Positions 1 to 64,000 of a stretch of 64,000 bases of DNA are shown here, piece after piece. Source of the stretch: Climacium dendroides (lineage: Eukaryota > Streptophyta > Bryopsida > Hypnales > Climaciaceae); the NCBI GenBank assembly GCA_950106755.1, contig OX467089.1, forward strand, positions 24,595,345-24,659,344. The letters run 5' to 3'. The first letter of the stretch is position 1. Every line of letters starts with the position of its first letter. Made by a program: the position numbers and the translations under genes. Below the pieces are notes generated by a model. That model did not search any database. It had not been told where the DNA came from and worked only from the letters and a program-made list of their open reading frames with translations.

Positions 1-1041
1 ATCTCATGAAAGGTTGTAAGCATGGCTATGCATTGCCCCTAAAATAATCCTCATGTGAGAATGTAGAAAACTATTTATATGGCAATGGGTTAAAAAACAT
101 TACATTCTTGGTTTATATAAAAAAAGATATGAGTGTATAATTGTGTATTTTTCACATATGATTGTGCAAAAAGTGACCTCAAGGCATTTAACACCCTAAA
201 GGAATGAAGCACATTTTGGGCAAAAATTGTGAGGAATTGCTACTTTTTAGGGCAATGATAAAAAAATAAATTTTTCTTTCAAAATTCAACCATACAAATT
301 TTTACTAGACTACTATGAAATGTGTAGAAAAAAATTCACAAACTTTGACCACATGGATTGAAAGATTATAATGTTTGAAGTTAAAACCTTGCTCAACAAG
401 GCTAGCAACCTTTAATTCCTTCTAGAGTGAGATTTTTTCACAATACATGGCATTAGATATTTTTGATTCCATTGGAGAGTTATTTTGTGTCCATTCCCCA
501 TACTAAAAACTAGCCACTGTTGGCCAAAATTTAAAATAATAAAAATAATAATTTTAAATATATATATAATATAATTTTTTAAATATTTAAAAAATATTAT
601 TTCTATTATTATCTAATGTAGCACTTGCTTTACCACATCAAACTGCCATTGTGGCCAAGTTTCCATAGTCTGCAAGCTTGTAGAAACTCATAGGAACTTG
701 CAATCATTCAAACTGAGTGAATTTCATCTAATGTTAATTTTTTTTAAATTTGTATCTTATATCATGTTAGTTTGCCAAAGTTTAAAAGTAAAAGAGGAGT
801 TTTGCAAAAACTATCCAAAGCTTGCTAGAAAAATTCAAGGCATTATAACTTTTGATCCAAGTACTCATTAGAAAAAAAATTATATTCCCAATTGAGGAGG
901 TACATGAACACCTTGTGTTAAAATTTCATGAACATCTAACCAAAATTGACTTCATAGGAACCTATTTAGATTTTTAATTGTCTGTTATTGTCCTTCATGG
1001 TTGAAGGTGACTACTCAACAATGCTAGTGTGTGAGCATGAG

Positions 1042-1074
<33 letters not shown>

Positions 1075-2690
1075 TTCCAACAATCATTGTAAGAGCTTAT
1101 GTCATAAACACTTATAATGTAGGTATCTATATTATAGGTACACTATAATCATGGATGAATTTTATAATATAGACACCTATAACAAAGGGGTATAATCTTC
1201 TAAGCTCATGGACTTACAATTTGAGGCTTATATAATAGCAACTCTTATGACCACTCTTGAAGTATGTCATCTATTTCTTTTGATATAGTACGATTCTTTG
1301 ACTTTGAAGACAACATAAAAAAATAAAAAATAAAAAAATAAAAATCTATGAACCTCAAAAAATGGATAAAAGACCTTCTAATTTAATCCCTTGAGCAATT
1401 GACCACTAAAAGAGGGAATATACATTTTTAACCCACATGTGTAAATGGGGCATTATTTCTTGTGACTGATAAAGTAGAGTAGGGTTGTGCACATACACCT
1501 TGGTTTGACTTGGACTAGAAGTCAAAGTGCCTAAGGTAGGTTCTACGTAAAAAACCACTTATTAAATTATATAAAGGAAAGGTGTTTAGAGCACATAGAT
1601 AGATTAGTTACTTGTTTTTTCTGAAATAATTATAAAAAAAAGATAATTGCATAGTTGGGAAGGCTTAGTTGGGGCTATAGATAGAAGGGACAATTTTGGT
1701 GCAAGGGTGGGGTGCTTCCGTGAGATTGAACAGTATGTTTGACCAATAATCACTCCAAAACTTTTATTTTTGTTGTAAAAAACAAAAATTTTAAACACTT
1801 GTCTTTTGCATATCCAAACATACTATAGAATCTTGCACTAGAATAGTATGTGAATGCATATGAAAAAGCAACATGTACAAATAGTGTATATTTGAAGAGG
1901 TGGACGATTTTAGAGTTTGTGTGCTTTTAGAACCTCCTACTTTAGTGCATGTTGGCATTAATTCATCAATGCCTCACTTAATGGCATTTGGATGACTTCA
2001 AAACAATGTAGAAGACAATTGCAAAACATTTTCCATTCAATTCTTGTTGAAGGAGTTGCTTGAATGGAAGTTGTTTTGGATGATGTTGGCAACTACTTCA
2101 TTGAGGTATTTATGACCATTCAACATAAGAAGATGCAATAGAAATGGATCACAAAATATGTTATTGTAGTGTATTTAGAGAAGTTGTTCCTTGCTTTAGA
2201 TGGGAGAAATTTCAAATACTTTGATTAATTATGTAAATCACAAGATACTAGCATTTAAGTGCCTTTTTTTTTTATCAACTTAAGTCTTGTATTAGATCAA
2301 AAGACTTTAAAATTTAAATCCTCTTTCTTTGAAATGTTTTACTATAGAAATAAAGTTTTTTAGTCCTTCGAGAGGAATCTCAAGGACTCTGTGAAACCAC
2401 CAACTACTCATGCAATAAGAAACCTCCATTCCTTCAGTTGGAACAAGTATGCAAAACTAACAAAGGTTGACCATTATTAGTTGAGAAAGTATTGATAATT
2501 CTAATGACAAGATAATAATTATTCAATCCCTCTTACTCCAAGAATTTTAACTAAAGGAGAAGGAACCGTAAACAAGCAAACCTTCATCTTGATCTAGGAA
2601 ACTACCAGTACCAATTAACCCTGGCAGTTCCAAGTATTGCATTACAACAAAAGTACACATCCTACTAGTTTGCATGCAATGTCAATATTT
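1..2690. other. AT-rich intergenic DNA, no gene seen
   Basis: I see no convincing coding region, RNA gene or element boundary here. The stretch has many homopolymer A/T runs and only short chance open frames. The one clear local structure is the GT/AT microsatellite near 1041-1074. Confidence 0.6.
1041..1074. repeat. (GT)n-(AT)n microsatellite
   Basis: A run of GT dinucleotides passes directly into a run of AT dinucleotides. This is a compound microsatellite in otherwise unremarkable AT-rich DNA. Confidence 0.9.
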
Positions 2691-2694
2691 GTAT

Positions 2695-4310
2695 AAGTAA
2701 TTGTAGTGATTAGTCGGATAATTATTCCTTCCATTAGCCCTTAATTTCTACTAAAGACCAACTTAGAGTAAACCGCTCCGGAATCGTTTCCACGAGGACT
2801 CAAGGCTCACGGATCTAGGCTAACTCGGTCTAAACGTTTCCTTTCTCTCCTACTTTCCAATCCGGACCAAAGGTCCGGTCCGACTACTAGTGCTGGATGG
2901 GTTCTGGAAAAGTCTAGAAACCGTTCAGTTGCCCCTTCCGGGATCCCTGGGTTTAGATGACAAGTGGCTAGATCCACCGTCTGGATATTTACTGTGTCCG
3001 AAAACACTAACTATCTCCCTTTCTCTCTCTCTTGACCTCTAATACTAATGCTAACTTAACTTTAGGGACCGGAAATATCCTACTGTTTCGTCACCTCACA
3101 AATCTGAAAGGCTTACTAGACCAAGCCACACAGGGACGGTCAAGGATTACAACGACATTCTAGCATTAACCCAACACTAAATCTCCCATCAACCGGATGG
3201 ACAACCTTGCACTTTTTTGGGCGTTACACTAGGGCTTTGACTCCGTCTATGGAGGAATTCCGGTATTCAGAATTCGGATTACGTCTTACAAACTTTCGTA
3301 CATGGAAGCTGCTCTCAAACTCTTAGACACCCTCTTACACAAGGCAGTATCCTCCCCTCAAGCTATACCGGCATCTAGATAGGTAGCACACTAAAACTTC
3401 CTCCGGAACAATCCGGCCGATCTCCCCATCAATCCAGTGACATCAGAAACCACTCACAACATCGACACTTGCTAACCAACTTAAGTTCTCAGCTGTAGTG
3501 ATTAGTCGGACCAATATTCCTCCAATTAGCCCTTAATTCTCACCAAATTAGAACTTACGTTCTCAGCTAAGGCCCACTTAGAGTAAACCGCTCCGGAATC
3601 GTTTCCACAAGGACTTGAGGTTTACAGATTTATAGGCTAACTTCGACCTAAGCATTTACTTTCTCTCCTACTTCCTACTCCGAACTACAGGTCCGGTCCG
3701 GCCATTAGTGCTGGGTGGGTTCCGAAAAAGTCCGGAAACCGTTCAGTTGCCCCTTCCGGGATCCCTGGGTTTAGATGACGAGTGGCCAGATCCACCGTCC
3801 GAATGCTTACCGTGTCCGGAAACACGCTCTCTCTCTCCCTCTCTCTCCCTCTAATACTGATGCTAAACTAACACTTCAGGGATCGGAAGTGTCCTACTTT
3901 TCCGTCACCTCACAGATCCGGAATGCTTACCAGACCAGGTCACACAGGGACGGTCAAGGACTACAACGACATTCTTACATTAGCCGGATACTAAGCCTTC
4001 CATCGACTGGGTGGATATCCTCGTACTCTCTTGGGCATTGCGTTGGGGCTTTTACTCCATCTATGGGGAATTCCGGCAATCCGGAATTCAGGCACGTCTT
4101 GCAAACTCCCGTATACGGAAGTTGCTAGCAGCCTCTCAGATACCTTTTCACCTAAAGCTGTATCCTACCTTCAGGCTATACCGGCATCCAGGTGGTAGTA
4201 CACTAACACTATTGTCGGAACAATCCGGCCGATCTCCTCATCAAGTTAGTGATGCCCAGAAAACACTCACGAAGTCGACTCTTGCTACTCAAGGTAAGTT
4301 CTAAGCGTCG
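2695..4310. repeat. Tandem pair of ~800-bp repeats
   Basis: Two long, clearly related units follow each other directly, about 2695-3490 and 3491-4310. Both begin with the word GTAGTGATTAGTCGGA. Both then carry the same ordered landmarks: AGTAAACCGCTCCGGAATCG, a TCCGGxCC-rich stretch, and GTTCAGTTGCCCCTTCCGGG. The second unit has a short extra piece near 3535-3565. The units are richer in CpG (TCCGGA words) than the flanks and resemble in composition the adjacent LTR-type copies on the minus strand. They may be LTR-derived or the 3' part of that element. No gene is supported inside. Confidence 0.7.
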
Positions 4311-4611
4311 GGAAAAGTAAGATTGGACCCCTACATACTCCACAAGCATGTACCGAATACAAAAGATAAGAGAATGGACACTTCCAAATACTTGGATTAA
4401 GCTCAAAAAGATACACGCTGAAAATAATGGGACGGATGTGAATGACCAAAAAGGTCCATCAAAACCCTACTTAAACTAAAACTAACATCATCCTAAAAAT
4501 CCCACAAAACATTCCTACTGGTCTGCTAGATTTCCGGTAAATCCTAGATCCTATTTTTCCGGCTTTTGACGGCCGGACTCCGGTATTGTTGCTACTCTAC
4601 ACTATTGCACA

Positions 4612-6725
4612 CTATTCCTCGGGATCCTTATCTATGGGAGGAGCAAGGTCCTTCAACGAGTCTAAATTGATCTGCTTCCGGCTACTCCCTGGAGAAAATA
4701 CATCCGGACGCCTTGCTCCCCATCTCGGGACTTCCACGATGTTGGTGTCCCTATCTACATTCCGGGTTCCAACTATTGGAACTTCTGGACTTCCTCGAGA
4801 ATCCTTCTGGGTCTTCTTATGACAGGGAGAAGACTGTATCGCCCGGCCCCCGTGAGTCTCCGGAAGAGTACCCGTAAGGTCAATGATTGGGGTCATCAGA
4901 ATGAGGTCTTCACTTCCTTGGGGTACCACGGCACCCCAATCCACTCCTTTTGGCCTTTCGGGCGGTGGTGAAAGTTCTGGACCAACCGGTACCACCGGTG
5001 ATACTGCTGTAACGATGGGTTCCGGATCATTACCTATCGGAACCACCAAAGTTTGAGCGGAAGGAGAAGAAAGAGTTACCGGATCTGACTAAGCGGGAGC
5101 CAGATATTCCATCATATTCCGCATATCTGCCCGGGAGGCGTCTATCCGTCTCGCTTGCTTCAGTAAACACTTGATGATGGGTACCCGGATCGAGCTGGCG
5201 GCTGCGTCGAAGTTGGCCTCGAACAGCCGGGCTTTGTTGATGCAGTCCGCCGGTACTTCCAAGGAATTCCAGAGCCGGACCACACCCTAATACAGTGTTG
5301 CTATCTGCCGGCGGTGGTCCTCTCTTATGACTCTGGCTGCCTCTTGGGCTATGCGTAGATCGCTCTCCAATCTAACGCACTCGGATTCCGATTCCTGGAC
5401 TTGATCCAGCAATGTACGTTTTTCCACCTTTAAAGCCCCCAACTCCATCACCAACCGCTGTTGCTCCTCTATCAAGAGGGCGTTTTGCTTCTCCGCCGCC
5501 ACCAACGCATCCGTCCTCCGGAAGATGGCGTTCCGGTCGGTCAGTGCCATCTTCCGGCATACCCGCTTGAGGGTCTCCTCGTAATTATCGAGAAACTTCA
5601 TGAGATCATCCGCCCGCCATACAATGTGCTGGGCCATTTTCGCAATATCCTCCATTAGTGTTCCCCCTAATTGCATTTGGGTTCTATCTCCCTCCTCTGC
5701 CTCCATAAGTCTGGTCCGAGAGGGTCCGGCCTCGGTCTGAGCGGGACCAGCTTGTTGCTACATTGGTCCAACCTCTAGTGAAGAGGGTTGGACTTCTTCC
5801 GGAGCTGGTCTGGTTTCCATCTTCCTGTCTGGAATTTCTTCCTCCATTGGCTCCAGCGCGGGAGGATCCTCTGTCGGCCTTACCGGTGGAGTCCTATTCC
5901 GCCGTTGCCTCTTCGCTAGAGGAGTGGCCGGCTCTTCTTCATCCGTCTCCTCATCGTTCGGTCCGTCGCGGGGAGAAGGTTCTTCTCCTCTGTATTGTTG
6001 GAGCTGAACTAGCTCCTAGTAGGCAATCTCCTCGTTCGCTTTGAGCAGGGAGTGCTGGGCATACAGGTGGGAGAGATACGTCGAAAGAGGGCTCTGACCC
6101 TTCTTTCCTAGCCGGAGAAAACGCAAAAGGTCCCCTATTAACTCGTGGATGACGGCTGCCCAATCCATCATCATTTTATCTTGAAGACTCCCCAGGATGG
6201 CAGAAGCTACCTTTGCTACCACTCGCCTTGGCTTGGTCGGGTGAAGGATAGGGTTAGAAACGCTATCATATCCCGATACTCTAGATTCACCAGGTTGGAA
6301 ACCTGGTGACCTTCCTTCAGATTGGCCGGCACCCGGAATTCGCCCTCCATACACTCCTGATTCTTCTCCATGACCTTGTCCAGTGCCTCCCGAAACTTGT
6401 AGACGGCTCTCCACACGTTAACTGACCACAGTTCTGGCTTCGCCCAGAGGGTGGTATCCAAGATACCGCTTTCCGGACGAAGTAGATCAGATACTAAACT
6501 CTCCTCTCTGATGTCCCAAAGAACCTCCATGAGACCCTTACATCCCATGTTGGTGAAGTTCCGTCGCAGGTGCTCTAGCCGGTCCTCCTCGATGGGAACT
6601 TCCGGCACCACCTTCATCACCGGAATCGTCTTCGGTCGGGGCGGCAGCGGCGAAAGTTCTTCGTCTGAGTCTTCGGACAGATCTTTCAGCTTGCGCCGGC
6701 TCGCCCTAGAAGACATCGCGCTCAT
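4612..6725 (-). pseudogene. Decayed gag-like coiled-coil gene, copy A
   Basis: The minus-strand product starts MSAMSSRASRRKLKDL at 6725. An N-terminal basic/acidic segment with a Pro-rich stretch (PPRPKTIPV) leads into a helical core (RRNFTNMGCKGLMEVLWDI). A frameshift near 6240 separates this from the rest, which lies in one other frame down to 4612. That part has a Glu-rich stretch, a long coiled coil (around 5520-5300) and a Ser/Pro-rich C-terminus, and it is broken by at least four in-frame stops (near 6016, 5760, 5284 and 5092). The second copy at 7662-9572 aligns along its whole length. No zinc knuckle or enzyme motif is visible. A plant retroelement structural protein is the best guess. 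It is not functional as it stands. Confidence 0.6.
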
Positions 6726-7213
6726 ATGAAAACCTCACACAATCTCTCCCTACCTCTCCTGCTTACAAAGATTCACTCCGGTAACCCCTGTACGATTGCA
6801 ACTCACACAGTCCCTTAGTCTACCGGAATTCTCAAAAAGCTAGGAAGACGGAAAGCACAGATGTAAGGAAAATAAGGAAGTACTCGTGTCTTCCGCCGGC
6901 TACAGTTCTCCTCTTATACTGGCTAGACGGACGGTCAGTCGGATGAATGTACGAGATAGGTTTCGCCCAGAGGGTGGTATCCTTCTAGGCGAAGCTTTTA
7001 GGGCCGGCGCCGTCATCCGATTTCCAAAACTTTCTAGGGTTCCGGAATTAGGTTTTTATACCTAATGGAATTTTTCCGGATCTGGAGATCCGGTATTCTT
7101 AAGTTTTCCTAATTTCCTATGAGAACTCAAAAACTTTCCTTTTTAAGGGGACAATTTTTGAGATTTCCCGTCAAATGCTAGTGTTTTGGGTCTAGCATGT
7201 GGGATCACATTCC
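6726..7213 (-). repeat. LTR-like 5' region of copy A
   Basis: The region matches 9573-10085 in order and wording. Shared landmarks on the plus strand are the CTAGCATGTGGGATCACA tip, a TTTAGGG-containing block near 7005-7045, a block with GGACGGTC near 6930, and CTCACACAGTCCCT near 6802. Its outer end is a short inverted repeat beginning TGTGGGA. It sits immediately upstream of the gag-like start on the minus strand, as an LTR plus leader would. I could not place the LTR/leader junction or a primer-binding site. Confidence 0.55.
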
Positions 7214-7661
7214 CACATCAGCATTTGGAAAAAGGCACGAATGGACCCACACCCACAAAAGTATGTACCACGTATAAAAAGAAAGAAAGTGGAATGCCTC
7301 CAAACGCTTTGGATTAAGCTTAAAGTACACACTGAAAATCATGGGGTGAGTGACCACAAAAGTCTATCAAAAACTAACTTATACTAAACCTATCATCATC
7401 TCAAAATCACACAAAACATTTCTACTGGTCCACTAGATTTCCGGTAATCCTCAATGAACATCTCGGGATATCCGGAAAGATCAACGTCAGATCCTATAAA
7501 TCAGGATTGGTGACCGGACTCCGGCACCGTTACAAGTATGTACAAAACTGCATCCTATTCTTCTGCATCCTATTCCTTAGGAGGAATAATTTTTTTAACA
7601 AGTTCTGGTATATCTTCTTCCGGCTACTCTCCGGAGGAAACACACCAGGAACTCTTGTTGC

Positions 7662-9572
7662 TTAATTTGGACCTGCAGAGATATCGGTTCCTCTGTCTGC
7701 ACTTAGGATTCCGACTACTGGAACTTCCGGACTTCCCCGAGAATCTCTCCGGGTAAACTTTAGGCGGGGAGAAGAGTGAACAGACCGAGTCCCCCTTGTC
7801 TCCGGAGGAGTACCTGTAAGGTCTATGACCAGGTTCTCTTGAAGGAGGTCTTCACTTCCCTTAGGTATGATGGTACCCCAATCCACTCTTGATCTCTCAG
7901 GTGGAGGTGATAGTTCTGGGACAAAGGGCACCACCTGCAACAGCTATTTCCGGAAGAACAATTTCCTCTGGAACCTGCAATGTATGGGTGGGAGAGGAAG
8001 GAGGAGGGTCTACCGGATTTGGCCCTGCGGATGCCAAACATGCCACCAAGTCTCGCATCTCCGCTCGCGAAGCATCCATCTTCTTTGCTTGCTCCAGCAG
8101 ACACTTGACTTTCGACACCCGGCTTGAGCTTGCGGCTATGTCGAAGTTGGCTTCAAACAACCGGGCCTTGTTGATGTAGTCCGCCGAGATCTCTAAGGAT
8201 TTCCGGAGCTGGGTAACACTCTGGCTTAGAGCCTCCGTCTGCCGGCGGTGTCCTTCTTCCACGACTTTGGCCTTTTCTTGGGCCGTCCGCAACTCGTTCT
8301 CCAACCGGGCGCAATTGGACTCCGACCCTTGAGTCCATTCCAGCAAATTCTGGTTCTCCACTCGTAGAGCGCCCAGCTCCGTCACCATCTTCTTCTAGTC
8401 TTGGATCAGAAGATTGTTCTGCTTCTCGGTCGTCACCAAAGCGTCCGTCTTCCGGAAGATGGCGTTCCGGTCGGTTAGTGTCATCTTCCGGCACACCCGT
8501 CTAAAGGTCTCCTCATAATTGTGGAGAATCTTCATGATGTCGTCAGCCCGCCACATGATGTGTTGGACCATTTCCGTAATATCCTCGTAGGGTGACCCCC
8601 TAGTCGGATCTCGGTCCTTTCTTCCTCCTCTTCTTCTGGAGGATTGGTCCGAGAGGGACCGGCCTCTATCTGGTCCAAAGCATCTTCCTTAGTCTACTTT
8701 GGAGCGGAAGGACTCCCCCTTGGCATCACCGATGGAGTCGCATTCCGTTGGGTCCGTTTCTTCAAAAGAATAGACTGCTCCTCTTCTTCCGTTTCCTCAT
8801 CATCCGGACCTTTCCGGTAAGAGGGTTCTTCTCCCCCGTACTTTTGGAGCTGAACCAACTCCAGATAGGCTTCCTCCTCATTTTCCGTGAGTAAGGAATA
8901 GTGGGAGTATAAGTGGGAGACATAAGCCAGAAGAGGGCTCCCACCTTTCTTCCCTTGCCGGAGAAAATGCACGAGATCCCCTACCAGCTCAAAGATGATG
9001 AACGCCTAGTCCACCATCATCTTCCCCTAGAGGCTTCCCAGGATGGTGGAGGCTACCTTGGCCACTACTCGTCTCGGCTAGGTCGAGTGGAGGATAGGGT
9101 TAAGAAACCCTACCACATTCTAGTATTCCGGGTTTACCAAGTGTAAGACCTAGTAACCCTCCTTTGGATTTGCCATCGTCCGAAATTCACCCTCCATGCA
9201 TTCTGGGTTCTTTTCCATCACCTTGTCCGGCACCACCCGGAACTCGTAGACGGCTCTCCACTCATCCACCGTCCACTGCTCAGGTTTCGCTCGGAGGGTG
9301 GTATCCAAAATACCACTTTCTAGTCGCAGTAGGTTCGCCACCAGACTCTCCTCCCAGATGTCCCAAGGGACATCCATCAATCCTATGCACCCCATATTGG
9401 TGAGATTCCTCCGGAAACGCTCCATCCGGACTTCATCGATTGGGATTTCCGGCACCACCCGCAGCACCGGAATCGTCTTCATCCGTGGTTGCGGCGCTAG
9501 AGTTGACTCGTCTGATTCCTCCGGCTCCTCCCTCAGTTTGCGCCGCATCGCCCTGGAAGTCATCACACACAC
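7662..9572 (-). pseudogene. Decayed gag-like coiled-coil gene, copy B
   Basis: This minus-strand gene starts MCVMTSRAMRRKLREE at 9572 and parallels copy A domain by domain. The shared parts are a basic start, the KTIPVLRVVPEIPIDE segment, the helical core (RRNLTNMGCIGLMDVPWDI), a coiled coil (about 8390-8200), the segment NKARLFEANFD and a C-terminal GSPEVPVVG segment. At least two frameshifts (before about 8390 and near 7940) and several stops break it. Differences from copy A are spread along the whole length, so the duplication is old or the copies came from different family members. Function is unknown beyond a likely structural role in a retroelement. Confidence 0.6.
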
Positions 9573-10085
9573 GCGAGGAGCCTCTCACAACCTCTCCCTA
9601 ATTCTCTTTGCTCATAAAAGGTCACTCCAGAACACACCTGCACGATCACAATTCACACAGTCCCTCAATATACCGGAAGTTCAAGAGATGGGGAGGTAGG
9701 AAAACTGAGATGTAGGGCAGCAAAAAAACAACTGTGCCATCTACTGGCTACAGTCCTTTTTTTATACTGGTCCAGACGGATGGACGGTCGGACGGATGAA
9801 TGAAAGTCCGGAAGAAATTTCGGCGGCAAAGCCTAACCTTTGTACGGCTTACGATTTCCGGCTTTTAGGGCTAGCGCCATCATTCGGTTTCCGGAACTTT
9901 TTAGGGTTCCAGAATTAGTTTTTTTACACCTAATAGGATTTATCCGGATCCGGAGTTTCGGTATTTCCCAAATCCTACTAATCTTCTATTAGAACTCAAA
10001 ACTTTCCTATTTAAATGAATAAATTTTAAAATTTCCTGTCTAATGCTAGTCTTCTGTGTCTAGCATGTGGGATCACACTCCCACA
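9573..10085 (-). repeat. LTR-like 5' region of copy B
   Basis: This is homologous to 6726-7213. It ends at the palindromic tip TGTGGGATCACACTCCCACA near 10068-10085, beyond which the similarity stops and sequence of the CACTA relic begins. It lies just upstream of the minus-strand gag-like start. Confidence 0.55.
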
Positions 10086-10179
10086 ATGATCTTGAGGACT
10101 GAGGTTCGATCACTTGCGGTCATGATTGGGGGGGGGAGAATGATTGGATGAAAGAGTTGGTCCTCTTGCTTAAGTAGAT

Positions 10180-11012
10180 GATCTTATAAAGTTGGAAGAG
10201 GTGTTTAGCCTTATACATCATGGCCGTATAGTATATGGCCATTGGAAACACCAAAATACTTCATAGAAAATGGTAGGGAACATATTTAGGGAACGCCCAG
10301 TCATATTTTCTAGTCATATTTTGCAATCACATCTCTATAATAGTAAGATTTTTTTTAGGGCAGCCCAAAAACAATTTGAGTAGGGAATATATTTAGAAAG
10401 TACCTAGTCATATTTTTCCACGTAGGATTTTTTTGTAGTCATATTTTTTTAAAATTACTTTTTTGTAGTTGCCACTAATTTAGGATTTTGAAACCTTAGC
10501 CGCCACAAAATAGGATTTTGAAACCCTAGCCACCACAAAATTAGGGTTTTGAAACCCTAGCCGCCACTTTTCGTAGCCACTCTTCTTTTTGCCCCTTCTT
10601 CTTTCTTTTTTGTTTCTTCTTCCTTGTTTTTGTTGCTTCTTAGGTTTTTCTTCTTCTTCCTTCTTAGGTTTTGCTTCTTCTTCCTATTTAGGTTTTGCTT
10701 CTTCTTCTTTGTTTTGTTGTTTCTTAAGTTTTGTTTCTTGTTGCCTCTTAGGTTTTCTTCTTCTTATTTCTTCTTACTTGATCTTGGTCTTTCTTACTTC
10801 TTGCTTCTTAGGTTTGTTTCTTCTTCCTATTTAGTTTTTGCTTCTTCTTCTTTCTTAGGTTTTTCTTCTTCTTGCCTTTCAACTTTTATTTTTTTTCCTT
10901 CTTAAGTTTTCTTCTTCTTGCTTCTTAAATTTTGCTTTTTAGGTTTTGCTTCTTCTTCCTCTTAGATTTCTCTTCTTCTTCCTTCTTAAGTTTTGCTCCT
11001 TTTTCTTTTTTA
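10180..11012. mobile_element. Left-hand relic of an older CACTA element
   Basis: The stretch near 10270-10330 (GGGAACGCCCAGTCATATT and neighbours) matches the left subterminal part of the complete element at about 11215-11260. It is followed by repeated AAACCCTAGCCGCCAC words (10480-10580) and a pyrimidine-rich tract (10585-11010). The same tract resumes at 32953, on the far side of the complete element. So 10180-11012 and 32953-34335 are two halves of one older element split by the younger insertion. No left terminal CACTACAACAA is visible, so the left end has been lost, perhaps when the LTR unit ending at 10085 arrived. Confidence 0.65.
10585..11010. repeat. Pyrimidine-rich CTTCTTxGGTTTT tract
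   Basis: The tract is a low-complexity array built from CTTCTT, TTAGGTTTT and TTGCTTCTT words. It gives chance open frames rich in Phe/Leu/Ser that should not be called genes. The same tract continues at 32953-33180, and a related copy occurs at about 59390-59990. It is therefore a family-specific internal region of the CACTA relics. Confidence 0.8.
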
Positions 11013-11940
11013 CACTACAACAATGGCAGGGTTTTATGACTGCAAAAATATGACTGAGGATGACTGGCGACTGCTTGCAGTCATATTTTGGGAGGCCTAA
11101 GTCTTCTGTAGAAATATGACTGGGAAATATGACTGCCAGTCATATTTTGACTTTGTACTACATATACGTATACTATACGCCCATGGGGAACATGTTATAT
11201 TTCATAGGGAATGTGTGGGAACATGTTTAGGGAACGCCCAGTCATATTACCAGTCATATTTTTTTTTTCAGTCATATTTTTCAGTCATATTTCCATTTTT
11301 TTTTTTTTTTTTTTTTTCGGGTAACCCAATGAAAATTTGGGCAGGTGAGTGCATAGTCATATTCTTGTTTCAGTTGTATTTTTCAGTCATATTTTTTTGT
11401 CAGTCATATTTTCCAGTCATATTTTCCTGCCAGTCATATTTGTCAGTCATATTTTATGTCAATCATATTATTTTGTCAGTCATATTTTGCAGTCATATTT
11501 TCGGGCTATCATATTTTGTAGTCATATTTTTTTGTCAGTCATATTTTTCAGTCATATTTTCTTGCCAGTCATATTTGTCAGTCATACTTTATGTCAGTCA
11601 TATTATTTTGTCAGTCATATTTTGCAGTCGTATTTTTGGCCAGTCATATTTTGCAGTCATATTTTTGGCCAGTCATATTTTGCAGTCATATTTTTTTGGC
11701 AGTCATATTTTTCAATCATATTTTCTGCCAGTCATATTTTATAGTCATATTTTATGTCAGTCATATTATTTTGCCAGTCGTATTTTGCAGTCATATTTAT
11801 TGCTAGTCATATTTTGCAGTCATATATTTGGCTAGTTATATTTTGCAGTCATTTATTTGGTCAGTCATATTTTCTAATCATATTTGTCTGCTACTCCTAT
11901 TTCATAGTCCTATTTTATGTTAGTCGTGGCAGTCTTGACC
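11013..11940. repeat. Left TIR and subterminal AGTCATATTTT array
   Basis: After the terminal CACTACAACAA, the word AGTCATATTTT and variants recur dozens of times, most densely at 11340-11930. Typical spacings are 11-20 bp, with phrases such as TTGCAGTCATATTTTTGGCC. This is the expected layout of transposase or accessory-protein binding sites in a CACTA subterminal region. The long open frames through it (repeated QSYF/VIF residues) are a by-product of the repeat. Confidence 0.85.
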
Positions 11941-12325
11941 TTCACATGTACTTCACATAGTAGAGGCATTCTCAAACAATCATGATTTTAAACGTTTAGA
12001 TTCTTGATTTTCTGCTAACACAAATGACATATACAAGTTGACTATTGAATTTCAATGATAACACATAATCTCACCCAACTTCTACACAAGCGCATTCACT
12101 ATCCAATCTACAATACAACATACAGTATCCCTTGTATGTCACCTTCCTCTAATGACAAGAAAACTTTTGCACTATATTTGTATGTTATGTATTCAATGCA
12201 ATGTTTTTGAAAATACTCAATTCGGAATATGAAAGAAAAGTTTATGTATTATACTTCTGGGCATGTTTCTGAACTCAATTACAATCTCCATCACAATATT
12301 GTAGGTCATCCACATGTACTTCGTC

Positions 12326-15300
12326 TTATTGTAGACGTTGCAATGCAATAGCCACCACATTAGCTTCTACTTCCACTGCATCACACAAGATGGGTGTTTT
12401 TGGTATGAGGTCTTCAGACAAGTCAGTGGCTTCGAGTCTGTGAAACTCTGTTGTCTTTCCAAGGGATATGCACTCCACTTCAGTTGTTCCTTCATGTTCA
12501 GAGAACAATCGAACACCTCTCGGTTCCCTACGGAGTACAACTTCCCATCCATGTCTGGCCTTGTCTGATGCAAAAAATACTTGTTCAATGTGCAGAGGGA
12601 ATGCAAACAACTGTGTTGAGTAAGGAATCAATCTATCGAAATTCACACTAGTGAATCCATACTCATCACGCTTCATAGTGGCTCCATTGCCCTTCATGTT
12701 TGCAACCACCCAATTGCAATATAATACCACTACCTCAAACTGCCCATAATCTACAGATAGGATTTCCTCCACCCACCCTACGTACTCTAGCTTTGAGTCC
12801 TTCATGTTTTTATCCTTTGCGCCTGCTCGACAAAGTTGTTTAAAGGTTGCTGCTATTCCTGAGTCCATTGTTGTCAATTTCTTCTCAACGCTTCGAACAC
12901 GAATGTGGTTTCCAAATGCATACATGGAACGATATGACTTGGCTCGATCTGATGGAGGTAACATTAGAGTCCTCACATCTGTGTCCACTTCTTCTGTACC
13001 GACTTCTATAGCTCGTAGCACTGCCTTTGGAAACCAAATATGAAACTTTTCGTCGCACATTTCAGTCAGGTACACTACTCGACTTTGATGTTTTTTACGC
13101 CTATACTCTTGTCGCTCTCTTTCACGATGGCGCATGTCATCTTCATGCCTCCTACGTCATTCAATAATTGAATGTGTGAGTTCATTCTGATTTACAAACC
13201 TAATACTACTTTGAGTCATACATGCACTCACAATACTCGTTGCAGTCATAAATGCAATTAGATTGTTAGGTTTAGTCACAAACGCAATCACTGAAGTACT
13301 TAACCAAAAGAAAAATATACTAATGTTGTTCTCACATAAATGTTAGCACATGACTATGTGTAGTTACAATTTCATATATGACATTTATATTGCATTACTA
13401 AATGGGAACACAAAGAGTGATGGATCTTTTTTCTTCTATGGGATGGAACAAAACATTATTACTGTCAACATTTGATTCTAAATGCTCTTATGCAGTAGGG
13501 GGGTTATTTCTTTCATAGGACCTCACCTCCTCCACTCCTCCAACGGTGCTGCATTGTTCAATACAAACTCGTGAATCCATTGTTGTAGTTCACTTGATAG
13601 GTGGCGTGCTCGTCCACTGCCTTCCAAAATTTCGTCATACATTGATGGATCTTCTTTGTCATCCCACACTCTTCGGGTGGTCACTGTATACTCCTGCATG
13701 TATTCAGTACAGAACCCCAATGCTTCCACCACAGTGTAGCCTTCAACCATACTACCCTCTGGTCGAGCCCGATTCCTGACATATCCTTTTAGTGTCTTCA
13801 AATACCTTTCAATGGGATACATCCAATGTGTATGAACGGGTCCGCAAATTTCTACTTCTTCCACAAGGTGGACAACTAAATGACTCATGATGTCAAAAAA
13901 AGATGGCGGGAACTCTTTTTCCAGCATGCATAATGCTATCACCATATCTGACCTCAATTCCTCAAGAGCATTGGTATCAATGGTCTTAGCACATATCCTC
14001 CTAAATACACGGCTCAACATAATTATAGCTTTTCGTACCTTCTTTGTTAGCACTGTACGAACATTGAGTGATAAAACTTGTTGCATGAGGACATGGTAGT
14101 CATGTGATTTCAAACCCTTCATGGTCCCATTCACATGTACGCGCTTCTTCAATTGACCCACATATTGGGTGGGTGTTTGCAATGTTCGAATTCCATCTAC
14201 GAAGACCTGACGTTCCTGTTTCATAAATGTATAAGATGAACGAGGTAATATGACGCTCTTAGGTTTTTTCCCAGGTATGGGCCAAAGATGTTTACGTACA
14301 CCTGCCTCCTTCATGTCCAAACGGACCTCCAAGGAGTCTTTTTCTCCGTACAAGGTCTTCAACATATTCTCGGTGATGTTCTTCTCACAATGCATGACGT
14401 CCAATGTGTGTCGAATCAAAAGGTCCTGCACAATGACTTCCGGGTGTTACAAATTGCATACACTATGACTATGTTCAATCATTTCATTCATAAAACTACC
14501 TCTAATATGTCACAATATTTTGATTTATAAGACAAAAATTGTACTAGACTAGTACATTTCTTATCACTTTGAGAAGCAATTTCATAAATTAAAAAAAAAC
14601 ATCAAATTCCCACACCCACTTACTTTCCAATACAGCAAGTCATACAGACATATCCTTCTCTTCACTCCGTGCTTGTGTACTGGATCTACCAAATTTTCTA
14701 CTCCATTTTCACGAGACTTTGTCAACCATTCCTCTCGCTCTTCTGCATAACGAAGTTGTTCTCGACCAGTCATCCTTCTAGGTGGAGGTCTTTCATCCAC
14801 TTCACCATCAAATGTACCCCTCTGTCGTCTCCACTGATGAGTCATAGGCAAGTATCGTCTGTGCCCCATATACAAGTTTTTTCTCAAGGCTTTAGAACGC
14901 CTAGTTACTATATGTGGCCCACATACTGGACATGCTCTATATCCTTTTGTTACTTGACCTGAGATTAATCCATATGTGGGAAAGTCATTCACCGTCCACA
15001 TGAGAATGCCATGTAACTTGAATGATTTCACTTCTGAATTTTTGCAAGATCCGTCCAAGCAATCAACCCCTTTCCATAGTTCTTGAAGCTCCTCAATCAA
15101 TGGTGCCAGGTACACATCTATGTTCTTCTCTGTTACACTCTCTTTTCCTGGAATGATTAATGTAAGCATTATAAAGAAATTTTTCGTCACCAACCAAGGG
15201 GGAAGATTGTAGTTGAGCATAATCACTGGCCAAGTTGAATGGCTAAGGCTTTGGTTCTGAAATGGATTCACACCATCCAATGCCAAGCCAAGTCTGACAT

Positions 15301-16174
15301 TGCGCTCGTCTTCAGCAAACCATTGCCACTTGTTGTTCACATGATTCCAAGCCTTGGAATCTACAACCGATCTCATCACCTTGTCTTTGCTTTTCCCACC
15401 TACATGCCATTTCATGAGCTCCGCCAACTGTGTATTGCTATACATTCTTCTTAATCGTGGAATCAAAGGGAAGTGTCTCAATACTTTCACTAGTACACTG
15501 TTGGAATTCTCTACATATCGGGATTTGTGGCAAGTAGGGCACTCTACTGTGTCTTGTAGTTCGTTGCGGAACAAACAACATCCATCTCTACACGCATGTA
15601 TGGAATTGTATGACAACCCCAACTTCATCAAAAGACTTTTGGCTTCATAAAATGATTTGGGAAGTGAATTCTCTTTTGGTAATATGGTCTCTGTCAACAA
15701 CTTCAGCAACTCATCAACAAAACTATTAGAGACACCATGAGTAGTGCAGCTCACTAGCAACATGAGCGTGGACATCAAACGGTTGGAATCGCTTCCCACG
15801 TACAAAGGAGTCTGTGCTTCTCGCAAAAGAACATTCATATCCACGCCAGTTACATCTTCCATGTTGGTTGAAGCCCCCTCTCTCTCCATCCGGTCATTGT
15901 TGGCATCCACTTGCTCGTCAAGATTGTTAGTGTATGAACCTCGTAAATCATTTATCCTCAAACCATCTTCATCTGTTGCATCCTCAAGTGTGTTCGTAAT
16001 AATATTCTCAATTCCTTCTCCACGGACATGTATGCTGTCATACTTGTTAAAGCACTCTGTTACCATACGGAGCACATCCAACTCTCCAACATTTGGAGAG
16101 GGGTCTCGTTGAACAGGCTCTCCTCGAACACTTCTTTGTTTATGCAATCGGAGGTCCACAGGAGCATAGTCATC
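12326..16174 (-). CDS. TNP2-type CACTA transposase (intact core)
   Basis: Three minus-strand exons, 16174-14624, 14425-13527 and 13151-12326, join with GT-AG borders and matching phases into about 1,091 codons without a stop. The first carries the TNP2 transposase core: the LALDGVNPF block with the first acidic residue, HSTWPVIMLNYNLPPW, and YRACPVC with its paired cysteines. The DVMHCEKN block begins exon two. Exon two holds the DUF4218-type region (EKEFPPSFFDIMSHLVVHL, PIERYLKTLKGYVRN). Exon three holds the DUF4216-type region (LYCNWV, SDKARHGWEVVL). In the nucleus the protein would bind and cut the CACTA ends. The exon at 16174 starts at a TACAG acceptor with DDYAPVDLRLH and has no start codon, so at least one upstream exon is required. 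The natural partner is the SET or zinc-finger exon at 16669-17638. Confidence 0.9.
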
Positions 16175-16668
16175 CTGTAGTAGTCCATGTGTACCACATG
16201 CACATATAAGTTTATTGTAAAATTAATAATTGGAACATGCAAACTTGTGGGACGTGATCATAATAAAATATAGCATTCTGTACTGCTGGATAATGATCAT
16301 GAACATTTCAATTAGCACTCCAAATAGGATCTCTTAAGTCAAAGAAATGATTATCAATTTTAGTTTTCATAAATTGGCAAAAAATTCAATTTTCATTAAT
16401 TCATTGTATGTTTAGTATGAATTAAAAATAATTATCATTTTCCCTTACTACGTCATGAATACACAATTTCATGTTCATGATCTACTTTCCCATAAGGCCA
16501 AAACACATGTAAACAATTGACACTATCTGGCACTCTACCATCATATTCCACCACATATAGTGGGCCTCAACAAGATTGCTAACTACACAATATGACTGAA
16601 TACAAAGTGTGACTACGCATAGTTTTTTCGAAAAATTCAATGATCCTATTCATTTGACAATACGTTTT

Positions 16669-17638
16669 TCAATTTACATAGTAATGTGCATAGAGTTCCT
16701 CTCCAGCCACAATATCCCTTGACGCTATTGTCATTACATATCCCCACTCCAAGTTGTTCCATGGTTTGGGCTGCATGCGAAACTCCCACATGACGTTCCC
16801 TAACTCCTCTCGACCTATAGAACTATTAATAAATCCGGCTACATTTCCCTTCAATACATCTCCGTCTATATACAAGTCCGGCTCAACTTCCATCACATAT
16901 GACTTTATGCGAGGCCGTCCCTCCTTCAAAATTTTATACTCTGCTAGTGTGTACTGGGGTCCTACAAAGGGAAGTAACTCTTTCCCTTTTTTCACGGGTT
17001 GCAGGGCAAAAAGACCCCAACCCATGAAAGGAAACGTTGACACCTTCACATCCCAATTTCTTTGCCAATAGGAAAATATTGTTAGTTTCGGTATGGGACC
17101 ATCACACCACTGTCCATCATACACATTTGACCTCCACTTCTCTAAAGCCACTACTCTTGTAGACGTTCCTTTCAGTGTGCCACTCGTTGAAGTATGTGTC
17201 TCTCTTACAAATGTTTGTAAAGAAACCAAAGAGGAGGCTTCCACATAGGGTCTCCACAAGGCCTACACAAGTCACTGAAACTTTAAGAAAACAATGTAGA
17301 TGTATATCATTGACAAAAGCATACTGTTTTTTTAATAAACAATTCATTATTTTCAATGTCCTTACCAAGATAGAGGCCGTAAAAGCTGGGTCCCTCTTCT
17401 TGCTGCGAAGATGTTTTCGAATTGTACGTCTATCAAGCACTTTTCCTCCTGCACACTTCATGTAGGGGCATGGGTACTTTGTTAGACGCATGTTATCTGC
17501 TTGAATTTCTTCTTCTTGCCATAATCGTAGCTCTTGCAAACTTTGAAGCTCCCCCTCAGACATACTGTGCACTTCCCTGATATGCACTACAAAGAAAATG
17601 TCAATGTCATATATTTCAATCACTTCTGCATTAGTCAT
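16669..17638 (-). CDS. Zinc-finger and SET-domain exons, probable transposase N-terminus
   Basis: Exon one (17638-17366, 91 codons; the start may instead be the Met at 17563) has a short Cys/His motif: KYPCPYMKCAGGK, then RRTIRKHLRSKKRDP. Exon two (17262 to 16678, or to the TGA at 16669 if unspliced) contains a SET-like methyltransferase fold: GWGLFALQPVKKGKELLPF, SYVMEVEPDLYIDGD, GNVAGFINSS, NVMWEF and RDIVAGEELYAHY. The order matches SET proteins. However, the usual NHSC is NSSI, so catalysis is uncertain. A donor at 16678/16677 (TAT|GTAAAT) is in phase 0 with the TNP2 exon acceptor at 16174, which would give one zinc finger-SET-TNP2 protein of about 1,377 residues. Without that splice the gene ends VN-stop as a separate protein of about 288 residues. 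Confidence 0.75.
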
Positions 17639-17777
17639 AATTGAACATTAACATGACTATTGCAATATGGCTATGACTACTCCAGAGTCATAGAAATTGT
17701 TTACAATGACTACTTTCATTCATGTGAATGCCTAAACTGTACTCGGTATAGTCTTAGAAGTCTACGTACAATTCAAG

Positions 17778-18071
17778 TTACATGACATGACTAAATACAG
17801 TTATATAAGTCAACATATTACTCAACTTACATGACATGACTGACTACAGTCATATAAGTGGACATACAACTCATATTACATGACATGACTGACTACAGTC
17901 ATATAAGTCGACATACAACTCATGTTACATGACATGACTTCATACAGTCATGTTAGTCGAAATACAACTGAAGTTACATGACATGACTTGGTACAGTCAT
18001 ATAAGTTGAAATACAACTCACATTACATGACATGAGTTGGTACAGTCATGTTCGTCGAGATACAACTTAGG
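17778..18071. repeat. 49-bp tandem repeat, six units
   Basis: Units begin TTACATGACATGA at 17778, 17827, 17876, 17925, 17974 and 18023, with a partial seventh at 18072. The spacing is exactly 49 bp every time. Each unit holds an ACAGTCAT(A/G)T word and a related TACAACT block. The base changes between units show the array is not brand new, yet no unit has gained or lost a base. It lies just upstream of the minus-strand transposase gene. Confidence 0.9.
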
Positions 18072-18089
18072 TTACATGATATTCCTAGG

Positions 18090-21000
18090 CATAGTGATGT
18101 GACTTCGCTCACTTCACCAACTATACATCTACGTTGGATGCCAAGAACATTGCAACATTTCAAGTATAATTTGGTATTTCATACCAACGCACAATGCAAT
18201 GGGACAATACGAGGACCACCAACACAAAGGCCAGACATACTTTTCTATTAAGTATGGAAAATGCCCGTTTCGTAGCCTACTCAAAAATAGGCATTGTGGC
18301 AAATTGTGGCAAAGTGGGCCACCTACACTAACAACAGAGATATACCTAACAACACGTGGGAACATAGAGCTCATACTAAAACTACTATTGCTGCACACTT
18401 GTAGTTAACCCCTGAGCACCTCTTGCCCCCCAAAAGGGGCACTACTCTAAATTCAAAGCAGATTCTATAACTTCACAAATCCAATGCATACTACCTTGGG
18501 TTTACTTAAGTAAGAGTACCATGTGGAGGTCTATAAGTGGGGTTGGACGTGTACATCATTGGTAAATGGAGTGGGTGGCCTTTGTTATCCGGAAGGGTAC
18601 AAAAAAATTGCTACTTTTCTCTTCAAATGAGTTCCAAGATAATAGGGCCAGTGCTTCTGGCCGGTTGCAAATGCTTGGGATATGACATCTCTAATTCAAT
18701 TTCCTTGCATATGTTTGTAGTGCAAGGTCATTGACTTACGTGTAAGCCAATCCTATACCTAGCTGCCGCTCTGTTCAAGTGTTTCAAACTTCGTTGCCAT
18801 TCATTCAAGGTTCGACTTTGATGATTTCAAACACTAAACTCAATCCTAAATTGGGCAAGTGACCCAAAACTTCTTCCTACTCTTGTGGCTATAATTTCAG
18901 GAGCATTTGATGCTTCTTCCTATTGAAGATTCTATAAAACTAACCTTACGGAAGAAACCAACTACTAGTAACAACGTATGAATCTAGCAAAACCGAATTG
19001 AAGACAATACAAAGAGGTAATGGATTGGCATGTGAAGATGAGCACCTCCTCTAGGAAATAGGCAGAGCACGCCCCAGCGTCTTCGTAAAAAGAAAGATCC
19101 ACCAAAATTGATGAAAGGGAGGATCCACCAAAAAATTCTCCACATTAGTTTCAATGAGTTTGGATTGGAGAACATGAACAATACCAACACCTTTGGAACG
19201 TGCCTATCAGTGATGCACAGTTACGCGTCTTCAATCATTAATACCTGATTTCCATTGCGTACGAGGTTAATGTTATGATATAGAATTCAAACTGAAATCC
19301 TAAATTCTAAAACAATTAACAAATTTTAATTTCCAGAATGATGGTCAAAGTCTATGAACTATTACATCTTCTTGGTCAACAACACGGTAGCTATATTCTT
19401 AATGGCTTCACTTGTTCTCATAATGCGTGCATTTTGAACTCCAAACCATAAATATTTAATGGTCAAGAACATGGTGGCATTAATCTTTTGCCTTCAATTC
19501 TACTCATGATGCCTTGTTCAACTTGAATTCAGGAACATGAAACTTAAATTAAGAATGAGGATACAGAAGGGATCAAAATTTATGACTGTTTTAAGTTCCT
19601 AGTTTCCATGGAGGATGCAAAAATGCCAGGCCAAACTTCCGAATTTTGATCAATCCTCGTTGATCTTGACCTTGTCCACAGCACGCGGTAATCATGAATA
19701 CGAATTCAACAAGGAAAACACCAAGTTCATGCATTACATGAATAAACTTCAAAATGACAAGGTGATGGCATTGCAACTCCTCTCACTGGATTTTTGTTTC
19801 GTGATTGTTATTTCAAAAATTGTTTTGGGATTCACATTCGATCAATCAATCCAAACTTTGTACCACCAACGATCAAATTCAAGAATTCAGCCACGTTTTT
19901 TCTCTTTGAATTTTTCCTTAGCTTTTTAGATTCTTCATGAATGTGATGCCTTTATGCGATTCACTGACCGAAACTCACAAATTTGCTAACCACCGATACC
20001 ATGTCAAACCGACATACAGTAACAATGAAAATGATTCAAGATCCACACCAATTTCAAGGGACTAGTGCGTATGAAGTTGGAACTTGTGGAAACATAGTTC
20101 CATGAAATCTATCACCCTTTAGTTGAACCATCAGAGTGATCCATACTGTATGAGACCTGATACCCTAAACCAATCCTGGAAAACACTAAAACCTTGCATG
20201 GCTTATCATTTGGAAGTTGCAATCATGCGGTGGAATGACCTTTGAAAATTCACGTACAATTAATTGTTATATTGATGAGCTCACTTCGAATGATACCATT
20301 TCTATGATAGCTATGCACGTTTTTTGCAAGGTCTTCAACTGGTTTGATTGTAATGATCGTAAAATTGACAAAATTTCTACAAATTTTAACTATCATACTC
20401 CTATCTAGAACCTCTGACCGACATTGATCAATCTTAACTTATACCAGTCTGGGTTCAGAGAACTCTTTACACGCAAATGTCTAGGTTTCCTTCAACATAG
20501 TGTTAGAGCTCTGAAATGGTAGATTATTACATACTGACGTGACCATTTCGGGAAGAGAAGTGATGAGCTCTAGTCATGCCCACTCTGGTTGGTTGTAATG
20601 TATTCCTGAGAATGTGGTTTGTTATTAATGCTACCTTTGACTCAACAAATTAAATTGATTCAATCGTTCCAATTCACAAATTTGCGAGGGCATGACTGTC
20701 TAAGTTGCTATCTGTTTGATTTCAAAATGCTGGAGTGAGAGAAGGGATCGATCAGCAACAGCTTCCCTTGTTAGGTTTCATGCCAACAGTTGAAGGTCAA
20801 AGCGGCAAACATCATCCTCTTCCATCAACTTCATGGCTAACTACGTGAATGTGTTCATGTAGACAGAGTCCAGCACATACCCTATGGATGAGCTTGGTTT
20901 AGAAATAAAAAAGGAGGAAAATCCTTACACAGAAGGGCCGCAGGAGGGACTTCTGCCATCCAGAGAGCATGCGGGAGCGAGAAGCAAGGAATCTGCACGC

Positions 21001-24000
21001 TAGTTGTACTGCAAGCCGCTTGTATTCTCACTAAGTTCAAAGCTTACGAAACAGAGAACGGAAAGTCTTTCAGGGTGATCACGATAGACGGCAAATGTTT
21101 CTTCATCGAACCGCAAACTCCTCCACCGATTTCTTGACTCATGGATGTCTCCAAGGATTCTCTGTCAATGGAACCCACCTGCACAGGCAAAACCACTTGA
21201 ATCTCAACCTGCACACCCTAAACCAAGAAAGACAGAATACTTGACCGAAGCTCCTACATGACCGAGAATTCAGGGGCCCAACAATTCCTGCGAGAGATCG
21301 GTGAACAAAGCAGAACACGTCTGCATGTAGTGCGACGGAAGAAGCCACCACAGCGAAATTCTATTTTTAGATGTTGTTATCTCCGTAAAGTCTGGCAGCG
21401 CTTCACTTTTCGGGGGACTTCTGTGTGTGAAGCTCCAGTGCCCCAGTGACAGTACTATTTTAGCACCTACTAATCGGTCCCACTGCATTCATGACTTGTG
21501 GGCCGCCGCTCCAACTTGAACTCAGCGCAGGTTGGCCGCCGCTCCAGCTCCGACTCAAGCGCAGGTTCAGCTACCGAATAACTTGCGACTTCTTTCCTTC
21601 ACCAGCCGAGCAATCTTGTTTTTCCTTCGCTGGTTGACTAGATTTTGAACATTTTCCTAAGCTATCTTGGTTTGCCAAGCACCGGCATGAGACTCCGTGG
21701 GCCGTGAACATTTGCTTGTAAGCCGCAACTTCAATATGATTTGATTTCCTTCTTCGTCGTTGTTGTTCCGCCTCTCCCTTTCTTGTTGAGTTGCTTCTAT
21801 TTCCCCCTCTACAAGCCATGCTGACCACCGGTGAGAATAACATTGACACTTCGATGGCTTAGCTCTGGTGCAAACGGTCCGTCTAGATTAGTACGGCAAA
21901 GTTAGCGTACTCGAGAAGGTGCTCTAATCTTGTGCCAGGTGTGGCCCTTACGTCACAGCTGAGGTTCACTTTGTGCAGGAAGCTCGCTCTCGGTTTAGGC
22001 GCGAGCCTGGAATTTTGTCGCTCTTCATGATGATTTACAGATTGGAATATGGCATCAAAATTAGGAATATTGGTACTGTAGAAATTACATATCACTTTTG
22101 TGAGCTGAAAATCAAGGTACTGCACAGTAGTCTGTAATTAAGCGGTTGTGAACATAAATTCTAAGAGTTGTTGCCACATAGGGAGATGAAGTTACTTCTG
22201 GTTGATTCCCGGATTTCCATTCCCAGTTATAAATTTGTTTTGCACAAAAAAAATTCTACCAATGATTTCCCATCTTTGCCGCATTTCCCTGATTCCGTTT
22301 TCCACGTTCCAAGCTACGATGAATTACAGATTGGAGTATGCCAGCTGCTATATTAAATTTTGAAGAATTGTATATTTATTTACTGTTAGTTAGAGTAGTT
22401 TGCAATCAAGAAGTTAACAACTTACGATATCCTGCACATACTTTTGTGTATCCTACCTAGTATGGAGAATGAATTCAGTCCATACTTAATTTCAGCAAGT
22501 ATGTACTTCTGGAAAATTAAAGTGCTGATACTTTATCTTTGCCAGTTCAGTTTCTTCACAGGTTGTACCAATTTATGATTTGGCTTTGGTTGTATTATGC
22601 GCATGAGTTACTGACTTTGTTCAGACAGTGCATATATAGTCGGAGTGCATTCATCTCTTGTGAGCGACGCTCTTCATCGTGTATGTATACTCAGTTTGGG
22701 ATTGCAATTGACCGCGAATCATGTACCATCCCATGTCTGCATTTGTTTCAATTCTCGATGCTAAGGTTGGACGAAATCATGTACGTGTGACATGTGCTAG
22801 AAGAACTTAATGGGGATTCAGGGTGCAAAATTGAGGGCAAAATAAACCATTAATAGGGGGCAGCGTATCTAGTGAGAAGATCACTGTCGACTTGTAGAGT
22901 GAGAACTCAATAGAGATAGTTGGCCACAGACTTTATTAATGGAGAAATAACAGCTCTTTGGAAAAGATTCATGTTTGTTCATCACTCCATATTCTGGCGG
23001 TCTAATTAGAAGTGTTCTCGTGTTTTGTTGTTGCACGTTTTGGATATATGGAGTAGGTACGTGCTCCAGAGCAGGCAAGTGATCAACCGTGGAAATTCTG
23101 CTCTGCCGGGAGTAAGCAACTTGGAACATTGCCTGGTGGAGCAAGGCTGCTCAAAATGCAGGTATTGCAGATATTTTGCACCTGCGATTTCAGTTTTTTA
23201 TTCTATAAATATTTTGAGTTTGAAATGTGTCAGTCCCACTCGTCTGCCTTGTAGTTACTTAGTCAGTGTGAAGCGCGTTCAATTAGCTACATCGACCAAG
23301 CTCTCTTGCAGAGACAACTAACAAATAATTATGTTGTGTCTTGCAAAGTCAGAATGAGTACAAATACGCAGTTCCAAAGGGCTTACTTTCCTTGACTTTA
23401 TTATTTCAATTCCAGCTTTCAATTAGAAACTGCTTGTTACAGCTGTAAATTTCATGAAACCTGTTAATTATTTAGAAGCTTAGTGAGACCTGCTTGTTCG
23501 TTTTTTAACCATATTCTCCTTGAACCCCATTCGTGAGGTTCATTTCGTTCTGTATTGTGATGCAGTCATTTTGCAAATGGTTAGGAAAGTAGCGTGCAAT
23601 TGTTGTGTGCTGCTGTATGGTTATCAGTTCACAAGTGGTGAGAATGTGGTCAGCATTTAGAGCGTTTCTGATGAAAGTTTTTTCAGATTGTTGAGGCTGT
23701 TTGAACTGTATTTACTTCTTTTTTTTCCACTTCGCTCTTGTAGTGCTATATTGGCAACGGAGGAAATAACAAGCTATACTGGTGATTCTTTAAAGCAAGC
23801 GTATTTGCTCTTTTGAGGGCAGTGCAGTGCAACATTTTTATTACAAGTACGTTAATGCACATCACCTGTTATTTGTTTATTTACAGTGGACATTTATGGG
23901 AGGCAATCCATTCCTAACCACTTAAGCAAATTTGCACATCTGTGTGGTGATTCAGATTAGTGGGAGAATGTTGAAATGACCTGAAATAGAATTTGGGATG

Positions 24001-24850
24001 TTTTCCGAAATTTTCATATTTTTTTGACATAAAATGGATTTACTATGAATTATTTACCTCAAAACAGTGTTCCTCCCATACTAGTGATGTAGGACTTGTT
24101 TTTCTTGACCATGGCTTCACAAGAACATCAATGAAGGGCTGCTTACAATATTGAGAGACTTGTAAACAATCATAATTCACAAGAACTGTTCCAAGTCATT
24201 CATTACTATTCATCTCTTCATGTATCAAAAGAGCACACCCTACACTGCAATAATTTGGGATTAATTAGGAATGGCTTGCCTCCCATAGTGTTGTGTATTG
24301 TCTTTGTTTTTATTGTTTGTTTGTTCATTTGGGATTTGTAGGGAAGCCACATGCAGTTCTGTTTCTTCATTTAGTAAGAAACAATCATTGTAGGTGTTTT
24401 TAGTCATTTATATTGGTCACGTAAATTCAAACAATTGTCTACCATGGAATGAAATTTTTCCCTACTTACAATCTTCTTCAATATAATTGAGTTTAGGTAG
24501 GTGCATGTTATTCAATGAGCGATTGGACATTAGGAATAAAATTATCTATAAGTTTGTGTATTTCTGTTCTCATCTGTGGCCTTCAAATAATATTGTCGCA
24601 TAGTCAGAGTACAGTACAGGGTCTCTAAGAAAGTAAAAAAGGTTTTCAACGTTGTGCATGCATTGAATTGTGCTATGAATGTCAATTCAATGTATTATTG
24701 TTTAGTGCAATGATTTTCAGTTTCTTGCGTATTTGTAGTTTCCAATTTAAAGAGGTACTATGTAGTGCTCTCTTATTGTTTCCTATTATTAATATATACG
24801 GATGAAAAATATATTAGCATTAATGTCTGAGACGTCACTATTGTACTAAG
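18090..24850. other. Central non-coding part of the CACTA element
   Basis: This is about 6.8 kb between the divergently oriented transposase and accessory genes. I find no recognisable protein. A frame open from about 20915 to a TGA at 21135-21137, lacking an ATG, contains KAYETENGKSFRVITIDGK and might be an exon or captured fragment. The stretch 20930-22020 is somewhat GC-richer than its surroundings and could contain the divergent promoters or first exons. The rest is AT-rich with short chance frames. Confidence 0.5.
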
Positions 24851-24904
24851 ATGCAATTTTTTTCTTTCCAAGTAGGATTGTTTGATGTAAACAAGCACAA
24901 TAGC

Positions 24905-25604
24905 ATGGCTTCAGAGATCACTGAGTACGAGAGGTTGAGAAAGGAAAATATTCAAAGGAACTCACAAAAATTGAGTGATCTAGGGTTGTTGGACATTGTG
25001 ACACAATTGGCAAACATAAGAGAAACAAGGTAAGATACTAAGCTCTATGTAGTTTTTAAGAAGTAAATGAATTCGTGTATTGAACTTTTGTGAAATTAAA
25101 ACCATTGCCCCTGTTCAATATTAATGAATGTACATGTTGAAGTTAAATGTAGGAAATTTTGTTTTTATTAAACTTAATGAAGAGGCCTGACCCATGTGTT
25201 TTTTGACTTAAATCAATCACATCAGGGCTTTAGGATTGAGAACTATGGAGAATATCTTGGCGACAATGACAAGACAAATAGCTAATTTGTCAGATGATGT
25301 GCAAGTGGAATTGTTTCGCACAATTACTAGTTTTCCAGCAATTACGTTTCCTATATTGGAAATGACTTCTAATCATCTTGCGGGGATTTTTGAGAGCAGT
25401 CGCGACGTACCCCTTGATAAGCCACAAGGTATAAATCGAGGAAAAGGAGTGGAGAACTCTGGCACTATCTTACCAACATTGGAGAGGCACACACGGGCAA
25501 CAACGTGGAGGGCTTTACCAGGACGTAGTTTTGACATCAACTCAGGAGGCAATGACAAAGAAGTAGAAGAAGAAACATTGCAGGAAGACTGTTGTAAGTC
25601 GAAG
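24905..25604 (+). CDS. Accessory gene, N-terminal exons
   Basis: Exon 24905-25029 starts ATG with MASEITEYERLRKENIQRNS, then QKLSDLGLLDIVTQL. This motif (Tyr-Glu-x-Leu-Arg-x-x-Asn-Ile...Leu-Gly-Leu) is one I associate with second proteins of plant CACTA elements. It joins in phase to 25226-25604, a segment of moderate charge containing RQIANLSDDVQVELF and an Arg/Asn-rich stretch, ending CKSK before GTTAGC. The preferred donor at 25604 keeps the next exon (26931) in frame. An alternative GTAAGT at 25594 does not. Confidence 0.55.
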
Positions 25605-26285
25605 GTTAGCTTCAGTCCTTTCCTATTGGAACTAATTGTGCTGGAGAAAGACTCATAATTCATTGAATTGTAAAGAAGTTTTCCATCATTGTTAAAGTGT
25701 TTCGTTATTGCAATTGCCATATGTATGTGGTTAGTTGTAGTTTACAATTTCTCTTTGAAAGTGCATTAATTTATAGACTCATAATTTGTCTTCAACAATT
25801 TGGTATTAGTCATTTCTGACTTTCAATAGTTTTAAAGGTTGATGTTTGTGAGAGAGAAGCAGAAACAGAGAATTTGTAAATCAAGTTACTCTCATATGAG
25901 CACATGTGATTCATTAGAGTTAAACTAAGTCAATACATAACCCTTATTAGTAGTAATGACCAATTACAATACATTGTACTGTAAAATGATCATGTCTAAT
26001 TGACCGGAGTCATGAATAGCAACGCTTTGTTCACTTCCAACTGAAGAATTTAGAATTGTGTGTATTGTTAGTCTATATTGATGTACTGTGACTTCGTGGC
26101 AGTCAATATTCATTTGTTGAGACATTTTGTAGTGATATATCATCTATTGTGATTGTGAGCAGTTAGTAATGATATTTTGTGAGTGAAAGCCAAGTCTTCA
26201 TAGGTGTTCTGAAAAGATGTTTTGTGACTGCAAGTCAATTGAAAAATAATCAGTTGTGACTCCCTGTAGTCACAAATATTATTAT

Positions 26286-26640
26286 GTGACTTCAAGCCCA
26301 GTCACAAATGGTGTTTTATGACTGTCTCTAGACGGAAATGACCTTTTATAACTAATTGTAGACACAAATATTATAATGTGACTTCAAGCCCAGTCACAAA
26401 TGGTGTTGTGTGACTGCTTGTAGTTAGAAATGACCTTTTATAACTAATTGTAGTCACAAACATTATTATGTGACTTGAAGCCCAGTCGGAAATGGTGTTG
26501 TCTGACTGCGTGTAGTCAGAAATGAGCTTTTATAACTAATTGTAGTCACAAACATTATTATGTGACTTGAAGCCCAGTCACAAATGATGTTCTATGACTG
26601 TTTGTAGTTAGACATTAGCTTTTATCCGAATTTGTAGTCA
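26286..26640. repeat. 92-bp tandem repeat, about 3.8 units
   Basis: The word GTGACTT(C/G)AAGCCCAGTC starts at 26286, 26378, 26470 and 26562, an exact 92-bp step. Each unit contains several TGACT and AGTCA half-sites and the phrase TTTTATAACTAATTGTAG. The array lies in the intron before the exon at 26931. Confidence 0.9.
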
Positions 26641-26930
26641 GAAGTGATCTTTCGTGACTGTTTGTAGTTTGGAGAGGCCAATTACAAAGAATTGTGCTCA
26701 TTGTAGACATTTTTTTGATAGACATGAGGTAAAAATTAGGAGTTCAGACTCATGTGATGAAAATTAGATAATTAGAATTTGCATTTCCTAGAGAGTAACT
26801 CAGAAGTTGAACTTCATGTTTTGTAAAAATTTATTTCTTGGTATTTTATTTTGAGTTATGTAGGACATGAAGGTCCTCCTTCTGTACTTATTATACTCAT
26901 ATTATAAGTTGTTTCTTTCTGCATTTACAG

Positions 26931-27962
26931 TTGCTTAGCCATCAACATCATCACCCTAGGCCGTGGCCCAAAGAAGCCACACGGAAGAAGAAGATGACTT
27001 CATCAACAGAAATGATGGTCACAACACCATTGGAAGAGGACAATTTTTTGTTCGATGACACAGAGGAGACAATGATGGGGGAGGAATCGGATGAAGATAT
27101 TGAGCAACACTTTAGTACGGAGGAGGATGGAGATGTCCCAAATGAAGAGTTGTCCAATGATGTAGTGGATGAGTTGGAGTTACGGGAAGTCAGCATATTA
27201 AAGCGCATGGCAAAGAGTGGAGCAAACTTGAAGGAAGTACGTGAGAAAATGAAGAAACTGAGTGGAAATGAAGGGAAGGAAGTTAGCAATGTGGACCGAA
27301 GCAGAAGTCTTCAACGACAATCCAATTTGAAGCAATTCAGGAGGGATCTGCAGAAGGTTGATGATAGAGATTGGGTTGAAGTGGACCTTGCACTACTAGA
27401 AAATTTAATTTTTCTGTTGTTTCGGTCATGTTGATCCGGTCAAAATTTGACAGAAATCTGTTGATTTCAACAGATTTCTGTCAAATTTTGACCGGATCAA
27501 TGCGACCGAAACAACAGAAAAATTAAATTTTCTAGTAGTATTGTTGGTTGTCCTACAAGAGTGCATAGGGCGGATTGGTTGACAAAGCTGCGTGGATATT
27601 CTCGTGATTTGGATTAGAGTGTGGATGACTTCAATTCACATCCCTGACCTCTGCTATTAGCAATCAAGGACAAAATGGCATCCAAATTCGAGTATCGTGG
27701 TGGGAAAGGCGATGTTCCTGATAATGTCTTCTTCCGCATTCTGAGGTCCCAAATGAAGACAAAGAGAGCAAACATGAAGAAATTGATAGAGGCCGAAGCT
27801 CCCATTCCCAGAACTGTGAAGGCTCATCATGTAAAGAACTTCAAGAAGCTCATCAAGAGGACAGACAAAGTAGCATATTCAGAACGCATGAAGGTTGCAC
27901 GGCAAACCGTGCAGAAAGTGTCCTATAGTGGCCGATTTGAGGGAGAAGTGAAGTCACGACTG
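26931..27962 (+). pseudogene. Accessory gene, acidic and basic exons broken by a MITE
   Basis: From the acceptor at 26931 the frame gives a His/Pro/Lys start, then a strongly acidic stretch (about 27030-27170, EEDGDVPNEE). After that come LKRMAKSGANLKEVREKMK and RDWVEVDL, where a 150-bp MITE interrupts at 27391. Removing the MITE and one TTG copy restores reading into VGCPTRVHRADWLTKLRGY. That frame then meets a TAG and a TGA before about 27655. A second open piece to 27962 is very basic (KTKRANMKKLIEAEAP, VKNFKKLIKRTDK) and ends at a GTAAGT donor. The basic piece suggests nucleic-acid binding, but no known domain is recognised. Confidence 0.55.
27391..27540. mobile_element. 150-bp CACTA-type MITE with TTG target duplication
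   Basis: The element begins CACTACTAGAAAATTTAA and ends TTAAATTTTCTAGTAGTA. It is almost a perfect palindrome over its whole length, with a central GTTGATTTCAAC. Flanks are TTG at 27388-27390 and TTG at 27541-27543. The last base is A where the palindrome predicts G. The CACTA start and 3-bp duplication identify it as a non-autonomous CACTA MITE. Its terminal sequence differs from the large host element (CACTACAACAA), so another family mobilised it. Confidence 0.95.
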
Positions 27963-28543
27963 GTAAGTGAAAGAGATGTCTACACTTTTGTAACTTCTAT
28001 TTACGCATGTGATTGTAGATGCATGGGTGTTCGTAGTCATTGTCTTTTGGATTTTATTTTTATAAACATGAAATTCTGAATGTAATATGTGTTGAAGGTA
28101 AACTTTGTTGGTCATATGACAATGCTTAGCCATAAGTAGGACATATTCAAGAGAAGAAGAAATGATGGATAGGATGTTGCTTTGAGTTCTTGCAATCATA
28201 AATAACAGACATTAATGTACTTAAAATTGTATGTAGATTGTATTGTGACTAAGTATTTTTATATGTAGCCTTGTATGTGACTACTTGAAGTCATATTTGG
28301 ATGTACATGTGAATATGTATAGTCATGTGTAGGTAATCATAAAAGTACATGTGCTCATATTTGGTTTTCAATATGAGAAGTTCCATTTGAAAATAGTAAG
28401 TTATGTTAGTAGTAGTTGTTGTAATTGGACATGTGCATCACAATGTGAAATAGTTTATTGTTTGTCAATGCTTTCAAGAAATTTCACTATGGTTGAATGT
28501 TTTGGTCTTGAAATTTACACATATAGGGTTGCCGTCATTGTAG

Positions 28544-29369
28544 GCTGCACATTTGGGGAGACCCCCTACTCAAATGGAAGTGGAAGCAGAGCTTGCTTCA
28601 CCAGACAAATCAGTGCACATTCGGTCGTCACATTCAGGAGGGGCGGGTAGTAATTCAAGGAGGGCGGGTAAAGGCATAGAAGAAGTGCGAAACGAATTGT
28701 ATACATTCCAAGAGACTGTGAAGGGAGAATTAAGTGAAATAGGTTCCCTAGTGAAGCAGCTTCTGTTTGAAGTCCGCAAGCAGAATGGAGGGAATACACA
28801 CCCGTCTAGTTCTGAAATAGGCACCACAGTGCCGGAAGTTGCAGGTGGTGAGGAGATCATGGAGGAATTGGTAGGTTTGAAGAAACTTAACCCTCAGAAG
28901 ATACAGGAAGAAACAGCCACAGAAGCACATGTATTGAACGTGTCGAAATGTGTTGAGGTAGTGCATGCAACAGTGGAGGTTCATACAAAAATAAGAAACC
29001 CTTTAGTGTCATTCAATGTAATTGAATAGGTTTTGTTTTTTTTGTATTTGTTTGGAATTTCATGTGATGTGTAGTAGGTAGACATGAAATCTCAACTACT
29101 AAATTGTGGATGTCATTGTGAGTTTAAAGGATGAAGGCACAATTGATAAGTCAAGAAATGTAAAGCAAAAACCCAGCACTTTGCCAGTGCTGGATCAAAT
29201 TGAAGAAGTAATAGATGTTACAAAAGCAAAAAAGGATCAAGGGAGCGTGAAGAAGAGGAAGGGCGAGGGTCAGAAATTGTGGGCAGACATAAGTTATCAA
29301 TCTAGGCGTTCAACGTTGACTGGAGGGAAGATTGGTGAGAAGATGAAGGAGGTGAAAGAGGATCCCAAG
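28544..29369 (+). CDS. Accessory gene, coiled-coil and basic exons
   Basis: Exon 28544-28957 (acceptor TTGTAG, donor GAG|GTAGTG) encodes AAHLGRPPTQMEVEAELA, a Ser/Gly/Arg stretch and a predicted coiled coil (RNELYTFQETVKGELSEIGS). A GAG|GTTCAT donor at 28979 is an in-phase alternative. Exon 29130-29369 (acceptor TAAAG, donor AAG|GTGTGA) is Lys-rich (TKAKKDQGSVKKRKGEGQK). Both have lengths divisible by three. I do not recognise a family. The parts look like linker and self-association segments of the accessory protein. Confidence 0.5.
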
Positions 29370-29679
29370 GTGTGATGGACTGCCATGACTGTATTCAATG
29401 TTGCAATAGTTTATGGTATTGTGTGTGCAAAAGGGGTAGGAACAAGGTATAATTCTTATAGGTGAACATATAATTATGGATTGCGTCCTTCCTTTGAAAT
29501 GGTAGATGGTGCAATGTTAGACAGAATGTAGGGAGGTTCATGTTATGGAATATGTTTTGTACGTGTATGAGTTCTGTTGGACATGTTTGTGGATTAGGTG
29601 CCATAACTTGAACAAAAGCATGTGTGCATAATTAGAAGCAGTAACATGTAGAAGAAAACAAGTGCTGGTGGTCATAATC

Positions 29680-29860
29680 TCTATTATGTGACTGATTGCA
29701 GTCATTATTTGCATGATGTGACTGACCATAGTGGTAATATTTAGTACATGACTGGTGTCAGTCATATTATGCAGAATGTGACTGTTGGCAGTCATATATT
29801 GCTGTGCATCACTAATGCTAGTCATATTCTATAGTATATAACAATTGTCAGTCATATTAT
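29680..29860. repeat. Intronic TGACT/AGTCAT palindrome cluster
   Basis: Several imperfect palindromes of the form TGACTxxxxxxAGTCAT occur here, for example TGACTGATTGCAGTCAT, TGACTGGTGTCAGTCAT and TGACTGTTGGCAGTCAT. They match the half-sites found at the element's ends and in its 49- and 92-bp repeats. Confidence 0.75.
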
Positions 29861-30387
29861 ATATTTTAGAGTAAATGGCAATAATATTTTTTAATATATA
29901 ACTAGTGGAAGTTGTATTTTAAAATATATACGTAATGACAACTAAATTTTGTATTATGTGGAGAGTCATATTAATGTTTTTGTCAGATGTATGTGCCATA
30001 CATTTTCGTATGTATCTTTGTTAACCTTTGATTATTTGTATCCATTTCTATTTAGAGGGATAGTAATTTTTTGTTTTGGTCTAAGAGGATCCTTTTGTTG
30101 TACAAAGTGTACGAAAAGGAGTATTCGTATTTCTCATTATGTGAAGTCGTACCATGAAGTAAATTTTGTCGCATGTTGTGGGGGTCGATAATTTTTCATC
30201 ATTTAAATGAAGTGACACTACTATCCCAAGTGTATAATAGTGGATGTTTTACTTTTGAAGTCTCAAAAAGTGTTCTTGAGTCGTATGTATTTATGTTTCA
30301 TAATTGATATTTTGTTGTTGTATGTGTTGAATTTATAATTGTTATAATACCATGACATTGAATACTAAATTGTTGATGTGCATGTAG

Positions 30388-31128
30388 ATTGGAGCAAGAG
30401 GCTCTAGAGAACATCATTTGGAATTCGATTCCAAATTAATGGAAGAAGAGCCTACCAAAAGGAGGGGGCCAATGAGGGCCGCAAAGGTTGGAAAACCTTC
30501 AAAGAAAAAGAATATTTTAGGGAAACTGAAGTTTCCACCGGTGAGAGTTTCGGATGATTCACGAAGAAAGGTACTTGTGTTGAATGTCTTGGGTTTTCTA
30601 TGTGACATCCGACCACTGCATGATGGAAAAGAGTGGGGGTTAGGTGGTACGATCCATTATGAGAGAGAGTTCGAAGTCAAAATTAAGAAAAGGGAAGACT
30701 GTGCAGCTTTTGTGACAATGCTGCACTATCGATTTGATGTGGGGATATGGGCTCCAATTGGAGAGGCGCTTCTACAAGAAGTGGCTCGATTCCTAGCTCG
30801 GGAGACACCCATGAAGTGGTGTTTTTTATGGGGAAAGGAAATTGGTGGTGGAAAAAGAGACTTGCATGATTTATTTGACATGATACCAGATCCAACCCAT
30901 GGATCGGCTAGAGTCCTTCAAGTGGACTGGGATTCCACAGCTACCTCTAAGTCACCTGGTACAAATGTATTACACATTGCTGCATGGGATCCTCTAGCTT
31001 CAGAAGACAACTTCCTAAAGAACATGAAAGGACCCTTTGAAGTTTTTAGTCAAAATCCTTCCGACATTGAATATTGTGTGATGTTCTTGGACAAGGCAAT
31101 CAGTCAGTTACAGAATCCATTGCCCTAG
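30388..31128 (+). pseudogene. FCP1/NIF-phosphatase-like exon, active site degenerate
   Basis: The exon starts after CATGTAG at 30388. A basic leader (KRRGPMRAAKVGKPSKKKN) precedes a HAD-type FCP1/NIF-like region. In order it shows RRKVLVLNVLGFLCDI (motif-1 position), KREDCAAFVTMLHYRFDVGI, MKWCFLWGKE, KRDLHDLFD and RVLQVDWD (the position of the conserved Asp pair), then a C-terminal helix-rich tail. In active family members motif 1 is DxDxT/V. Here it reads NVLGF, so phosphatase activity is unlikely and a binding role is more plausible. The exon's last codon is TAG (31126-31128), immediately before a GTATGT donor. Ancestrally it was probably CAG or AAG and the frame continued into 31234. Homology is judged by eye from motif order. 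Confidence 0.6.
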
Positions 31129-31233
31129 GTATGTATTTTTGAATATGTTGTTTGCCTTTCAATTTCAAAAGTGAAAGTGAAGCTCCATCGTTTGTTTACT
31201 TAATGTCTACAACCATTGTAAATGTAAATGCAG

Positions 31234-31590
31234 GATGCACAAGGTGGGAAGAAATATCTTCAAGGTTCTCGAAGCTCAAAGAATGAAAGTCCTATCTCCT
31301 TGGCTGTAGGGTCGAAAGTGAAGGTGTTCGATGTGGACGATGACAACAAGGCAGAAGACAATGTAATTGCGCATGGAGTCATAGTGAATGTTGCAGGAGG
31401 TTCACTTCATGGACGGCTCATTGAAGAGGGCAATGTGTCTATAAGCATAACATCTGTGGTTCCCAGATCGGAGATGGTTCTTCTATATGAGGCAAACAAC
31501 AACGACGACCCTCCTATGGTGCATGTAGGTGATGCTGTGAAGTCTGTGACAAAGTGGCCCATTGAAGCGTTGGCTTCTTTAAACGAATGA
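31234..31590 (+). CDS. DUF8039-like C-terminal exon of the accessory gene
   Basis: The exon begins after AATGCAG and ends at the TGA at 31588-31590. It reads DAQGGKKYLQGSRSSKNESP, then VGSKVKVFDVDDDNKAED, GVIVNVAGGSLHG, VSISITSVVPRSEM and VHVGDAVKSVTKWPIEAL. The layout (Val-Gly start, Leu-His-Gly middle, Gly-Asp-Ala...Trp-Pro end) resembles the DUF8039 region of plant transposon proteins. The function of that family is not known. The exon itself is intact, but it lies downstream of the TAG at 31126. Confidence 0.55.
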   Translation, partial: DAQGGKKYLQGSRSSKNESPISLAVGSKVKVFDVDDDNKAEDNVIAHGVIVNVAGGSLHGRLIEEGNVSISITSVVPRSEMVLLYEANNNDDPPMVHVGDAVKSVTKWPIEALASLNE

Positions 31591-31984
31591 GTGAAGGTAT
31601 GCAGTAGTGGATTGCTCACTCTAGTATAAAGTGAGGTGTGTGTTTATGTATTCTTAGTGTGATTTTTTTCATATGTGTTTTGAAGTTCAGTAATAAATGT
31701 GATTGAAGTACATTCTGGAATGTATATCCATGTTTTGTGATTTGAGAAGTTGCAAAGACATGTTTAGGATATGATATTAGAGTGTGAATTTGATTTTCTT
31801 TGTTTTGAAGACAAAATGATTTCTAATTATAGAGACTATTAGTGGAAGTCACTCATAGCAATGAAAAACATGAATGAATAATCCACCAAGTAAGCTTAGG
31901 TAGCATAGATTTGCTTTATCGCTTTTGAAATTCGTACTTCGAAATACATGTGAATACTTCTAAAAATATATAACTAAGCACAGT

Positions 31985-32949
31985 AACATGGAATATGATT
32001 CATTGTAGTCATATTGTGTGTCATCAAAAAATATGACTGAACGTAGTCATATTGTACATCACTACAAAATGTAACTCCACTAATGACTCATATTGTACAT
32101 TACTCGAAAGTATGACTCATCCTGGTCATATTCGACATAATAATAAAATATGACTCATTGCAGTCATTTTTTAATGTTACTAAAAAATACGACTCACCAG
32201 TCATATTTCACATCACTACAAAATATGACTGACCGTAGTCATATTTTACATCATTATAAAATATGACTCACCGTAGTCATATTTCACCTCACTGCAAAAT
32301 ATGACTGACCGTAGTCATATTCCACGTCACTACAAAATATGACTCATCGTAGTCATATTCCATGTTACTACAAAATATGACTCACCACAGTCATATTCCA
32401 TTTCATCAAAAAATATGACTCAGCAGTCATATTCCACATTACTGCAAAATATGACTCGCCGCAGTCATATTCCACATCATTGCAAAATATGACTGACCGC
32501 AGTCATATTCCATGTTACTGCGAAATATGACTCACCACAGTCATATTCCACGTCATCAAAAAAATGACTCATCGCAGTCATATTCCACGTCATCAAAAAT
32601 ATGACTGATCGCAGTCATATTCCACGTCATCAAAAAATATGACTCGACCCAGTCGTATTCCACGTAGGATTTTTTTATTTGCCCGGGCAACCCAAATAAA
32701 AGTCAAAAATCCCCTAGGAAAGTCAAAGTATACGCCTAGTTGGCATACTATGGCTAAAAATGGGTATTTATACCCCTCGGAAAATATGACTGCCAATATG
32801 ACTGATGTCTGAAGCGATTGCTTCTAAACGACTGGAGTCAGTCATATTCCGAGTCATCTACAGTGATTTCTGCGTCAGTCATATTTTTCGATTTTACGAC
32901 TGCTACCAGTCATATTTTGCAATCATAAAACACTACTTTTGTTGTAGTG
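31985..32949. repeat. Right subterminal 38-bp hairpin array and TIR
   Basis: About sixteen to eighteen units of roughly 38 bp repeat the pattern AAAATATGACT, a short spacer, AGTCATATT, then CCACATCACTAC or similar. Each unit is itself a hairpin because AATATGACT and AGTCATATT are complementary. The array ends at about 32650. It is followed by the conserved block CGTAGGATTTTTT...GGGCAACCCA, a CAAAGTATACGCC block and the terminal CTTTTGTTGTAGTG. The same end structure occurs at 33655-34335 and 60480-60980. Confidence 0.9.
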
Positions 32950-32952
32950 TTA

Positions 32953-34335
32953 GATTTTGCTTCTTCTTGCCTCCTAACTTTTGCTTTTTCTTCCATCTTA
33001 GGTTTTACTTCTTCTTCTATCTTAGATTTTGTTTCTTCTTGCTTTTTAACTTTTGTTTCTTCTTCCATTTTAGGTTTTTCTTTTTCTTGCCTCTTAGTCA
33101 TATTTTGCAGTCATATTTTGCAATCATAATGTCACTTAATTTTTGCTTCTTTTTTTTTGCTACTTTTTGCTTCTTAGTCTCTCTATCATCATTGTTATTT
33201 TTTGGGGTTATTTATAATTTTTGAATATATAATGATTATAACTTTTTTTTTATCTTAAACATATTTACATATTTTGTAGTGCATTAAATCTTTAAAGTTT
33301 AAATTATATTGTTCATTTATTGAAAACTAACCTTCTTGTTTATACATGTAGGCATTGGAGATTGAAATGAAGTTATTGAAGGCTACTTGCAATACAAAAG
33401 AGGTAACATCTTTACATTTTTGTTGGAATATAGGTTCTATAAGTATGTGGAAATATACATATATAAAAAGCCATTGCGATATATTTTGTGTTAGTAATTA
33501 ATAAATGTACGTTATTGAAAAAAATCACATTTTTTTTTGTATTTGACTTTCTAATGTGATTAATTTTTGCCCATTTAAGAAATCATATGTATTCATTTTT
33601 AATTAAATGGATTCTCTTACTTAATTACTAAATTATGTTGATGTATGACTATACATAGTCGATTTACAAATCATCAAAAAATATGACTGAAAAGAATTGT
33701 TTTACACATTATCCAAAAATATGACTGGAAAAAGTCATATTTTGTGTTACTGCAAAATATGACTCACCATAATCATATTTCACATCACTGCAAAATATGA
33801 CTCACCACAGTCATATTCTACATCATTACAAAATATGACTCACTATAGTCATATTCTACATCATTGCAAAATATGACTCACTATAGTCATATTCCACATC
33901 ATTGCAAAATATGACTCACTACAGTCATATTCCATGTCATCAAAAAATATGACTCACTATAGTCATATTCCATGTCATCAAAAAATATAACTCACTATAG
34001 TCATATTCCATGTCATCAAAAAATATAACTCACTATAGTCATATTCCACATAGGATTTTTTTGTTTGCCTGGGCAACTCAATAAAAAGTCAAGACCCCCC
34101 TAGGATAGTCAAAGTATACGCCATATTGGCATACTATGGCTAAATATGGGTATTTATACCCTTCAACTTATATGACTGCCAATATGACTGATGTCTGAAG
34201 CGACTGCTTCCAAACGACTGAAGTCAGTCATATCCCAAGTCATCTACAGTGATTTCTGCGTGAGACATATTTTTTTATTTTACGAATCACTGCAGTCATA
34301 TTTTGCAGTCATAAAACACTACTTTTGTTGTAGTG
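32953..34335. mobile_element. Right-hand relic of the older CACTA element
   Basis: The pyrimidine tract interrupted at 11012 resumes here. It is followed by a 51-bp exon-like segment (33352-33402), a second hairpin array (about 33655-34030), the GTAGGATTTTTTTG...GGGCAACTCA block and a terminal CACTACTTTTGTTGTAGTG ending at 34335. This is the right half of the element into which 11013-32949 inserted. It carries no transposase and was probably a non-autonomous derivative. Confidence 0.8.
33352..33402 (+). other. 51-bp exon-like segment conserved between relics
   Basis: CATGTAG precedes GCATTGGAGATTGAAATGAA, and the segment ends AAAGAG before GTAACA, so it has splice-like borders and a length of 17 codons. 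The relic at 59.1-60.98 kb has a close counterpart starting at about 60144 after ATATGTAG (GCATTAAAAATTGGAGCAAA). It may be a mini-exon of a relic transcript. No function is known. Confidence 0.4.
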
Positions 34336-36480
34336 TGTGATTCAGAAATCTTCGACCAGAAGTCAAAAATCATCCCTTCCAGCCTTCAAAGAATGTCAAT
34401 ACCATATGACCATGACATTTTGGAAAGGGAGAATTTTGGTTTTACAAATTGTACAAATTATACAAAATTTGAGAATGAACAATAACAAATTTGAAGCCCT
34501 TGCCAACAAATCTTGAACGAAACCTACTACTAGAAAATTCAAAGCCTCACAAGGTTGTAAGTACTCGTTTGTACTTAGTTTGCAGTAAAAATCTAAAATA
34601 TTTTGATTTAGCAACTTACAGTTGAAGTAACTCCAAAAGAAGTGTTGACATGAAATTGTGAAATGATTTGTAAAAGTGAATTACTTAAATATTTTTTGAT
34701 TTCAGGGCTATAGTATTGCACGGCCATGTTAGTATGTCACCATGTTGCATTCTTTAGAGAATTACAGTGCATATGTTTATATGGTCAAACTATAAATGAA
34801 AACGGTTTAAAATGAAAACAAGGTTTCATGTAGCGAAGGGGAAAGCTTTATATGGCATCCCTACATTTGTATTCTTTGTAATTTGAAACCTCCAACCAAA
34901 TTGTAAAGCAAAATATTTAATTCAAATTTCATTGATTTCCATAAGTATCGATTTGAAGGTGAACTAAATTCATTGGAATTTCAGAAAAATTGAATTCCAA
35001 GTGAATGTGAAATTGAAGTCAATTAGGATTTAGATTCATTTTTAATTTGGATTAAACATTGTATTTGCATTTGACATAATTGGCAACTACATATTCTATT
35101 AGATTGGAAATTGAAGTAAAATATAGTTTCATTGGGGATCATACCTCAATCTAAAAATCTATATTGAAAATTGAATTATTGATTTGTACTTTACATTAAT
35201 AAAATTAGAGAAAATTAGAATTCGATATGGCTTTCATGTGTACTACAATACATTTCTAAGAAAGGTTGGAAAGCTCAAATGATCAAATTAATATTCCAAC
35301 AAAATTGGAATTGAAATTCTAATTGCAGTACGCTAGTGCATTGTTTTTATTACAATTCCAAATGAATGTGTTTGGGAAATCAATTGAAGTTCTACATTAG
35401 AAGGTTATTAAAATCAAAAATTCAAATGTAATTTGAATTACTTGAGTTGCATTCAAATTCAAATTCAAATTCAAATTCAAATGTAATTTGAATTACTTGA
35501 GTTGCATTCAAATTTGTTACTATTTCCCTCCTACATTCCATTTCAATTTGAATGCACATTCCATTTCAAATTGCATTTGCATGTCATGTTCAATTTCAGT
35601 TTGAAAGGCAATTTCAATTTGGAAAAATGAAAGTCAAATTCAATTGCAATGATAGTATGACACCCACTTTAAAATTCACATTGGAATATTGACTTTAATA
35701 TACATTGATTTCAATCAATTTAAATGAAAATAGAGACTTCTACATTGAACCTGTTGAATTCATAATTCAACATCATAATAAACAAATTTCTGGGGAGGGT
35801 TTACATTGTATAAGTGAGCTTGAAACAACCTTCACTCATTTTAACTTTCTAACTTTCAAGACTTCAAGTCCATAAATTGAAGAATTCATGAAGTTGAACA
35901 AATTGTTTGTGTTTCCTAGAGAGTATAACAATCATTATAGATTATTAGATTAATGAAAACAACATTAAATTCCTAATGCCTTACATTTGTAATTGACTTA
36001 TGAGTTATGACTTATTTGTTCAATATTGTCACTGTAGTATTCCAGATTATTTCCCGTATGTGACATGCAAAAGTTTACATTTAACAAAGAATCATAATTT
36101 TATGATTATAGAAAATGACTGAAGACTTCACTTTTCTTCAATTATATATATTTTTAAATCACCATGAAAATTCTCTCTTTCTCCCTCTATATATATTTAT
36201 AGTTTGTACACAAAGTACTCATAAGATGTAGCAATGAGTCAATTACAAACATATTTGATGAAGAGAAATATCAAAATTCTAAAAGGGAGTAGACTTCACA
36301 ATTGCAGGTAGGATTTATGGTTTTTAGGGTATAGGGTTTAGAGTATGGAGTTGTTTTTTCAATTTCAGATTGAAGGGGCAGAATTCCCGCCTTCAGTTTT
36401 TAAAGTTCTGATGTCCTCACCTAAAGATAGTGACGAACTGACAGTGTGCCACCTGACTTCCTTGGATTCTCTAGTTACAA
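34336..36480. repeat. AT-rich spacer with a 55-bp direct repeat
   Basis: No gene is seen. The only clear structure is a direct repeat starting TTCAAATGTAATTTGAATTA at 35421 and again at 35476, separated by a run of AAATTC hexamers. The surroundings are rich in ATTTGAA/TTCAAAT words. Confidence 0.6.
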
Positions 36481-36489
36481 ATAATTGAG

Positions 36490-36900
36490 TTTGGAGAATC
36501 CAAATTCGTCTGCCTGTCCACTCGGCGAACGGTGCGCCGACCAAGCGGTCGGTGAAACCGTCGGCCCGTCCGCTGAGCGAAGGGACCGACGGCCGATTAG
36601 TCGGGGCGGACGAAGTCTAGATGTCCGCCCATCTACCTGTCTGCTCAGCGGACGGCCCGTCAGCAAGGCAGTTGGTGTGTCCGTCTGACTCGTCCGTTCG
36701 TACATCGTTCTCGACCGTGCGATGGGAGGTGCGGACTCGCGGTGTCCGTCTGATCTTGCCGTCCGACCCTCAGACCGACAACGATGTCCGCCCCAGCGGT
36801 CCGTATAAAGAGTGCAGTAAACGGCTTAGCCTGCACAATTGTTTTTCTTACGGAGTGGGTGATCCAACGGCAATTGGTCTCTATGCGCCCCTTCCGACTT
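36490..36900 (+). promoter_or_regulatory. CpG-rich left arm with TATA box
   Basis: This sharply bounded GC- and CpG-rich island (GGACGGCC, CCGTCGGC, GCGGACG words) lies in AT-rich DNA. A TATAAA at 36804-36809 follows it on the plus strand, about 200 bp upstream of the decayed gene starting at 37010, so it may serve as that gene's promoter. A similar island lies at 40900-41340, outside the convergent kinase-like gene. The two may be the arms of one element, although I could not confirm a true inverted repeat by eye. Confidence 0.45.
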
Positions 36901-37009
36901 GGTGTGTGAACAATTCTAAATGAATAATTTGCATTCATTCATTATTATAATCTAAAACCACTACAAATTAATTGTTTTAACTTTCAGGTAATAAATAGAA
37001 AAGGGTACT

Positions 37010-38001
37010 ATGCCTCGGAAAGGAATTCCCTTTCTTCCCAGTTCTTCGAAAAAAAGTACGAAGGGGAAACCACAAGAGCTGGATTGGGAGGTTTACTTTG
37101 ATGAATTCAATGTAGCAAAAGAAGGATGGGAGTACGAGTCCGAGAAAGTGTGGACTTGTACAATGTGCAAGGAATATGTGACCATGTCACACATAGCCAA
37201 ACTTTGGCCAGCGAATGACAATTTGGAGAAACAAGTAAGACGGTGGGAAGGCCCTATGAAGACGTGCACGAGTAGACACTTCGTAGAGAGATATGAAGAG
37301 ATTTGGGCTGCTTCAAATCTAGGTCCTTCGAAGCCCACCATCATGAACTATTCTACCATGGCAATGATTTGGGCAAAGATTGTACTCCAGAAAGACGTTG
37401 ATTGGCGTACAATTATAAAGATGAATAAAGCGACGAAAATGACCTGTCACTCAGCTGTGGTGTTCACCAACTGGCGTGACGAAAGTGATTGCATGTCGAT
37501 TTGGTCGAATCGAGGTCAATTTGGGTGCCCAAATTGACCTATGCGGGATGCAGAGGATAGTGATGTTGATGATGATACAGAACCACCTAAACACTTACTA
37601 CCTTCACCTCCGAAAAGGCATGAATGCCGAGAGGAACGCGAAGACATAGAGTATGAGAATCAAATGTAGGAAGCATTGAAGAGGAGTGTTGAGGATCAAG
37701 GTCGACCTCGTGGATATTACACTTCACCTCGTTGTGAACGTGATGTACATGGCTCGCAATATTATCTAGTAAAAAAGGACATGATTTGCATGGGCCTCAT
37801 GGAAGTTCCTACTACACTAGTTCAAATCATGGAGGGATTGGAGGGTCACATGAATATGCTTTAGTTCCGCCTCCAACTTTTTGAGGTCCTTATTACGGAA
37901 ATTATGGACAAGGAAGACAATCAAGCGGATATGGGCCATATGGTGGCTTCGGTTCTATGCCTCAAAGTCAGAATCATGATAGTAGTTCTGACTCTGAATG
38001 A
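37010..38001 (+). pseudogene. Decayed Cys-motif / Gly-Tyr-rich protein gene
   Basis: The gene starts MPRKGIPFLPSSSKKSTKGK in a basic leader. It then has LDWEVYFDEFN and a Cys pair (WTCTMCKEYVTMSHIAKLW). It continues with NYSTMAMIWAKIVLQKDVDW and a Glu/Asp-rich hinge, and ends in a Gly/Tyr/Ser tail in a shifted frame (PYYGNYGQGRQSSGYGPYGG) closed by a TGA at 37999-38001. In-frame stops at about 37538, 37667 and 37884, plus a frameshift near 37790, show it is dead. The CxxC with a nearby His hints at a zinc-binding N-terminus as in many transposon proteins. I do not recognise the family. It converges with the kinase-like gene at 39332-40835. Confidence 0.5.
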
Positions 38002-39331
38002 AGTATAGTATTGTTTTGTAGAAAAATACTGGTCACCATTATGTAGTTATGGGCTTTGTATTGTAATGTGGTTTCACGTGTAATACATTGTAATTTGCCA
38101 TTTGGAAACAATGCAATAGTTGCAGGTACATTCAAACAACTGAAACAAGTGAGATATATGAAAAAGTTGTTCTAGCCCCCAAAATGGAAGTGGTACATGC
38201 TATTAGGCTATTTTATAATATTATAAAATTATTTGTTTTTTACTTTGTAGAGTAAGTAGAGTTCCATACTATCACTCCAATATGAGTGGTTGTTTGTTGC
38301 AAATGTTGAGTATGTGAATGAAAGAATGATGTGATGTAATGTATTCAAACATCGGAAGTTATGTATTTTGGTCATTTAGATGGCAATGCGTAATTAAAAC
38401 CATGAAAGTTGCGTGCATCTATACAAAATTGTAAATTTACGCTCGTTTTTTGAGACAAAATGGTGTGACCAAATCATTTTCATAAATTTTTTTTCCTACC
38501 TACTATGTTTACTGGCCTACTATGTAGTGCCTACACTACCCCCCGTGGCCCCATCCTTTGTTTTGAGCAATTTAGGTCATAATTTCTGTTCCCGATCATT
38601 GATTGTGGGAAAAATTATGTCCCCATTATCCCATATAGCTTATCAATTTTTCTATCTTGAAAAAAAGTTTTAAAAAATCACGACAAAATTTCAGATTGTA
38701 GGTACCTATCTAATAACGCATTTGTCCCTCAAAGGGACAATGGTCCTGTAGAAGTTAACCTTCAACTCACAATAAGACAATCACATACATGATGTTTCCT
38801 TTGGTCCTTTAGTCGCTCTCGATCGTCATATGAATCATAGAGATATAGAAACATAGAGTTCAGTAAACGTTTAACATTTTTAATATTGTCATTGACATTA
38901 TTATAATGAACATCTTCACCCAAATTTACTATACCACACAAATGAAGACAAGGACTTGCCAACTTAACAATCAATCAATCATCATTCATCCATTAAAAAT
39001 TGAATGAATTGCAAATTATTTCATATAAAAATTTCAAGGTTTCCATCCAAACATATGATGACAAATGGCGTAAGGACTTCCAAGTTTTCCAAAATCATTG
39101 TGAATTAAAACATGCTCACTGATTACAAATGCTGAGATGCACCTTGTTGTAAAACTCCATTCACAATCAATCCAATCATTCGTAATAAAACTAAGGTATA
39201 TCATTCGTATATACTATGCTACCATGTAATCCACATGTACATCACTATATGTCTTTGCTTCTATGAATAGTGCATACTATAAACACCTATAGTTAATTAG
39301 TTATATATGATATATTAATATCATTAAAGAC
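38002..39331. other. Spacer between convergent decayed genes
   Basis: This is AT-rich, and no gene or repeat family is recognised. It lies between the 3' ends of the two convergent pseudogenes and may simply be their 3' untranslated and spacer sequence. Confidence 0.5.
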
Positions 39332-40835
39332 TTAAACTAGAGCTCCATAGTGGCAGAAGTATTCATCCGGTATAGGCCAATGAAACAAAGAAGTAAATCG
39401 CGAAATCACTTGCGCCAAACTACTATGGCCATTGGAACCATCTTCGCAAAGTCTCCCCAAATACACTTGAAAGACTTGTGCTAACTCATGATGCGAGTAC
39501 AACACATGTTTTTTTGTTTCCATGACCTTGCAAATCGTAGTATGTCTTCGACATACATGTACTATTGATCCTCTGAGCTAATTGACCAATAGCAAATTCT
39601 TCGGACTTAATGGTAACTACAGGTATGTTCTCCACATCCTCATCTCTTCAATGTACATATGTAATATTTGGATCGATCCACCACCTCCTCCTCAAAGCTT
39701 CGTCTCGATCACTTGTCGATGTGAATGTATACAATGACTTCATGGATTCCGTACTAGCCGTGGTCATCCCCCAATCGCAAACTCCAATGAAAACCCGCGA
39801 CTCGTCTTTCGGAAAATGAAACATGATGTTGTTTGGAGAAATGTCGTTGTGGAGATGTCCAACACCATGTACCGCATTCATAATATGCAGCAGTGCCCAA
39901 GCAAACTCCGTACGCTTTGTTCTCCATCGCTTTAGACGATGAGCACAAATGACCTCTTCATCACTAATTTTGGGATCATACATAATGCGAATGGCGATAT
40001 TGTTTGGATAATCGTTATCCATTCTCAACATTTCAAGCAAAGTACTACCATTCCACCACAATGAATAGCCTTCGTTTCGAACTGTGTGGACTACAACGAA
40101 GCATATGACTCCATCGTACGGAATCCGCACCGCCATCGATTCAGTTTGGTGTTCCATCTTTGCAAGCTCAGGTCGTCGAACTTCTTGGAGAGACACCTTT
40201 GCTACAAATTCCCAATGTGGTTGAAGTTCAAGGCATCCTTTGATTCGCACCCTACGAATTGTAGCATAGCCCCCGCGTAGGATTATGTTATCTTGTGGAA
40301 TCACCCTTGTGGTTCCCGGGAGCGCTATTAAGTGGCGCAATGCAACTTGCATATTTACTATGCCTTCGTAAGTTGCCCACCAACCCAAAATTCCACCTCT
40401 ATTTCATCTGGAAGCAAATGGTCTCATCCGACTCATGAACATGTCCACTTTTGTAATCACGTGTGTGAAGGCTTCATCATCAATGCGATGAACCTTACCA
40501 AATTTTTCCACGATTCCTTTTGCATTCCATAGTGCATCATACGCCTGCTTGTCCAACCAGCTAGTAAAATTCTTCTTTTTCATTTCTTCATACCACTCCT
40601 GCACCCGCAACGCTTCATTCATCATATCGCCTTTGAACTTCTCAATGCCCTCCTCTTGATAACAAACATACTTAGAGTCAAGAGATATGGTAGTTTCCCT
40701 CTCATAGAATTCAACAATGAATTTCCTCAAAAACGCGGTGCAAGTGTGTGAGGGGTTGTCCATGACGTCGGCTTCATTAGGTTCCTCCAAAACCTTCGCT
40801 TTCTTCTTCGCCCTTGGCATCTTGATGAATGTCAC
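39332..40835 (-). pseudogene. Decayed protein-kinase-like gene in a mobile-element context
   Basis: The minus-strand frame from 40835 (or the internal Met of MPRAKKKAKVLEEP) reads an N-terminal helical region of about 140 residues. It then crosses a TGA at 40404-40406 and enters a kinase-like domain: a Gly-rich loop (RGGYATIRRVRIKG), the Lys strand (EFVAKVS), a catalytic loop HNDISPNNIMF (HxDxxxxN) and VCDWG in place of DFG. A WWIDP segment near 39670 sits where the end of the activation segment would be. A second stop at 39648 and a frameshift precede a further open piece to 39332 (HHELAQVFQVYLGRLCEDGS). The catalytic Asp and Asn are present, so the ancestor was probably active. Serine/threonine specificity and the captured source are unknown. 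It begins just inside the CpG-rich arm. Confidence 0.65.
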
Positions 40836-40899
40836 ACGATTTGAGGAAAAAAATACAAGGGTCCCCTTAAGATTTCACCTTTATCCTTCCAAGGAGAGG

Positions 40900-41340
40900 A
40901 GGCAATAGGGCCCAAAGGCACTAAGCTTCTCCGCTCTCTCTTACAAGTAAGGGGGAAGGTAAAAGTGAGAGGCAGATGGCCCGACTACCTCTCTTGTATG
41001 AGGCGAACGGCCATCTCGTTCGTCCAATCTCAACCGTCCGCCCTAGCAGACGGCCAATTGTCCACCTGGTCGGGTCCATCCGATTGGTCAATCAATCGGA
41101 CTGCTGACCGGTCAGACAAGCCGCGCGGTCGGACGGGCCATACGGTCGACTGATCGAGCGGACGGAGATTTTCGTTGAGCCGTCGGATTTAGGGCTGCAT
41201 TGGACAACCTTCGTGGTCCGATTCCCCCGGCCGTCCAATCAAGGGTACAGCGGACTCCGCCTCCATCCCCGAATGCTTGAAAACCTGCAAACTTAGACGT
41301 TGGACGTCCGGGCATCCCAGCGTCCGTGCAACCCTGTGGA
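40900..41340 (-). promoter_or_regulatory. CpG-rich right arm upstream of the kinase-like gene
   Basis: This is a GC- and CpG-rich island (GGCCGTCCG, CGGACGGCC, GACCGGTCAG words) immediately upstream of the minus-strand kinase-like start. Composition and word use mirror the island at 36490-36900. By position it may contain the promoter of the kinase-like gene. Confidence 0.35.
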
Positions 41341-41646
41341 TTTTAGATCCGTTAGTTCGGAATAGTTCCGGATTGATTCCGGATCTATTTTCGATACTGC
41401 AAAAAGTCTTTGAAAATACTTTTTGAACAACTCTCCAGGCTCTGGTTTCCGGTTTAGGACGAAAAGTGTAAATTTCCTCCTTAACCATTTTACTTCAATT
41501 AAGAGCCCCTATGGTTTGCTAATCCATAACTCTAGTAATTTTTCTATTTCTACCCCACAAAATAAAGAAAATATACTAAGAATGGATTTTCTTACTTCAA
41601 ATTCTATTTGAAATAAATAAAATCTATTTGTTTTAGTTCTGACACT

Positions 41647-42159
41647 TTGGGAGAATCAAATGTTCCACTCACAACGGAATGGATTGATCGACAGATCAGA
41701 GGAGGAAATCTTCTGCCAAACCAGACTAAATCTGGTGAAGTAGGATGGAGCGAGTTATTTTTTGATCCGGAGGAGGTCAATCCAGAGAAAATCAAATTTG
41801 TAGTTTCACCTATAGATTATGAGAGGATAGAAGTCAAACTGGGTAAAAGCTTTTTCTTGAATAAGCTTCTAGAAGAATCAGAGAGATTCGAATACACTAG
41901 GCTCTTGAGGGAGTACCTGGATGTCTTTGCATGGAATCCGTCCGATTTGACTGGAATCCCTTCTCAATTGGGAGAGCACCACATAGACTTGACGGAAGGA
42001 TTTAGCCTGGTCCGCCAACAACAATACCGGCTCAACTCCAAATATTCGTTGATGGTAAAAGAGGAGATTGATCGGTTGTTGAAAGCGGGATTCATTTATC
42101 CTGTTATCAATTCCGAATGGGTTTCTCCCATTGTAGTACGCAGTTCACAAAAAAATTGA
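41647..42159 (+). pseudogene. Truncated gypsy-type reverse transcriptase start
   Basis: The frame contains a polyprotein linker (LTTEWIDRQIRGGNLLPNQ), then RLLREYLDVFAWNPSDLTGI, HHIDLTEGFSLVRQQQYRL and MVKEEIDRLLKAGFIYPV. It ends SEWVSPIVVR at a stop. This order (DVFAW, PVRQ-like, KEEIxxLLxAGFI, WxSPIVxV) is the N-terminal part of Ty3/gypsy reverse transcriptases. The catalytic YxDD block, RNase H and integrase are absent, so only about the first third of the domain survives. The homology stops about 300 bp before the OASTL start codon. Confidence 0.8.
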
Positions 42160-42286
42160 CGGATGAAAATTGCACAGTCTGTGTCGTCAGGCTCGTTTCT
42201 TTCTGTTCATCGTCCAAAAAATGGACGTCATAACGCTCCAGGGTTAAAAAGATAAACAAATTAAGGGGAACTGGAAGATCATTTTG

Positions 42287-42301
42287 GTACGGAGGGAGTA
42301 A
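42287..42301. repeat. Stowaway-like MITE terminus
   Basis: TGGTACGGAGGGAGTA reads in reverse as TACTCCCTCCGTACCA, the well-known terminal sequence of Stowaway (Tc1/mariner-type) MITEs together with a TA target site. I did not find a convincing matching left end, so this may be a solo end or a chance match. Confidence 0.4.
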
Positions 42302-42453
42302 CTAGATTTTGGCGTGTTTATCTCCAGAATCAGTTCTGCCCCTCAGTTTCAGTGTGCAAGCTCTCCCTTCCTTCACGCTCTCTCTCTTCCTTCTCTGCGG
42401 ATCTCTTGGGGTGCAATTCCATTGCTTGCTTTCCCTCCCTCCCACACGCAGTG

Positions 42454-46303
<3,850 letters not shown>

Positions 46304-46381
46304 ATAGGTTTTAAAGTATGGGGAGTCACTTGTCACTTGAGATAGCCCTCTGAAGACTGGAGAAAAATCCTGAATGTTATC

Positions 46382-46387
46382 AATAAA
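46382..46387 (+). terminator. Likely polyadenylation signal of OASTL
   Basis: AATAAA occurs 79 bp after the stop codon, a usual distance for a plant near-upstream poly(A) element. No other strong candidate lies closer. Confidence 0.5.
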
Positions 46388-47671
46388 TACTGTGAAATTT
46401 TGTGGTATCAGAAACTATGAGTTTACGAGTGGCTTGGTGTATTATGTCGTATTTATAGAGGCTTTTACTACCAGATTCTCTGGAGACATTCTTACCATTG
46501 CTTCTGGAGCAATAGGTTACATTCCCGGTATTTGGTTCGCAGCGTTACTCAGATCATTAATACTTGGTCATCAGTAAGTCTGCATCAAAACTCTGTTCTG
46601 TATGCAGAAATGGTCGCTAGTTGTTGCTCACAGTCAAATCACTGAATGATCTTTTGGGATGTGCTACATTGCCACAACGTCCGTTTAACCCTTTAAGTCC
46701 CCGGGAACCACAAACTAATTTCCAGAGTGAAAACCAGAAATAACTCATAATCTGAGAGAAATTGGAGCAATCATGAGTTATTTCTCACTGAGTTAAAGGA
46801 AAATAATGAAGGTCACTACTTTATTTGATACATAATGAATTGGAGCAATCATATTTGGAACATACAATTGTTTGCAAAAATTATGTGTTTTTATATATGG
46901 GTAGGTCTACCAATCTCTCTATAATACATGGAAATATGTGGAAAGAATTACAAAAGATGTGTTTCTTTTGTGTCTTGAACAACATTGGTAGTGTTTTTGG
47001 GAAAAGCATACACAAACATGACCAATTGGATGGGCATTTTTTTGGAAAGAAGGTTGATGTAAAGAAACAAGGTGTATTGTATTGTGTATAGGAATGTTTT
47101 CAATACTTTTAGGTATATCAGTAATGGTCAATAATGTGCTTTCTTCAAGTTGTATTTTCATCTTTTGTTGTAGACGTTGACTTTAACTACCCCTATGTAA
47201 GTGTCAATTAGTCACAAAAGAATTTGTGTCAATTTTGAATTAAAGATTCTATACACACCAATGTTGAGTGCTTCTCATATTAAACCTGTATTTTTACACA
47301 TTGTTGTATTTTTCAATGTTGGTTGCTTTGTATGAATCTTAAAGCAATATCTATTGAATCTAAAGGTCCTTGAAGTGAACCTTTTATGAGTTTGTTTTTG
47401 TTGTAGGCCAATAATTGTACATTTTACATACATCAATGTCAGCAACATTGTATACATTGTTAGGAAATTCTAAATTCTTGCAATACCAATTGTGGATTGT
47501 CCTAATGTTTTGCACTCCCATTGTCTATCACTCATTCTCTAATTTCTTACAATATTTTTTTCACTTTGACTCTTCTATCCTTAATATCCCAAATTTGCTA
47601 AATATCATGTCTATATTCTTGTTGTAGGATTTAAAAGGATTAATGAATTTTGTTGGTTTTGTCCCAAAGGG
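46388..47671. other. Intergenic DNA with one perfect hairpin
   Basis: No gene is seen. AGAAATAACTCAT at 46736-46748 and its exact complement ATGAGTTATTTCT at 46773-46785 form a 13-bp stem with a 24-bp loop, possibly a small foldback insertion. Confidence 0.5.
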
Positions 47672-47930
47672 GCAAGGCACCTATTCTATTCTTACTAGAA
47701 TATTGTCTAATTCTAGGTTGAACATCGCTCTACATGATACTTATTATGTGGTTGCACATTTCCATTATGTTCTTTGTATGGAAGTTGTTTTTGCTTTATT
47801 TGCAGGATTCTACTATTGGATAGAGAAAATAACTAGTCTTTAATATCTAGAGACTTTAGGTTAAATTCATTTTTGGATCACTTTCTTCATCGTGAACTTC
47901 TCTTTCTTTCCTACACATTTTTTAGGTCAT
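47672..47930 (+). pseudogene. cox1: Nuclear copy of mitochondrial cox1 fragment (NUMT)
   Basis: The translation contains [31 protein letters not shown] and, after stops, YLETLG and IHFWITFF...FFPTHFLG. This is the order found in cytochrome c oxidase subunit I around the haem/copper ligand histidines. Two in-frame TAA codons (one replacing a conserved Gln codon) and several substitutions show it is not functional. The fragment covers roughly 85 codons. The sharp loss of similarity on both sides and the nuclear TE surroundings point to an old mitochondrial DNA insertion. Confidence 0.9.
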
Positions 47931-48289
47931 TTTTGTGAGTGTCCACTTGAAAGGATATGTATAAGATATGTAGGATGTTGAACCCCTAAGTGATCACAAG
48001 GTTGGAGACAAAGCTTGGATGTCTTATAAGCATGGATTCTTCAATGTTTTTGAAATTTGCATCAAAAAAAAATTCATGAACCCTTGAAAGTTTGAAATTT
48101 AAGATGTTTTTTTGGGATTTAGTATATTTTTGCTTATATCTTTATACAAATATATATTCTCTCTATCAATTTCATCAAATTATGTCTATTGCATCACTGC
48201 CAAGTTGTCAATTTTGCATTCCTAAAATGCCATTGTTACAATCTAAAAATGTCCAATATCTAATACATTCAAAAGTGACATGTTCAAGC

Positions 48290-49400
48290 TTTTTGTATGG
48301 TCATAGTAAAGCTAATCCTAAAGTGACAAAAATAGTTACTATAAGAAACTTGCATTTTAGGTAACAAGCTCAAATTTTCTTAAATGGATTTTAGGTGACA
48401 TCCAATCACTACAAGAGAAAGGGGTGTTTTAAGTAGTGTCCTAGACATCACGTCTTTTAAGTAATGTCTTTTTAGTAAGTTTTTAAGTAAAATTTTACTA
48501 AAAAGATAGTCTTTTTAGTAAAAGTTTACTTAAAAACTTACTTAAAAGACATTACTTAAAAGACATGATATCTAGGACACTACTTAAAATACCCCTTTCT
48601 CTTGTAGTGAATGCAACAATTCATGTTTTTATGTCGACAAAAACATCCAACATAACATCAATGTTGACAAAAAAAAACATGAGTTGTTACCATGGGGAGG
48701 ACACTATCCACGTTTTAGCAACCCATGTGCGGTGGAAAAAGTAATACATGTAATACATCTTAAAATTTAATTTAAAAAAAAAAATTATGGATAGATTTTA
48801 TTACTTTAAAAGTTTATATTTTTAATTATTGATATTTTTATGCTAATAGTAATTAGTTATAAATTTTTTAAGAAAAAAGATACACCATAAAGCTGAAAAT
48901 AACTTTCACACCTCTATATTATATAAGAAAAAAAATTTGAAAAATGAAAAAGAAATTCTATAGAATAGCTTTCTATTGAAAGTTTATTTTGGTTGAATAT
49001 TGATGCAATAGTCATCTTCATGTGAGCTCTATAAATATTTTAGTTGGAAAACATGCCATTTTAGTTCATTTTTCAACCCTTTCTAGACAATATATCTTAT
49101 GTTATTTGGAATTGAAATTTTTGTCAATAGAAACCTTTAGTCATTGTTAAACAAAGCTCAAAATTTTAGGATGAAATTATAGTTTATTCAAAAGTAAATA
49201 GGGGGTCAAAAAATCACTCCTCCACACGTGGGTACCTCAAATGTAGTGAGAGTGTCCTCCCCGTGGTTGTTGCATTGGATGTCACCTAAAATCCATCTAA
49301 AAAATGTGGGCTCATCACCTAAACCACATGTTTCTTACAATAAGTTCAATGGCCATAATCAATATGGTGGCTTACTTTATTACTTCATACATTTTTGGGC
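48290..49400. mobile_element. Long inverted-repeat element (MULE- or foldback-like)
   Basis: The arm at about 48340-48405 (TAAGAAAC..., ATGGATTTTAGGTGACATCC) returns as its complement at about 49270-49340 (GGATGTCACCTAAAATCCAT...). The pairing continues inward through GGGGAGGACACT (near 48695) and its complement AGTGTCCTCCCC (near 49250). Pairing extends outward with lower identity. The left arm is interrupted by a separate MITE at 48407-48609 and a small hairpin near 48618-48675. No coding sequence is seen between the arms. Long arms without a known terminal motif fit Mutator-like or foldback elements. I could not define the target duplication. Confidence 0.6.
48407..48609. mobile_element. 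203-bp CACTA-type MITE with AAT target duplication
   Basis: It starts CACTACAAGAGAAAGGGGTG and ends with the complement, CCCCTTTCTCTTGTAGTG. The inner sequence continues as a near-perfect palindrome (AAGTAGTGTCCTAGACAT and its partner). AAT stands at 48404-48406 and again at 48610-48612. It lies inside the left arm of a larger inverted-repeat element, so it is the younger of the two. Confidence 0.93.
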
Positions 49401-50158
49401 ATGATTGTACAAGTTGGAAGTTTGTATATTCACATGTCCAAATAATTTCATTTGAAATTAGTCATTATATTGATGTAAAAGATCTAAGAAGTTTAAAAAA
49501 AATTTGAATATGGATGAGACCTATATTGGTAATGGTATTAGAGTATCCTCACAGTAGGCTCGATGAACAAGGGTGCCAAACATACAACCTTGAAGGTTTG
49601 GCATGCCACCATTTTGATTGAAGAATCAAGGGCCCACAAGAAGACTTGCCAAATAGTCAAATATCCATTCATAATTATTATTATATTATTTTGAAGAGAA
49701 TCTTTTCATCTTTTGAAGACAAGATTTTTAAAAGGCATGGTCAAAAAGATTTTAAATAGCTTAATGAGCCATGCCCAAGAGTCTCTATTTGCCCTCTTCA
49801 CTCTTTGAAGTGTCTAGTCATATTTTTTCACTTGGTGTGTGTACAATAGGGCAATTTCTTAGCCACGGCCTGTCTACTAGCCATGTTAAGTTTGCTTGGC
49901 ACCTTGTTGTAGGGATGCTCTTAGGTTTTTGACTTGCAAATTTACTTTTGAAGGTTGAAATAACGGTTGAGGTCTTGTATCAGTTCACTTTTCAAGTTTT
50001 TCTTTGGAAAGACCAATTTCAAAAGTACTTAAATGAAAATTTTATTTTTGAATCCATAGCAATTCTACACCTCCAGTTCTTTATTGCAATTGCAATATTT
50101 ACATCATTCATAAATCAAGAATCAAAGGTTTTGAAGCAACTGCATTATTGTGAAGCAG
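49401..50158. other. Intergenic or upstream intron sequence
   Basis: No gene is identified with confidence. This stretch precedes the first recognisable exon of the acidic-protein gene (acceptor at 50158) and may include its upstream introns and exons. Confidence 0.35.
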
Positions 50159-52151
50159 GTGGCATCTCCAAAAAATCAACTACTATTTGAGATTGATATG
50201 GATTTCAATAGTAATGATGAATACCTCAAAGCTTTTCCTCCAAACTTTGGTCCAAAGTTTGAGGGTTATAACATGTTGAATCAACTAACAGTATCTAATT
50301 TTCAAGTCCAGAAAGTTCTACCCAAGAATCAAGAGGTAATAATAACCAAGTCAAAATTTTGATTGGCACCATTTTTGTAATGGAAGGAATTGCCATGTTC
50401 TTAAGATTGGAGTGCATTTTATAATTACGTCAAGAATCTATTTAACAATCAGTAGAGAAAAGAGGGGCACTAAGAGATTTGACTCATCATGATCTTTAGT
50501 TCTAAAGTAATAATATTATTAGTATATTAGGTCATTAAAGAATTTTATAGAATTTTATAGATGAAAAGAAAATCATTTATAAATTGTGCAATTGAATATT
50601 AAAAATATAAATAGTAGAAATTGAATAGCCATATACACAAATGCATTGAAGCAATTTCTGTAAAATAAAAATGGCTTATGCAGGATAAAATTGAAGAGAC
50701 ATACATGAAGCAGATGCCAGAACCTGCATGTCTTTCTGAAGAATTAGAATGTGTGGAAGTGCAAGAACCAATTCAAGTTCATTCACCTGTGTACAATGCC
50801 GAAAACAAGGGTGATGAAATGTTGAAGGCTCATGAATTGGTAGCTCTTTGTAAAGAAGATCTTGCTGGTGCAAGAGAGAAGTCAAATTTGGCACAACCCG
50901 AGATTATTGAGCCCATGCCCCAGGTCTTGGGTTCTTATTGTGCTGTTAATAGTATCCATTATCCTTTGCCATACATCTATTCGTCCCTTCAATGCTTTGA
51001 GTTAAGAATTTTGCCGAGTTGTGCCGAGTTGTGCACCTCATTTTGCCGAGTTTTCATTTTGAATTACGCAGGTGGTGGATATGACACCAGTGATGGAGGT
51101 GCAGAGAGATAACAATGAAATGGTACTTGGAGAAAGCGACGGTGAGCCTAGCGTAGAAACTGCACTTTCACTACAAGCTATTGAAACAAGCGTCTTTGAT
51201 GGTGAGGCTTTAAGTGACACTCAGGTGGAAGGGCCGCCCTCAGCAATAGAAATCGTGCAGGAAACAACAATACATTGCGAGATCCCCGCGGAAGATGCCA
51301 TCACCATTGGTGTAATCAATGATTCCATTCTTGCTCTGGATAATGTTGGAGATTACGAGGCTGAGAAATCAGTTTTGGAGGAGGCCATTGAAGTGGCAAC
51401 CATGAAAGATGAGACGTTTGGATTAGCATCTCCTTTGAGAGAATTTGTCGAAGGCACCCAAGTATTTGTTGAACAAGAGAAAACTCCCACTGACAATGAC
51501 ACTGCGGAAGGCAATATAATGGACACTGAGCCTTTGCAGGACGTTCAAAATGCTGGCACCCTTGGCCAAATTGAATATGTAGAATCAGATACATTGACGA
51601 CTCGAATCGAAACTTCTGAGAAGGCAGATGCAATTGATCCAATCCAGACCAACGAACCAGTCACTTTAGAAATGATAAAAACGACTACGATTAGAGCCAC
51701 GTATGAAACTCAAACCTCTCCGAATGAGCTACCTGAACACACGCAGATCGAATCTGAGGTCCTGGGAACTGAGGATGCAACTATGGCAGTAGAGATCACG
51801 GAGAAAACGACCATAAAAGCCAAGGCTGTTTGTCCATATGAAGGGGAAGAAGAAGAACCTCCGACCTTTGCAAGGACTGGCGTTCCAAGCGCCAGCAATA
51901 GCACCACTGGATTAGAGGACCTAAGCACATGTTCCGATGCTGATGTTGACAAGATTGTTGACAGTATCATGAACGATATTGCTAACATCGAGGCTGACAT
52001 CGAGGCTGATATGGAGGTCGAGGATGAGGCAGACATGGAGAGCAATACCCAAGTGCACCAGAAGTTAGAAATTTGTGGAAAGTCTGTCGGAATGGAAAGT
52101 ACGGCAATATGTAGCCAAGATTACATTCAGTCCACGGGAAGCCATGTGTAG
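50159..52151 (+). CDS. 3' exons of an unknown acidic protein gene
   Basis: Three exons with clean borders and lengths divisible by three are seen: 50159-50335 (GAAGCAG| to GAG|GTAATA), 50684-50923 and 51072-52151. They join into about 500 codons ending at a TAG. Exon one reads NSNDEYLKAFPPNFGPKFEG. The large last exon is very rich in Glu, Asp, Thr and Ser with little order expected. It ends with helical repeats (DSIMNDIANIEADIEADMEV). No catalytic or binding motif is visible, and upstream exons with a start codon were not found. The long open last exon argues that this is or was a real gene. It may be truncated at its 5' end. Confidence 0.5.
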
Positions 52152-55100
52152 GGAGTGTCATTCGTGAATCCGTTTGTGTGGAAAGATGAGTGCCGGCTTC
52201 TCTGATGTTGCAATCTCCATGGTTGCTAATTATCGTTGTGTTGATAGATTGGAAACAACTTCAAGAGAAATTTTCAAACGAATTTGTTCCTGACCACTTT
52301 GAGAGAGGATTCTACAAATTTTTGAAGTTGAAAGCTTTGGGTATGTACTGTACTGTACAGTCGGGTACTGAAAGCTTATCACTGCCTTTTGGAGCCATTC
52401 AAATTCTTTTTACAATGTGGATTATAATTGGTATTTTTTGGTAAGCATAATTATCATTGCATCCTTACACAATCTCCATCACGCATACCCAAATTTCAAT
52501 TTCAGAAAACCAAAACTCTATTTTGGGTGAATTGTTTCATTTAAAGTTTGTGATGTTACATTATCATTGATTGAAAATCATTGGTGATGAGTTTTTGAAT
52601 TTTGATTGTGTAGATATGTAGGAAACATCTATATGCACATCTTCCCTTCTCACAAGCATCTCCAAAAAAGCTTCAAAAATCCATCTATAGAGATTTCAAT
52701 GTTGGGGTGATCATATTCAAATTTTGTAAAATAGATCTTTCTTTATTGTAATTAGATTTTTCTATTTGCACCTCACGTGGTAACTAATTTCTTGCATTTG
52801 AGAGCGATGGTACATTTACTTCGTCAAAATCAAGTTAAAAAATAGAGATATCCATTTCTTCAAAGTTTGGTCATACAACAGTTTTTATTGAACTTTTCAT
52901 TGATCATATTTTTGTTACTTAAGGGTGTGTGTTTTTAATATGAAAGGTGTGTATATGAAAGGTGTATTGTATGCAATCAAATTCAAAGAATTTGTCACCC
53001 ATTGTATTCAATAGGATATTATGTAAAACCACAAAAATTGATTTTAAAAATTCACCAAAAATAGAATTTTGCTTTTTTGAAACTGAAATTTGGTATGCTT
53101 GATTGGGATTGGGTAAGAATTGAGTGATATTTATGCAAGACAAAAAATCCGATTTCATTCTATATTATGTACAAATCTTTGGATGGCTCCACAAGGCAAT
53201 TTCTAAGCTTTCAGTACTCGACTATACATACATGTGATGGACATGGAACTTTCTTCCATGGACATCATTGAAGCAAAAAATTCTTCCCTTCACCTTACAG
53301 AACTCTTCAACTTCCATTGATTGTACTTGAAAACATGTAGAGGTTTTGGTTGACTCCAAGTGACCATTTGGGGTGCAATGCCTTTGCATGCTCCTACCGT
53401 AGGCCTAAACACCCAAAAGGACTAGGTAGCTGATTTTTTTGGCGACATAGGATTTTTTTGGTCATTCAATTATGAATGGATTTTCACTTATATTTTATTT
53501 CTTTGAAAATTTCACAAAATATGTGGTTAGTGAGGAATAGCTTCATGGTACATCAATTTTCATAACATTTGAATTCACTTTTATATAATTATGTATATTT
53601 GAAAAACTTTTATTACTCTATTTTGGTTAACAAAGTTGAGAGTTATCAGAAATTTTAGTTTGTTGTTAGTTATGGAATTGAAAAATGCATGCATTTTTTA
53701 TAATTATTTTACTAAAAATCTCAAGGTATGTAATCAGTAGTGTCACTAATCTAACTATTTGTAATTATATGTGGGACCTAGTATGAACATGCTCTTAATT
53801 TAAGCTATTCTTCAAATATAAATCAAAGTTATTTCACTCTTCTCTACTCAAAATCTACTACTAAAGTCATTATTAAAAAAAATTCTATTAGGATTATGAT
53901 TTAAACATCCAATAACATGGTATTAGTAAGATTTTAGATTTCACTTTAGAATGTCAAGTTGGTCACCATTGTCACATTGTAAATGTATACATGTTGTAAA
54001 AATATTTTTTTTAATGTTATTTTGATAAATTTGATTATAATAATATAGAAAGGAAGATGACATAATTCTAACTAGCTTCAAAGTGATGCCTTTTTATTAT
54101 AGCACGTGCCATCTATTTAAGGAGGGAACCACCTGAGAACTTTATCAATTCATTGTAGATTTTTTTGTTTTTCACTTTAGGTTTTAGTATATCAAATTGG
54201 AGGGGGGGGGGGTGAGTCTTGAGATGAAGAACCTCGGCTAGAGCTTGAATTTGAATTTTTATTGTCGCAACTATTGGATCAACCTCTTCAATTATTGAAT
54301 CTTGCCTCACACATGAGGATCTTGAAGAAGAAATTGGGCCTTCTCAACCACCAAAGCAATTTTGTATAAAGCAGTGATGGCATGAGAACCTTCAGTGTGA
54401 TGCTTGAACATTGATGATCATATTGCATGTTGAATGTATTGAGTCTAACAACTAAGATGTAATATTTGAAGGATATTTTAAAGGTCTTAATAATGATCAA
54501 TACTATTGTATGGTCAAGCCTATTAAAGGGAGTTGTGGTTACTAACATTGGTTGAAACGGCCTGTTAATCTTTTTATCAAAGGCAAATCGTGTTGATTAT
54601 ATTGTAGCCATTATTAAACACATTCTTTAATTCTTGTAAATGGAATAATTTTTTTTAAAGTTTGATTTTTTACTTTTAATAAACTGCTATTAGTTTTTTG
54701 TATTGTACTTAAGAATATTTTCAAATTTTATTTTGTGTATTTGAAGTTGAAAGATAGAAAAATAAGGATTGTTTGCTTTTAGTTAAACTTTAAGGTCATT
54801 TGGCTTCAAGATAAGAATAAGGATAGGTTTAAAGATCCACCTATATAAAGGAGGGATATGGATTGATCCATATGGTTTTAGTATTTAAAAAATGACTTAA
54901 GAGGTTTCTTAAAGGATTTGGTGTGTGATTTTTTTGAGTTGGAAGAGAGAATTTAGAGACTAATTTTGGAGAGAGAAATTTCATTATGTATGAAGAATTT
55001 TGCAATGAAAATTGAAAGGGTTGTATATCATAGTCTTTTATTTTCAAATAGTTTTCACTTGTTTAATTTGAATTCATTTAAAAGTTGTGCTAGTTTGAGT

Positions 55101-56900
55101 GAAAGAAGGTCTACTGCCTCCTACGTGAAAGGGTAGAGACTTTGACCAACTATAAAAGACGGACAAGTTTTTTGTTTATAATGAGATTTTGAGAAAGTAT
55201 AAAAAAATTTTGTTGATTTTTCATGAAGCTATCACTCATTCTATATAAAGTTGTTATGAGAAATTTGTGAGTTTCAAAGTAAAAGAGGGGTTGTTGTCTT
55301 TAATTATAAGGGCTAAAACTTTGAATGGCCATAGAAGTTGTATAGAGTGTTAAAATGATTTAAAATTTGAAGAGTAAAAAATTGTGTTAGTTTTTCAAAG
55401 AGATATCATTCATTTCATTTAAACTCTAGAAGAAGCGATAATATGAGATCGAAGTTTGGTTACAAAGTTGAATTTGGAGTTGAAGTGTTCGGAGTTGAAA
55501 CGTTTAGAGGAGAAGCACTTGGAAGAGAAGTGCTTAAAGGAGAAGTTGAAGACTTATGTATTGTATGTTGTAGTTTGTAGCTTTCCTTTCATTGTAATTT
55601 TGTTGTTGCAAGTGTTATAAGTTAAACCATTGTTTAGCCTCATTTTATGTTGTGGCGACAAAATAGGGTTCTTTGTCCACATAGTTAAAATTTGCTCTAC
55701 TTTCACAGTGAGGTTGGGTTGATGACTAATAGATCGTAAATTTGAAAGTTTAAGAGTTATATTCACCGATGATATCTTGCAGTATGCTGTCACTTCTATC
55801 TATCTTGTATTCCGTAATTTTTTATCCCTACCTAAACCCCTAAGTCAACTAAAGCCAAAACAAAGTAAGCCAATAGGGAGTAGTTTTACAATGGTGTAGA
55901 AGATTCAACGTTTAATACTGAAGATTTATATAACAATGTCTACTTTTGTTCTTGAATCATTCTTGATTGTAGCTAGAATTCTTGTGATTTCCTAAAGTAA
56001 ATGACTCTCTACATTACACTATAGAAATCATACTTTCAGTTGGTATTGATATTGTATAAATTTGTTCTAGACCTTCAATAATGAACTCCAAATAATCATA
56101 ATGATAGAACTTTTTGTCATTAGTTCTATCTAAAATCATCTTCTAAAGTAGAAGTTCTAGTTATATTTCTTCAATCATATCTTATCCAAATCATCTCGTA
56201 TACAAATCTTGATCTTCTACTTGGAGTTATCTAACTCCAAGTTCCAACACATTTGTATTTAATTCTAGTGTACTAATCATCCAAATAGAGCTATCTAGCT
56301 CCACTATATAAATCCATCCATTTGAAGATATCTATCTCCAAATACTATAGTGCCTTTGTCATCCAACTAGAGTTGTCTAATTCAAGCACAAGATATTTAT
56401 CTTCAAGCAATCTTTGCTTATCTACTAGTGTTCATTTCATCTTGAATTAGTTCATCCATCAAAGGTCATAACACAATCATTATAAATTCTTTCATCTATC
56501 AATGCATTCATTCATCAAAGGTTGTGATAATAGTCATGATACAATCATTTGCTTAAAGGGTTAGTTTATATTTGGGGTTGGATTGAAGGCAAGCCAAAAT
56601 TCTTTAAGTTTGAACCAATAGGAATATTTTATTTTTCCAAATCCGGCCTAAGATGTTTATATTTGAAGCTAAATGGAACTACAATTCATCCTATGTATTA
56701 CCTTAGGTGGCATGGTTTTGGTGCCAAATTTTTCGGCCCTAGGGAAGCATTCGGCCCGAGGTTTTTGGTAGCCTAAATTTCCATCTAGGGCTGAATTAGG
56801 CTCTTCTGTTGGATCATACAAACCTCAACTATTGATTACACAAATTTTATTTTATTACAAGCTCCATTTCTCTCTCTTTGCTCATTCTACCTCTTTTCAA
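52152..56900. other. AT-rich intergenic DNA
   Basis: No gene is recognised. A weak imperfect repeat of about 175 bp occurs around 55120-55430 (compare ATCACTCATT near 55230 with ATCATTCATT near 55405). A G9 run occurs near 54204. Otherwise nothing stands out. Confidence 0.5.
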
Positions 56901-56907
56901 TCTATGT

Positions 56908-56998
56908 GCCAAAGTAGTCTCTGTCTATGTGCCAAAGCAGTCTGTCTGTATGCTGAAGTAGTCTTTATTTGTGCGCCAAAGTGGTCTTTGTCTGTGCT
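56908..56998. repeat. Short tandem repeat GCCAAAGTAGTCT...
   Basis: Four imperfect copies of about 23-30 bp occur, each with (G)CCAAAG(T/C)(A/G)GTCT or a variant followed by GTCT(A/G)TGTGC-like sequence. Confidence 0.7.
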
Positions 56999-57207
56999 AC
57001 TTCTTAGTTGCGTTTTGTACTTTGCGGTTGCTTTCATAAGGTGTGTTTCTTTTGTACATTGCAACTTACTTGAGGTTTATTAGCTTGCTTTGTCAATTGC
57101 TATGTTTGTGTTGTTGTATCACAACACTTATTACTCTAGTGAGTTCGTATTTTTCAAGTGCTTTGTATTTTTTTCATTGTTGCCTATATGATTTTTTGGG
57201 TCTATGG

Positions 57208-57332
57208 AGAATTTGCATAACTTGGGTTCCTTTGAGAACCCCAACTTTGGGTATGAGGGAAGAAATAGGGAAAATTTGCATAACTTGGGTTCCTTTGAGA
57301 ACCCAACTTTGGGTATGAGGGAAGAAATAGGG
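57208..57332. repeat. Tandem 63-bp duplication
   Basis: A(G/A)AATTTGCATAACTTGGG starts one unit near 57208 and another 63 bp later. Each unit contains the hairpin GGGTTCCTTTGAGAACCC. The second unit has lost one base. The surrounding open frame is probably a chance effect of the duplication. Confidence 0.8.
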
Positions 57333-58547
57333 TTCAGAAGGACAAGGTTGATGAAGATTATGAAGTACTTGCAAAAGAACAAAAAAAAAGTGTTAAAAAA
57401 TCAAAATCAAAACAAATAAAGCTTGAAGAGGATAACAACAAATGCAATTGGTTGGAGAGTGAGGTGGAAGCACTAAAGTTTGTAACAAACTACCTTGGAT
57501 TCTAGGGTTTCAATTAGTTTTTGTCTGTGGCTCCTATAACTTGTTTGAGTAATCTCGTTGCCCTATTATTTTCACACACCCTAATTGACTTCCTTAGAAC
57601 AGTAACACTTATCAAATTGATGTGAATTGCATCCTTCTAATTAACAATGAAAATCTTATTTGTTATCATGTCCAATTTACAATTGTTGTTTATATTGTTT
57701 TAAAAAATTTAGATTATTGTAAAAGATCTATATTTAACACAGTTTTGGGTAAGGACTATGAGAATGAGAACAAATATTTAAATACGATGGATTCTACTTG
57801 ACTCCATTGTTGCTCAATAAAAGAAGCTATGCAATTAAATTCCATTTCATTTCATTTTAAATAAGAGATACTATCCTATAATCAATTTGAGGTTGTACGT
57901 ATGATTGAACGTATAATGAAGTTGATATAACTTATTAGTAATTGAACAACAAAATTAAAGCTTCTTAATGAGCCTTAGTCCAATCAGAATGTATTTGCGA
58001 GGTTTGCTTGATCAATTCTCTAGCTGCAACCTTGTTTTAAATGACTCAAGATTAGTAAGATTATGTTAGCCAAGTCTTGTGATCTAATGCAAAATTGTCT
58101 ATAATTAGACAATTATAAGAATTTCTCTTGCCAAATAATTGTGAAAATTTATGTTGTCAAAGAATTGTAAGATTGTTTTTAATTAGGCAATATGATCTTT
58201 TTTGCTTCCCCTACTCATCTTTAGGAATATTATTTTAATTCTCTTGTGCACATTCTAAATTATAAGACTTTCTATTTTTTACATTAATTGCTATGATGAC
58301 TCCTTAACCTCTTTACAAATGTTGACATGTGGTTGAAGTTGCACTTTAGGCTCTTATGCCTATAGCCTGACTTCAAGAAAACTCCCAAGGCTTGCAAGAG
58401 TAATTCAATGACATGTGCAAGGCTTACAAGGACGACAAGCAAACAAACAACATTTCTAGAGAATCTTGCCACATTTTCAAGTTTTATGACTCTATGGACC
58501 TTTGATATTATTAGAATGGATTTGTACTAAAATATATTTCTACTTCT
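57333..58547. other. AT-rich intergenic DNA
   Basis: No gene or repeat family is recognised. Confidence 0.5.
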
Positions 58548-58793
58548 TTGAGTGATTTATCCAATGTTGAGGGCAATGCAGAAGAAGTGAAGGCAAATAG
58601 CTCAAAACCAATGCCTTTGTCTATATCAAAGAAAGGAAAGTCCAGTGGAAAAATAAAATATCAAGAAAGTGCTTTAAAGCTCATGGAACAAATGTCAGTA
58701 AATAGCAAGGACATGACACAAAGCATGAAAGATGCTAATGGGTTCATGAGTAGCTTGGACAAACACATGGAAAGGCTCATTGAAAAGCTCTGA
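58548..58793 (+). CDS. Possible terminal exon, unknown protein
   Basis: An open frame without an ATG reads a Ser/Lys-rich stretch (SISKKGKSSGKIKYQES) followed by an amphipathic helix (MKDANGFMSSLDKHMERLIE) and a TGA at 58791-58793. The layout (basic linker then terminal coiled coil) resembles the C-terminus of Myb/SANT-type proteins of plant transposons. The piece is too short to be sure, and no upstream exon was identified. Confidence 0.25.
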   Translation: MSDLSNVEGNAEEVKANSSKPMPLSISKKGKSSGKIKYQESALKLMEQMSVNSKDMTQSMKDANGFMSSLDKHMERLIEKL

Positions 58794-59099
58794 AGTCTAT
58801 ATTACCTTATGTACAGATTATTTTATTCATTATGTGTATACAATATGTTCATCACTTGGCTCATGCATATTGTATGTCCATCATTTGGAACTAAACTCAA
58901 TTATAGTTTCCATTGAGCTTGATTAAATTCTATAGAGTTAAAAATGATTTATTGTACTTCTTCTTCCCTCAATTTTTCATAGTACCATGAATACATGGGA
59001 ATGCTTGATTGAAACCTATTTTATTATATGTGCAAGGGACTTGAATCAATTGACGAAAATTTGAGCCCACAATATTGTTTCTAATACTACAAGGTCACT

Positions 59100-60982
59100 A
59101 CAATTGTTGAATTGTGAGTCCATTTCATCAAAATTGAGGTGAAATTGTTGGGCAATTTAAAAAAAAATAAGAATACTATTGTTCAAAATTTTAAAATCCT
59201 AGCTACTATGTTTGGAGGATTTTGAAATCCTAGCCATTACTTTTTAAAATTTTAAAATCCTAGTAGTCATTTTTCAAGGTTTCAAAATCCTAACTATCAT
59301 ATTTAGGGTTTTAAAACCCTAACTTCTACTTCTTTAAAGTATTGAAACCCTAGTCACTACTTCATTTGCCTCCTCTTCCTTATCATTTGTTTCTTTCTAA
59401 CTCTTACTTCTTGCCTCTTATTGCTTCTTCTCTTTTGTTTTTATTGTCTTATTGTTGTTGTCTCTTAGTTATTGCTTCTTAATTTTTGTCTCTTGGTTAT
59501 TACTTCTTAGTTGTTATTTCTTAGTTGTTCCTTCTTAGTTGTTGTCTTTCTTAGTTGTTATTTCTTAGTTATTGTCTTTTGATTGTTGCTTCTTAGTTGT
59601 TGTGAGTCTCTTAGTTGTTGCTTCTTAATTGTTATGAGCCTCTTAGTTATTGTTTCTTAGTTGTTATGAGCCTCTTAGTTATTGTTTCTTAAGTTGTTAT
59701 TTTTTAATTACTGTCTTTTAGTTTTTGCTTATTAGTTGTTGTTGTTTTTTAGTTGTTCTTTCTTAGTTGTTGTCTTTAGTTGCATTTTAATTTTTTGCCT
59801 CTTATTGTCTTTTAGATCTTGCTTTTTTATTGTTTTTTTAATTCTTGCTTCTTTTTTCCTTTTATTGCACCTTAATTCATATTATTCTTGCTTCTTGTTG
59901 CTTTTTATTTGTTGCATCTTAGCTTTTATTTGTTTCTACCTCTTAGCACTTGCTACCTTGTGCTTCTTATTTTTTCATCTCCATTATTATTCTCTTTTAT
60001 TTCTTGTAATTTTTAAAGACATAGTTGTTTTGACTATTTTTTCATCCTCAACTTGTGCTACATATTTGTGTTGCCATAAAGCTTTGAAGATTAATCTTTA
60101 TTATTCATTCACTAAAATTAACCATCTTGATTGTATATGTAGGCATTAAAAATTGGAGCAAAGTCATTGAAGACTATTTACAATATAATAGAATCAACAG
60201 CCACACATTATTGTAAGTAATATGGACTTTACAATCATGTGAATATTCAATCATAGAATGAGTCATTGTAAATTTGTAATATATTTATTATATTTATTAT
60301 TAGTGACTAATAAATGTCTTTGAAAGATTTGCATTTCTTTTGCATTTTTCTTTTTAATATGACTACTTCTTGTACATCTTGTAAATTATGTATACTCATT
60401 TTTAATTGCATGAATTCTTTTATTTAGTAGCTAAACTATATTGATGTATGACTATATGATTATATTTAGTCACAAAATTACTAATGGCATTTAGTTGAAT
60501 TGCTATATCAACCAAAATATGACTCACAATAATCATATTCTACATCAACCAAAAATATCACTTACAAGAGTCACATTATACATCAAAAGAAAATATCACT
60601 TACACAAGTTATATTCCAAATCAACCAAATTATGACTCATAAGAGTCACATTCAACATTAATAAAAAACATGACTTACAATTATCATATTCCACATCAAC
60701 AAAAAATATGACTCACCATAGTCATATTACACATCAATAAAAAAATATGACTATATATAGTCATATACTACGTTAGCCAAAATGTGACTCATCTTAGTCA
60801 TATTCCACATCAACTAAAATATGATTCATTGTAGTTATATTCCATATCAGCAGAAAATATAATTGCACTTAGTTATATGTCACGTAGGATTTTTTTCCTT
60901 GCTTAGGCACCTTAAGAAAAAGTCAAATTGTAAAGGTAGTCAAGATGTATGCCACGTAGACAAAATACAAGATGTGTATTTT
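59100..60982. mobile_element. Third CACTA-family relic
   Basis: In order it has AAAATCCTAGC/AAACCCTAG words (59190-59350), a pyrimidine-rich CTTAGTTGTTxCTT tract (59390-59990), the mini-exon-like segment at about 60144, and a decayed hairpin array (ATATGACTCAC...AGTCATATT, 60510-60880). Last comes the CACGTAGGATTTTTT block and a TATGCCACGTAG block. The structure matches 10470-11012 plus 32953-34280. The right terminal CTTTTGTTGTAGTG is missing. The similarity stops where the retroelement gag frame begins near 60983. Confidence 0.8.
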
Positions 60983-62230
60983 ATGACTAGAAGCAGGACA
61001 CCATTTGCTGGAGACACTACTTTTGAGTCATCAAACACTAGCAATGTTGTACCGGTACGTCCTCGAAGTCAAAGGCCCTTCTTGGGTAGAAGGATCCCAA
61101 GTGATTTATTTTCAAATTCTAGCAAAGAGGGAGCAGATTGGGTAGAAGATAGTGAGCGTGATGAGGGAGAAAATTTACCCATCATTGTAGTCGACCATGG
61201 GGTGAGACTTGCTCATAACGAATCAATATTTACGTGGGACGAGATGGCTACATCGTATGGAGGTGTTGATCGAGGAGTTCGGTGGTTTTCTAGTGCCAAT
61301 GGCACCATGGAAGCGGACGACTTCCACAGGGAGTTCACTATGTGGTGTAAACTCCAAAGGTCATGAAACACTAGCTTTAATCCATATATGGTGTAGAGGG
61401 CGTTGTCCGGGTGTCTTGAAGGGGCACCATTGGCAGACTATGGGGAATTTGAGCTTGCTCATTCCACAGAGATCTTGGTCTAGCGGGATTACTACACCCC
61501 AAATTATGTTGATGTTTGGGGAGGAGGATCCACTACCATAGTAACTATAAGTGGGGGAAAGAAGGAAGAAGGGGGCGTAAATACGGGAGGCCAAGAGGTC
61601 ACTGTGACCACGAGTCCAGTACCAACACCAGATCCACTTCCCTTCAATCCCACGGCTCAATTCTTTTTGCAGCTGCAGCGAGACTACTATGGGCAGAGGG
61701 CCAACAAAATGAAGTCACTTCATACGTTTGTATATGGAAGTGATGAGTCGTTGCGAGAGGCACATTCAAAACTAAGGTGGTTAATTTCCGCCACCCACGG
61801 AGTAATTGAGCAGCAAGCTGTTCAACATTGGTATAGTATCTTGGATAAAGAGTTAAAAACTCTTGTCCGAGGTGATGCCTTGAGGTTGGGTGTTCCACCT
61901 ACCTTAAAGTATATTTTTGAGACCTCCGAGAGGATTGAGATTAATCTCTTGGAGGAAAAGGCGGCCATAGGGTTCTTGCGCAAGGAAGAGAAACCGCAAA
62001 AGAAGACCAAGATGGCAAGGGCGAGCATTCCAGCTCATACTAGAGATGCCAACATTACATGTTTCAATTGTAGAGGTGTTGGTCATAGATGGCAAGATTG
62101 CAAGAAGACATCTCGCTAAGATGCGGTCAAAATTAACGCGTTTTGCTCTAGTTGCAGAATCAAGGACCATGTGGAGGCCAATTGTTGGAAGGTTCATCCT
62201 AAACTCAAGCCCAAGAACACAAAGTAGGTG
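60983..62230 (+). pseudogene. Decayed retroelement gag with two zinc knuckles
   Basis: The frame starts MTRSRTPFAGDTTFESS at 60983 and stays in one register to beyond 62220. Nonsense codons break it near 61364, 61394, 61481, 62117 and 62225. It contains a capsid-like segment (about 61640-61960), then a basic stretch and two CCHC knuckles: CFNCRGVGHRWQDC (62060-62101) and CSSCRIKDHVEANC (62144-62185). Two knuckles in tandem bind nucleic acid in LTR-retroelement gag proteins. No 5' LTR or leader is visible upstream, because CACTA relic sequence runs up to the start. The element is therefore truncated at its 5' end or recombined. Confidence 0.75.
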
Positions 62231-62302
62231 AAGAGCAATGATTCCAAGGAAGCCAAGGCCACGAGAGAAGACTAGAAGTCATAGAAGTCGCGTTTCAAAG
62301 AA

Positions 62303-63690
62303 TTGGAGGCTAAAATGGTAGCTATGAGAGTCACTTTTGCTAAGGGGGCAACTTCATTTTATGTAGAAGGAAGTGACTATATGTTGTGTGGCATAGCTGA
62401 TACTCGAACCACACCATTGGATGCTTATGCAATGACTAGAAATAAGACTATAGTGCACAATACACCACGAGGAGCAAGTTCAGGGTTGGATCTACAAAGA
62501 GGTGAAGCCAACCACCAAGCTAAGCTGCTAGAGTCATTCACACTTGAAGATACGGTGCCCACCTCTTCTATAGTACCATTACATCACAATTCGAGTAGTC
62601 AATAGGTTGCTTGGGCTCTACATGGTAATGGACAAGATAGAGGTGTTCTTTTTGATGCAGCAACCGCTGTTTGTCAAGCTCCTTTATTCACAGCATCCAT
62701 GATTTCCCAAGCACAATTTAGTACTGCTACAGTGTTTCAATTGGCAGCTACTATGTGTGAAAACGGTGGCTCAGCACCGGTGAGCTCCATGGAAGCTGTG
62801 CTTGAGCCATTGGCAGTGAGTGGACTGAAGCAAAAGGACTTTTATTAGCCGCTACTCGGGTCAAAACTATGCTAGCATGTTGGGCCATAGAATGGTCCTC
62901 CACTACCCCAGGGGTAGTGGTATTGGACAACTCCCAGTTGGGCCTAAAGGGAGAGTATTTACACCTCAACGGGTACTATTGGATTCCGGTACACAATCCT
63001 TGATGTTGGAAGTGTCAGCAATTGAAGGCTTGGGTTTGACTGAGGATGTGTCGAAAACGTGTCCGTCGACGATTTGTACTTCAATGGGAAGGACAAAGCA
63101 AGCGAAGGGCATCACGAGGGGCGAGTTAGTATTGTAGTTGCGTCAAGATGATGTCAAGGACGCTAGCTTCATGAAGGTGAAAGCCATAGTCATAGAGGCT
63201 AAATCATATGATGTTTTGGTGGGGGCTATGGTATTGTATCCTATGGGATTCACCTTGGACTTCTGGAAAGAAACAACATACTATAGACCGGGATGGCAAG
63301 CAGGAGATGGACGCATAACTCAACTGCCAATTCGATTTATACGAGTTCTTACTGATAATTTAGTTGATCTCTATTGTTTTGCTGGACTTATAGATGAGGG
63401 TCAACTATGGATCAAGGAGGATTGCAAAGATCTTCTTATTGTCGCTTCGTTGGATGTCATTGAGCACCATGATCATCACGATGGTGAGGACATTGGGGGC
63501 CACATGTTGTACCGACCCGGCATGGAAATGGCATGGGATAGTACCACGGGACTACAAGAGGCGGCCAACAAAGTTACCCAGAAGGTGTGGCAACAATCAT
63601 TATTACCACAAGAGAACGCAGTGGTTGAAGGTGAAGACAACGATGGTCCTTGCTTGGACACTTCAACAATCCAATGGAAACCACCAAAAG
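62303..63690 (+). pseudogene. Retroelement aspartic protease region and linker, decayed
   Basis: From 62303 the gag register continues as an open linker to about 62605, then shifts frame before about 62877. The protease core is VLLDSGT at 62973-62993 (the LDSGT-type catalytic Asp). It is followed by EVSAIEGLGL and, after a TAG at 63135, AIVIEAKSYDVLVGAMVLY and FTLDFWKETTYY. These are the conserved end of the protease and the spacer normally placed before reverse transcriptase in gypsy-type elements. An acidic linker (about 63430-63690) leads into the methyltransferase. The protease would cut the polyprotein. The stop and frameshift show this copy is dead. Confidence 0.7.
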
Positions 63691-64000
63691 AAGGTATAAT
63701 TTTTTTGGAGTTGTTTGGTGGCATTGGCACAGGGTTGGCAGCTGTATTGTAGGTGGGTATGAAGATGAAGCATTATATTTATGTTGATAACGATGATATG
63801 GCACGGCAAGTGGTCAAGCACCATGCTCGACGTTTATGTCGAGCATTTTCAACCTTATTATACACATATGCTATCATAACCGCGTTTTCTGCATTGCCAA
63901 ACAATATATCACTCATCTCACTCCAAGACATTGTCTGGTTGGGGGCGATAGACTTGGTTATTGCGGGATGGCCATGCCAAGGTATGTTTATGACTGGCAA
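63690..64000 (+). pseudogene. C5-cytosine DNA methyltransferase domain in the retroelement (cut by window end)
   Basis: In the same register as the protease, the domain opens FLELFGGIGTGL (motif I, the AdoMet-binding FxGxG type). It goes on to HYIYVDNDDMARQV (motif II-like acidic strand end) and SLQDIVWLGAIDLVIAGWPCQG at 63972-63980, with the catalytic Pro-Cys-Gln of motif IV. These hallmarks in this order define C5 cytosine methyltransferases. A TAG at 63750-63752 sits between motifs I and II, so this copy is not translated through. Motifs VI-X and any reverse transcriptase lie beyond the window. Methyltransferase modules in LTR elements are known to me from dinoflagellates and a charophyte alga. 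Whether this is the same lineage cannot be told here. Confidence 0.82.

What the first reader, a model, noticed from the sequence alone, without database searches (positions are those of the whole stretch)
60983..64000. Plant retroelement polyprotein with a cytosine DNA methyltransferase after the protease
Seen: two gag zinc knuckles, an LDSGT protease and, in the protease register, motif I (FLELFGGIGTGL) and motif IV (DLVIAGWPCQG) of C5 methyltransferases. Known: LTR elements with such enzymes were reported from dinoflagellates and a charophyte alga (from memory). Inference: the enzyme may methylate element or host DNA, for example to lessen host damage or compete with silencing. Presence in this genome may extend that class of elements into land plants.
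Basis: partly seen in the sequence, partly recalled or inferred. Interest (0 to 1): 0.93.

Follow-up and report, generated by a model that had tools for sequence, protein, structure and literature searches.

The report
Plant retrotransposon carrying a DNA methyltransferase
A decayed copy of a plant jumping gene carries its own enzyme for methylating DNA, and its relatives in this genome and in mosses and liverworts show that this is a real, long-lasting element family that seems to make the enzyme together with its shell protein.

Summary
The window end holds a decayed Ty3/gypsy-type element: gag with two zinc knuckles, protease, then a C5 DNA methyltransferase (DNMT) that continues past base 64000 with its remaining motifs and a reverse transcriptase. 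This copy lacks its left end, RNase H and integrase. Of 43 PF00145 matches examined in the host genome (50 found), 33 are of this element type, in two subfamilies. Better copies read gag-protease-DNMT-RT-RNase H-integrase-PHD finger. The DNMT is of DNMT3 type, not rearranged like DRM, and conserved between species (pN 0.18, pS 0.80). Named relatives occur in Marchantia, Calypogeia, Sphagnum and Monoraphidium. New features: (1) a UAG with the tobamovirus-type CARYYA context lies between DNMT and RT and is the only stop shared by all 12 subfamily B copies, so the DNMT is probably made at Gag level; (2) split direct repeats (A1...B1-A2-B2) although the integrase is of DDE type; (3) a second DNMT position, before the integrase, in one clade. 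The kind was known from Klebsormidium (PMC5890265); my searches listed no land-plant report. The host species is unidentified. What the DNMT does is inferred, not shown.

The parts
60984..61366 (+). gag, N-terminal piece; ends at an in-frame stop; left border of homology with the other copies at 60981-60995, so no left repeat or leader in this copy
   Evidence: ORF; 66-81% protein identity to the matching piece in L018, L021, L024, L029; border
61484..62119 (+). gag, C-terminal piece with zinc knuckle 1 (about 62054-62107)
   Evidence: Pfam zf-CCHC E=0.0016, below cut-off; 79-88% identity in L018, L021, L024, L029, and 64% over 44 residues in L019
62144..62185 (+). zinc knuckle 2, CX2CX4HX4C, same frame as knuckle 1, after TAA 62117-62119
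   Evidence: read by eye
62829..63137 (+). aspartic protease, LDSGT at 62979-62993; ends at TAG 63135-63137
   Evidence: weak Pfam Asp_protease_2 E=0.043, stronger in relatives
63138..63689 (+). protease tail and spacer between protease and methyltransferase
   Evidence: 76-78% identity over the whole piece in five subfamily A copies, L019, L021, L022, L024, L029; ten listed public proteins cover at least 97% of the query at 54-58% identity, one more (P0083) at 33%
63690..64000 (+). DNMT3-type C5 methyltransferase, first third: motif I 63702-63737, motif IV 63951-63983, TAG at 63750-63752; continues outside the window to about L010:650
60507..60926 (+). tandem repeat block just left of the element; not part of it (also at 31992-34342 and beside another copy)

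Best explanation
It is a decayed, truncated copy of a Ty3/gypsy-type retrotransposon family whose polyprotein is gag-protease-DNMT / UAG / RT-RNase H-integrase-PHD finger. Shown: domain order, copy families, relatives in bryophytes and an alga, DNMT3-type sequence and predicted fold, catalytic residues kept, conserved UAG with CARYYA context, split direct repeats. Inferred: ribosomes mostly stop at the UAG and make Gag-protease-DNMT, and a minority read through to make RT, RNase H and integrase. The DNMT is therefore packed in the particle in Gag-like amounts, meets the new double-stranded cDNA, and methylates its cytosines (CpG most likely) before or at integration. New copies then arrive already marked. 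The likely gain is that a quiet insertion harms the host less and is not met as naked foreign DNA. The PHD finger on the integrase probably helps to choose chromatin for integration. My odds: identity of the element 0.97; DNMT made at Gag level by readthrough 0.75; cDNA as main substrate 0.45.
For: Downstream motifs and RT. Domain table for better copies incl. PHD in both subfamilies. 33 of 43 examined PF00145 matches are of this type. By profile, DNMT3A is the best PDB match (E=1e-23, 87 bits, against 45 for 4onj, labelled only DNA methyltransferase and a tobacco DRM as I recall, 37 for HaeIII, 36 for DRM2, 34 for HhaI, 24 for the tRNA-C38 enzyme; no DNMT1 or CMT among the 56 rows at E<=0.01). 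AlphaFold model (pLDDT 76, pTM 0.79): the 50 best Foldseek hits listed (of 147 at E<=0.001) are all DNMT3A/3B structures. Catalytic-motif columns invariant or nearly so in the 12 aligned rows. Purifying selection between species: DNMT pN 0.177, pS 0.800. UAG: of 70 codon positions with a stop in any of 12 subfamily B copies, one is shared by all 12; context TAG-CARYYA in 11 of 12 B copies, 4 of 5 readable A copies and L072. CARYYA 3' of UAG is the tobamovirus readthrough signal, 32% (TMV) and 11% (BNYVV) in planta (PMC2754532, passages).
Against: No methylation, expression or readthrough data exist here. The DNMT evolves faster than RT, RNase H and integrase (72% against 87-90% amino-acid identity to L072; protease 80%, PHD 81%), so constraint is looser. 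Within the young B copies mean dN/dS is about 1 for DNMT (1.18) as for other domains (0.71-1.23), as expected for dead copies. No copy fetched from the host has an unbroken frame: the 12 B copies carry 5-14 in-frame stops each. CpG content of the elements (o/e 0.54-0.67 in the host copies measured) is like the window's 0.59, so no extra trace of methylation. In yeast the Klebsormidium DNMT showed no activity; the authors call that inconclusive (PMC5890265). In one clade, which holds Monoraphidium, the DNMT lies after RNase H, so Gag-level supply cannot be general.
Confidence: 0.6

Rival explanations
1. The DNMT acts in trans on host chromatin: it methylates host genes or small-RNA loci and so blunts the host's silencing or defence of the element.
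For: Gag-level supply would give enough enzyme to act outside the particle; DNMT3-type enzymes methylate de novo (established knowledge; two SymbioDIRS DNMTs did so in yeast, PMC5890265).
Against: No sign of it in the data held; the domain is fused to gag and protease, which keeps it in the particle unless cut out; CpG content gives no trace.
Confidence: 0.2
2. The domain's value is binding, not catalysis: it works as a nucleic-acid chaperone or as an assembly unit (DNMT3 domains form oligomers) of the particle, with methylation a side effect.
For: It is encoded on the gag side of the UAG, and evolves faster than RT, RNase H and integrase.
Against: Catalytic Cys, the Glu of ENV and the Arg residues of AHRxR are invariant or nearly so in 12 aligned rows at 36-72% identity to the first.
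Confidence: 0.15
3. The DNMT benefits the host: it slows the element down, and elements that hurt the host less persist.
For: Proposed for the known elements in PMC5890265 (Discussion); copy number here looks modest (50 PF00145 matches including host genes, a lower bound).
Against: Hard to separate from self-methylation of the cDNA; no data here.
Confidence: 0.15
4. A chance neighbour or assembly artefact: a host DNMT fragment next to a gypsy remnant.
For: The window copy has several stops and frame breaks and was cut by the window edge.
Against: Protease lies before DNMT in all 18 element loci of 10 kb and RT after it in 16 of them; same in other species; host DRM, DNMT3-like and MET1/CMT-like genes are separate and different.
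Confidence: 0.01

Closest known systems
KnitGypsy-Dnmt3 of Klebsormidium nitens (de Mendoza et al. 2018, PMC5890265; first part of the text, sections 10 and 11 and passages read)
   Same: Gypsy domain set, unrearranged DNMT3-type domain in the polyprotein, intronless multi-copy, repeats arranged as in DIRS elements although the domains are Gypsy (figure legend), purifying selection on DNMT
   Different: Hosts include land plants; PHD finger after the integrase (the word PHD is absent from that paper's main text); UAG-CARYYA between DNMT and RT (no 'readthrough' in that text and its one 'stop codon' is about Symbiodinium); sequence kinship not testable, no KnitGypsy sequence was at hand
SymbioDIRS-Dnmt3 (same paper)
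   Same: DNMT3-type domain in a retrotransposon polyprotein; split repeats
   Different: Tyrosine recombinase, dinoflagellate host; ours has a DDE integrase (rve)
SymbioLINE-Dnmt (same paper)
   Same: Retrotransposon-borne C5 methyltransferase
   Different: LINE type; its DNMT is an orphan lineage, not DNMT3
Chromoviruses (Ty3/gypsy with a chromodomain on the integrase; recalled)
   Same: Chromatin-reader domain after the integrase
   Different: PHD finger instead of chromodomain, plus a DNMT
Tobamovirus-type leaky UAG (PMC2754532, passages; PMC4132726, passages)
   Same: UAG followed by CARYYA
   Different: Here it separates gag-protease-DNMT from RT in a retrotransposon

Membership tests
DNMT-bearing LTR Gypsy elements (KnitGypsy-Dnmt3 type) | Gypsy RT, RNase H and rve integrase in the polyprotein | tested here: met
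   Pfam over cut-off for RT, RNase H and rve in L027 and L029, RNase H and rve in L020; the window's own copy keeps RT only
DNMT-bearing LTR Gypsy elements (KnitGypsy-Dnmt3 type) | DNMT3-type domain, not rearranged, inside the same polyprotein | tested here: met
DNMT-bearing LTR Gypsy elements (KnitGypsy-Dnmt3 type) | DIRS-like repeat arrangement A1-coding-B1-A2-B2 | tested here: met
   full pattern in L017, L023, L027, the three copies examined for it; B1-A2-B2 in L018; L028 has an aberrant right end; the window's copy and L029 keep only one B repeat on the right
DNMT-bearing LTR Gypsy elements (KnitGypsy-Dnmt3 type) | DNMT under purifying selection | tested here: met
   between species pN 0.177, pS 0.800 over 12 B copies against L072; not seen among young B copies, mean dN/dS 1.18 over 55 pairs
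DNMT-bearing LTR Gypsy elements (KnitGypsy-Dnmt3 type) | Sequence clustering with the Klebsormidium elements | not testable with these tools
   no row named Klebsormidium in the lists
Ordinary Ty3/gypsy LTR retrotransposon | Equal LTR at both ends | tested here: not met
   left end A1 only, right end A2-B2, B1 before A2
Ordinary Ty3/gypsy LTR retrotransposon | TG...CA termini and short target duplication | tested here: inconclusive
   TGTC...GACA in the four copies read at both ends; 4-bp duplication exact in 2 of 4 (L023, L027), 3 of 4 bases in L025, 2 of 4 in L017
DIRS order (tyrosine-recombinase elements) | Tyrosine recombinase instead of DDE integrase | tested here: not met
   rve in L020, L027 and L029; no separate search for a tyrosine recombinase was made
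DNMT3 family | Best match to DNMT3 among solved C5 methyltransferases, motif order I-IV-VI-VIII-X | tested here: met
   but in the tree the element clade sits on a long stem and no DNMT3 is its sure sister
DRM (plant rearranged DNMT3) | Motifs VI-X before motif I | tested here: not met
   element order is I first; the host's own DRM genes (L012, L026) do show motif X before I, by my reading
Type I leaky stop (UAG-CARYYA) | UAG followed by CARYYA, reading frame continuing | tested here: met
   16 of 18 copies that cover the place; frame unbroken from DNMT to RT in 3 of 8 copies examined (L020, L029, L072), the others having frameshifts
Type I leaky stop (UAG-CARYYA) | Measured readthrough | not testable with these tools
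   needs a reporter assay

The most novel reading that the evidence does not exclude
One ancient gypsy lineage of the green plants captured a DNMT3-type enzyme once and has kept it across chlorophytes and bryophytes, moving it once within the polyprotein. In land plants it makes the methyltransferase in Gag-like amounts through a tobamovirus-type leaky UAG, so the particle itself is a methylating machine. It integrates through a DDE integrase from a circular DNA whose internal CA-NN-TG junction (B1-A2) is the cut site, which would explain split repeats with TG...CA ends.
Probability: 0.35. Interest if true: 0.88.

Novelty: new variant of a known kind. Interest (0 to 1): 0.74.

Why it matters
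Plants silence retrotransposons by DNA methylation, so an element that brings its own de novo methyltransferase is a paradox that can be tested. In the papers I saw the case rested on algae and dinoflagellates; relatives in Marchantia and Sphagnum bring it into land plants, Marchantia with good genetics. The leaky UAG predicts that the enzyme is made in large amounts, which is a concrete, measurable claim. The repeat layout with a DDE integrase bears on how such elements copy themselves.

Tried and rejected
Chance or artefact: rejected. Bacterial-type or DNMT1/CMT-type enzyme: not favoured by the profile search. Captured copy of the host's DRM: rejected, motif order differs. Extra CpG depletion as a trace of self-methylation: not seen. 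Selection test within the genome: uninformative, young copies decay neutrally; the first NG86 run gave no value for DNMT against L072 because synonymous sites are saturated, so raw pN and pS are given. Ordinary LTRs were first assumed; the shared sequence beyond the supposed 3' LTR led to the split-repeat layout. A piece first labelled RNase H of the window's copy proved to be the terminal B repeat. Integrase and RNase H trees were too weak to tell capture from relocation on their own. Viral contigs gave 16 distant hits, not followed up; of 4 genome-contig hits only L072 (a contig in a cyanobacterial MAG, which I take for plant contamination) was used. Host species: not identified; a cysteine-synthase exon of the window matches plant-type enzymes best (species of the best chain recalled), and DRM- and DNMT3-like exons are present, which fits a non-flowering streptophyte but does not prove a land plant. 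The genome search answered once; the 15 other calls failed, so relatives without DNMT could not be sought.
Full report
WHAT IS THERE. The window end (60984-64000) carries gag with two zinc knuckles, an LDSGT protease and, in the protease register, motifs I and IV of a C5 methyltransferase, with in-frame TAGs at 63135 and 63750. The host genome is held (unnamed, 412.6 Mb, 123 contigs; window = C38:24595345-24659344). Read on past the window, the same copy has motifs VI-X (L010:71-712, my reading) and a reverse transcriptase (L010:1069-2033), then is cut short: compared with copy L029 about 2.2 kb with RNase H, integrase and PHD finger are missing, and it ends with a terminal B repeat at L010:2385. 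On the left, homology to the other copies starts at the gag ATG; the tandem repeats to the left (60507-60926) also occur at 31992-34342 and beside copy L019 and are not part of the element.

COPIES IN THE HOST. PF00145 gave 50 matches, a lower bound. 33 of 43 belong to the element type: own, 18 of the 20 long loci (L013-L025, L027-L031) and 14 of the 20 short ones. The other 10 are host genes by my reading of the motifs: two DRM (L012, L026), five DNMT3-like exons (L040, L046, L047, L054, L055), one CMT-like (L048) and one MET1-like gene with two matches (L032). Among the long loci subfamily A (own, L018, L019, L021, L022, L024, L029) is about 84-91% alike in DNA and subfamily B (12 copies) about 94-97%. 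In the 18 element loci the protease lies before the DNMT in all 18 and RT after it in 16; L022 and L024 show no RT in the stretch fetched. The order gag, protease, DNMT, RT, RNase H, integrase, PHD finger is seen in both subfamilies; Pfam hits over cut-off for DNMT, RT, RNase H, rve and PHD are (PHD in L027, B, and L029, A), while zinc knuckles and protease stay below cut-off.

WHICH METHYLTRANSFERASE. A single B copy matches DNMT3A best in the PDB (E=1.8e-7; HhaI 5e-3; 4onj, a DRM as I recall, 0.027). A profile of 12 rows gives DNMT3A 1e-23 (87 bits), 4onj 5.7e-11 (45), HaeIII 1.4e-8 (37), DRM2 2.3e-8 (36), HhaI 34 bits, the tRNA-C38 enzyme 24 bits, and no DNMT1 or CMT among 56 rows at E<=0.01. 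The predicted fold (pLDDT 76, pTM 0.79) has only DNMT3A/3B structures among the 50 best Foldseek hits listed of 147 at E<=0.001 (TM 0.58-0.65 by query length). In a tree of 36 rows that I chose, all 29 element DNMTs form one clade (100/99) apart from human DNMT3A, a host DNMT3 piece, two host DRMs and three distant PF00145 proteins that I took for bacterial. The outside rows are few and short (DNMT3A 172 residues, host DNMT3 79), so the tree shows that the element DNMTs belong together, not which DNMT3 is their sister.

RELATIVES. (141, 37 and 57 proteins at their thresholds, candidate lists capped in the last two) give named rows in Marchantia polymorpha (many, e.g. Mp_8g17980, Mp_4g09160, Mp_2g26090; Mp_7g09570 with PHD), Calypogeia fissa, Sphagnum troendelagicum, S. 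fallax (BDL97_09G086500) and Monoraphidium neglectum (a chlorophyte, recalled). Two layouts occur: DNMT between protease and RT (host copies; Marchantia P0161 and P0169; Sphagnum P0192; metagenome rows P0144, P0203, P0204 with RT after DNMT), and DNMT between RNase H and the integrase (P0146, P0196, P0197, P0198, P0201, P0202, P0206 with RT or RNase H before DNMT; P0145, P0149, P0199 with the integrase zinc domain straight after DNMT). PHD fingers occur in both layouts (L027, L029, P0204; P0196, P0197, P0202). In the DNMT tree the second layout is a clade (98/97); its place inside the first layout rests on weaker branches (93/80 and 83/90) and on the choice of outside rows. That suggests one capture and one later move; the RNase H and integrase trees are too weak to confirm it.

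SELECTION. Within B copies mean dN/dS is near 1 in all domains (DNMT 1.18 over 55 pairs, gag 1.06, protease 1.23, RT 1.08, RT end and RNase H 0.71, integrase 0.85): these copies are young and decaying, with 5-14 in-frame stops each. Between B copies and L072, an element in a contig filed under a cyanobacterial MAG (I take it for plant contamination), pN and pS are 0.177 and 0.800 for DNMT (12 copies), 0.141 and 0.697 for protease (12), 0.074 and 0.705 for RT (12), 0.057 and 0.746 for RNase H (11), 0.055 and 0.834 for integrase (11), 0.118 and 0.619 for PHD (7). So the DNMT is kept, but less strictly than RT.

THE LEAKY STOP. Gag, DNMT and RT share one frame in L020, L029 and L072, with one stop between DNMT and RT; in five other copies examined the frame is also shifted. 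Over 2249 codons of the B frame, 12 copies show stops at 70 positions: 54 private, 14 shared by two, one by four and one by all 12, and that one is this TAG. Its context is TAG-CARYYA in 11 of 12 B copies (L013 differs), in 4 of 5 A copies that cover it (L021 has TAA) and in L072; the window's copy has it at L010:1009-1017, a pattern that on its own is expected 0.6 times by chance in that 9-kb locus, so the weight lies on the shared position. CARYYA after UAG is the tobamovirus readthrough signal, with 32% (TMV) and 11% (BNYVV) readthrough in plants (PMC2754532, passages). Several relatives from other sources (e.g. P0176, P0182, P0184, P0189) are proteins of 1330-1376 residues that end 110-135 residues after the DNMT, as this predicts; only the proteins were seen, so a contig end is not excluded. 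So in these plants the DNMT is most likely made with Gag, in excess over RT.

THE ENDS. B copies are A1 (about 343 bp) - coding - B1 (107 bp) - A2 (343 bp) - B2 (107 bp); A1 and A2 are 95.9-99.6% alike in six copies (two read in part), B1 and B2 96-97% in the three examined. Subfamily A copy L018 shows B1 (about 355 bp, split by an insert) - A2 (about 325 bp) - B2. Outer ends are TGTC...GACA in the four B copies read at both ends. The B1-A2 junction in the five copies read has two bases between GACA and the start of A2, namely AC, AC, AC, GT and GC. Target duplications of 4 bp are exact in 2 of 4 copies. A G-run (AGGGGGGG) lies just before B1 in L017, as a polypurine tract would. Split repeats of this kind are known from tyrosine-recombinase elements (recalled), but the integrase here is rve. 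PMC5890265 says of KnitGypsy-Dnmt3 that its repeats are as in DIRS while its domains are Gypsy (figure legend). Inference: reverse transcription gives ends B...A, a circle forms, and the integrase cuts a CA-NN-TG junction, much as integrases trim two bases at retroviral ends. This is untested.

KNOWN OR NEW. The kind, a gypsy element with a DNMT3 domain and DIRS-like repeats, is known from Klebsormidium (PMC5890265; part 1 of 7 of the text, sections 10 and 11 and passages read). [quoted passage not shown] A Marchantia methylome paper counts five methyltransferases of the plant classes (PMC5784723, passages). Word searches in four more papers on plant or moss methylation, transposons or genomes found no such element (PMC6453930, PMC10538959, PMC9946827, PMC7466625). 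I saw no report from land plants in the listings (the last shows 10 of 1,276 papers); most listed papers were not opened and the library lacks most subscription journals. New here as far as I saw: land-plant hosts, the PHD finger, the leaky UAG that puts the DNMT with Gag, and the second DNMT position.

Noticed in passing
window 12329-17647, - strand: A CACTA-type transposase set (PF02992 E=4e-75, DUF4218, DUF4216) with a SET-domain ORF (16672-17262, PF00856 E=1e-9) and a weak U-box-like ORF (17120-17647) beside it: a DNA transposon that may carry a histone methyltransferase.
   Followed up: partly
window 31992-34342 and 60507-60926: Tandem-repeat blocks with units around 76 bp, about 70-83% alike, also next to element copy L019; probably parts of another repeat family.
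   Followed up: no
window 39651-40403, - strand: Kinase-like ORF with weak Pkinase match (E=1e-4, below cut-off) and an HNDISPNN stretch.
   Followed up: no
window 4341-10085: Two diverged copies (70-72%) of a large stretch in tandem, with ORFs of unknown kind on the - strand.
   Followed up: no
L040, L046, L047, L054, L055: Several DNMT3-like exon pieces on different contigs; the host seems to have a small DNMT3 gene family or pseudogenes.
   Followed up: no
L028 right end: A2 is followed by an inverted and then a direct copy of B, an aberrant end that may tell about replication.
   Followed up: no
L029 right end: Only one B repeat and no A2 on the right, as in the window's copy; either recombination between B1 and B2 or a one-repeat circle as source.
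   Followed up: no
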